Below the pieces are notes generated by a model that ran no database searches, was not told the DNA's origin, and saw only the letters and a list, made by a program, of their open reading frames with translations. Of a stretch of DNA of 37,900 nucleotides, positions 1 to 37,900 are shown piece by piece. Source of the stretch: Comamonadaceae bacterium (GTDB taxonomy: Bacteria; Pseudomonadota; Gammaproteobacteria; Burkholderiales; Burkholderiaceae_C). The DNA is taken from positions 1 to 37,900 of the forward strand of contig JAECRA010000041.1 of the NCBI GenBank assembly GCA_015999985.1. Reading direction: 5' to 3'. A program made the translations under genes and the position numbers. How positions within the stretch are numbered: the stretch's first letter is position 1; the number at the start of each line of letters is the position of its first letter.

Positions 1-52
1 TGTCCTCGCTGGGGCCTTTTCTCGCTATCGGCGCTCCAAGTCCGACAGCCTC

Positions 53-1075
53 CTAGATCAGTTTGACCAGTTGTTTCCCGAAGTTCTTTCCTTTGAGCAA
101 GCCAAGGAAAGCCTCAGGGGCGGCATCCAGACCCTGAGCCACGGTTTCGCGGGGTTTGAGCTTGCCCTGTGCTACCAGTGTGCCGAGCTCTTGCAAGGCT
201 TGCGGCCATACATTCATGTGTTCGCTGACGATGAAGCCTTCAATCTTCAAACGATTGATCAGGATGAGCGAGGGGTTTTGCAGCGGCAAGGGTTGACCGT
301 CGTAGCCTGCAATCATTCCGCAAACGGCAATCCGGGCGAACGCATTCGTGCGCAGCAGCACGGCATCGAGAATGTAGCCGCCCACATTTTCAAAGTAGCC
401 GTCAATCCCATCCGGACAGGCTTGCTTCAAAGCCTTGGACAAAGTTTTGACATCTGGATGGGTGCGGTAATCAATACACTCGTCGAAATGCAGTTCTTCG
501 ACTGCGTACTTGCATTTCTCAGGGCCACCTGCAATCCCGACCACCCTGCAACCGCGAGCCTTGGCCAACGCGGCGTATGAACTTCCCACCGCTCCCGTGG
601 CTGCGCTCACCACCACGGTTTCCCCGCTCTTGGGTGCAATGATTTCATTCAAGCCATACCACGCCGTGACCCCCGGCATACCAACCGCACCCAGGTAGAA
701 GGACAGCGGGACATGCGTCGTGTCGACTTTGCGCAAGAGGCCTGGTTGGGAGGCGTCAACGGCGCTGTATTCCTGCCAACCGCCCATGCCAGCCACTTTG
801 TCGCCGGCCGCGAACTTAGGGTGCCGCGATTCGACGACCTCACCTACCGTACCGCCGATCATCACCTCGCCCAAGGGCTGGGGCGCAGAGTAGCTCTTGC
901 TCTCGCTCATCCGGCCACGCATGTAGGGGTCCAGGCTCAGGTAATGATGGCGTACCAAAACATGGCCGTCTTGAAGTGCCGGCGTCTCGCTGGTCACCAG
1001 CTTGAAATTGCTGGTGGTTGCTTCGCCCTCTGGGCGGTTATCTAGAAGAATCTGACGATTTGTAGGCATGGTCAT
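53..1075 (-). CDS. NADP-dependent oxidoreductase, MDR superfamily (CurA/PTGR-like)
   Basis: A 340-aa zinc-independent medium-chain reductase of the type that reduces the double bond of alpha,beta-unsaturated carbonyl compounds with NADPH in the cytoplasm. The N-terminal substrate domain has the family signature LDPYMRGRM near residue 50 and GGTVGEVVES near residue 75. The Rossmann nucleotide-binding turn AATGAVGSS lies near residue 158. The cysteine and histidine ligands of zinc alcohol dehydrogenases are not evident. It is the last gene of the minus-strand acyl-CoA operon, 63 nt after the thioesterase gene. A second ATG at 1069 has GGA about 7 nt upstream and may be the true start, giving MPTNRQ. 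Family assignment is firm; the physiological substrate is unknown. Confidence 0.9.
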   Translation of the reverse strand: MTMPTNRQILLDNRPEGEATTSNFKLVTSETPALQDGHVLVRHHYLSLDPYMRGRMSESKSYSAPQPLGEVMIGGTVGEVVESRHPKFAAGDKVAGMGGWQEYSAVDASQPGLLRKVDTTHVPLSFYLGAVGMPGVTAWYGLNEIIAPKSGETVVVSAATGAVGSSYAALAKARGCRVVGIAGGPEKCKYAVEELHFDECIDYRTHPDVKTLSKALKQACPDGIDGYFENVGGYILDAVLLRTNAFARIAVCGMIAGYDGQPLPLQNPSLILINRLKIEGFIVSEHMNVWPQALQELGTLVAQGKLKPRETVAQGLDAAPEAFLGLLKGKNFGKQLVKLI

Positions 1076-1138
1076 TCCATTGCGAATTAGTTAAGAACAG
1101 GGCGTGGTGTAGGGGATGCCCAAAAGCGGTCACAGCGG

Positions 1139-1552
1139 TCAAGCTATAGGCGCTTGCGGTACGAACTTGAAAGTTCCATTGGCCGTTGCGCACAATTGGC
1201 CATCGGCATCGTGGATAGTGGCCTCAACAAATGCCATGTTGCGGGTTCTATGTAACAGTTTTCCTGATCCCACCAGTGGCTCGCCTTGCTTGGAAGCCCC
1301 TGCCGGGCGCATGAAGCTTGTCTTCATTTCGATGGTAATGACTCCCATATCCTGCGTTCCGCTACTGCGGGCCGCCATGACCATGGTCACATCCATCAAA
1401 GTCATCAGCGCCCCGCCGTGAGCGACTCCAAATGAATTGCAGTGTTCCGGCTTGGGCAAGTAGTGCAACCTGGACTCACCGGCTTCGTAGACTTCAAGCG
1501 TAAAGCCTAAGTGATGCACGAACGGGATGTGGTTACCAAATTCAAGACTCAC
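1139..1552 (-). CDS. PaaI-family hotdog thioesterase
   Basis: A 137-aa single hotdog-fold protein expected to hydrolyse acyl-CoA thioesters in the cytoplasm. The helix-start motif NSFGVAHGGALMTLMD near residues 39-54 is the usual PaaI/YbgC-like active-site segment (HGG followed by an acidic residue). The start codon is GTG, supported by GAGG about 8 nt upstream on the minus strand. It lies 45 nt after the SDR gene and 63 nt before the MDR reductase gene, so co-transcription with the beta-oxidation genes is likely. A role in relieving CoA sequestration or releasing dead-end acyl-CoAs is inference. Confidence 0.88.
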   Translation of the reverse strand: MSLEFGNHIPFVHHLGFTLEVYEAGESRLHYLPKPEHCNSFGVAHGGALMTLMDVTMVMAARSSGTQDMGVITIEMKTSFMRPAGASKQGEPLVGSGKLLHRTRNMAFVEATIHDADGQLCATANGTFKFVPQAPIA

Positions 1553-1597
1553 GGTCCAACCTCATTCAATTAGAAACACCGGATACAAGTGCCTTGA

Positions 1598-2389
1598 TCA
1601 TCCTCCGGTGACCACGCTGACGCCGCCATCGACGGCCAACCACTGCCCCGTGATGTGCTTGCCGGCGTCGCTGGCATACAGCAGGGTCAGGCCCTTCAAG
1701 TCTTCGTCATCGCCAAGACGGCCCAGAGGTGCATGGGAAGCAAGTTCCTCCTCACCCATAGACTCCAAAGTACCACGGGTCATTTTGCTGGGGAAAAATC
1801 CGGGGCAGATCGCATTCACGGTGATGCCGTAGCGCCCCCACTCGCAAGCAAGTGCGCGCGTGAAGTTCACGACGGCCCCCTTGCTGGTGTTGTAGGCAAT
1901 CGTGCGCATTTCGGGTGGATTGCCCCCGAGGCCCGCAATGCTGGCAATGTTAATGATTCGGCCCGTTTTGCGCGCAATCATGCTGCGCTTGGCCACTTGC
2001 TGGCTCAAGATAAAGTAGCCGCGGACGTTGAGGTTCATTACCTTGTCCCACGCATCCACTGGATGGTCTTCAGCCGGTGCGCCCCATGCCGCCCCCGCAT
2101 TGTTGACCAGAATGTCGATGTCTCCCATGCGCTGAAGGGTTTCATCCACCAAGCGCCCTATGTCTGCTTCGTCCGCGCAATTGGCGGCGACCCAGCGCGC
2201 GTCAATGCCAGCGCGCTGCAGTTCTGCTGCAGCTTCCTCAAGGTCACTCTCTTTGCGTGAGCTCAGCATGATGCGGGCACCCGCCTCCCCCAGGGCATAG
2301 GCCATTTGCAGTCCCAAGCCGCGAGAAGCGCCTGTCACGATGGCTGTTTTACCCTTGAGATCGAAAAGTTGCTGGATGGTACGAGTCAT
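1598..2389 (-). CDS. SDR-family NAD(P)-dependent oxidoreductase
   Basis: A 263-aa classical short-chain dehydrogenase/reductase. The cofactor turn TGASRGLGLQ is near residue 19, the NNAG motif near residue 96, and the catalytic triad is seen as S150, Y166 and K170 (YNTSK). The C-terminal segment VDGGVSVVTGG is typical. Length matches the family. It sits between the acyl-CoA dehydrogenase and thioesterase genes in the same orientation, suggesting it acts on a hydroxyacyl or oxoacyl intermediate. The sequence alone does not separate a 3-hydroxyacyl-CoA dehydrogenase from a general alcohol dehydrogenase. Confidence 0.9.
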   Translation of the reverse strand: MTRTIQQLFDLKGKTAIVTGASRGLGLQMAYALGEAGARIMLSSRKESDLEEAAAELQRAGIDARWVAANCADEADIGRLVDETLQRMGDIDILVNNAGAAWGAPAEDHPVDAWDKVMNLNVRGYFILSQQVAKRSMIARKTGRIINIASIAGLGGNPPEMRTIAYNTSKGAVVNFTRALACEWGRYGITVNAICPGFFPSKMTRGTLESMGEEELASHAPLGRLGDDEDLKGLTLLYASDAGKHITGQWLAVDGGVSVVTGG

Positions 2390-2477
2390 GAGCGTAGATG
2401 TTGAAGTTGTGCGTGGAGGGTTTAAGGTGCGCAGTGCGCGGTGTGCAGAATGAAAAGAGACTTGGATGCTGGAATCT

Positions 2478-4313
2478 TTAAAAAAGCTGCTCTGGCATTT
2501 CAGCGCAGGTCATATCGCGGGATTCCACTACGCGCAGCCAGGCGTCAAGCTTAGGCAACTCATAGCGGTAGAAATAGTTCATGGAGGGAATGCAGCCTCG
2601 AGAAGCCTCGCTTGCCTGCAATTCGTCGTTTGAAGCGGTCTGCGCCAGATCGAGCCACACCCAAGCCAACACCATATGACCGAATGCCTGCATGTAGGGA
2701 ACAGCGTTCGCCAAAGCTTCTGCCGGTTGACCAGTGGCCCACGCGGTTTTGGTGGCCGCGCCCACACGTGCAAGCGCCTGTGCGAGAGCGTTGGCATAGA
2801 CAGCAAGTTCAGGCTGCTGCAGCGCCTTTTCGATTGTGCTGTTAATGCGCGCAGCCAGCAGCTTCAAGCCGCGTCCGCCCTCCATCAGCACCTTTCGACC
2901 CAGCAAGTCCATCGCTTGTATGCCGTGGGTACCTTCATGAATCATGTTGAGCCGGTTGTCGCGCCAGTATTGCTCAACGGGAAAGTCGCGCGTGTAGCCA
3001 TAGCCACCGTGAATCTGGATGGCAAGCGAATTAGCCTCCAGGCAGTTCTCACTAGGCCAGCTTTTGGCAATGGGCGTTAGAACCTCCAGCAGCAGCCGAG
3101 CTTCATCAGCTGCCTCCGACGGACCCGTGTGCTGCTCGTCAACCAGGCGTGCGCAATACAGCAATAAGGCGAGCGAGCCTTCGCAGTAAGCTTTTTGTGT
3201 CAAGAGCATGCGTTTGATATCGGCATGCTCGATCAGCCGAACCGGTGCCTGGTTCGCATCCTTACCGCCTGCACCAACGGGCCGCCCTTGAGTTCGTGTA
3301 CGCGCATAGTCCAACGAGGCCTCGTACCCCGCCAAGCCCAGCATGGTGGCCGCCATGCCAATGGCGATGCGCGCCTCGTTCATCATGTGAAACATACACT
3401 TCAGGCCCTGCCCTGGCTGGCCCACCAGATACCCAATGGCGCCCGGTTTCCCAGCGACCGGAAACTTGCCTTCGCCAAAATTGAGCAATGTATTGGTGGT
3501 GCCTCTCCAGCCCAGTTTGTGGTTGAGGCCCGCCAGTGCGACGTCATTTCGAACGCCTGTCAGTTGACCGTTGGTATCCACCAGTTTCTTGGGCACCAGA
3601 AACAGTGAAATGCCCTTGACGCCAGGTACCAGCTTGCCGTCTGGGCCCGGAATTTTGGCCAGCACAAGGTGCACGATGTTTTCGGCAAGTTCGTGTTCAC
3701 CGCCGGAAATCCACATCTTGTTGCCGCGCAGACGGTACCGTGGACCCAGCGGATCGCCCTCCTCCTCAAGCTCTGCGCGCGTGGCCACATCGCTCAAGCT
3801 GGAGCCCGCCTGAGGTTCACTGAGGCACATGGTGCCAGTCCAGCGCCCGTTGAATTCGTTGGCAGCAAACACCTGTTTCTGCAACGGGGTGCCATAGGCC
3901 ATCAGCAAATTGGCATTGCCCACCGTCAACAGGTTGGCACCGATGCTGATCGAAGCTTTGCCGAAGAACGCATTGGCAGCGGCTTCCACGAGATAAGGCA
4001 GCTGCATGCCGCCGTGCTCATAGTCCTGCGCGGCGGCCAACATGCCGCTTTCGGCGTAGGCGATGCGCGCGTCATAGGTAGCCTGGGGCAGCACCACATG
4101 CAGATTGCCGTCTGGCTGCTGTTCGGTTCGCGGCTCCTCAGAATCGATCAATCGATTAAAAGGAGCGTACTTGTCGCGAGCGATGCGTTCACAGGTGTCC
4201 ATGACTGCATCGAAGGTCTCACGGGAGTGTTCGGCAAAACGCGGGCGCTCAATCAGCGCCGGCGCATCGAGCCAGTCATACAGCAGAAAGTCGAGGGTGT
4301 TGCGCAGGCTCAT
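2478..4313 (-). CDS. Acyl-CoA dehydrogenase, long (about 600 aa) C-terminal-domain type
   Basis: A 611-aa FAD-dependent acyl-CoA dehydrogenase that would introduce the trans-2 double bond in the first step of beta-oxidation. The FAD/substrate signature MCLSEPQAGSSLSD is near residue 160, and the C-terminal flavin segment GGYGYTRDFPVEQYWRDNRL leads to the catalytic base E460 in IHEGTHGIQ. It is about 200 residues longer than the classical 380-aa enzymes because of N- and C-terminal extensions; this is the usual architecture of the proteobacterial acyl-CoA dehydrogenases with a dedicated C-terminal domain. It follows the thiolase gene after a 64-nt gap that contains a strong hairpin. Chain-length preference cannot be read from the sequence. 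Confidence 0.93.
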   Translation of the reverse strand: MSLRNTLDFLLYDWLDAPALIERPRFAEHSRETFDAVMDTCERIARDKYAPFNRLIDSEEPRTEQQPDGNLHVVLPQATYDARIAYAESGMLAAAQDYEHGGMQLPYLVEAAANAFFGKASISIGANLLTVGNANLLMAYGTPLQKQVFAANEFNGRWTGTMCLSEPQAGSSLSDVATRAELEEEGDPLGPRYRLRGNKMWISGGEHELAENIVHLVLAKIPGPDGKLVPGVKGISLFLVPKKLVDTNGQLTGVRNDVALAGLNHKLGWRGTTNTLLNFGEGKFPVAGKPGAIGYLVGQPGQGLKCMFHMMNEARIAIGMAATMLGLAGYEASLDYARTRTQGRPVGAGGKDANQAPVRLIEHADIKRMLLTQKAYCEGSLALLLYCARLVDEQHTGPSEAADEARLLLEVLTPIAKSWPSENCLEANSLAIQIHGGYGYTRDFPVEQYWRDNRLNMIHEGTHGIQAMDLLGRKVLMEGGRGLKLLAARINSTIEKALQQPELAVYANALAQALARVGAATKTAWATGQPAEALANAVPYMQAFGHMVLAWVWLDLAQTASNDELQASEASRGCIPSMNYFYRYELPKLDAWLRVVESRDMTCAEMPEQLF

Positions 4314-4336
4314 GGGGGTTTGGAAACAGCATTGGC

Positions 4337-4361
4337 GTTATCACCCCCGTGGGGTGATAAC
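4337..4361. other. Perfect 11-bp inverted repeat between thiolase and acyl-CoA dehydrogenase genes
   Basis: Arms GTTATCACCCC (4337-4347) and its exact complement (4351-4361) flank a 3-nt loop CGT. The repeat fills much of the 64-nt gap within the operon. There is no T-tract on either side, so it is not a standard intrinsic terminator. It may be an RNA processing or stabilising hairpin, an attenuator, or a protein-binding palindrome. The structure is read directly; the function is not known. Confidence 0.6.
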
Positions 4362-4377
4362 AGCAGAGAGGGGAAAC

Positions 4378-5553
4378 TCAGAGGACTTCGAAAACGCCTG
4401 CAGCACCCATACCGCCGCCAATGCACATCGTCACGCAGACTCGCTTGGCGCCACGGCGTTTGCCTTCAATCAACGCATGTCCAGTCAGGCGCTGCCCGCT
4501 CACGCCGTAAGGGTGGCCTACTGCAATGGCACCGCCGTTCACGTTCAAGAGGTCGGCAGGAATGCCCAGTTTGTCGCGGCAATAAAGCACCTGCACGGCG
4601 AAAGCTTCGTTAAGCTCCCACAGGTCGATGTCGCTGACTTTCAGGCCGAGTCTGCTCAAGACTTTAGGTACGGCAAACACCGGGCCAATGCCCATTTCAT
4701 CAGGTTCGCACCCGGCGACGGCAAAACCAAGGAAGCGGCCAAGCGGCTTGAGGCCCCTCTTGCTCGCCAGGCTTTCATCCATGACTACGCAGGCACCTGC
4801 TCCATCCGAGAACTGACTGGCATTACCGGCGGTAATCAACCCACCGGGGATGGCGGAGCGGATTCCACTGATGCCTTCTTTGGTGGTTCCTTCGCGGATT
4901 CCTTCATCCTTCGAGACAGTGACTTCTTTGGTGCGCAGGCCCATGACAGGATCAGCCACGCCAGCCGTCACAGTAATGGGGGCTATTTCGTCAGTGAACT
5001 TACCGGCCGCAAGTGCTGCGCTCGCTTTTTGCTGGCTGGCCGCACCGTATTCGTCCATGGCGTCCCGCCCAATACCGTAGCGCTTGGCTACCTGCTCAGC
5101 GGTCTGGAGCATGTTCCAGTAAATCTCGGGCTTGATACGTTCAAGAGCCGGGTCTTTGATCATGTGCAGGTTCATCTCCTGCTGCACGCAAGAAATGCTT
5201 TCCACCCCACCAGCTACATACACCGAACCCTCGCCCGCAATAATGCGCTGCGCCGCCAGAGCAATGGTTTGCAAGCCTGAAGAACAGAAGCGGTTGACGG
5301 TCAATCCAGAAACGGAAATGGGACAACCGGCCATCAATGCAATCTGGCGTGCAATGTTGGAGCCCGTGGCCCCCTCGGGGTTGGCGCAGCCCATGATGAC
5401 GTCTTCGACTTCGCCGGCTTCTATGCCCGCGCGTCCAATGGCATGCTGCACCGCATGGCCCCCCAAGGTTGCGCCATGGGTCATGTTGAAACCGCCTTTC
5501 CAGCTCTTGGCGAGTGGAGTGCGTGCAGTGGAGACTATGACGGCTTGACTCAT
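4378..5553 (-). CDS. Acetyl-CoA C-acyltransferase (thiolase)
   Basis: A 391-aa thiolase that cleaves 3-ketoacyl-CoA with CoA to acetyl-CoA and a shortened acyl-CoA. The acyl-accepting cysteine is C90 in [10 protein letters not shown]. The C-terminal active-site segments are [16 protein letters not shown] and [19 protein letters not shown]. Length is standard for the family. It begins 29 nt after the M20 gene stop and pairs functionally with the FadB-type protein encoded two genes upstream. In the sequence it reads as degradative (FadA-like) rather than a biosynthetic acetoacetyl-CoA thiolase, because of its operon partners; the fold alone does not prove this. Confidence 0.93.
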
Positions 5554-5582
5554 ATGACGACCTTTCTGATGAATACCTGAAA

Positions 5583-7076
5583 CTAAGGATTGGCGCTGGC
5601 TGGCGCGGATGAGTTGCGCAGCAGCTGTACGTAAAAGCGGATCAACTCACCAAAATTAGCGACGCTCACGCGCTCATTGGTCCCGTGGAAACGCGACAGA
5701 TCTTCCGGCTTGGCGCGGACGGGGGAAAAACGATAGATATGCTGGCTGATTTCTGTGAAATGACGTGAGTCAGTGGCTGCAATCATCAGTCCTGGTGCGA
5801 CCAAGGTATCCGGAAAAAGCGACCTGAGTGTGCGGTTCAGCAATTGATAGGACGCCGATTCCGTCGGTGAGATAGGCGACGGTTCAGATGCACCCTTCAA
5901 CGTTTTCAGTTCGAATCGGCCCTCCGGCTGCGGACCAACGGCCTCGCGCACGTGCTGCAGAACGCTGTCTTGCGTGTCACCTGGCAATATACGGAAATTG
6001 ACCGTGGCCTTGGCTTCACCGGGTATCACGTTGTCTTTGTTGCCAGCTTCAAAAATAGTAGGCGCCGTGGTGGTTCTCAACATGGCATTCGTGCTGGCCG
6101 CGCCTTCGAGTTGACGCTGCACCAGTGGCCCGAACAACCAAAGGTTGGAAAGTGCCACGCGTGCGAAACCATCCATTTCCGGAGCTATGGTGTCGAACAT
6201 CTCTTGCGCCACGCCACGTATGTGAGCAGGCATCTGCTTGTCTTCGAGCTTGGCCAGGGTGGAACTCAACATACCAATAGCCCCTGTGCCCGCAGCCGGA
6301 GGCATCGAGGAATGCCCAGGCGTTCCGTGAGCATGCATTTCCACGGACAGATAGCCTTTTTCGGCAATGCCTATCAGTGCTGCGGGTTTACTGAATCCCT
6401 TGAGGATGCCCTCCGTGATGAGTAGCCCTTCGTCAAGTACAAAGTCGAGCTTGACGCCACGAGACGCCAACAACTGGGCCACTTTTTTGGCTCCCCGCAA
6501 TCCACCAACCTCTTCATCCGCGCCCATGGCGAGGTAAATCGTCTGGCGCGGCTGAAAGCCCTCCGCCAGCAGCATCTCCACGGCTTCCATCTGGCCAATC
6601 AGGTTGGCCTTGTTGTCCCAGGCGCCACGCCCCCACACAAAGCCCTCTTTGATCTCTCCGGCAAACGGACTGGCTTGCCACTGAGCTTCTGTACCGGGCG
6701 CAATGGGCACCACGTCCTGATGGGCCAATAGCAAAATGGGGGGCGCGGCAGGGTCGGTTCCCGGCCATGTATAGAGCAACGTGAGATCACCCACGACTTC
6801 TCGCTTGAGCGCCGCGTGTGCGCGGGGGTAGCTGGTTTGCAGGTGAGCGTGCAGACCGGTGAATTGGTCTGCATTGAGGTTGGCGTCTTCCAGGTTGGAG
6901 ACTGTCTTGAACCGAATGGCAGCCGCCAGCCGGGTAGTGGCCGCTTGGGTGTCAATGGCGAGCTCTGGAGCCGGTGGCACCCTCACCTGGCGCGAACCTT
7001 GGCGCCAGGTGTTCACGCCAATCGCCACAATCAATGTGGCGACCAACAGCAAGAGAGCAAATAAGGCTTTTTTCAC
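5583..7076 (-). CDS. M20-family metallohydrolase, membrane-anchored (PM20D1-like)
   Basis: A 497-aa M20 hydrolase with a GTG start 4 nt after the fadB-type stop codon, so the two are probably translationally coupled. Residues 4-21 form a hydrophobic signal anchor, placing the catalytic domain in the periplasm. Metal and catalytic residues are visible: H119 and D121 in [11 protein letters not shown]154 in GRGAWDNK, E188/E189 in GADEEVGG, D215 in VLDEG, H250 and H255 in the dimerisation-domain segment HGTPGHS, and H439 in TDSRHF. Length and motifs fit the carboxypeptidase S/PM20D1 branch, whose mammalian member makes and hydrolyses N-fatty-acyl amino acids. Placement inside a beta-oxidation operon fits release of fatty acids from N-acyl amino acids, which is inference; an ordinary peptidase is the alternative. 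Confidence 0.88.
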
Positions 7077-7080
7077 CGGC

Positions 7081-9195
7081 TTAACCGTTGAAAGTTTTGC
7101 CCTCTGTCACCAGTTTCTGCAGCAGAGGCGCCGGCTGCCAGAAAGTTGCGTCATCCATGGGATTACGAGCGAAACGCTTCATGCTTTCAGCGACGTTGAA
7201 AAGTCCCATTTGGTCCGCGTACTGCATGGGGCCGCCACGCCAGATCGGGAAACCATAGCCGGTGAGATAGACCACGTCGATGTCGCTGGCTTTGCTTGCA
7301 ATGCCGTCTTCAAGAATATGCGCGCCTTCGTTGACCAGCGAATACACCAGCCGCTGGACAATTTCCTCGTCCCCGATTTTGCGCGGGGTGATGCCGAGGT
7401 CCTTGCGGTGTTTTTCAATCATTTCGTTCACCGCGCTGGACGGAATGGCGTCGCGTTTGCCAGGCACATAGTCGTACCAGCCAGCACCGGTCTTTTGTCC
7501 GAAACGGCCCATTTCACACAACAGATCCGCAGTCTTGCTGTATTTCATATCCGGAGTTTCCTGGTACCGGCGCTTACGGATTGCCCAGCCAATGTCGTTG
7601 CCCGCCATATCACCCATGCGGAATGGCCCCATGGCAAATCCGAACTTTTCAACGGCCTTGTCCACTTGCGCAGGCGTGGCACCCTCCTCCAGCAGGAAAC
7701 CGGCCTGACGGCTGTACTGTTCGATCATGCGGTTACCGATGAAACCATCGCAAACACCGGAGACCACGGCAGTTTTCTTGATCTTCTTGGCGACAGCCAT
7801 CACTGTGGCCAGGACGTCTTTGGCGGTTTTCGCGCCGCGCACAACCTCCAACAGCTTCATGACATTGGCAGGGCTGAAGAAGTGCATGCCCACAACGTCT
7901 TGTGGCCGCTTGGTGAAGGCAGCAATCTTGTCTACGTCCAGGGTGGACGTGTTGGATGCCAGTACGGCACCAGGCTTCATGACTTCATCGAGCTTCTTGA
8001 ATACGGCTTCTTTCACGCTCAAATCTTCAAACACAGCCTCTATGACGAGATCGGCATTCTTGAGGTCGTCATAGTTCAGCGTGGTGCTCAGAAGAGCCAT
8101 GCGCTGTTCGTACTTGTCCTGCTTCAGCTTGCCTTTCTTGACCTGCGCCTCATAATTTTTGCGAATGATGGCAAGGCCACGGTCCAGTGCCTCTTGCTTC
8201 ATCTCGAGCATGATCACCGGAATGCCTGCGTTCAGGAAGTTCATTCCGATGCCGCCGCCCATGGTGCCCGCACCAATGATGCCCACGCTCTTGATTTCGC
8301 GTGGAGCGATGTCCGAGCCCACATCCGGGATCTTGGAAGCAGCACGCTCGGCCTGGAAGATATGACGAAGCGCTTTGCACTCTGGCGTCAACATGAGGTT
8401 CATGAAGGTTTCGCGCTCAAACGCCATACCATCTTCGAACTTGCGCTTGGTGCTGGCTTCCACGGCATCCACGCACTTGGCGGGTGCAGGGAAATTCTTC
8501 GCCATTCCATTGACCATATTGCGGGCAAATTGGAAGTAAGCGTCACCATTGGGATGCTTGCACGGCAGGTTGCGAACCAGAGGCAACGGCGATCCATTGG
8601 CGTGTTTAGCAGCAACCTTGTCTGCCAAGGCCAGGGCTTCATCCAATAGCGACTCAGCCGTCGTGGAGAGTTGATCGAACAGCTTTTGGCCGGGGAGGCC
8701 CGCCAACAATTCGCTGTTGACCGGATCACCCTTGACGATCATGTTCAACGCGGTTTCCACGCCCAGTACGCGCGGCAGGCGCTGCGTACCACCGGCACCG
8801 GGGATCAAGCCCAACTTGACCTCTGGCAACGCAATCTTCGCGCCTGGAGCTGCAATGCGGTAATGGGCACCGAGTGCCAACTCCAAACCACCGCCCATGG
8901 CGACACTGTGAACTGCAGCCACCACGGGTTTCGGCGAATTCTCAACGGCACGGATCACACTCAGCAAGATAGGTTCTTGCATGGCCTTGGGAGAATTGAA
9001 CTCCCGAATATCAGCGCCACCAGAAAAAGCCTTGCCAGCGCCTGTCAGCACAATGGCTTTGACAGCAGGATCGGCATTGGCCTTCTCAAGCCCGTTGACA
9101 ATGCCCACCCGCGTTTCAAAACCGAGACCATTGACGGGGGGGTTGTTCAAAGAAATAACGGCGACGTTGCCATGGAGCTTGTATTCAGCGGTCAT
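7081..9195 (-). CDS. Enoyl-CoA hydratase / 3-hydroxyacyl-CoA dehydrogenase (FadB/FadJ-type)
   Basis: A 704-aa bifunctional beta-oxidation enzyme. The N-terminal crotonase domain has the oxyanion-hole segments [11 protein letters not shown] (about residue 57) and [12 protein letters not shown] (about 98), with the likely catalytic glutamates E105 and E125. The NAD-binding motif GAGTMGGG near residue 310 begins the 3-hydroxyacyl-CoA dehydrogenase domain, followed by the [15 protein letters not shown] segment and the C-terminal dimerisation domains. It is the first gene of the minus-strand operon. AGGG lies about 6 nt before the ATG, and a palindromic operator-like site lies 23-36 nt upstream of the start. 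Function is clear from both domains; the FadB versus FadJ distinction is not resolved here. Confidence 0.95.
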
Positions 9196-9214
9196 GCGGG
9201 CCCTAAAAAAAGAT

Positions 9215-9242
9215 AAAAGAACGATCGTTCTGTTTCATTGTA
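9215..9242 (-). promoter_or_regulatory. Probable operator and -10 element of the fad-type operon
   Basis: AGAACGATCGTTCT at 9218-9231 is a perfect 14-bp palindrome; allowing one mismatched pair it extends over 9215-9234. On the minus strand a TACAAT -10-like box occupies 9242-9237, so transcription would start inside the palindrome, a good position for a repressor. Short GC-centred palindromes of this form are typical TetR-family operators, and TetR-type regulators of fatty-acid degradation are known in betaproteobacteria. No -35 box of good quality was seen, and the regulator gene is not in the window. Confidence 0.55.
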
Positions 9243-9308
9243 GGAGTTGCATGTTGCAGCGCAATAGGGCTTGTCCCGAGCGCGACAAGTCAGAAGGTCA
9301 AGAAATCT

Positions 9309-9395
9309 ATGGTATGCGCCCGTTTACCGGAGCTTGAAGGATTAATCTACGACCATTGGCGCGCTTTGCTGGACGCCCTGGATGCGGGTGAATAA
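9309..9395 (+). CDS. Possible 28-aa small ORF
   Basis: An ATG-to-TAA reading frame encoding 28 residues that end in LLDALDAGE, with AAGG about 11 nt upstream. Its stop lies only 7 nt before the next downstream start (9403). The peptide is helical in character, acidic at the end, and shows none of the odd composition typical of chance frames. It could be a leader peptide or small protein coupled to the following gene. It matches no family I know, and 28 codons is short enough to arise by chance. Confidence 0.3.
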   Translation: MVCARLPELEGLIYDHWRALLDALDAGE

Positions 9396-9402
9396 TGAGG
9401 TC

Positions 9403-9957
9403 ATGAACCTGATGGACCTTTTTCTGCCCCAGTATCAATTTACGGAGGAGCACAGCCGCTACGTTCCGGCGTCTGCAGCGCATGTGCTTGATATGCTTGA
9501 GCGTCCTGAAGTGGTTGATGATCCGATCGCCCGTGGGTTGATCGCGCTGCGTGAGATGCCCAATCGCCTAGCTGGCCGGATTGGATTGAATTCCAGCCTG
9601 CAAAACCGTCCTTCTTTCGGGATAGCGAATTTCGTTTTCCTTGGAAGAGACGGCAACCAGGAACTAGCCTATGGACTCGCAGGCCGCTTCTGGCAGTCGG
9701 ATTACGGCCTGTCTACGTTGAGCGATGCGCAGGATTTTCGTGAGATAAACCCCTCGGGCATTGCAAAACTGGTCATGAATTTCACGGCCGAGGCAGAAGC
9801 GTCCGGCACCCGGCTGACCACCCGCACTCGTGTCTGGTGCCGCGATGCCGACGTGCATCGAAGATTCCGTCTCTACTGGCTACTGATCAGACCCGCAAGT
9901 GGCCTTATACGCAGGCGCCTACTGAAACGCGCACACAACGCGGCAGTGGCTCCTTAG
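9403..9957 (+). CDS. Conserved hypothetical protein, SRPBCC/START-like
   Basis: About 184 aa, no signal peptide or membrane segment. Features that look conserved are an N-terminal PQYQFTEEHSRYVPA segment, a central ELAYGLAGRFWQ strand, and a C-terminal TRTRVWCRDADVHRRFRLYW followed by RPASGLIRRRLL. This pattern resembles lipid-binding SRPBCC-like proteins, but I cannot name the family with certainty. In-frame ATGs at 9382, 9403 and 9412 are all possible; GAGG at 9397-9400 supports 9403 or, by spacing, 9412. It faces away from the fad-type operon across the operator region, and precedes the serine hydrolase gene by 46 nt. Confidence 0.7.
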   Translation: MNLMDLFLPQYQFTEEHSRYVPASAAHVLDMLERPEVVDDPIARGLIALREMPNRLAGRIGLNSSLQNRPSFGIANFVFLGRDGNQELAYGLAGRFWQSDYGLSTLSDAQDFREINPSGIAKLVMNFTAEAEASGTRLTTRTRVWCRDADVHRRFRLYWLLIRPASGLIRRRLLKRAHNAAVAP

Positions 9958-10003
9958 ACCACATTGGCTCAACTTCAGTCACCCTATTGCGTGGATTCAA
10001 GCG

Positions 10004-11116
10004 ATGATCACACCCCAATGGACAGCTTTCCTTAGAAAGAGCATTGCCACCGCTTGCGTGGTCCTGATCGGCCTGAGCGCGGCCACGCAGGCGCAGGCAC
10101 AGCCGGTTTTTCCAAGTGCGAAGTGGGCCGTTGCGACCGAAGACAAACAAGAGTCTGGCTGGTCATCGGAGCGTTTCAAACTTGCCGACAAATATGCTGC
10201 ATCTATCCGCTCTGACGCATATCTGGTCATTCATCGCGGACGCCTGGTACACGCATATGGCGACATCACCCAACCAATGAATCTGGCGTCGATTCGCAAA
10301 AGCGTGCTGAGCATTTTGTACGGCATACATGTGGACCGCGGGAACATCAATCTCAACGAAAGCCTTGCCGATCTCAACATCACGGACAAGGGTGGGCTCA
10401 GCGACACCGAACGCACGGCCACGGTTCGACAGCTTCTGCAGGCAAGGTCTGGCGTCTACCACCCTGCCGCCTATGAGACGGCAGAGGCTAAAAAGGAGCG
10501 CCCTGCCCGAGGAAGCCATGCCCCTGGACAGTACTGGTACTACAACAATTGGGACTTCAACACGCTCGGGACTATCTTTCAGCAGAAGACCGGAAAGAGC
10601 GTCTATCAAGCCTTCAAGGCTGAATTAGCCGATCCACTGCAGCTCGAAGACTTTCGCTACCCTGAGGACACAGAACTGGTCTACGAAAGAGCCTCCGACC
10701 ATCCTGCCTACGTCATGAAGCTTTCAGCACGCGATCTTGCGCGCATAGGGCTTCTTGTCAGTCGCCGTGGCCAGTGGCAAGGCAAAGAAATAGTGAGTTC
10801 GAAGTGGCTACAGGAAAGCACCACGTCTTACAGCACGGTCGGTCAGGGCTGGAATGGATATGGGTATATGTGGTGGGTGCCACAAAGAGCCTTTCCCTTC
10901 TGGCGCCATTCTGCCAACCAATTGGCTTTCGCGGTGGGCACAGGCGGGCAGTTTATGCTGATTGACCCCGAGAGAGATATCGTCGTCGTTCATCGGGTAG
11001 ACAACGGCAGGCCCTGGTTCATGCGCCACGAGGTCACGGGTGAGCAATTTGCAGGGCTTGCCGCGCGCATTTTCGCGGCAGCGTCCGATGAGGCACGGCG
11101 TGTACCGCCCCCCTGA
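10004..11116 (+). CDS. Secreted serine hydrolase, beta-lactamase/penicillin-binding-protein fold
   Basis: A 370-aa protein with a Sec signal peptide (hydrophobic core about residues 15-28, probable cleavage after AQAQA near residue 32). The nucleophile motif SxxK is S96-I-R-K99 and the second motif is Y180-N-N182. The GWNGYGYMWW and AVGTGGQF segments towards the C-terminus are typical of class-C-like serine hydrolases. These enzymes include esterases, D-aminopeptidases and carboxypeptidases, and most are not antibiotic-resistance beta-lactamases. Neighbours do not reveal the substrate. It may share a transcript with the preceding SRPBCC-like gene. Confidence 0.88.
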   Translation: MITPQWTAFLRKSIATACVVLIGLSAATQAQAQPVFPSAKWAVATEDKQESGWSSERFKLADKYAASIRSDAYLVIHRGRLVHAYGDITQPMNLASIRKSVLSILYGIHVDRGNINLNESLADLNITDKGGLSDTERTATVRQLLQARSGVYHPAAYETAEAKKERPARGSHAPGQYWYYNNWDFNTLGTIFQQKTGKSVYQAFKAELADPLQLEDFRYPEDTELVYERASDHPAYVMKLSARDLARIGLLVSRRGQWQGKEIVSSKWLQESTTSYSTVGQGWNGYGYMWWVPQRAFPFWRHSANQLAFAVGTGGQFMLIDPERDIVVVHRVDNGRPWFMRHEVTGEQFAGLAARIFAAASDEARRVPPP

Positions 11117-11211
11117 AATGCCACTGTGCTAGTCAGGCTATCCCTGCGTGATGGCCTAGGCAACGAGCGTTGGGAAAGGGCCCTCTCACTGGCCCATGCC
11201 ACCTAATTGCC

Positions 11212-11490
11212 TCACCACTCAATAAAAGCAGGGGCTCCGGGTTCCTGCCTCAGCTGGACTTCCTGATTCTGGGTCGGTGTCGAGCAGGCTGTTTCTGAGC
11301 CGCCTTCTCGACGTGGCACCCAGGACGTGGTACGCAGCCCCGAAACCTGGGACGCATGCTCGTGACCTAGCACTTTCGCATTCGGGTTGGCCTGCGTATA
11401 TTCAAGCCTGTTATCCGGATGATCTGTAAACCGTGCATTGAATGTGCACCAGATGGGTGCAACTGATTCCTGCTTGCCAATGTGCGACAT
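11212..11490 (-). CDS. Hypothetical protein, 92 aa
   Basis: A minus-strand frame occupying the otherwise gene-free stretch 11117-11581. The start is supported by GAGGTGG about 8 nt upstream of the ATG on the minus strand. The product is polar, without a signal peptide or membrane segment, and has two cysteines (in IWCTF and TACST). It matches no family I recognise. It is divergent from the GH81 gene, with 91 nt between the two starts. The strong ribosome-binding site favours a real gene; lack of recognisable homology leaves it uncertain. Nothing else was seen in this intergenic stretch. Confidence 0.4.
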   Translation of the reverse strand: MSHIGKQESVAPIWCTFNARFTDHPDNRLEYTQANPNAKVLGHEHASQVSGLRTTSWVPRREGGSETACSTPTQNQEVQLRQEPGAPAFIEW

Positions 11491-11581
11491 GTGATTTCCA
11501 CCTCAGTGGATAAAAGCGGGACTCAGCCGCACGACTTTCAATAGTGAATCAGTATTATTTAATTCTCCAGCTAAGGAAAAA

Positions 11582-14557
11582 ATGATGAACAACGACTGGC
11601 AACAAAGATGTCGCTTCAGTCTGCTGACGATGAGTTTGTTCGGCGTTGTCGGCCTGGCGGCTTGCGGTGGCGGCGGCGACAGCTCCAGCAGCAGTGCCTA
11701 CAGCGACCACCCACCGACGCGCGTCGCACCCGTGCTGGCTGACAGCACTATCCCCGCTACCTTGGCTCCGATCGGACCGAGTGCGAAATCGGCCAACTTG
11801 CTGACGGCCAAAGCCTCAGACCTCCCGGCGATTTCCACCGTGGATCCCAGTACCGTGCTGGGCGGGGGGGCGGTCACGAATCCATTTCAACCCGCCAACA
11901 AGAACTTCACCCTGGTAGAGGGCATGGCCGGAAGGCCTCTGCCTACGGGCAAGTGGTACAAGTCCTTCTTCTATCAGAGCCCTCGCAATATGGACGTACC
12001 ACTAGGGGTCCCCGGCGATTCGCGCGAACAGTCCGTCTTTGCCTTTCCTAACCAGGCATGGCTGGATGACCGCTCTGGCATGGTCAACGTCGCATTTCCG
12101 CGCAAGCGCTTTATCCCCAAACCGGGCGCGCCGTTGGATATGTCCAATCCGTATTACGTGGACGCTGCGCCTTACATCATGGCGCCCTCCCCTAATCCCG
12201 ATCTGCAACTGACGTACCTGCCTGCCAGCAGCGGACGACTCACTCGTCGTATCGATCACCAAGATGAGCTGACCGTGGCTACGTCCTGGTACGGTACCGC
12301 CGCCAACGGCGCGGGCTTGCCCAGCATGCAGCTCATCATGGCCGTGGGCTCTCCCTACATCACAGCCAAGTATGCCAATTTGCGCCCGCAGATCGGCCTG
12401 GGCCAGGGGATCCGCGCTCAGGAAGACAAGGACCCTGTTACCCGGCTCCCCACCAACCCTGGAAAGGGCGACCCCAACAAATGGGAGGCCATCCCTGAAA
12501 TTCAGGCCGTCTCCGTGGACAACGGAGAAATCCAGCCATTCGCTGAAAACGGCGGCGCCCCCACTACGCCAGACCTGACGGGCAAGAAATTTCGCTTTGT
12601 CTACCGCACCTCTGACGAATCCGTCAGCACCGATCCGAACCTGGCGTTCATGCAACGCGTGATGGTGGTCTATACCTCGGCACAAGTCACATTGAAGTGG
12701 GACATCCCTTCACGTACGTATGTGTTCAGTGCCCCTTTCAACGGCACCGTCCGCGCGGCCTTCGTGAATGAGCAGCCATTTTCTCCAACGCTTGCGCCTA
12801 CAGCGGTAAGCTTTCCCACGGAGGAAGCCCTGCTGGACAAGCATTCGGTCGAATACCCCGTGACCTCTTCGATCAATCTGCAGTACGCCGGTGGCAATGA
12901 TGCGTCGGTGCGCTACGGCTGGAACACGGAAACTCTGGACGGATCTGTGGCTTCAGGCGACCGCTTGCTGATGGTGGCATTCGATCAGTTGCACCTCAAG
13001 TCCATGCCCGATGCCAACAAGGTTGGGCTGAAGTACCGCTCGAATTTCGGAACCATGACGGGCGTGGTGGGCAAATCCTGGAATCAGACACTCAAGATTC
13101 CGGGGGTGTTGCAAGAGTCCAGCCAGGCTGAACAGCTCTGGCAAGGTGCGGGCACCATCAAGGCCTCCGATCGTGCAGCCGTACTGGCGTCATTGCGCGC
13201 CGATGCAGCCACTGCCAAAGGTTACATCGCACACTGCAACTACGAGTCTTACCTGTGCGGCAAGTATGTGGGCAACATTGCTCGCTTGGTACTCATCGCA
13301 GCGCAGTTGGGAGAAGAGGCTAAAGACACCCGCAATGAGATGCTCGACTTCTTGAAGTCGACCCTCAACCCCTGGTTTGACGCCAAGGACGACGACGATC
13401 CCGAATGGGGCGACAAGCTCACCAAGAAAATGCAGGACTACTTCCGTTACGACACCACCAATGGTGGCACGGTAACCAACCGTCCGTTTCTGCAGAACGA
13501 CTATGAGCAGGACTTCTACAACGCCACGTACCTGGACCATATGTTCCACTACGGCTACTTCCTGTATGCCTCTGCAGTCCTGGGCCGATATGACGCCACC
13601 TGGCGCGACAAGTACAAGGAGCCGGTGAATACCTTGGCACGTGATATTGCCAACTACAGCAGCGACGACACCTACTTCCCCATTACCCGCACCTACGACT
13701 GGTTCCGCATGCAAAACGTGGCGGACGCAGGCCCTGATGCAAACGGTGGCAACACAGAGTCCTCCAGCGAAGCTATCCATGCCAACTACGGCCTGGTGCT
13801 GTGGGGTGCCGTCACAGGCAACCCAGAGATGCAAGCGATGGGCATGGTCATGGCAGCGGGGGAAATTCGTTCTGCTCAAGCCATGTACCAGGTGACGCCA
13901 ACCAACAGCGTCTTCCAGGACGTCGCACCGATTGAGATCCCATTGAAGGGTGGAGGCTCTGTCACGGCCGACCCCAACAAACTCATCACGGTAGGTATCA
14001 AGCGCTTTAACCTGACTGAAACACAAGTCTTCTTTGGCCAACGCGAGACTTATCGCGTCGGGATTCAGATCTTGCCTATCAGTCCGCTGACGCCCTACAT
14101 ACTCTCGCAGGATTGGGCGAGTCACCATGCCAGCGCCCTGCTGCAGTTGGAAGCCAACGATACCGGTCTGTTCGACAAGCTCTTTACAGCCTCCCCCGTG
14201 GGTGCTCAGTGCGGAACCACTGCAACAGGTGCTCCTTCACTCATGCCTGCGGCTGATTGCGCAGGCCAGGCACGGGTGCTGTACAGCTGGCGTCAGATCA
14301 TCAATTCTGTCAATGGCATGAACAACCCTGCGGCCGCGTTCGATCGCTACACCAGCTACATGGCCAAACTGCCTCAGCAGACTTCAGCCTTCATGGCCAA
14401 CTCGGTGGGAACGCCCTTCTCCTACGTGGATTCCAACACCAAGGAAGTGGTCTCGGGTACTTACGCAGCGCCAGGTGTCGATCCCGATGTATTGAAAGAT
14501 GCGTCGACTCCGTCAAACAACACCAATGTGCTGTGGTGGCTGTCGACACTCAAGTAG
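11582..14557 (+). CDS. GH81 endo-beta-1,3-glucanase, lipoprotein
   Basis: A 991-aa glycoside hydrolase family 81 enzyme expected to cleave beta-1,3-glucan (laminarin, curdlan, fungal wall glucan). The signal peptide ends in the lipobox LAAC with C28 as the lipidated cysteine, followed by a Gly/Ser-rich tether, so it is exported and membrane-anchored. The N-terminal domain shows RPLPTGKWYKSFFY near residue 120 and SVFAFPN. The catalytic alpha-barrel shows YLDHMFHYGYF with the probable general acid D652, and NTESSSEAIHANYG with E726 and E730, which correspond to the paired acidic residues of the family. A ribosome-binding site (AAGGA) precedes the ATG. It stands alone, without a sugar transporter beside it. 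Confidence 0.92.
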   Translation: MMNNDWQQRCRFSLLTMSLFGVVGLAACGGGGDSSSSSAYSDHPPTRVAPVLADSTIPATLAPIGPSAKSANLLTAKASDLPAISTVDPSTVLGGGAVTNPFQPANKNFTLVEGMAGRPLPTGKWYKSFFYQSPRNMDVPLGVPGDSREQSVFAFPNQAWLDDRSGMVNVAFPRKRFIPKPGAPLDMSNPYYVDAAPYIMAPSPNPDLQLTYLPASSGRLTRRIDHQDELTVATSWYGTAANGAGLPSMQLIMAVGSPYITAKYANLRPQIGLGQGIRAQEDKDPVTRLPTNPGKGDPNKWEAIPEIQAVSVDNGEIQPFAENGGAPTTPDLTGKKFRFVYRTSDESVSTDPNLAFMQRVMVVYTSAQVTLKWDIPSRTYVFSAPFNGTVRAAFVNEQPFSPTLAPTAVSFPTEEALLDKHSVEYPVTSSINLQYAGGNDASVRYGWNTETLDGSVASGDRLLMVAFDQLHLKSMPDANKVGLKYRSNFGTMTGVVGKSWNQTLKIPGVLQESSQAEQLWQGAGTIKASDRAAVLASLRADAATAKGYIAHCNYESYLCGKYVGNIARLVLIAAQLGEEAKDTRNEMLDFLKSTLNPWFDAKDDDDPEWGDKLTKKMQDYFRYDTTNGGTVTNRPFLQNDYEQDFYNATYLDHMFHYGYFLYASAVLGRYDATWRDKYKEPVNTLARDIANYSSDDTYFPITRTYDWFRMQNVADAGPDANGGNTESSSEAIHANYGLVLWGAVTGNPEMQAMGMVMAAGEIRSAQAMYQVTPTNSVFQDVAPIEIPLKGGGSVTADPNKLITVGIKRFNLTETQVFFGQRETYRVGIQILPISPLTPYILSQDWASHHASALLQLEANDTGLFDKLFTASPVGAQCGTTATGAPSLMPAADCAGQARVLYSWRQIINSVNGMNNPAAAFDRYTSYMAKLPQQTSAFMANSVGTPFSYVDSNTKEVVSGTYAAPGVDPDVLKDASTPSNNTNVLWWLSTLK

Positions 14558-14564
14558 TAGACCT

Positions 14565-14595
14565 CACATCAAGCGGCGCCAAGCCGCTTGATGTG
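14565..14595. terminator. Strong hairpin between convergent GH81 and flavoreductase genes
   Basis: Perfect 13-bp arms, CACATCAAGCGGC (14565-14577) and its complement (14583-14595), flank a 5-nt loop; T14564 and A14596 add one more pair. It begins 7 nt after the GH81 stop codon. There is no T-tract on either strand, so it is a 3'-end-protecting or factor-assisted terminator rather than a classical intrinsic one. Its symmetry allows use by both convergent transcripts. Confidence 0.6.
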
Positions 14596-14678
14596 ATCCA
14601 GGGTCGGTGGAGCGCCCTGGAAATTACTCCACCAAAGCAATGAAATCCAGTACCCACGCGTTGCGGATGCAACTCGCA

Positions 14679-16079
14679 TCAATAGACATCCCGCCTATAC
14701 CGGCCCCCGATGGTCAGTTGCTCCAGAAGGGGTTCACCCAACGCCTGTCGCAGCGCTGCATCCACCCCGCTCGCCATGCCCTCGCGCTGACCACAGACAT
14801 AAATGGCCGCACCGTGGCTCACCCACTGCTGCACCAGGTCACAATAAAGCCCGATGAAGTCCTGTACGTAATGCGCAGGCGCTTGTGCATCCCGAGAGAA
14901 TGCACGATCCAAGCGTTTGAGCACGCCGGAGGCAAGCCAGCCTTCAAGTCTTTCACCGCACAGCGCATCAAATTGGCAAGTTCGTTCACCAAACAAGAGC
15001 CAGGTAGGACCTATAGGCCGACCGAGCTGCCGCGCGAGCGCACGCGCCTCCAGGTGTGCGATCAATCCTGCTAAACCCGTGCCGTTACCGATCAGAATCA
15101 GTGGTACGGCGGCCTCCGGACTGTGGAACTCACGGTTGCAGCGGATCTCCATTCTGAGCTCACCGCCTATCGCAAGCCCGTGGCCCAGCCAACCAGACCC
15201 CAGGCCTCGCTGGCCATCTGGCTTCAAAACCTCACGCACCATTAATTCCGCATAGCCACTCTGCGGCAATGACGCCAGCGTGTAATCGCGGCTCGTGGGC
15301 ATATCGTCGGAATTATTGGAAATCCATACCCGCGCCACGTCTCCGGCATGCCATTGCACAGTAGGATCCTCTGGCCACAGCACTATGCGGTGAATGGGCG
15401 CGCCAGGACTGCCGCTATTCAAGATCTCACGCCGAACCAGTGTCCAACGCGGCGCGAGTGCTGCCTGCCGAAAGGGCAATGGGTCAGCAGCCAAGGTATG
15501 GTCAGTAAACCGCTCAACGGCTTGACGCCACATGTCCAAGGCGGCTGCATGGCCGCCGTCAACCTCGATACGGCTGAAGGCCGAAATTGCACCGGCTGAC
15601 ATCAACCAGGCGTCCAGCTCTCTGCCAAAGCGGCAAAAATTCGCATAACTGCGGTCACCCAAGGCCAAAATGCCGTAGCGTAATTTCTGAAGATTGAGTG
15701 TGCCGCTCATCACCCGTGAAACGAACGCAGCGGCATTGTCAGGTGCGTCGCCCTCGCCCGTAGTGCTGACAATAAAGAGCATGCGATTGGCCTTGCCGAT
15801 ATCGAGCGTACTTAGACTGTGCAAAGATCGAGCGTGCGCCGGGTGACCACCCGCTGTCAGCTTGTGTGCCAAATTTTCAGCCATTAGGGTTGCGAAACCG
15901 CTCTGGCTCGCATAGCCAATCAGCAATGGGCCAGCGTGGTCTTTAGCAGGCAGGCGTCGAGCGATCCTGCGGGTGGACTGCCAGGTGCCGAGTTTTTTAC
16001 GCATCGGCCCGATCCACAAAGAAAGCCAGACAACACAGGCGAACGCAGCCCATATCCAGCGGCTGGGGTCGACCGTCAT
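14679..16079 (-). CDS. Membrane-anchored flavodoxin/FNR-type NADPH reductase (CysJ-like)
   Basis: A 466-aa diflavin reductase. Residues 7-25 form one membrane helix (WIWAAFACVVWLSLWIG), followed by a basic stretch that keeps the enzyme on the cytoplasmic side. The flavodoxin domain has the FMN loops YASQSGFA, STTGEGDAPDN and ALGDRSYANF. The FNR domain has SRDYTLAS for FAD and IGNGTGLAGL plus YVCGQREGMASGV for NADPH, and ends in an aromatic residue (Y). The start at 16079 overlaps the ApbE stop as ATGA; the frame stays open 72 codons further upstream, but that part lies inside apbE and is not protein-like. It would feed electrons to the membrane or periplasmic partners encoded beside it. Confidence 0.88.
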   Translation of the reverse strand: MTVDPSRWIWAAFACVVWLSLWIGPMRKKLGTWQSTRRIARRLPAKDHAGPLLIGYASQSGFATLMAENLAHKLTAGGHPAHARSLHSLSTLDIGKANRMLFIVSTTGEGDAPDNAAAFVSRVMSGTLNLQKLRYGILALGDRSYANFCRFGRELDAWLMSAGAISAFSRIEVDGGHAAALDMWRQAVERFTDHTLAADPLPFRQAALAPRWTLVRREILNSGSPGAPIHRIVLWPEDPTVQWHAGDVARVWISNNSDDMPTSRDYTLASLPQSGYAELMVREVLKPDGQRGLGSGWLGHGLAIGGELRMEIRCNREFHSPEAAVPLILIGNGTGLAGLIAHLEARALARQLGRPIGPTWLLFGERTCQFDALCGERLEGWLASGVLKRLDRAFSRDAQAPAHYVQDFIGLYCDLVQQWVSHGAAIYVCGQREGMASGVDAALRQALGEPLLEQLTIGGRYRRDVY

Positions 16080-17101
16080 TCTGATGAATCCAACATAGCC
16101 GTCATGGCCGTACTGATATGTTCCTCCATGCCTGCGCAAGTCCGTACTGTCAGCAGCGCTGCAAGTCCATACCGTTCGGCCCAGTCCATGGCCCTCTGAG
16201 GCTCCATGGCAGTCAACACCGTTGCGTGTACGTCTGCCTCCATGGCCATGCGGTGCAACACGGTGACTGAAGCTGTGCCATGCGCGATGGGCCAACCGCT
16301 TTGGCCGTCCAACGTGTGTGAATATTGGCGCCCCTGATGGTTGAAATGGTGATGGGTGTCGCCCGAGGTGGCCACTGCCATATCCACCAATGCCAACAAG
16401 CTTCGAGGGCCGGCCCCCTTATTTTGCAAAAGCACCCACCAGGGTTGCAGATCGTGTCTCAGCCCGCGGCTCTTGAGCTCCCCGCCGATTTCGACGAGGT
16501 GCACGCAGGCCCCTTCACGCACTAACCTGGAGGAGACCTGGTCAACAGCCCAGCCCTTGGCGATACCACTGAAATCAAGTTGCAGGCCAGCGGGTTTATG
16601 CAGTGTTCGCCTGGTCGAATCAATTTGGACACGCCGCCAGCCGCTCGCACGCAAACCCCCGTCGATCTCATGTTGAGTCGGGAGGGGGGCCCACTCCGGA
16701 CGTGGCCCCTCCGGGCCAAAACCCCACAAATTCCCCAGCGCACCGAGCGTGGGATCGACCGCGCCACCGCTGGCCTCCGCCCAGGCCAGGCTACTTTCAA
16801 GAACGGCCCAGCAGGGCGCGGAAAATTGCCAGTCGCCCCCAGGAGCTGCATTGCAGCGGGCAACTTCGCTGTGAGCCTCCCAGGTACTGAACAGTTCGAT
16901 GGCGTGGGCCAGTTCCTGCATGATGGCCGTGCGCAAACGCTGGGGCTCCACATGCTTCGGCGCATACGCCTGAACCGACCAGTGTGTCCCCATCGCTGTC
17001 CCCTTGAATCGGTGCATCGGGTAGCCGGCAAGCGGTACCGCAGGAATGTTCTCACCAGGGTCAACCGGCAAGAACACGCGGTTGGTGCTAGTTTCAGCCA
17101 T
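16076..17101 (-). CDS. apbE: FAD:protein FMN transferase (ApbE family)
   Basis: A 341-aa ApbE-family protein that transfers FMN from FAD onto a serine or threonine of a target protein. Conserved segments in order: MGTHWSV (residues 37-43), FSTWEAHSEVARCN (71-84), DFSGIAKGWAVD (176-187), EIGGE (204-208), ATSGD (244-248) and SHTLDGQSGWP (261-271). Unlike most exported ApbE proteins it shows no signal peptide or lipobox in its first 35 residues, so it may act in the cytoplasm before target export, or use another route. It overlaps the PepSY-type gene by 8 nt and the reductase gene by 4 nt. The adjacent DUF2271 protein carries a candidate acceptor motif. Confidence 0.92.
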   Translation of the reverse strand: MAETSTNRVFLPVDPGENIPAVPLAGYPMHRFKGTAMGTHWSVQAYAPKHVEPQRLRTAIMQELAHAIELFSTWEAHSEVARCNAAPGGDWQFSAPCWAVLESSLAWAEASGGAVDPTLGALGNLWGFGPEGPRPEWAPLPTQHEIDGGLRASGWRRVQIDSTRRTLHKPAGLQLDFSGIAKGWAVDQVSSRLVREGACVHLVEIGGELKSRGLRHDLQPWWVLLQNKGAGPRSLLALVDMAVATSGDTHHHFNHQGRQYSHTLDGQSGWPIAHGTASVTVLHRMAMEADVHATVLTAMEPQRAMDWAERYGLAALLTVRTCAGMEEHISTAMTAMLDSSE

Positions 17102-17720
17102 GGACGAAGAGCAACGCTATCAAGATAGGTGCCAACAGGCTCAAACCTGTCAACGGCCAAGTAAGAGGCCGGGTGCGGCCATGCATCCACAAAAGCGCGA
17201 ACCCTGTCAGCGTAAAGACCACGCAACTAACCGCCATGCAATCGATGAACCACGACCACGCGACGCCAGCGTTGCGGCCTTTGTGCAAATCATTGAAGTA
17301 GGCTAGCCAACCGCGCTTGGTGACTGTGTAGGTCGCATTGGCGTCGGCCCGGTCAATCACCAGGGCCCCCTCCCCTCCGGGCATGGGAATCGCCACGAAA
17401 ATCTCATCGGGAGCGGCCTCCGCAGGGAGGCTGGAGACATTGATGGCGAAGGTCTCCTCAACCCAGCGCGCGAGTTCAGGGGGCGCTGGATCAGTGCCGC
17501 TGTCCGCCATGGCCTCCAGCACCGGCAACAAGCCCGCTGGCAACGCTGCGTGTTGCTCATGTTTGCTGGGGTTGGACGGCAGGCTGGCAGCGTGGTTGAG
17601 AGTGATGCCTGTGACAGCGAACATCAGCATCCCGGCTAAGCTGATGGCAGCGGAAATCCAGTGCCAGGTATGCAGTTGCCGAAGCCAAAAGCCTCGCTTG
17701 CCAGCCTCTTTTGCCCGCAT
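17094..17720 (-). CDS. PepSY-associated TM-helix protein
   Basis: A 208-aa inner-membrane protein with helices at about residues 21-41, 157-179 and 188-206, and a periplasmic PepSY-like domain of about 110 residues between the first two. The family signatures RQLHTWHW, VTGITLNH and YFNDLHKGR are present. Histidines H17, H20, H43, H146 and H180 lie at or near membrane helices and could bind heme, as proposed for related flavo-heme reductases. The ATG overlaps the YncE-like gene's TAA by one base (TAATG), and the 3' end overlaps apbE. Likely role: passing electrons from the cytoplasmic reductase across the inner membrane. Heme binding is inferred from histidine positions only. Confidence 0.85.
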   Translation of the reverse strand: MRAKEAGKRGFWLRQLHTWHWISAAISLAGMLMFAVTGITLNHAASLPSNPSKHEQHAALPAGLLPVLEAMADSGTDPAPPELARWVEETFAINVSSLPAEAAPDEIFVAIPMPGGEGALVIDRADANATYTVTKRGWLAYFNDLHKGRNAGVAWSWFIDCMAVSCVVFTLTGFALLWMHGRTRPLTWPLTGLSLLAPILIALLFVHG

Positions 17721-18868
17721 TAGAAAGCGATGCGCACCACGGCCTCGTGGCTGCCTCGTACATCATTACGGCCGTTTTTAACCGTGACGTAAAGCACGTT
17801 GTTCCGACTGTCCAGCGCCATGCTGTTCGGGTGCGTTGGCAGCGCGATCGTCTGCAGCAATTGGTGGCTGGACGTGTCAAACACGCTGACGCTACCTGCA
17901 CCGCGGTTGGTGACGTACAAACGTTGGCGGGGCACGTCCAACACCGGCGCAATTGGACCTTCGCCAGTCTGCAAACTGGTGGTGATTTTTCCGCTGTCGG
18001 CATCAAATACCACGACACGGTTGCCAGGGGTAGGCTTGAAACCGGGCTCTGCCTTCTGACGGCGCTCGCTGATGCTGGTCAAGCCCTGGTCCGTGGCGAA
18101 CAGTCGCCGAGCTTTGGGGTCGTAGGCCAAATTAAGCATCTGGTCTGCGGCTACGTTATAGCTCTTGCTGATCGTCAGGCTGCGCGTGTCGACTTCGTAA
18201 AGGCCACCGCGCATGTTGGACACGAACAAGCGGTGGTTGTCTGCGTCCAAAGCGATGCCGGTCGCCACAGCCCCAAGCCCTGGAAGCTCCTTCTCGAGCG
18301 TGAGCGTGCGCGTGTTCATCACATACAGCGAACTGCCATCCGAGCTGAGACCCGGCGCATAAAGACGAGCATTGGCCGTATCGAGCACCAGCTCGCGGAA
18401 ATGATGCGGATACTTTTCCTTGCCATCGGCACCTTTGACCTTCTTCATCAGCGGGACGGTCTGCACTACTCGATTGCTGGCAGTGTCCACCACGGTGACC
18501 GAACCTTCTGTCGTGTTCCCGACGTACAGCCTGTTGGAAGCGTCATCCAGTACGACGCCAAATCCACGCAGCGGTAATGCGATCTCAGCCTGCACGGCAA
18601 GCGTCTTGGGATCAAGGCGCAACACTTTGCTAGGCCCGGCGCCCTCACCAAAGCCTCCTGAAGAGGCCACAAACACGGCATTTTGGCGTGCGGAGAAGGC
18701 AACTTCGTACAGCGCTGGTGCGACGGCTGCGCGTTGAATTTGAGAGCTCTGTACGGGTTTGTAGACCACGGGCCCCGACACTGATTGGCCAACAGGCGCC
18801 TGCATGCCGCAGGCGCTGATGCACGCCACGGTCAGCAGGGCCAATGAGCGAGATAAAAACGATTTCAT
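17720..18868 (-). CDS. YncE-like beta-propeller lipoprotein
   Basis: A 382-aa exported protein with a lipobox ISAC near residue 20. The mature part is built of repeated beta-propeller strands such as RLYVGNTTEGSVTVVDTASN, RLFVSNMRGGLYEVD and RLYVTNRGAGSVSVFDTSS, as in the YncE/surface-antigen seven-bladed propellers. Proteins of this kind are often induced by iron limitation, but their ligand is poorly known. A start at 18868 is preferred over an ATG at 18883, because GGA lies about 10 nt upstream of 18868 and none precedes the other. It lies between the DUF2271 and PepSY-type genes and shares one base with the latter. Confidence 0.85.
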   Translation of the reverse strand: MKSFLSRSLALLTVACISACGMQAPVGQSVSGPVVYKPVQSSQIQRAAVAPALYEVAFSARQNAVFVASSGGFGEGAGPSKVLRLDPKTLAVQAEIALPLRGFGVVLDDASNRLYVGNTTEGSVTVVDTASNRVVQTVPLMKKVKGADGKEKYPHHFRELVLDTANARLYAPGLSSDGSSLYVMNTRTLTLEKELPGLGAVATGIALDADNHRLFVSNMRGGLYEVDTRSLTISKSYNVAADQMLNLAYDPKARRLFATDQGLTSISERRQKAEPGFKPTPGNRVVVFDADSGKITTSLQTGEGPIAPVLDVPRQRLYVTNRGAGSVSVFDTSSHQLLQTIALPTHPNSMALDSRNNVLYVTVKNGRNDVRGSHEAVVRIAF

Positions 18869-18921
18869 GCTTGATGTTTCCATAGTTGGATGGGTTGGAA
18901 CGCAGAGGTTCCAGATTCGCT

Positions 18922-19479
18922 TCAGGGCGCAGCTACCACACTCACTTTTCCGAGCTCGGTACGTCCCTGCGCGTCGGCCTGACTGGCCGAACGACCCCAG
19001 GTGAAAGGCAGACGCAGCATCTCCCGTCCGCCGTTTTCGCGTGCTACTTCGATGGCCAGCTGATACTGCCCTGCAGGGAGCTTTGCCAGTACGCCCTTGG
19101 CATCGCTGAATTGAAGCAGGTGCGTGCCGGCCGGACGAGTGGCGCTGCTGACGCCATCTGCAGGCAGCACCATTTGTTCGCCACTACTGCGCCACCACGT
19201 ACGCAAGTTGCGCAACCAGCCCCTGCCACCGTTGTCTCGCAACCGTGTGTCATACCAAACGGCCAGAGTGCCAAGCACAGCTTTGTCTTCCTCGGCTTTC
19301 TCGACCCACGCCGCGAGATAGGGCCGGTAATAAGAGGCCGTATCAATGGCTGGCAGGGTGACCTGCAGCGTGAGAGTGCCTGCACCCGCCGGCGCAGCCA
19401 GCAAGGTCAGTGCAGCGCCAGCCCACCAGTGAGTTTTATGCTTTGCGTACCCTGCCGCAACGCTTTTTGGCGCGCTCAT
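18922..19479 (-). CDS. DUF2271 periplasmic protein with flavinylation-like motif
   Basis: A 185-aa exported protein with a hydrophobic signal region at about residues 18-33. Family segments are YYRPYLAAWVEKAEED near residue 50, the Trp-rich LRNLRTWWR near residue 89, ADGVSSATRPAG near 107, and LPAGQYQLAIEVARENGG near 134. Residues 108-114 (DGVSSAT) resemble the DxxSGAT motif flavinylated by ApbE, with T114 as candidate acceptor. Its gene overlaps the EF-hand gene by 4 nt (ATGA) and lies in the same operon as apbE and the PepSY-type gene. A role as a periplasmic flavin electron carrier is inference; the second S in place of G makes the motif imperfect. Confidence 0.85.
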   Translation of the reverse strand: MSAPKSVAAGYAKHKTHWWAGAALTLLAAPAGAGTLTLQVTLPAIDTASYYRPYLAAWVEKAEEDKAVLGTLAVWYDTRLRDNGGRGWLRNLRTWWRSSGEQMVLPADGVSSATRPAGTHLLQFSDAKGVLAKLPAGQYQLAIEVARENGGREMLRLPFTWGRSASQADAQGRTELGKVSVVAAP

Positions 19480-20009
19480 CTATTCCCGCTCGGCTGCTCA
19501 CGTGGGCGCTGCGGATCGGCCGCAGACACGACGCCATCACCGCTGGTGTCCAGGTTGGCGAAGGTCTTTTCAGCAATCGCGTTGTCTTCCGCACGCGTGA
19601 ACTTGCCGTCCCGCGCTCGGTTGACGATGCCAAAGCGCACGTGCGCTTGCTTGATACCGTTCTCGTAGGCCTTGTCCGGCTGACGTCCAGTATCAAAGTA
19701 CTGCCGTTTCAAACGGGACTCGAATTCTGCGACGTACTCGTCTTCGCTGAGCCAGCCGTCACCATTGGTGTCAGCGGCTTGAAAGCGCTGTGCGCGGATC
19801 GCATCGAACTCGGCGCGCGTGACCTTACCGTCTCGGTCGGCATCGTAGCTGCCAAGGAAAGCTGCCATGCCATGGCCCCCTGCAGGGCGCGCGGGCTGCG
19901 ACTGTGCTGTGGTAGATGCGGCGTTCTTGGGCGCAACGCTGCCGGCGCAAGCCGACAGGAATGCGGCCAGAGCCAGCACGGCAAGAACAGGTTTTTTTGA
20001 GTGATTCAT
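19476..20009 (-). CDS. EF-hand calcium-binding lipoprotein
   Basis: A 177-aa exported lipoprotein with lipobox LSAC (C21). It has three good EF-hand loops: D56-D58-D60-G to E67, D80-N82-D84-G to E91, and D154 to D165 (DTSGDG). A degenerate loop lies near residues 130-141 (NRARDGKFTRAE). Calcium binding is therefore likely. The start at 20009 is chosen because the preceding in-frame residues are not signal-like, while MNHSKKPVLAVLALAAFLSAC is a clean lipoprotein signal. It sits directly after the TonB receptor gene (49-nt gap) and overlaps the DUF2271 gene. Its role in the uptake system is not known. Confidence 0.85.
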   Translation of the reverse strand: MNHSKKPVLAVLALAAFLSACAGSVAPKNAASTTAQSQPARPAGGHGMAAFLGSYDADRDGKVTRAEFDAIRAQRFQAADTNGDGWLSEDEYVAEFESRLKRQYFDTGRQPDKAYENGIKQAHVRFGIVNRARDGKFTRAEDNAIAEKTFANLDTSGDGVVSAADPQRPREQPSGNR

Positions 20010-20058
20010 AGAGGGTCTCGGTGACGTTGGAGTGATGGGGGTAGATGCGCCAGTGCCT

Positions 20059-22734
20059 TCAGAAGTCCACATTCAAGCTGACAGCGAATGTGCGGCCTGG
20101 CGCGGTAGAAAGCTCAATCTGTTGGCGATCCCGGGCGTTGGCTGGTTGCAGACTGCGCGTGCTGCTGTAGGCCCAATACCGCTTGTCAGCCAAGTTAAAG
20201 ATGCCGAAGTTCAGGCGGGTATGTTTATTGATGCGCCAGTAGCCGGAAATGTCAAAACGCGCGAAACCGGGCACGCGGAACAGATCCGTTGACGAATCAG
20301 TCAGTTCGGCGCCGGGGTTGTTGCTATAGGACTGGCGATTCGTAGCGGTGGCCTGTTTGCCACGAACGAATGTGCCCATCAGGTTCAAACCCCAGGCCTT
20401 TTGCGGTGCCTCATAGCCTACGCCGATGATGGCTTTGCCAGGTTGCACGGAGTCCAGGTCCACATTCTTGTCGCCCGCATAGTTTGACTTGGAGCTGCCT
20501 TTGCTGTAACCCACTGCCCAGGTGGTGTAGAGGCCGCGCAGCGCGGGCGTCCATGTACCATGGTCCAGCCGAACGCTGAGTTCAGTGCCGTAGATGTTGG
20601 CCACATCGCGATTTTCGGCTTGGTAGAGAATGCTCAGGCTGTCCTGGATGTTGACAAACTTCTCAGGATTGTTCGCCCGCGTATAGCGTGTATAGGATAT
20701 GAAATCCTTGTATTTTGTGTAGAAGACAGAGCCCGCAAATTGCACCCCGGGCACTGGAGAGCCCTTCAGGCCGACGTCGAAGGCGTTGCTGGACTCTGCC
20801 TTCAAATTTCGGTCGCCGAGCAGCGCGTACGTGCCTCCGCCGCTATTCCAATAGCCGAAAATCTCACTGTTGGTGGGAGCGCGACCACCCCGCTTCCACT
20901 GTGCGTAGGCGGTCATGTTGGGCATTACGTCATAAAGCACAGCCAGACTCGGACTGACGATGGTCGTCGTCGGTGCGTTGCCATACATCGCTTCCAACTC
21001 AGCCTGCGTGATGCGGTCATTGCCGAAGTTACCCGCATTTCGGATGCTCGGCTCGATCCGGTCCACCCGCAAACCCGGCACCACTGCGAGCCGGCGGCCA
21101 CCTAGCTGGAAGTCGATGGTGTCCTGTACAAACGCCCCCGAACGCACCGTCAACGTATCAGGAAACGGTTGGCCAGCGCCGAACGCCTCACTGGATGTAA
21201 ATGGGTGCTCGTTCTTGGTTCGCGAGTAGTTCACACCGAACTTGATCGCGTGGTTGGCAATGCGTTTGTCTGCCACGCTGGAAAAGCCGATCTGCTGCGT
21301 GGTGTTCTGCGAAGCTTCTCGGACCGCCGCACCGGGGGCTTTGGTGACCGTGTTGGTCACGTCGTCCATGTCGGTGTTTTGCAGGAACAGACGGGTGTTG
21401 ATCTGGTCTATAGGACCCCCGACCCCAGGCGTCCAGGTGTGCGCGGCGTACACCGTATCGCGCGTGGTGCGGGCGTCTTGATTTGAAGTTCCGGTGACCG
21501 CCGTACCGTCGGCGTTCCAGCTTGCGAAGGTGGACTGGTTCTGTTTGCGGTAAAGGTCAGCGGCCAGCTCCAGCTTGTGTTCGGGGTTCACACGCATCAC
21601 ACCTTTGAGCAACAACGCGTCCGAATTCCAGCGCTCGGGGTATCTGGACATGGATTCACTGTTGTTCTTGGACTCATGGCCATCACGGCGTGAGTAACCC
21701 ATCAGTAGCCCTAGATCACCAGTCTGCCCCGCCAGCGTCACTCCCTTGGACCAAGCACTATCGGCTTGGCTATAGCCGAGTTTGGCTCCTGCATAGAACG
21801 GATTGCTGGCGCTCACATAGTCTTCTGGCGACTTGCTGCGAAAGCTCACCGCCCCGCCGATGCCTCCAGCAGAACGCTGAGAATTGGTCGTCCCTGACTG
21901 AATATCTACAGAGGAATACAGCTCAGGGTCGATAAAGTCACGCCCCATGCCGAAGGTGCCGTCTTCTGAGCGTGCGGTCATTGGCGCCCGGCTGACCGCG
22001 TCGGGCATTTCGATGCCATCCACGTCCAATCCGACCCGGTTTCCTTCAACGCCACGGATGTTGTATCCGGTGGTGCCGCCACGGTCGTAGCGACTTGCGC
22101 CTCGCGTGGCTCCTTGCACCGTACCTGGCGCTTCTACCAACGGCTGATAGCGAATCACGTCCGCAATGCTATTACCCCCTGTGCGCTCAACATCATCTTG
22201 AGTAAGGACCGTGCGGGTTCCCGCTTCACGCCGAACTGCGTCTGCCGTCACCTTGACTTCGGCCAAGGCAACTTCGCCTTGCGCGGGCATTGCGGCAGTT
22301 GCAGCAGTTGCAGCAGTTGTGGAGTTCGATGTGGATGCTGCCGCCGACGCCGGTGAAGACGCTTGGCGCAATACCCAGACTCCGCGGCTGCGTTCATGCA
22401 CTTCCAGCCCGGTGCCGGCCAATAATTGGGCGAATCCTTCACGCACGCCATAGCGCCCTTGGAGCCCGCTTGTTCGGCGACCCGAAACCAACCTGGCGTC
22501 CAGTTGCACGGTCACGCCTGCGCTGGTAGCGAAATTGCTCAATGCGTCATCGAGCGGCCCAGCAGGCACCGCATAGGCACTTACCGGCACAGGACCTTGA
22601 GCCAAGGCGGCTGGCAGCCAGCCTGCGCCAGTGGTCAGCGCCATCATCAACATGGCTTGGCGCGCGGCTTGGGCGAGCGGGGCAGTTTTCGAGCGCGCAG
22701 GGGCGCCTTTGGAGATATGGTCGTGTCGAGACAT
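20059..22734 (-). CDS. TonB-dependent receptor with STN signalling domain, heme-receptor-like
   Basis: An 891-aa outer-membrane transporter. After a signal peptide ending near AALAQ (about residue 46), an STN domain (VPAGPLDDALSNFA to VWVLRQ) indicates cell-surface signalling through FecR. An Ala-rich linker leads to a probable TonB box (ALAEVKV), the plug (GGTTGYNIRGVEGNRVGLDVDGIEMPD) and a 22-strand-type barrel ending in FAVSLNVDF. Plug and C-terminal segments (NLADKRYWAYS) resemble heme/hemoglobin receptors. The FRAP and NPNL boxes are degenerate (GRAPT 617-621 and GDRNLKAES 640-648), and no histidine lies between them, so heme may not be the ligand. fecR and fecI lie directly upstream. 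Confidence 0.92.
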   Translation of the reverse strand: MSRHDHISKGAPARSKTAPLAQAARQAMLMMALTTGAGWLPAALAQGPVPVSAYAVPAGPLDDALSNFATSAGVTVQLDARLVSGRRTSGLQGRYGVREGFAQLLAGTGLEVHERSRGVWVLRQASSPASAAASTSNSTTAATAATAAMPAQGEVALAEVKVTADAVRREAGTRTVLTQDDVERTGGNSIADVIRYQPLVEAPGTVQGATRGASRYDRGGTTGYNIRGVEGNRVGLDVDGIEMPDAVSRAPMTARSEDGTFGMGRDFIDPELYSSVDIQSGTTNSQRSAGGIGGAVSFRSKSPEDYVSASNPFYAGAKLGYSQADSAWSKGVTLAGQTGDLGLLMGYSRRDGHESKNNSESMSRYPERWNSDALLLKGVMRVNPEHKLELAADLYRKQNQSTFASWNADGTAVTGTSNQDARTTRDTVYAAHTWTPGVGGPIDQINTRLFLQNTDMDDVTNTVTKAPGAAVREASQNTTQQIGFSSVADKRIANHAIKFGVNYSRTKNEHPFTSSEAFGAGQPFPDTLTVRSGAFVQDTIDFQLGGRRLAVVPGLRVDRIEPSIRNAGNFGNDRITQAELEAMYGNAPTTTIVSPSLAVLYDVMPNMTAYAQWKRGGRAPTNSEIFGYWNSGGGTYALLGDRNLKAESSNAFDVGLKGSPVPGVQFAGSVFYTKYKDFISYTRYTRANNPEKFVNIQDSLSILYQAENRDVANIYGTELSVRLDHGTWTPALRGLYTTWAVGYSKGSSKSNYAGDKNVDLDSVQPGKAIIGVGYEAPQKAWGLNLMGTFVRGKQATATNRQSYSNNPGAELTDSSTDLFRVPGFARFDISGYWRINKHTRLNFGIFNLADKRYWAYSSTRSLQPANARDRQQIELSTAPGRTFAVSLNVDF

Positions 22735-22848
22735 GCGGAGCTTCCCTTGGATGGATTGATTAGCTGGCTCCGCGACGCGGCTTGCTGGCGTTCTATTGGT
22801 ATGACACGCGAAACGTCAAAAGGTGACACACAAAGTGTCCGATAGCTT

Positions 22849-23850
22849 TCACTGGACTAGGGGCCTGATCTCCACCCACCAACGTGTACGGTAGGCCATG
22901 CGGACCGGTAACGTGTCCGGCAATGCGGCAAGAATCTCGTCTGTGCTGTCCAAGCGGAATGCTCCGCTAATTCGAAGCTCGGCGACCTCCGGCGCGCAAC
23001 GCACCACGCCTCTCCGATATCGCCCAAGTTCAGCCGCGAAGTCCGCCAACCGCTGGTTGCTGGCAAAGAGCATTCCGCGCACCCATGCGTCCTGCTGGGG
23101 ATGCTCCGGAACGATCTCATGCGCGCCAGCAGCATCAAACCGAGTCTGCAAGCCAGCCTCGATACGGAAGGGTGGGTCATTAGAATTCGTCGGGCGAACC
23201 TCAACCGCACTTTGCTGCACTGCCACAAGGGTCGTCGAGTCTGCTGGCGTCTGCCGCACCAGGAACCGCGTCCCCAGTGCCCGAATGCGGCCGTGGCGCG
23301 TTTGCACTTCAAACGGCCTGCGTGCGGAGTCCTGTGCGGTCTCTATCTGGAGCTCTCCAGAGTGAAGCTTGACCAGACGCAGTCCCTTACTCTCCGAGTC
23401 AAAGGAGACGTCAATATCTGTGGCCGTGTTGAGCTCAAGCGTTGTGCCATCGGGTAGCACCACTTTACGGTGTTCTCCTGTTGCAGTGCTATGACTGACG
23501 CGCCAGGTATCCTGCCCATAGGAAATTCCACGCCAGAGCGTGTAGACCACCGGTGCGGCCACCGCGAACACCGCCAAGCTCTGCAAGGCAGAGCGGCGTC
23601 CGGCTTGGCGGCGAGCACGGCCTAGCACCTGCAGACTCACCAGCGGAGGCAAGCGCCCCAGTTGAGCGTTCAGACGTACAGCGCGCTGCCAGGCCAACTC
23701 GTGCAACTCATCTGCACTTCGCCATCGCTCCAAGTCCTGCCGCTCGGCTGCCGTAGCTTCGCCCGAGTTCATGTGTGCCATCCACCTGGATGCTGCACGC
23801 AAGACCTCACGCGGTACCGCGGCACCTCTACCCTCGCCTGAACCTGTCAT
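22849..23850 (-). CDS. fecR: FecR-family anti-sigma factor
   Basis: A 333-aa inner-membrane sigma regulator. The cytoplasmic N-terminal DUF4880-type segment (AASRWMAHMNSGEAT to ELAWQRA) would hold the sigma factor. One membrane helix (LAVFAVAAPVVYTLW) lies near residue 100. The periplasmic FecR domain has HRKVVLPDGTTLELNTATDIDV and RLVKLHSGELQIET. A start at 23850 gives an ATGA overlap with fecI; an ATG 18 nt further upstream is possible. It should relay receptor occupancy, sensed through the STN domain, to FecI. Confidence 0.92.
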   Translation of the reverse strand: MTGSGEGRGAAVPREVLRAASRWMAHMNSGEATAAERQDLERWRSADELHELAWQRAVRLNAQLGRLPPLVSLQVLGRARRQAGRRSALQSLAVFAVAAPVVYTLWRGISYGQDTWRVSHSTATGEHRKVVLPDGTTLELNTATDIDVSFDSESKGLRLVKLHSGELQIETAQDSARRPFEVQTRHGRIRALGTRFLVRQTPADSTTLVAVQQSAVEVRPTNSNDPPFRIEAGLQTRFDAAGAHEIVPEHPQQDAWVRGMLFASNQRLADFAAELGRYRRGVVRCAPEVAELRISGAFRLDSTDEILAALPDTLPVRMAYRTRWWVEIRPLVQ

Positions 23851-24380
23851 TCGATTCGCATCAAACATTCTTCGAATGCTTGCGCCATGTACCGTTTGAC
23901 GGTGCGCTCCGCAATACCCATGCGTAAGGCGATCTCTGCATAGGTCAGCCCTTCGAGCTGTGCCAGCAGGAACGCGGTGCGCACTTTTGAAGGCAAAGCG
24001 TCGAGCATGGCGTCAATCTCGTGCAATGTTTGCAAGATGCTCAGGCGGTCCTCGGGAGAGACCGCAAATGATTCGGGATGAAGTGCCAGCGCCGCCAGCC
24101 AGGCTTGTTCGAGCGATGCCCTTCGAAAATGATTGGCGAGCACCCTCCCCGCCACGGTAGTGAGATATGCGCGTGGCTCCCGCACGGAGTTCAGGGCCAA
24201 TTCCTCTGCTCGGCAGGCTTCCAGGATACGCACAAAAGTATCATGCATAAGATCTGCCGCCTGATGAGCATCCCCCAACTTACGGCGCAACCAGTTGTGC
24301 AACCACCCCTGGTGTTGGCAATAGAGGACGTCGATCTGTTGTTCGGTTGATAAATCTAGACTGGAATCTGTCGCGATCAC
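23847..24380 (-). CDS. fecI: FecI-type ECF sigma factor
   Basis: A 177-aa extracytoplasmic-function sigma factor. Region 2 runs through HQAADLMHDTFVRILEA and REPRAYLTTVAGRVLANHFRR. Region 4 is the helix-turn-helix LTYAEIALRMGIAERTVKRYMAQA. The start codon is GTG. It is the first gene of the uptake operon or of its regulatory part, and a Fur-box-like site lies 29-47 nt upstream. Expected targets are the TonB receptor gene and the genes downstream of it. Confidence 0.93.
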   Translation of the reverse strand: MIATDSSLDLSTEQQIDVLYCQHQGWLHNWLRRKLGDAHQAADLMHDTFVRILEACRAEELALNSVREPRAYLTTVAGRVLANHFRRASLEQAWLAALALHPESFAVSPEDRLSILQTLHEIDAMLDALPSKVRTAFLLAQLEGLTYAEIALRMGIAERTVKRYMAQAFEECLMRIE

Positions 24381-24408
24381 AAGGCTAAGTTCCGAAGGTG
24401 CACTGCAT

Positions 24409-24427
24409 GTAAATGAGAATCATTACC
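24409..24427 (-). promoter_or_regulatory. Fur-box-like site upstream of fecI
   Basis: The 19-nt stretch matches the classical Fur consensus at 15 positions; its core TGAGAATCATTACCA (24414-24428) differs from the symmetrical 7-1-7 form at two positions. The position just upstream of the sigma factor gene is the usual one for iron-repressed FecI systems. It supports iron as the nutrient that controls this locus. Confidence 0.72.
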
Positions 24428-24556
24428 ATGATACATGGCTGCACCTTTCCCCTACAGGCTTCTCACCCCCTTTGTAGGCAAATCTGACCGGACCGGCGCC
24501 CGATAGTTGTATTGGCCTCACACATGCCTCATGGGCTACTTGGAAAATAGATGCAT

Positions 24557-24865
24557 CTAGGCGTGTAAAGCTTGAAATTTAGCCCGATCACCATCTGCTT
24601 TCCGGTACGCGTAGTCGGCCGGATCGGTGCCCACGAGGTTGTCGAGCTGGTTTGATGAGGTGTCCGGCAGGATCAGCCGGTGCCACACCATCTGGATTCG
24701 GGTCCACCCGTCGCTCACCTGGCTGTTGCAGCGGCCCAGGATGCGCGAGCCCTGCGGGATCAGCAGATGGCGGCCGGAATCATGGTGTCGGGGATTGGAG
24801 TCGGATGGCCGTGATGCCGGGGGTGCAGCCCAAAATCCGGCGGCGCGTTGCGCCGACAGGTCCAT
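24557..24865 (-). pseudogene. trbI: Decayed TrbI/VirB10-type conjugation gene fragment
   Basis: A 102-codon minus-strand frame. Residues about 29-93 (24587-24781) read SGRHLLIPQGSRILGR, then MVWHRLILPDTSSNQLDN and GTDPADYA. This follows the conserved core of TrbI/VirB10 mating-pore proteins, where LLIPQG, a W-R-I-x-PDGSS segment, a DN and a TD-x-A-x-YAG occur in that order and spacing. Intact TrbI is about 400 aa or more; here the N-terminal part and everything after the YA are lost, and expected residues are replaced (for example C for Y in the GRY position). The frame stays open further upstream (to 25507), but only as a shadow of the plus-strand gene. It marks a relic of a conjugative element. 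Confidence 0.65.
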
Positions 24866-24881
24866 GTTCTTTGCTTCTTTC

Positions 24882-24909
24882 TTGACATGCAGGCATTTAC
24901 CTGCATAAT
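24882..24909 (+). promoter_or_regulatory. Promoter with embedded inverted repeat for the SRPBCC-ArsR operon
   Basis: A perfect -35 box TTGACA (24882-24887), a 16-nt spacer and a -10 box CATAAT (24904-24909). The inverted repeat ATGCAGG-N6-CCTGCAT (24887-24906) fills the spacer exactly, so a bound dimer would block RNA polymerase. The ArsR-type regulator encoded in the same operon is the obvious candidate ligand. The predicted transcript starts near 24916, downstream of any earlier in-frame start of the first SRPBCC gene. Confidence 0.65.
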
Positions 24910-24970
24910 TCATCATCAGATTAAGGCTGCGACATCCGCGGTCTCTCTGTTCGATCGGGAAGGAAATGTC

Positions 24971-25426
24971 ATGGCAGATATTGCTCACAGGATCGGCATC
25001 AAGTCCACGCCGGAAGCGGTCTACAAAGCCCTGGCCACGCGTGAAGGCGTAGCTGGCTGGTGGACCGAGAACACAACCGGAGAAAGCTGCGTGGGCAGTG
25101 CGCTCCGGCTCCGCTTCACGTCCGACGGCACCGAGATCGGCGACATGCAGATGAAGGTCTTGCAGCTCCGCCCGGCCGAACTCGTTCTGTGGGAGGTGGT
25201 GGCCGGCCCTGCCGAGTGGATCGGTACGACGATCCGTTTTGAACTCAAGCAGGAAGGCGAATATTGCATCGTCCTCTTCACCCATGAGGACTGGAAAGAA
25301 CGCGTCGAGTTCATGCACCACTGCGGTACCAAGTGGGCGATCTTCATGATGAGCCTGAAAGCGCTGGTGGAAACCGGCAAGGGCCTGCCGAGTCCGCACG
25401 ATGTCAAGATCGACAACTGGAACTGA
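24971..25426 (+). CDS. SRPBCC (AHSA1-like) domain protein 1
   Basis: A 151-aa protein of the Activator-of-Hsp90-ATPase-1-like SRPBCC group, a hydrophobic-ligand-binding fold. Typical segments are IKSTPEAVYKALATREGVAGWWT at the start and WKERVEFMHHCGTKWAIFMMSLKALVETGKG at the end. The start at 24971 is chosen because AGGAAA lies just upstream and because the longer frame would begin before the promoter. It is the first gene of a three-gene operon, 40 nt before the ArsR-type gene. Ligand and role are unknown. Confidence 0.87.
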   Translation: MADIAHRIGIKSTPEAVYKALATREGVAGWWTENTTGESCVGSALRLRFTSDGTEIGDMQMKVLQLRPAELVLWEVVAGPAEWIGTTIRFELKQEGEYCIVLFTHEDWKERVEFMHHCGTKWAIFMMSLKALVETGKGLPSPHDVKIDNWN

Positions 25427-25466
25427 CGCAAAGTTGGCCTGCCTTCGGGAGCTTAAGTGAAGACCA

Positions 25467-25781
25467 ATGGACGCTGACAAGGTCTTCAAGGCGCTGGGTG
25501 ACCCCACTCGCAGGCGGCTGCTCGATCTTTTGTGCGAGCAGAACGGCCAGAGCCTTGGTCAACTCTGCGAGACGCTGGATATGACCCGGCAATCAGCCAC
25601 GCAGCATCTGGAAATCCTCGAAGCCGCCAACCTGATCAGCACGGCCCGGCGAGGACGCGAGAAGCTGCATTTCCTCAACCCCGTGCCGCTGCACGACATC
25701 TATGAACGCTGGGTCCGCAAGTTCGAGCGCGAGCGGTTGCGGCTCTTGCACGACCTCAAACATAAACTCGAAGGAGAATGA
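25467..25781 (+). CDS. ArsR-family winged-helix regulator
   Basis: A 104-aa repressor-type protein. The segment FKALGDPTRRRLLDLLCEQ leads to the recognition helix-turn-helix LGQLCETLDMTRQSATQHLEILEAANLI and the wing RRGREKLHFLNP. The ELCVCD metal site of arsenic and metal sensors is absent, so it is probably not a metal sensor. ArsR proteins of this kind are commonly encoded next to SRPBCC proteins, as here on both sides. It overlaps the second SRPBCC gene by 4 nt (ATGA). It probably represses its own operon at the inverted repeat near 24887-24906. Confidence 0.92.
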   Translation: MDADKVFKALGDPTRRRLLDLLCEQNGQSLGQLCETLDMTRQSATQHLEILEAANLISTARRGREKLHFLNPVPLHDIYERWVRKFERERLRLLHDLKHKLEGE

Positions 25782-26242
25782 CCATGACTGAGCAAACCGC
25801 GACATTCCAATACGTCACCTACATCCGCGCGACGCCTGAAAAGGTGTTCGAGGCGATCACAACACCAGAGATGGCCAGAGCCTACTGGGGACACGAGAAC
25901 ATTTCAGACTGGACACCCGGTGCCCGGTGGAAGCATGTGCGCGCCAATGCCGAGCGGACGGTGGAACTGGTGGGCGAGGTGGTGGAACATACGCCTCCGC
26001 GGCGTCTAGTCATCACCTGGGCCAATGCTTCGCAGGCGGGCGATCCAGCCGCCTATAGCCGAGTGACCTTCGACCTCGCGCCCTATGACGGCATGGTGCG
26101 TCTGACGATCACGCACGACGGCCTGATTCCCGGCGGCGGAATGCTGAACGGCATAAGCAAGGGTTGGCCCATCGTGTTGTCGAGCCTTAAATCCTTTCTG
26201 GAGACTGGGCAGGCGATTGACGTTTTCGCCAAACCTACCTAG
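25778..26242 (+). CDS. SRPBCC (AHSA1-like) domain protein 2
   Basis: A 154-aa SRPBCC protein with the group's segments YIRATPEKVFEAITTPEMARAYWG near the start and GMLNGISKGWPIVLSSLKSFLETG near the end. It is translationally coupled to the ArsR-type gene by an ATGA overlap; a second ATG lies 6 nt downstream. It is clearly related in fold to the first SRPBCC protein of the operon but diverged in sequence. Ligand unknown. Confidence 0.9.
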   Translation: MTMTEQTATFQYVTYIRATPEKVFEAITTPEMARAYWGHENISDWTPGARWKHVRANAERTVELVGEVVEHTPPRRLVITWANASQAGDPAAYSRVTFDLAPYDGMVRLTITHDGLIPGGGMLNGISKGWPIVLSSLKSFLETGQAIDVFAKPT

Positions 26243-26267
26243 TGTCGTGAATTGGAAGTTCTGTGCT

Positions 26268-26358
26268 GGGGTCATGGTGAAAAAAATGACCCCCACGCTT
26301 CCCCGCTTCGCGAGGTCCGCTGCCCCTACGCCGGGCGCCCCCCGAGGGGGCGTTTTTT
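26268..26358 (+). terminator. Intrinsic terminator within a GC-rich repeat-like element
   Basis: Downstream of the second SRPBCC gene, a first hairpin has 8-bp arms GGGGTCAT (26268-26275) and ATGACCCC (26286-26293). A second hairpin, CGCCCCC (26336-26342) with GGGGGCG (26346-26352), is followed by six T residues (26353-26358), a classical intrinsic terminator. The stretch from about 26283 (ATGACCCCC, then ACGCTTCCCCGC and so on) resembles a GC-rich intergenic element I associate with Comamonadaceae genomes; its copy number cannot be judged from one window. Confidence 0.75.
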
Positions 26359-26386
26359 ATTTTGGGGCGGCCCGGCAATAAAAAAA

Positions 26387-26410
26387 CCTCCGATTTACGG
26401 GAGGCTTTTT
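26387..26410. terminator. Bidirectional intrinsic terminator between SRPBCC operon and acnB
   Basis: Arms CCTCC (26387-26391) and GGAGG (26400-26404) with an 8-nt loop, followed on the plus strand by C and five T residues and on the minus strand by seven T residues (A-tract 26380-26386). It serves the convergent acnB transcript and backs up the plus-strand terminator just before it. Confidence 0.75.
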
Positions 26411-26464
26411 CAGCAGGCTCAAGCAGCCCGAAGACTGCTTGATTGAAAAGCGAAACTACGGCGT

Positions 26465-29056
26465 TTAAGCCGCCACTTCCCGGGCCACGCTTGCATACTC
26501 TTCGATCTGATCGAAGTTCATGTAGCGGTAGACACTGTCCTTGTCGGCATCGATCACGCCCATTTCCTTGAGGTATTCCTCTTTGGTGGGCAGCTTGCCG
26601 ATACGCGAAGCAATGGCAGCCAGTTCCGCAGAGCCAAGATACACGTTCGTGTTCTTGCCCAGACGGTTGGGGAAGTTACGAGTGCTGGTGGAAATCACCG
26701 TGGCGCCCTCACGCACCTGAGCCTGGTTGCCCATGCACAGCGAGCAACCGGGGGTTTCCGTGCGCGCACCAGCGGTACCGAAAGCCGAATAGTGCCCTTC
26801 CTTGATCAACTCATTCTGATCCATCTTGGTAGGCGGAGCCACCCACAACTTCACAGGAATATCTCGCTGGCCACCCAACAACTTGGCTGCGGCACGGAAA
26901 TGACCGATGTTGGTCATGCAAGAGCCGATGAAGGCTTCGTCGATCTTGGTACCGGCCACTTCCGACAGGAACTTGGCGTCATCAGGATCGTTGGGGCAGC
27001 AAACAATCGGCTCTTTGATGTCGGCCAGATCAATCTCGATAACCTCGGCGTACTCAGCGTCCTTATCGGCTTCGAGCAGATCAGGCTTGGCGAGCCAGGC
27101 TTCCACTTTTTCGATGCGACGAGCCAGCGTTTTTGCGTCTGCATAGCCTTCGGCGATCATGTTCTTCATCAGAACGACGTTCGACTGCAGATATTCCATG
27201 ATCGGCTCTTTATTGAGCTTGATCGTGCAACCTGCCGCTGAGCGTTCGGCCGATGCGTCGGACAGTTCAAAGGCTTGTTCGACTTTCAGGTTTGGCAAAC
27301 CTTCAATCTCCAGAACACGTCCGGAGAATGCGTTGACTTTACCGGCCTTGGCGACGGTAAGCAGTCCTTGTTTGATCGCATACAGAGGAATCGCATGCAC
27401 CAGGTCACGCAAGGTGACGCCTGGCTGCAACTCGCCTTTGAAGCGCACCAAAATGGATTCAGGCATATCAAGCGGCATGACGCCGGTCGCTGCGCCGAAG
27501 GCCACGAGGCCGGAGCCTGCAGGGAATGAAATGCCGATAGGGAACCGTGTATGCGAGTCGCCACCGGTACCCACAGTGTCCGGAAGCAGCAAGCGGTTGA
27601 GCCATGAGTGAATGACGCCATCACCCGGGCGCAGCGCTACACCGCCACGGTTGCTCATGAAAGCAGGAAGCTCACGGTGGGTTTTCACGTCCACTGGCTT
27701 TGGATACGCAGAGGTATGGCAGAACGATTGCATCACCATGTCTGCGGAGAAACCGAGGCAGGCGAGATCTTTCAACTCATCACGTGTCATGGGGCCCGTG
27801 GTGTCCTGGCTACCCACGGTGGTCATACGTGGCTCGCAGTAAGTGCCGGGGCGAACGCCCTGGCCTTCTGGCAGGCCACAAGCACGGCCAACCATCTTTT
27901 GCGCCAGTGTGAAGCCAGCATTGCTGGCAGCAGGTGCTACGGACAGGCGGAACACGCTGGAAGCGGGAAGCCCCAGGGTTTCGCGCGCCTTCGCAGTCAG
28001 CGAACGGCCAATGATGAGGTTGATGCGGCCACCAGCCTGCACTTCATCCAAAAGCAGATCGTTCTTGAGTTGGAATTCTGCGACCTTCTGACCGTCTCTC
28101 TCGATCCTGCCTTCGTAGGGGAAGATGTCGAGTACGTCGCCCATGTTGAAGTTGCTGACATCCACTTCGATAGGCAGCGCGCCGGAATCTTCTTGCGTAT
28201 TGAAGAAGATCGGGGCGATTTTGCCACCCAAAGTGACACCGCCGAAACGCTTGTTTGGCACGAAAGGAATGTCTACACCCGTCGCCCATATCGTACTGTT
28301 TGTAGCTGATTTACGGCTGGAACCGGTACCCACCACATCACCGACATAGGCAACCAGATGGCCTTTTTTCTTCAGATCTTCAATGAACTGCATGGGGCCG
28401 CGCTTGCCATCTTCTTCCGGCACAAAGGCTGCGTCCGAACGAGTGTTCTTCAGCATGGCCAGATAGTGCAGCGGAATGTCAGGACGGCTCCAGGCATCAG
28501 GTGCTGGGGAAAGGTCGTCGGTGTTGGTTTCGCCCGGCACCTTGAACACAGTAACGGTGATTTTCTTGGCCACTTCAGGACGCGAAGTGAACCACTCGGC
28601 ATCAGCCCAACTTTGCATGACTTCCTTGGCCTTGGCATTGCCTGCCTTGGCCTTGATAACGACGTCGTTATAGAAGTCGAACATCAAAAGAGTCTTCTTC
28701 AGCGCATCAGCGGCCACGCCAGCCACTTCTGCGTCGTCCAACAGTTCAATCAGAGGGTGAACGTTGTAGCCGCCGACCATGGTGCCGAGCAGTTCTGTCG
28801 CCTTGGCCTTGCTGATCAGGTCAACTTTGACATCGCCATGAGCGACGGCGGCCAGGAAACTGGCTTTGACCTTGGCAGCATCATCTACGCCTGGAGGAAT
28901 GCGATGCGTGAGCAAATCTAGCAGGAATGCTTCTTCGCCGGCAGGAGGCGCCTTAATCAGTTCGATCAATTCAGCGGTTTGCTTGGCATCCAGTGGTAGT
29001 GGTGGAATGCCCAGGGCAGCGCGTTCAGCAACGTGGTCACGATAGTTCTTCAACAT
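26465..29056 (-). CDS. acnB: Bifunctional aconitate hydratase 2 / 2-methylisocitrate dehydratase
   Basis: An 863-aa AcnB-type [4Fe-4S] enzyme converting citrate to isocitrate in the TCA cycle. The N-terminal HEAT-like domain ([22 protein letters not shown]) and the following swivel domain are in the order unique to AcnB. Later segments [52 protein letters not shown] and [10 protein letters not shown] contain the active-site and cluster-binding residues. Length is normal. The ATG has AGGAG about 10 nt upstream. Confidence 0.97.
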
Positions 29057-29132
29057 TTTTTCTTTCTCCTGAAACTTAACGACTCAAACACTCAAGATGC
29101 TCAGGCCTCGACTGCGGAACGAGGCCATGGAC

Positions 29133-29723
29133 TTACTTCTTCAAGTCATCCAGCAAACCTGGCGTGTTGTTGGTTTTCATTTGTTCGGCAATCAGGCGCT
29201 GCTCATTCGTGGCGCATTCATCTGCCAGTCGCTGACCCGCACGCTGGTCCATCAGCATTGATTTGTTGCCCAGCTGCAGCCACATGGCGCCAAGGCGTCC
29301 GTCTTCCATGCGCAGTGCGCCGGTACGGCTTTCGACAGGGTGCATGTAATACTTGCGCTTGCCAGTGCTGACATGGAAGAAACCGCGGTTGGCGTCATCG
29401 GCTTTCACGGTGACGTCTGCGCCAAGTTCGCATTGGATCTTGCCGGTATGAATCAGGTCGGCAATGGCCAATTCTTTCTCGGACAGGCGACTGGACAGTG
29501 ACTCGACCGGTGTAGCGGCTTCCACTGCCTTGGCTGTCTTAGCGGGCACCTTACGCTTGGCTACGGGCTTCTTGGCCTGCGTGGCCGCTGGTTTCTTGGC
29601 TGGAGCCTTGGTCGTAGCTGCCGGCTTCTTGGTCGTGTTGTTGGCAGTTTGGGCCTGAACAGCGCCAAACGGCATCGCCAGAGCTGCAGTCAGGGTAGCG
29701 AGGGCAATGAACTTCATGGTCAT
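29133..29723 (-). CDS. Exported Lys/Ala/Pro-rich hypothetical protein
   Basis: 196 aa. A signal peptide (about residues 4-24, cleavage after AVQA) precedes a low-complexity basic linker rich in KKPAAT repeats (about residues 31-66) and a globular C-terminal domain with KIQCELGADVTVKAD, RKYYMHPVESRTGALRMED and MWLQLGNKSMLMD. The two cysteines of that domain could form a disulfide in the periplasm. The basic linker may hold the protein to the envelope or to a polyanion; this is inference. I do not recognise a named family. It lies between the CitE-like lyase gene and acnB on the same strand. Confidence 0.75.
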   Translation of the reverse strand: MTMKFIALATLTAALAMPFGAVQAQTANNTTKKPAATTKAPAKKPAATQAKKPVAKRKVPAKTAKAVEAATPVESLSSRLSEKELAIADLIHTGKIQCELGADVTVKADDANRGFFHVSTGKRKYYMHPVESRTGALRMEDGRLGAMWLQLGNKSMLMDQRAGQRLADECATNEQRLIAEQMKTNNTPGLLDDLKK

Positions 29724-29805
29724 GGAGAAGTCACCTTTTGGTTAAAAAGCAAAGAATAAGGAAATGAAATGACAAGCAAACGGGAGGGCATCGCTGCCTT
29801 CACGT

Positions 29806-30780
29806 TCAAAACCAAGCCATCACCTCTGCGGGAAGAGTTCGGCCGGTGCTGTGAGCTCGCTCCAGCACATGCCAGAAATGACGATAACTGGCCCGGTCGT
29901 GCAATGCACCTTGAAAACTTATGGGAGCCCAATCGGCTCGCTGCGCTGCCAGCAAAATGGCAGCAGCGGTTTCTATCTGTCCTTCATCCGGAGCAAATGC
30001 TTCCAGAATGGGGCGAATCTGGCTGGGGTGAATGCTCCACATGCGCGTATAGCCGAACTCACGCGCCGCACGCCGCGCAGCGGTCCGCATAGCTTGAACA
30101 TCACTGAATTCAGTCACCACGCAATGCGACGGCACCTTGCCATAAGCATGCGCTGCGGAGGCAATCTCGAGTTTGGCGCGCAATACCAACGGATGCGTGA
30201 ACTGGCCTTCTATTCCCATGCCGTCTGCGGGAATGGCGCCAGCATGGGCAGACACAAAGTCCATCAAGCCAAAACTAAGCGACTGCACGCGAGGATGCGC
30301 CGCAATGTCAAAGGCGCGGTGCACGGCAGCCGGCGATTCAATAAGCACCTGCAACGGCAGGCCTGCAGGGTACGCGGCCAGCACGGCCTTCTCAGCCAGG
30401 GCCACGTCATTAACCGATTCCACCTTGGGAATCATGATGTGCGAAAGCCTGGAGCCAACCTTGCCGGCAATCTGCGCTATGTCAGCAGCAAATGCAGGAT
30501 GATCAACTGGGTGTACCCGCACGCCAACCCGCGCTTGCTCCGGGGCAGCCAGGGCTAGCTCGGTGACGAGGGCAGCATGCTCTGCCTCTCCGCCCACTGG
30601 CGCACCATCTTCACAATCTAGCGTTACATCAAAGACGCAGGTTCCGAACTCCTGGGTCATCTCAGCCTGCAGTTGCAGGCTTTTGCGCATGCGCGCTTCA
30701 ACGCCGCTGTAATGGTCACACACCGGCAGCATGCCAGCTGTGGCTTGAGCGCCTAGAAGAACGTCGCGTGGATGCTGCAT
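29806..30780 (-). CDS. HpcH/HpaI aldolase/CitE-family CoA-ester lyase
   Basis: A 324-aa TIM-barrel protein of the CitE/malyl-CoA lyase group. Conserved segments are VFDVTLDCEDGAPVG near residue 48 (metal-binding acidic residues), VGVRVHPVDHPAF near residue 80, IMIPKVESVNDV near residue 115, LQVLIESPAAVHRAFD near residue 140 and LSFGLMDFVSAHAG. It probably cleaves a malyl-CoA-like or citryl-type ester. Its place between mdh and acnB suggests a role around malate, acetyl-CoA and glyoxylate. The exact substrate cannot be set from sequence. Confidence 0.88.
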   Translation of the reverse strand: MQHPRDVLLGAQATAGMLPVCDHYSGVEARMRKSLQLQAEMTQEFGTCVFDVTLDCEDGAPVGGEAEHAALVTELALAAPEQARVGVRVHPVDHPAFAADIAQIAGKVGSRLSHIMIPKVESVNDVALAEKAVLAAYPAGLPLQVLIESPAAVHRAFDIAAHPRVQSLSFGLMDFVSAHAGAIPADGMGIEGQFTHPLVLRAKLEIASAAHAYGKVPSHCVVTEFSDVQAMRTAARRAAREFGYTRMWSIHPSQIRPILEAFAPDEGQIETAAAILLAAQRADWAPISFQGALHDRASYRHFWHVLERAHSTGRTLPAEVMAWF

Positions 30781-30935
30781 GGTGGGAAGGTATTTCTAAA
30801 CCATAGGAGGGCCGATAGGGAGAGAGATTTCATCTTTCTTATAACAACAGGCTTCTTTGGTATTCATGCACTGTCGCCCTCTCCTCACCAGGCTTCACCC
30901 TCCCCCTCTTTGGAAGGAGAGTGAGCCAAGTCACA

Positions 30936-31922
30936 TCAAAGCAGATGTTTGACGCCGTCTTTCTCGCCTTCGAGCTCTTCCAAGGTCTTGTTGATGCGCT
31001 CTTGGCTGAAAGCATCGATTGGCAAGCCTTCGATCACTTTGTATTCGCCGTTTTCGCAGGTGACGGGGAAACCGAAAATCACATCTTGAGGAATGCCATA
31101 CCAGCCTTGCGATGGAACTCCCATGGTGACCCACTCGCCATTGGTGCCCAGAGCCCAATCACGCATGTGATCGATTGCTGCGTTGGCCGCAGAGGCTGCA
31201 GAAGACAAGCCGCGTGCATCGATGATGGCGGCGCCGCGTTTGCCAACGGTGGGCAGGAACACGTTGGCGTTCCATTCCTGGTCGTTGATCATGTCCTTGA
31301 CGTCTTGGCCGTCAATGGTGGCGAAGCGATAGTCAGCGTACATCGTGGGCGAGTGGTTGCCCCAGACGGTGAGCTTCTTGATGGCGGCCACAGGCTTGCC
31401 AGTCTTGGCTGCCACTTGGCTCAGTGCACGGTTGTGATCCAGGCGCAGCATGGCGGTGAAGTTCTTCGCTGGCAGGCTTGGTGCGGACTTCATCGCGATG
31501 TAGGCATTGGTGTTGGCGGGGTTGCCCACGACCAGCACCTTGACGTTGCGGCTGGCCACTTTGTCCAGCGCCTTGCCCTGTGCCGTGAAAATCTGCGCGT
31601 TGGCAGCCAGCAGGTCGGCACGTTCCATGCCAGGGCCGCGAGGACGTGCACCCACCAGTAGTGCGTAGTCAATGTCCTTGAACGCAGTCATTGGATCACT
31701 GTGTGCTTCCATTCCGACGAGCAAGGGGAATGCGCAATCTTGCAACTCCATCATGACGCCGGTCAGCGCCTTCTGCGCTTTTTCGTCAGGGATTTCGAGC
31801 AACTGGAGGATGACCGGCTGATCTTTGCCCAGCATTTCGCCGGAAGCAATACGAAACAGCAGGGCGTAACCGATTTGACCGGCGGCGCCGGTGACGGCGA
31901 CGCGAACAGGCTTCTTGCTCAT
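30936..31922 (-). CDS. mdh: Malate dehydrogenase (NAD)
   Basis: A 328-aa malate dehydrogenase of the cytosolic-type (type 2) group. The NAD-binding motif [18 protein letters not shown] starts near residue 10. Substrate arginines lie in the [14 protein letters not shown] loop, and the catalytic histidine is H190 in [12 protein letters not shown]. It catalyses malate to oxaloacetate in the TCA cycle. The gene is divergent from gntR and is followed, after 155 nt without any clear terminator, by the CitE-like gene on the same strand. Confidence 0.97.
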
Positions 31923-32047
31923 GGAAAAAACTCCAGTTTGTAATGAGAAAACGGCAACTGCGATGCCCCTTGAACCGGAAAAACCGTGGACCAGGGCGCA
32001 TGGCGAATAACCTGGGAGTGTATCCGGGAAATCCCCATGAGGTCAAT

Positions 32048-32075
32048 TTGTCTTGTGTCTTATATAAGATATGAT
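32048..32075 (+). promoter_or_regulatory. gntR promoter with palindromic operator candidate
   Basis: TTGTCT (32048-32053) and TATGAT (32070-32075) with a 16-nt spacer form a plausible sigma-70 promoter for gntR. Inside the spacer is the perfect 12-bp palindrome TCTTATATAAGA (32058-32069). It lies in the 234-nt gap between the divergent mdh and gntR starts, so one bound regulator could control both. The GntR-type protein encoded next to it is the obvious candidate. Confidence 0.5.
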
Positions 32076-32156
32076 TGGCCTGCTCTGGCGGCGGCTGGCG
32101 TCGGGGCGCGCTTTTCTCATTTTCTTGCTCTTTTGCGCCGAAGCCCACTCCCACCT

Positions 32157-32954
32157 ATGGCCATCCCAGCCTTCTCACTCGCAGACACTGAGCCGCCGCT
32201 TCCTCCCGGCGCGCCCTCGGCGGGCGGTACACCTGCATTCAGCCCGCTTTACCAGCAGATCAAGGGCCTGATTCTGCGCAGCTTGCAACAAGGAGAGTGG
32301 AAGCCTGGCGAGGTCATTCCCAGCGAATTCGATCTTGCTGCGCGGTTTCGCGTCAGCCAGGGCACCGTTCGAAAAGCCATCGATGAACTGGCGGCAGAAA
32401 ACCTGCTGATACGTCGCCAAGGTCGTGGCACATTCGTTGCCACCCATGCCGAGCAACACGTTCAATACCGCTTTCTCCGTCTGGAGCCTGACAGCGGCAC
32501 CACAGACAGCGAAGGGCCGGCTCAGCGAGACATCATTGATTGCCGGCGCCTGCGGGCAAGCGCGGAAATTGCCCGCGCGCTGGCTTTGCGCACGGGTGAT
32601 CCTGTACTTCAGGCTCGGCGGGTACTCACCTTTGCGGGTGTGCCCACCATCTGCGAAGACCTGTGGCTTCCCGGTGGTCCGTTCAAAGGGCTGACCGCTG
32701 AGCGCCTGGCGGATTACCACGGCCCCATGTATGCGCTGTTCGAAGCCGAATTTGGTGTTCGGATGGTTCGCGCTGATGAGAAAATCCGCGCGGTCCTGCC
32801 TGACGCTGATCAAGCGGTGTTGCTTGGGGTCACGCAGGCGACACCACTGCTCAGCGTAGAGCGAATCGCCTACACCTACAACGATGCTCCCATGGAGCTT
32901 CGACGCGGTCTATACCGCACTGATACGCACTACTATCGCAACCAGCTGAGTTGA
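32157..32954 (+). CDS. GntR-family transcriptional regulator (HutC type, UTRA domain)
   Basis: A 265-aa regulator. The winged-helix domain spans about residues 28-95 (PLYQQIKGLILRSLQQGEWKPGEVIPSE, with recognition helix VSQGTVRKAIDELAAENLL and wing RRQGRGTFVATH). The C-terminal UTRA effector-binding domain follows (ARRVLTFAGVPTICEDLWLP to MELRRGLYRTDTHYYRN). The start at 32157 is chosen because upstream in-frame residues are not protein-like and include the promoter; no strong ribosome-binding site is visible. Its position between mdh and sdhC suggests control of TCA genes in response to an organic acid, which is inference. Confidence 0.9.
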   Translation: MAIPAFSLADTEPPLPPGAPSAGGTPAFSPLYQQIKGLILRSLQQGEWKPGEVIPSEFDLAARFRVSQGTVRKAIDELAAENLLIRRQGRGTFVATHAEQHVQYRFLRLEPDSGTTDSEGPAQRDIIDCRRLRASAEIARALALRTGDPVLQARRVLTFAGVPTICEDLWLPGGPFKGLTAERLADYHGPMYALFEAEFGVRMVRADEKIRAVLPDADQAVLLGVTQATPLLSVERIAYTYNDAPMELRRGLYRTDTHYYRNQLS

Positions 32955-33035
32955 GTCTGCTGCATTGCAATAGAATTTACAAAATTTGCCCGCGAACTAC
33001 GACCTTGTCGTTACACATTTGAAGAAAGATCTCCC

Positions 33036-33464
33036 ATGAGCGAAGCTGCCAAGAAACGGCCTGAGTTCCGCAACATCCATGTCACCGACATATTGACCTA
33101 CCGCCTGCCTCCGTCGGCCATCGTGTCAATCTTGCACCGCATCAGTGGTGCCCTGATGTTCCTGTTGTTGCCGTTCATCATCTGGCTGTTCGACAAGTCA
33201 GTTTCATCGGAAATCTCTTTCGGCGAGTTCAGCGCCGCCTTCACCACCGGATTGGGAATCTTCCCCGGATGGTTCATCAAATTGGTCGTGCTGGCGCTCA
33301 TCTGGGCCTACTTACATCACCTGATCGCTGGCTTGCGTCACCTCTACATGGATGCAACGCATAAGCTGAGCAAGGAATTTGGCAAGAGCACCGCGGTTAC
33401 CACGCTGGTGCTGAGCGTGGCGCTCACAGTGATTTTGGGCGCCAAGCTGTTCGGTTTGTATTGA
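33036..33464 (+). CDS. sdhC: Succinate dehydrogenase cytochrome b556 subunit
   Basis: A 142-aa membrane subunit with three hydrophobic helices (about residues 40-58, 80-102 and 118-140). RLPPSAIVSILHRISGALMF contains the conserved serine/arginine/histidine quinone- and heme-site region, and HHLIAGLRHLYMD holds a heme-ligand histidine. It begins the sdhCDAB-sdhE operon, 81 nt after gntR. Confidence 0.95.
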   Translation: MSEAAKKRPEFRNIHVTDILTYRLPPSAIVSILHRISGALMFLLLPFIIWLFDKSVSSEISFGEFSAAFTTGLGIFPGWFIKLVVLALIWAYLHHLIAGLRHLYMDATHKLSKEFGKSTAVTTLVLSVALTVILGAKLFGLY

Positions 33465-33481
33465 GAAGAAGGAAGAAAAAA

Positions 33482-33847
33482 ATGGCAGTGAACTACGGTT
33501 CCAAGCGTCTCGTCGTAGGCGCGCACTATGGTCTTCGTGATTGGCTGAGCCAACGTTTCACAGGCGCGCTGATGGCCGTCTTCACCTTGATCGTGCTGGT
33601 CCAGGTGCTGGTGAACAAGGGCCCCATGGGCTACGACAAATGGGCAGGTATTTTTTCTTCGCAGTGGATGAAGGTCCTGACGTTTTCCGTCATCGTGGGC
33701 TTGGCTTGGCACGCCTGGGTCGGTATCCGCAACGTCTTCATGGATTACGTCAAGCCAGTGGGTCTCAAACTGGTTCTGGACACTTTGACGCTTATCTGGC
33801 TGGTGGGCTGCGCAGGTTGGGCCGTGCAGGTGCTGTGGCGCCTCTGA
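33482..33847 (+). CDS. sdhD: Succinate dehydrogenase membrane anchor subunit
   Basis: A 121-aa three-helix membrane anchor. The segments GLRDWLSQRFTGALMAVFTLIVLVQVLV and LAWHAWVGIRNVFMDYVKP are typical, with the histidine of HAWVG as likely heme ligand. The start at 33482 is preferred over an upstream in-frame ATA/ATT-type extension because GAAGGA lies about 9 nt upstream; the gene begins 17 nt after sdhC. Confidence 0.94.
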   Translation: MAVNYGSKRLVVGAHYGLRDWLSQRFTGALMAVFTLIVLVQVLVNKGPMGYDKWAGIFSSQWMKVLTFSVIVGLAWHAWVGIRNVFMDYVKPVGLKLVLDTLTLIWLVGCAGWAVQVLWRL

Positions 33848-33894
33848 GATGCCATTGATCTACTCGAAACGACAAAAAAATTGAATCCACGACC

Positions 33895-35700
33895 ATGAGT
33901 TATACAAAAGAGCAAGTAACCACCCGCAAGTTCGACGTGGTGATCGTTGGTGCAGGTGGCTCCGGTATGCGCGCCTCCCTGCAATTGGCACGTGCCGGCT
34001 TGAACGTTGCCGTGCTGTCCAAAGTCTTCCCTACCCGCTCGCATACAGTGGCCGCTCAGGGCGGAGTGGGCGCATCGCTGGGCAACATGAGCGAAGACAA
34101 TTGGCACTATCACTTCTACGACACCATCAAGGGTAGTGATTGGCTGGGTGACCAGGACGCCATCGAATTCATGTGCCGCGAAGCACCCAAGGTCGTTTAT
34201 GACCTGGAGCACATGGGCATGCCGTTTGACCGCAACGCGGACGGCACCATTTACCAGCGCCCATTCGGCGGTCACACTGCCAACTACGGCGAAAAGCCCG
34301 TACAACGCGCCTGCGCCGCTGCCGACCGAACCGGTCATGCCATGCTGCACACGCTGTACCAGCAGAACGTTCAGGCCAAGACCACCTTCTTCGTGGAATG
34401 GATGGCGCTGGATCTGGTCCGAAATGACGAGGGTGACGTGGTCGGGGTGACCGCTCTCGAAATGGAAACTGGCGAGTTGTACGTGTTGCATGCCAAGACG
34501 GTCATGCTCGCCACTGGCGGCGCCGGACGCATCTTCGGTGCCAGCACCAACGCATTCATCAACACCGGTGACGGCCTGGGCATGGCGGCTCGTTCGGGCA
34601 TTCCGCTGCAAGACATGGAGTTCTGGCAGTTCCACCCCACCGGCGTGGCTGGTGCCGGCGTGTTGCTGACAGAAGGCTGCCGTGGTGAAGGCGCCATCTT
34701 GTTGAACAGCAATGGCGAGAGGTTCATGGAGCGCTACGCTCCTACGCTGAAAGACTTGGCACCGCGCGACTTCGTTTCCCGCTCCATGGATCAGGAAATC
34801 AAGGAAGGCCGAGGCTGCGGTCCCAACAAGGACTACATCCTGCTGAAGCTGGACCACCTGGGCGCCGAAACCATTCACAAGCGCCTGCCTTCGGTGTATG
34901 AGATTGGCGTGAACTTCGCCAACGTCGACATCACCAAGGAACCTATTCCTGTGGTGCCTACCATCCACTACCAGATGGGTGGCATTCCAACCAACATCAA
35001 TGGCCAGGTCGTCATGCCTACTGAGGGCGACTACAACGTGCCGGTCAATGGACTTTACGCTGTGGGCGAATGCTCCTGCGTGAGCGTTCACGGCGCCAAC
35101 CGCCTGGGCACCAACTCGCTGCTCGACCTATTGGTGTTCGGCAAAGCAGCCGGCAACCACATCATTGAGTTCACCAAGAACACGACGCATAAAGACCTGC
35201 CAGCCAACGCCGCAGATGCTTCGCTTGAACGCCTGAACCGCCTCGACAATGCGGCTAGCGGTGAATATTCGCAAACTGTGGCCAACGACATCCGCTCGGC
35301 CATGCAGTCACATGCCGGTGTGTTCCGTACTCAGGCCAGCATGGACGAAGGCGTTGTCAAGATCGCGGCTCTACGCGAACGCGCCAAAGGCATCGGCCTG
35401 CAAGACAATTCCAAAGTTTTCAACACTGCGCGTATTGAGGCCCTGGAAGTCGAAAACCTGATCGAGGTGGCGCAAGCCACCATGGTCTCCGCCGCAGCCC
35501 GCAAGGAATGCCGCGGTGCGCACACGGTGCTCGACTACGAACATCCTGCTGATCACCCAACTGCCCCGCTTGGACGTGACGACGCCAACTGGATGAAACA
35601 CACGCTGTGGCATTCGGCAGACAACAGCCTGAGCTACAAGCCCGTGCGCATGCAACCGCTCACAGTGGAATCAGTGCCGCCTAAAGTGCGCACGTTCTAA
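33895..35700 (+). CDS. sdhA: Succinate dehydrogenase flavoprotein subunit
   Basis: A 601-aa catalytic subunit oxidising succinate to fumarate. The dinucleotide motif [17 protein letters not shown] begins near residue 15. H50 in [14 protein letters not shown] is the covalent FAD attachment site. Substrate residues lie in [22 protein letters not shown] and in the C-terminal segment [21 protein letters not shown]. Length is standard. No strong Shine-Dalgarno sequence is visible just before the ATG, 47 nt after sdhD. Confidence 0.97.
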
Positions 35701-35723
35701 GCAAGGACCACGAGGACTACACG

Positions 35724-36428
35724 ATGCAAAAACGCACATTCAAGATCTACCGGTACGATCCCGATAAGGACACCAAGCCTTACATGCAAACCATCGAGAT
35801 CGAACTCGAAGGCCATGAACGCATGCTGCTTGACGCGCTGGTCAAGCTGAAAGAGCAAGACCCCACCCTGTCTTTCCGTCGTTCCTGTCGCGAAGGTGTT
35901 TGTGGCTCCGACGCCATGAACATCAACGGCAAGAATGGTCTGGCATGCCTGACCAACCTGCGTACGCTCAAAGACACCATCGTGCTCAAGCCCCTGCCCG
36001 GCCTGCCCGTGGTTCGGGATCTGATCGTCGATATGACGCAGTTCTTCAAGCAATACGATTCGATCAAGCCGTATCTGATCAACGAATCGATTCCGCCCGA
36101 AAAAGAGCGCCTGCAATCGCCCGAGGAACGCGAAGAGCTGAACGGCCTGTATGAGTGCATTTTGTGCGCCAGTTGCTCAACGTCATGCCCAAGCTTCTGG
36201 TGGAATCCCGACAAATTCGTAGGCCCTGCCGGCCTGTTGCAGGCGTATCGGTTCATTGCCGACAGCCGCGACCAGGCCACTGGCGAGCGTCTCGATAACC
36301 TCGACGATCCCTACCGTCTGTTCCGCTGCACATCCATCATGAACTGTGTTGACGTGTGCCCGAAAGGCTTGAATCCGACCAAGGCCATTGGGAAGATCAA
36401 GGAACTGATGGTCCGTCGCGCTGCCTGA
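35724..36428 (+). CDS. sdhB: Succinate dehydrogenase iron-sulfur subunit
   Basis: A 234-aa electron-transfer subunit. The [2Fe-2S] ligands lie in [19 protein letters not shown] and LAC, and the [4Fe-4S] and [3Fe-4S] ligands in [12 protein letters not shown] and [26 protein letters not shown] lies about 7 nt before the ATG; the gene follows sdhA after 23 nt. Confidence 0.97.
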
Positions 36429-36430
36429 CC

Positions 36431-36694
36431 ATGAGTACCGACTGCATTGATGAACGTGCTCTCAGCAAGCTGCGCTGGCGTTGCCGGCGGGGCCTGCTGG
36501 AGAATGATCTCTTCATCGAGAAATTCTTTATCAGCCACGAATCGTGCATCACTCACTCTCAGGCGAACGGTTTGACGCAGCTGATGGATCTTGCCGACAA
36601 CGATCTGCTTGATCTGCTTTTGCGACGAACCGAACCCAAGGACGAGCTTGACACGCCCGAAGTGCGTGAAGTGCTGCAAGCCATGCGGCACTGA
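36431..36694 (+). CDS. sdhE: FAD assembly factor SdhE
   Basis: An 87-aa protein that helps covalent attachment of FAD to SdhA. The family signature is LSKLRWRCRRGLLENDLFIEKFF, which includes the conserved RG-x-x-E-x-D region, followed by an acidic C-terminal half. It starts 2 nt after the sdhB stop codon, which implies translational coupling and suits its role in assembling the complex just encoded. Confidence 0.93.
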   Translation: MSTDCIDERALSKLRWRCRRGLLENDLFIEKFFISHESCITHSQANGLTQLMDLADNDLLDLLLRRTEPKDELDTPEVREVLQAMRH

Positions 36695-36756
36695 CCGTTC
36701 AAGGCATCGTAGCCAATCCAACTGATTTCAACCGCCATCTCATCAGGAATTAATAG

Positions 36757-37900
36757 ATGAAAATTTCCGACAACAAAGCAACCCTGTCGTTTTCCAACGG
36801 CAGCCACGGAGTCGAACTACCAGTCTATGAAGGCTCCATTGGGCCGGACGTCATCGACATCCGTAAGCTCTATGCGCAAACAGGCATGTTCACCTATGAC
36901 CCAGGGTTCATGTCGACAGCGGCTTGCGAGTCTGCTATTACCTACATTGATGGCGACAAGGGCGAACTGCTTTACCGCGGCTACCCCATTGAACAGTTGG
37001 CTGAAAACTGCGACTACCTGGACACCTGTCACCTGCTGCTGAAGGGCGAATTGCCAGACGCCAAAGAGCGTGACGGTTTCCACAAACTCGTGATGAACCA
37101 CACCATGGTGCACGAGCAGATGCAGTTTTTCCTGCGTGGCTTCCGCCGTGATGCTCACCCGATGGCCGTTTTGACTGGCCTGGTGGGTGGTATGTCCGCT
37201 TTTTATCACGACAGCACGGACATCCATAACCCAGAACATCGCGACATCGCAGCTATCCGACTGATCGCCAAGATGCCCACACTGGTGGCCATGGCCTATA
37301 AGTACGGCGTGGGACAGCCTTTCATGTACCCGCAAAACGATCTGTCTTACGCAGGCAACTTCCTGCGCATGATGTTCGGTACGCCTTGCGAAGAGTACAA
37401 AGTCAGCCCAGTGCTGGAAAAAGCGCTGGATCGCATCTTCATCTTGCACGCTGACCACGAGCAGAACGCGTCCACCTCCACAGTTCGCCTGTGCGGCAGC
37501 TCGGGCACCAACCCGTTCGCAGCCATCGCTGCCGGCGTGGCCTGCCTCTGGGGCCCTGCCCACGGTGGCGCCAACGAAGCGGCGCTGAACATGCTGGAAG
37601 ACATCCAGAAAATGGGCGGCGTAGCCAAAGTGGGCGAATTCGTGTCTAAAGTCAAAGACAAGAATTCGAACGTCAAGCTCATGGGCTTCGGTCACCGCGT
37701 CTACAAGAACTACGATCCACGTGCCAAGCTCATGCAAGAAACGTGCAATGAAGTTCTGGCTGAACTCGGTCTGGAAAACGATCCCCTGTTTGCCCTGGCC
37801 AAGTCTCTGGAAAAAATTGCGCTGGAAGACGATTACTTCGTGCAGCGCAAGCTCTACCCGAACGTGGACTTCTACTCCGGCATCGTGCAGCGCGCCATCG
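36757..37900 (+). CDS. gltA: Citrate synthase (3' end beyond window)
   Basis: The first 381 codons of a type II (GltA) citrate synthase, open to the window edge; the usual length is about 430. It condenses acetyl-CoA with oxaloacetate. Visible active-site segments are [16 protein letters not shown] near residue 230, H269 in [10 protein letters not shown] and H313 in [14 protein letters not shown]; the catalytic aspartate should lie just past the window. AGGAAT lies about 9 nt before the ATG. It follows sdhE by 62 nt on the same strand. Confidence 0.95.

Follow-up and report, generated by a model that had tools for sequence, protein, structure and literature searches.

A minus-strand gene set of a Comamonadaceae bacterium joining a TonB-dependent receptor with a putative PepSY/DUF2271 flavin electron chain

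The window, a stretch of 37,900 nucleotides from a Comamonadaceae bacterium, carries on its minus strand a set of nine genes (14679-24380) in which a TonB-dependent receptor lies together with a putative flavin/haem electron chain. The set is probably a single uptake operon under the control of Fur and FecIR, bringing its own periplasmic iron reductase for a ferric chelate that the receptor imports. The electron chain is not new; the new part is the comparison and the merging of the chain into the receptor operon, of which no description was found in the article texts searched. In the preliminary description the complete chain with its EF-hand and YncE partners was put forward as uncharacterised; the path of the chain as such is already given in the published text (PMC8238504), and what is unusual here is the merger, along with the addition of YncE and FecIR. 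Thousands of genomes are reported to carry periplasmic flavin/haem chains, few of which have a known substrate. Genomes in which the chain is tied to a single receptor, when set beside a near relative that has lost it by deletion, offer a direct route to the substrate and to the functions of DUF4198, EF-hand and YncE proteins.

The set begins with a fecI-type ECF sigma factor gene (23847..24380, GTG start), whose product matched NF041727 at 9.1e-54, below the cut-off of that model, and PRK12528.1 with 180.6 bits, short of the 184 that this model requires. It is followed by a fecR-type anti-sigma regulator (22849..23868; PF04773, 2.5e-19), the TonB-dependent receptor with an N-terminal STN signalling domain (20059..22734; PF07660, PF07715 and PF00593), an EF-hand lipoprotein (19476..20072; PF13202 and PF13499, lipobox LSAC recognised by eye) and a presumably exported DUF2271 protein (18922..19479; PF10029, 1.3e-39). 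A YncE-type beta-propeller lipoprotein (17720..18883; NF052280 at 2.5e-71, under its cut-off, lipobox ISAC by eye), a three-helix PepSY_TM_like_2 membrane protein which is the presumed bis-haem conduit (17094..17720; PF16357 at 3.6e-69 and PF03929 at 2.3e-10), an ApbE FAD:protein FMN transferase (16076..17101; PF02424, 1.9e-69) and a diflavin reductase that carries a single hydrophobic helix at its N terminus (14679..16079; PF00258 and PF00175) complete the set, all on the minus strand. The seven genes from receptor to reductase were already named before this analysis, and profile searches placed all of them on that strand, in the same positions and families; the set was drawn too short, however, as it continues upstream into fecR and fecI. 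The reductase gene was likewise confirmed, with its start most likely at the ATG at 16079 and not at the TTG at 16295; its C-terminal half is CysJ-like (1.1e-53, below the cut-off of the CysJ model).

Against Ottowia thiooxydans the dN/dS values of the nine genes range from 0.09 to 0.26, so all nine are under purifying selection and chance or decayed genes are ruled out. Five of 38 named loci (L104, L105, L110, L115 and L136) show the same run of EF-hand, DUF2271, YncE, PepSY, ApbE and reductase genes following the receptor, and on account of these dN/dS values and this recurrence the gene set is not a product of chance. As a feature of the Burkholderiales the whole gene order did not hold, since it was met in three genera only, in 6 of 39 loci when the window is counted.

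A Fur-box-like site is present at 24409..24427 on the minus strand, 29-47 bp upstream of fecI, with 15 of 19 matches to the Fur-box consensus; none of the 72 background windows, each of 510 bp, in the window sequence has as good a site. The scan for sigma-70 promoters gave one weak site on the opposite strand. The profile searches found fecI, fecR and the STN domain together, and the presence of fecR and fecI upstream fits the STN domain of the receptor. The order of sigma factor, anti-sigma factor and STN receptor is the same as in FecI/FecR/FecA, whereas the receptor barrel is of another family. FecI and FecR are likewise found at L104, L105, L136 and L139, and FecIR is not a fixed member of the set.

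The receptor scored 328.4 bits against TIGR01786 (haemoglobin/transferrin/lactoferrin type), above the cut-off of 323.75, and far under the cut-off of the siderophore model TIGR01783; its nearest solved relative in the profile search is PhuR (E 6.7e-82). We take the plug histidine of PhuR to be a haem ligand. Gly264 of the receptor aligns with the histidine in the THRNYVDP stretch of PhuR, the same being seen in six receptors compared, and no histidine is found between the two loop-7 boxes of the window receptor. By its sequence it belongs to the haemoglobin/transferrin-type family, yet without the plug histidine of PhuR. It is possible, but on balance rather unlikely, that the receptor imports haem or protein-derived haem and that the chain acts on haem instead of ferric chelates, maintaining its iron in the reduced state or assisting in its handling. 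The TIGR01786 score and the relation to PhuR are in line with this, as are the Caulobacter region where genes for an EF-hand protein and DUF4198 neighbour a 'hemin receptor' (in the text of PMC3751524) and the naming of hutA as a characterised heme/hemin transporter (in the text of PMC13001220). The glycine in place of the PhuR histidine and the loop without histidine speak against it, and so does the search for haem degradation, which covered the HemS-type and PF01126 families: HemS-type genes occur in one of nine genomes examined and PF01126 haem oxygenase in four of nine (two of them marginal), with neither in the two Pseudorhodoferax genomes having the intact operon, nor in the window genome, which is 79% complete.

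The PepSY protein has 208 residues, matches PF03929, the PepSY_TM family shared with FoxB/PiuB-type siderophore reductases, with 41.2 bits (cut-off 28.8) and is predicted by its structure model to have three long helices with one domain between. Among 33 such proteins H20 and H146 are invariant, and H180 and H207 are conserved in at least 90%. Its gene (PF16357/PF03929) adjoins the ApbE gene, and a DUF2271 or ApbE neighbour is what defines a PepSY-like flavinylation system. A Foldseek search of the PDB with the model returned nothing at E 1e-3, VIA-align placed FoxB at rank 10 only, and the protein and its profile had no matches among sequences of solved structures. The two tandem periplasmic PepSY domains of the FoxB/PiuB type are absent from the window protein.

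The acceptor Thr114 of the DUF2271 protein is identical in 39 of 39 aligned DUF2271 proteins. The flavinylation-like motif noticed earlier was found as DGVSSAT, with Thr114 as putative acceptor; in most relatives it reads DGxSGAT or DGxTGAT. In the text of PMC8238504 the motif is given as [S/T]GA[S/T]; its glycine is serine in the window protein and in one other of the 39, and the match is therefore one of acceptor and not of every letter. According to the same text, DUF2271 proteins of this family are flavinylated by their own ApbE at the motif threonine. Export of DUF2271 is presumed from a leader seen by eye and from a hydrophobicity score of 1.48, where 1.6 is the counting threshold. In its predicted model the motif loop is of low confidence, and the model was left aside; matches of the protein to solved structures were chance-like, nearly all being designed or repeat proteins. 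A single ApbE was found in the window genome (79% complete), and by hydrophobicity score no leader was seen in it; ApbE is apparently without an export signal across these clusters, which bears on the compartment where it attaches FMN.

The YncE-type protein matched E. coli YncE (3vgz) at 2.2e-37, and its matches to solved structures at 1e-3 fall in two families, YncE and a surface-layer protein; no XusB chain was matched by sequence and no DUF4374 match was obtained in Pfam at 0.01. It is absent from two of the eight merged operons, so it is not the fixed member that it was earlier taken for, and as an obligatory replacement of DUF4198 it was rejected because L120 and L137 have neither. The EF-hand protein is not a lanmodulin by the profile test, where it scored 33.4 bits and the cut-off is 135.

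In 2021 Meheust et al. described clusters of PepSY, DUF2271 and ApbE and connected them with iron and TonB genes; their text counts 231 PepSY-like clusters with a TonB receptor and gives DUF4198 in 1500 of 3220 clusters, frequent but not obligatory (PMC8238504). As described there, these clusters share with the window the PF16357 family, the flavinylation substrate, the enzyme and the proposed path; the window differs in its altered gene order, in having no strong DUF4198 in the genome and in having receptor, EF-hand, YncE and FecIR in one set. In Caulobacter, CCNA_03155-03159 encode PepSY, DUF2271, DUF4198, ApbE and a sulfite-reductase-type flavoprotein in a Fur-bound operon where insertions lower fitness under EDTA, and the CCNA_02274-02277 region has an EF-hand protein, DUF4198 and a hemin receptor (in the texts of PMC3751524 and PMC12004947). 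The two halves are described there as separate Fur operons, whereas here they form one operon without DUF4198. HiuABC of Caulobacter and systems of the FoxA/FoxB type also pair a receptor with a PepSY membrane reductase for reductive iron release (PMC13001220, PMC10866019), though the FoxB type has two tandem PepSY domains and no flavoprotein partner named in those texts, against 208 residues and separate flavin carriers here. XusABC of Bacteroides likewise has a TonB receptor, a seven-bladed propeller lipoprotein and a PepSY reductase (PMC13142918); the propeller of the window is YncE-type, and for Xus the text names no flavin chain. Copper as the substrate, by analogy with the TonB receptor and PepSY_TM pair CrtA/CrpH of Bordetella and relatives (PMC12914433, PMC13038864), is highly improbable when their published descriptions are set against the window operon: DUF2271 and DUF4198 are mentioned in the text of neither paper and ApbE not in that of PMC13038864, and the Bordetella promoter is described as having no Fur site (PMC12914433), in contrast to the FecIR and Fur-like site found here.

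In the ferric-chelate reading, the STN receptor would import the chelate and signal via FecR and FecI. Electrons of NADPH would pass to FAD and FMN of the anchored reductase, cross the inner membrane via haems on the PepSY histidines (by topology H20/H180 on the inner and H146/H207 on the outer side) and reach FMN on Thr114 of DUF2271, which may then reduce the ferric complex as it comes in and thereby free Fe(II); the EF-hand and YncE lipoproteins may be ligand-handling partners of the receptor. The path from reductase through PepSY to flavinylated DUF2271, as proposed in the preliminary description, agrees with the published model, and comparative data tie the chain to the receptor; we infer the reduction of the imported complex itself.

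Among 39 genomes with the receptor, a strong PepSY_TM_like_2 gene (E under 1e-60) occurs once, and only once, in 33 and is missing from six. The gene lies inside the receptor operon in 8 genomes and elsewhere in 25, of which 24 were read directly and the last via L035 of G133, evidently the same assembly. DUF4198 is kept in all these 25, has no match in the window genome (79% complete) and none at E 1e-30 in the seven other merged genomes, six of which have weak matches. Of 29 other order-wide genomes with DUF2271, 25 have the chain as a separate cluster that includes DUF4198, and the remaining four are of a distant type. In one family sample the PepSY gene occurs in 6 of 7 genomes with a receptor of at least 54% identity versus 36 of 292 others (Fisher p 3.5e-5, uncorrected for kinship). 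Absence of a third partner is no clean mark of chainless genomes, as L114 and L139 are also without one and their genomes keep a chain.

That the chain supplies reducing power to the periplasm in general and is iron-controlled, its place in the operon reflecting shared regulation and not a shared substrate, is unlikely, even though it lies elsewhere in most genomes having both, six receptor genomes do without it, and 25 order-wide genomes have it alone with no receptor relative in the surrounding stretch examined. Against this, support for a separate branch in the trees is 100/100 for receptor-linked DUF2271 (14 rows) and 100/99 for merged PepSY (8 rows), and a second DUF2271 of the receptor-linked branch is present in six receptor operons whose genomes have PepSY elsewhere (L108, where the contig ends, L111, L112, L113, L116 and L124). 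It is conceivable, though we would put it forward only tentatively, that in this branch one receptor has taken over a general iron-reductase chain, now remodelled into a closed machine for import and reduction specific to that receptor. Receptor-type DUF2271 and PepSY would then have co-diverged, DUF4198 would have become dispensable, the YncE lipoprotein would handle the ligand in some members of the branch, and ApbE, having no leader, would attach FMN to DUF2271 prior to its export. The separate branches support the ferric-chelate reading, as does Pseudorhodoferax Leaf274 (L106), where three deletions in the operon have removed the greater part of fecI/fecR, the part of DUF2271 with the flavinylation site, and PepSY, ApbE and most of the reductase, a joint loss in which the receptor, EF-hand and YncE frames are still open.

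Nine co-directional genes, whose ends mostly overlap or almost abut, occupy positions 24380 to 14679 of the minus strand in the order fecI, fecR, STN-domain TonB receptor, EF-hand lipoprotein, DUF2271 protein, YncE-type propeller lipoprotein (YncE), PepSY_TM_like_2 membrane protein (PF16357, here PepSY), ApbE and diflavin reductase. The seven-gene set of the preliminary description is present, but its span omitted fecI and fecR. The conserved start of the reductase is most likely ATG 16079, followed by a hydrophobic helix; the frame listing had begun at TTG 16295. Among named relatives the closest is Ottowia thiooxydans DSM 14619 (Comamonadaceae, Burkholderiales), with 95% receptor identity, and dN/dS for all nine genes was 0.09-0.26 against this species and 0.10-0.22 against Pseudorhodoferax Leaf265, where dS exceeds 1 and is near saturation. 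A GH81-type glucanase gene at 11582-14557 (+) points toward the operon and adjoins it in O. thiooxydans too; a beta-lactamase-family serine hydrolase (PF00144) lies at 10004-11116 (+). Adjoining fecI upstream, the frame 24557-25507 (-) matches the conjugation protein TrbI over 58 residues (PF03743, 1.5e-11; about 24620-24793) and, from this match, may be a mobile-element remnant.

The genomes were scanned with a six-receptor alignment, which gave 38 named receptor loci (L-numbers; 39 with the window) in genera that we take to be Burkholderiales, which was confirmed for Ottowia. The EF-hand gene adjoins the receptor in 36 of the 38 (exceptions L125 and L135; weak in L107 and L109). The full chain of DUF2271, PepSY, ApbE and reductase stands at the receptor in seven (L104, L105, L110, L115, L120, L136, L137), or 8/39 with the window, and these eight are called merged operons. 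DUF4198, whose gene was first grouped as a nameless cluster and was named by Pfam on two members, occurs at 20/38 loci, and at none of the 38 together with the full chain. DUF2271 without PepSY was found at six loci (L108, where the contig ends, L111, L112, L113, L116, L124), with an additional remnant at L106. At five loci (L114, L127, L139, L140, L141) the receptor and EF-hand gene are present, and DUF2271 and DUF4198 are both absent. YncE is present in five of the seven named full-chain loci and in L106 and L108; FecI/FecR lies immediately upstream of the receptor operon in L104, L105, L136 and L139. The last of these, Oxalicibacterium flavum L139, has three successive FecI-FecR-receptor sets at 8107-22305, with the EF-hand gene beside the first.

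Away from the receptor, the chain forms stand-alone clusters. DUF2271 matches were obtained in 30 of 300 genomes of the order, window genome included, and 25 of the 29 others have the order PepSY-DUF2271-DUF4198-ApbE-reductase (ApbE undetected in four of the 25); the remaining four are of a distant type, with ApbE and DUF2271 in one frame in three. No relative of the window receptor occurs in the 20 kb around any of these 25 clusters, the flanks being covered for about 9-10 kb per side in 23, with L037 and L044 cut by contig ends; the source genome of L035 holds the receptor as well. The complete five-gene order was also seen in 25/25 further clusters (L142-L166) from genomes with the receptor elsewhere, L163 having an additional DUF2271-DUF4198 pair. 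Conservation of the complete gene order across Burkholderiales, proposed earlier as a check, is not supported: this order occurs in three genera, at 6/39 receptor loci with the window, and YncE is missing from L120 and L137 among the eight merged operons.

Exactly one strong PF16357 gene (E <1e-60) is present in 33 of the 39 receptor genomes, inside the receptor operon in eight and elsewhere in 25. Strong DUF4198 (E <1e-30) was found in all 25 genomes with the chain elsewhere versus none of the eight merged genomes, of which six show weak matches (G590 just a single one, below the cut-off). At 79% completeness the window genome yields weak absences of its own, so the DUF4198 absence is carried by the seven other merged genomes. 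A strong PepSY gene is missing from G592 (L106), G604 (a 2.9 Mb MAG, L118), G608 (L122), G613 (L127), G626 (L140) and G627 (L141), among which G604 alone has strong DUF4198. In the five non-MAG genomes the receptor operon looks eroded or without a third partner: the chain is deleted in L106, DUF4198 is absent from L127 and L141, the L140 receptor is split across two frames, and the L122 DUF4198 match has 137 bits versus 335-478 in the 19 other DUF4198 loci. A missing third partner is not exclusive to chainless genomes, since L114 and L139 also lack one and their genomes retain the chain. Among 299 genomes sampled from the family, a PepSY gene was present in 6/7 with a receptor of at least 54% identity versus 36/292 others (p 3.5e-5, uncorrected for kinship), the others including two weaker, PepSY-less receptor homologues (39%, 34%).

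In the DUF2271 tree, 14 receptor-linked proteins (above 100 bits; eight merged and six not, L106 remnant excluded) are split from 52 others by a 100/100 branch, and the eight merged PepSY proteins are split from 50 others by a 100/99 branch. The DUF2271 tree intermixes merged and PepSY-less receptor operons, so a single chain gain and several losses are both possible. In the PepSY tree the YncE-less L120 and L137 fall outside the six YncE-bearing merged rows; this placement suggests that YncE was inserted later. Within the merged set, YncE occurs in Ottowia, Pseudorhodoferax and Xenophilus and FecI/FecR only in the first two; as YncE also occurs in L108 (a Variovorax MAG) and FecI/FecR in L139, transfer or loss is possible. 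In nine further YncE loci from the family sample, the surrounding 20 kb include FecI/FecR or a receptor gene in four cases (L094, L096, L098, L101) and neither in five (L092, L095, L097, L099, L100). L094, in another genome of the window's genus, has three or four tandem YncE stretches at 8605-12533 near a FecI-FecR-receptor set.

Compared with Leaf265 (L136), Pseudorhodoferax Leaf274 (L106, 9785-14996) has three deletions: one of about 1.4 kb takes most of fecI/fecR, one of about 0.27 kb inside DUF2271 removes the flavinylation site, and one of 2.7 kb spans PepSY and ApbE and extends into the reductase. The receptor, EF-hand and YncE frames are retained, and the Leaf274 genome has zero ApbE matches and zero strong PepSY genes. 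Because three separate losses hit the regulators and every chain part, this one genome speaks for a single functional unit made up of DUF2271, PepSY, ApbE and reductase, which can be separated from the receptor, EF-hand protein and YncE.

Among 33 aligned PepSY proteins, His20 and His146 do not vary, while His180 and His207 are conserved in at least 90%; in the eight merged proteins all four are invariant. With the positive N-terminus taken as inside, the predicted side is cytoplasmic for His20/His180 and periplasmic for His146/His207. The AlphaFold model (mean pLDDT 82, pTM 0.62) has three long helices, with one domain between helices 1 and 2. The DUF2271 motif is DGVSSAT in the window and DG(V/I)(S/T)GAT in 32/39 proteins, and its threonine is identical in 39/39; flavinylation of a relative requires the corresponding threonine (PMC8238504). 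A leader-like stretch, crudely scored as mean hydrophobicity of at least 1.6 over 15 residues, was found in 46/61 DUF2271 proteins (4 more unread) and 48/51 reductases (11 more unread), and in 2/52 ApbE proteins whose anchor could be read (four others had none), nearly all from these clusters, including L032-L056 and L142-L166. The window scores are 0.55 for ApbE, 1.48 for DUF2271 (just under the limit) and 2.15 for the reductase, and a second ApbE was not found in any of the eight merged genomes. By this score, ApbE of these clusters seems to have no export signal although its substrate DUF2271 has one; either DUF2271 receives its FMN in the cytoplasm, or ApbE exits by an unrecognised route.

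The preliminary description regarded the complete chain with EF-hand and YncE partners as uncharacterised; the chain itself and its link to iron and TonB genes are already reported (PMC8238504), and the merged operon was not found in the literature searched. The two halves in Caulobacter are separate Fur-controlled sets (PMC3751524), unlike the single operon of the window, and the chain there is important under EDTA (PMC12004947); Alteromonas has DUF2271/DUF4198 genes close to iron-responsive receptors (PMC7190382), and receptors paired with a PepSY reductase have been demonstrated in hiuABC (PMC13001220) and in XusABC (PMC13142918), the latter also having a propeller lipoprotein. New relative to the literature searched are the merged operon, the separate branches of its PepSY and DUF2271 proteins, the lack of strong DUF4198 in the genomes that carry it, the combined loss at L106 and an ApbE without a leader.

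The window receptor scores above the cut-off of a haemoglobin/transferrin model and its closest solved relative is PhuR. At the position of the PhuR plug histidine it has Gly264, and the stretch between its two loop-7 boxes is free of histidine. In the eight merged genomes and G592, HemS was found in 1/9, haem oxygenase PF01126 in 4/9 (two marginal) and FeoB in 2/9. Together these tentatively point to a ferric chelate, and not haem, as the ligand. A site with 15/19 matches to a Fur consensus lies 29-47 bp upstream of fecI and beats 72 background windows. Against the same consensus, the mean best upstream score over the 39 loci is 13.4 versus 9.9 for background, and the upstream score tops every background window of its own locus in 19/39. 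Three of the eight merged loci belong to this group: the window, L104 and L115.
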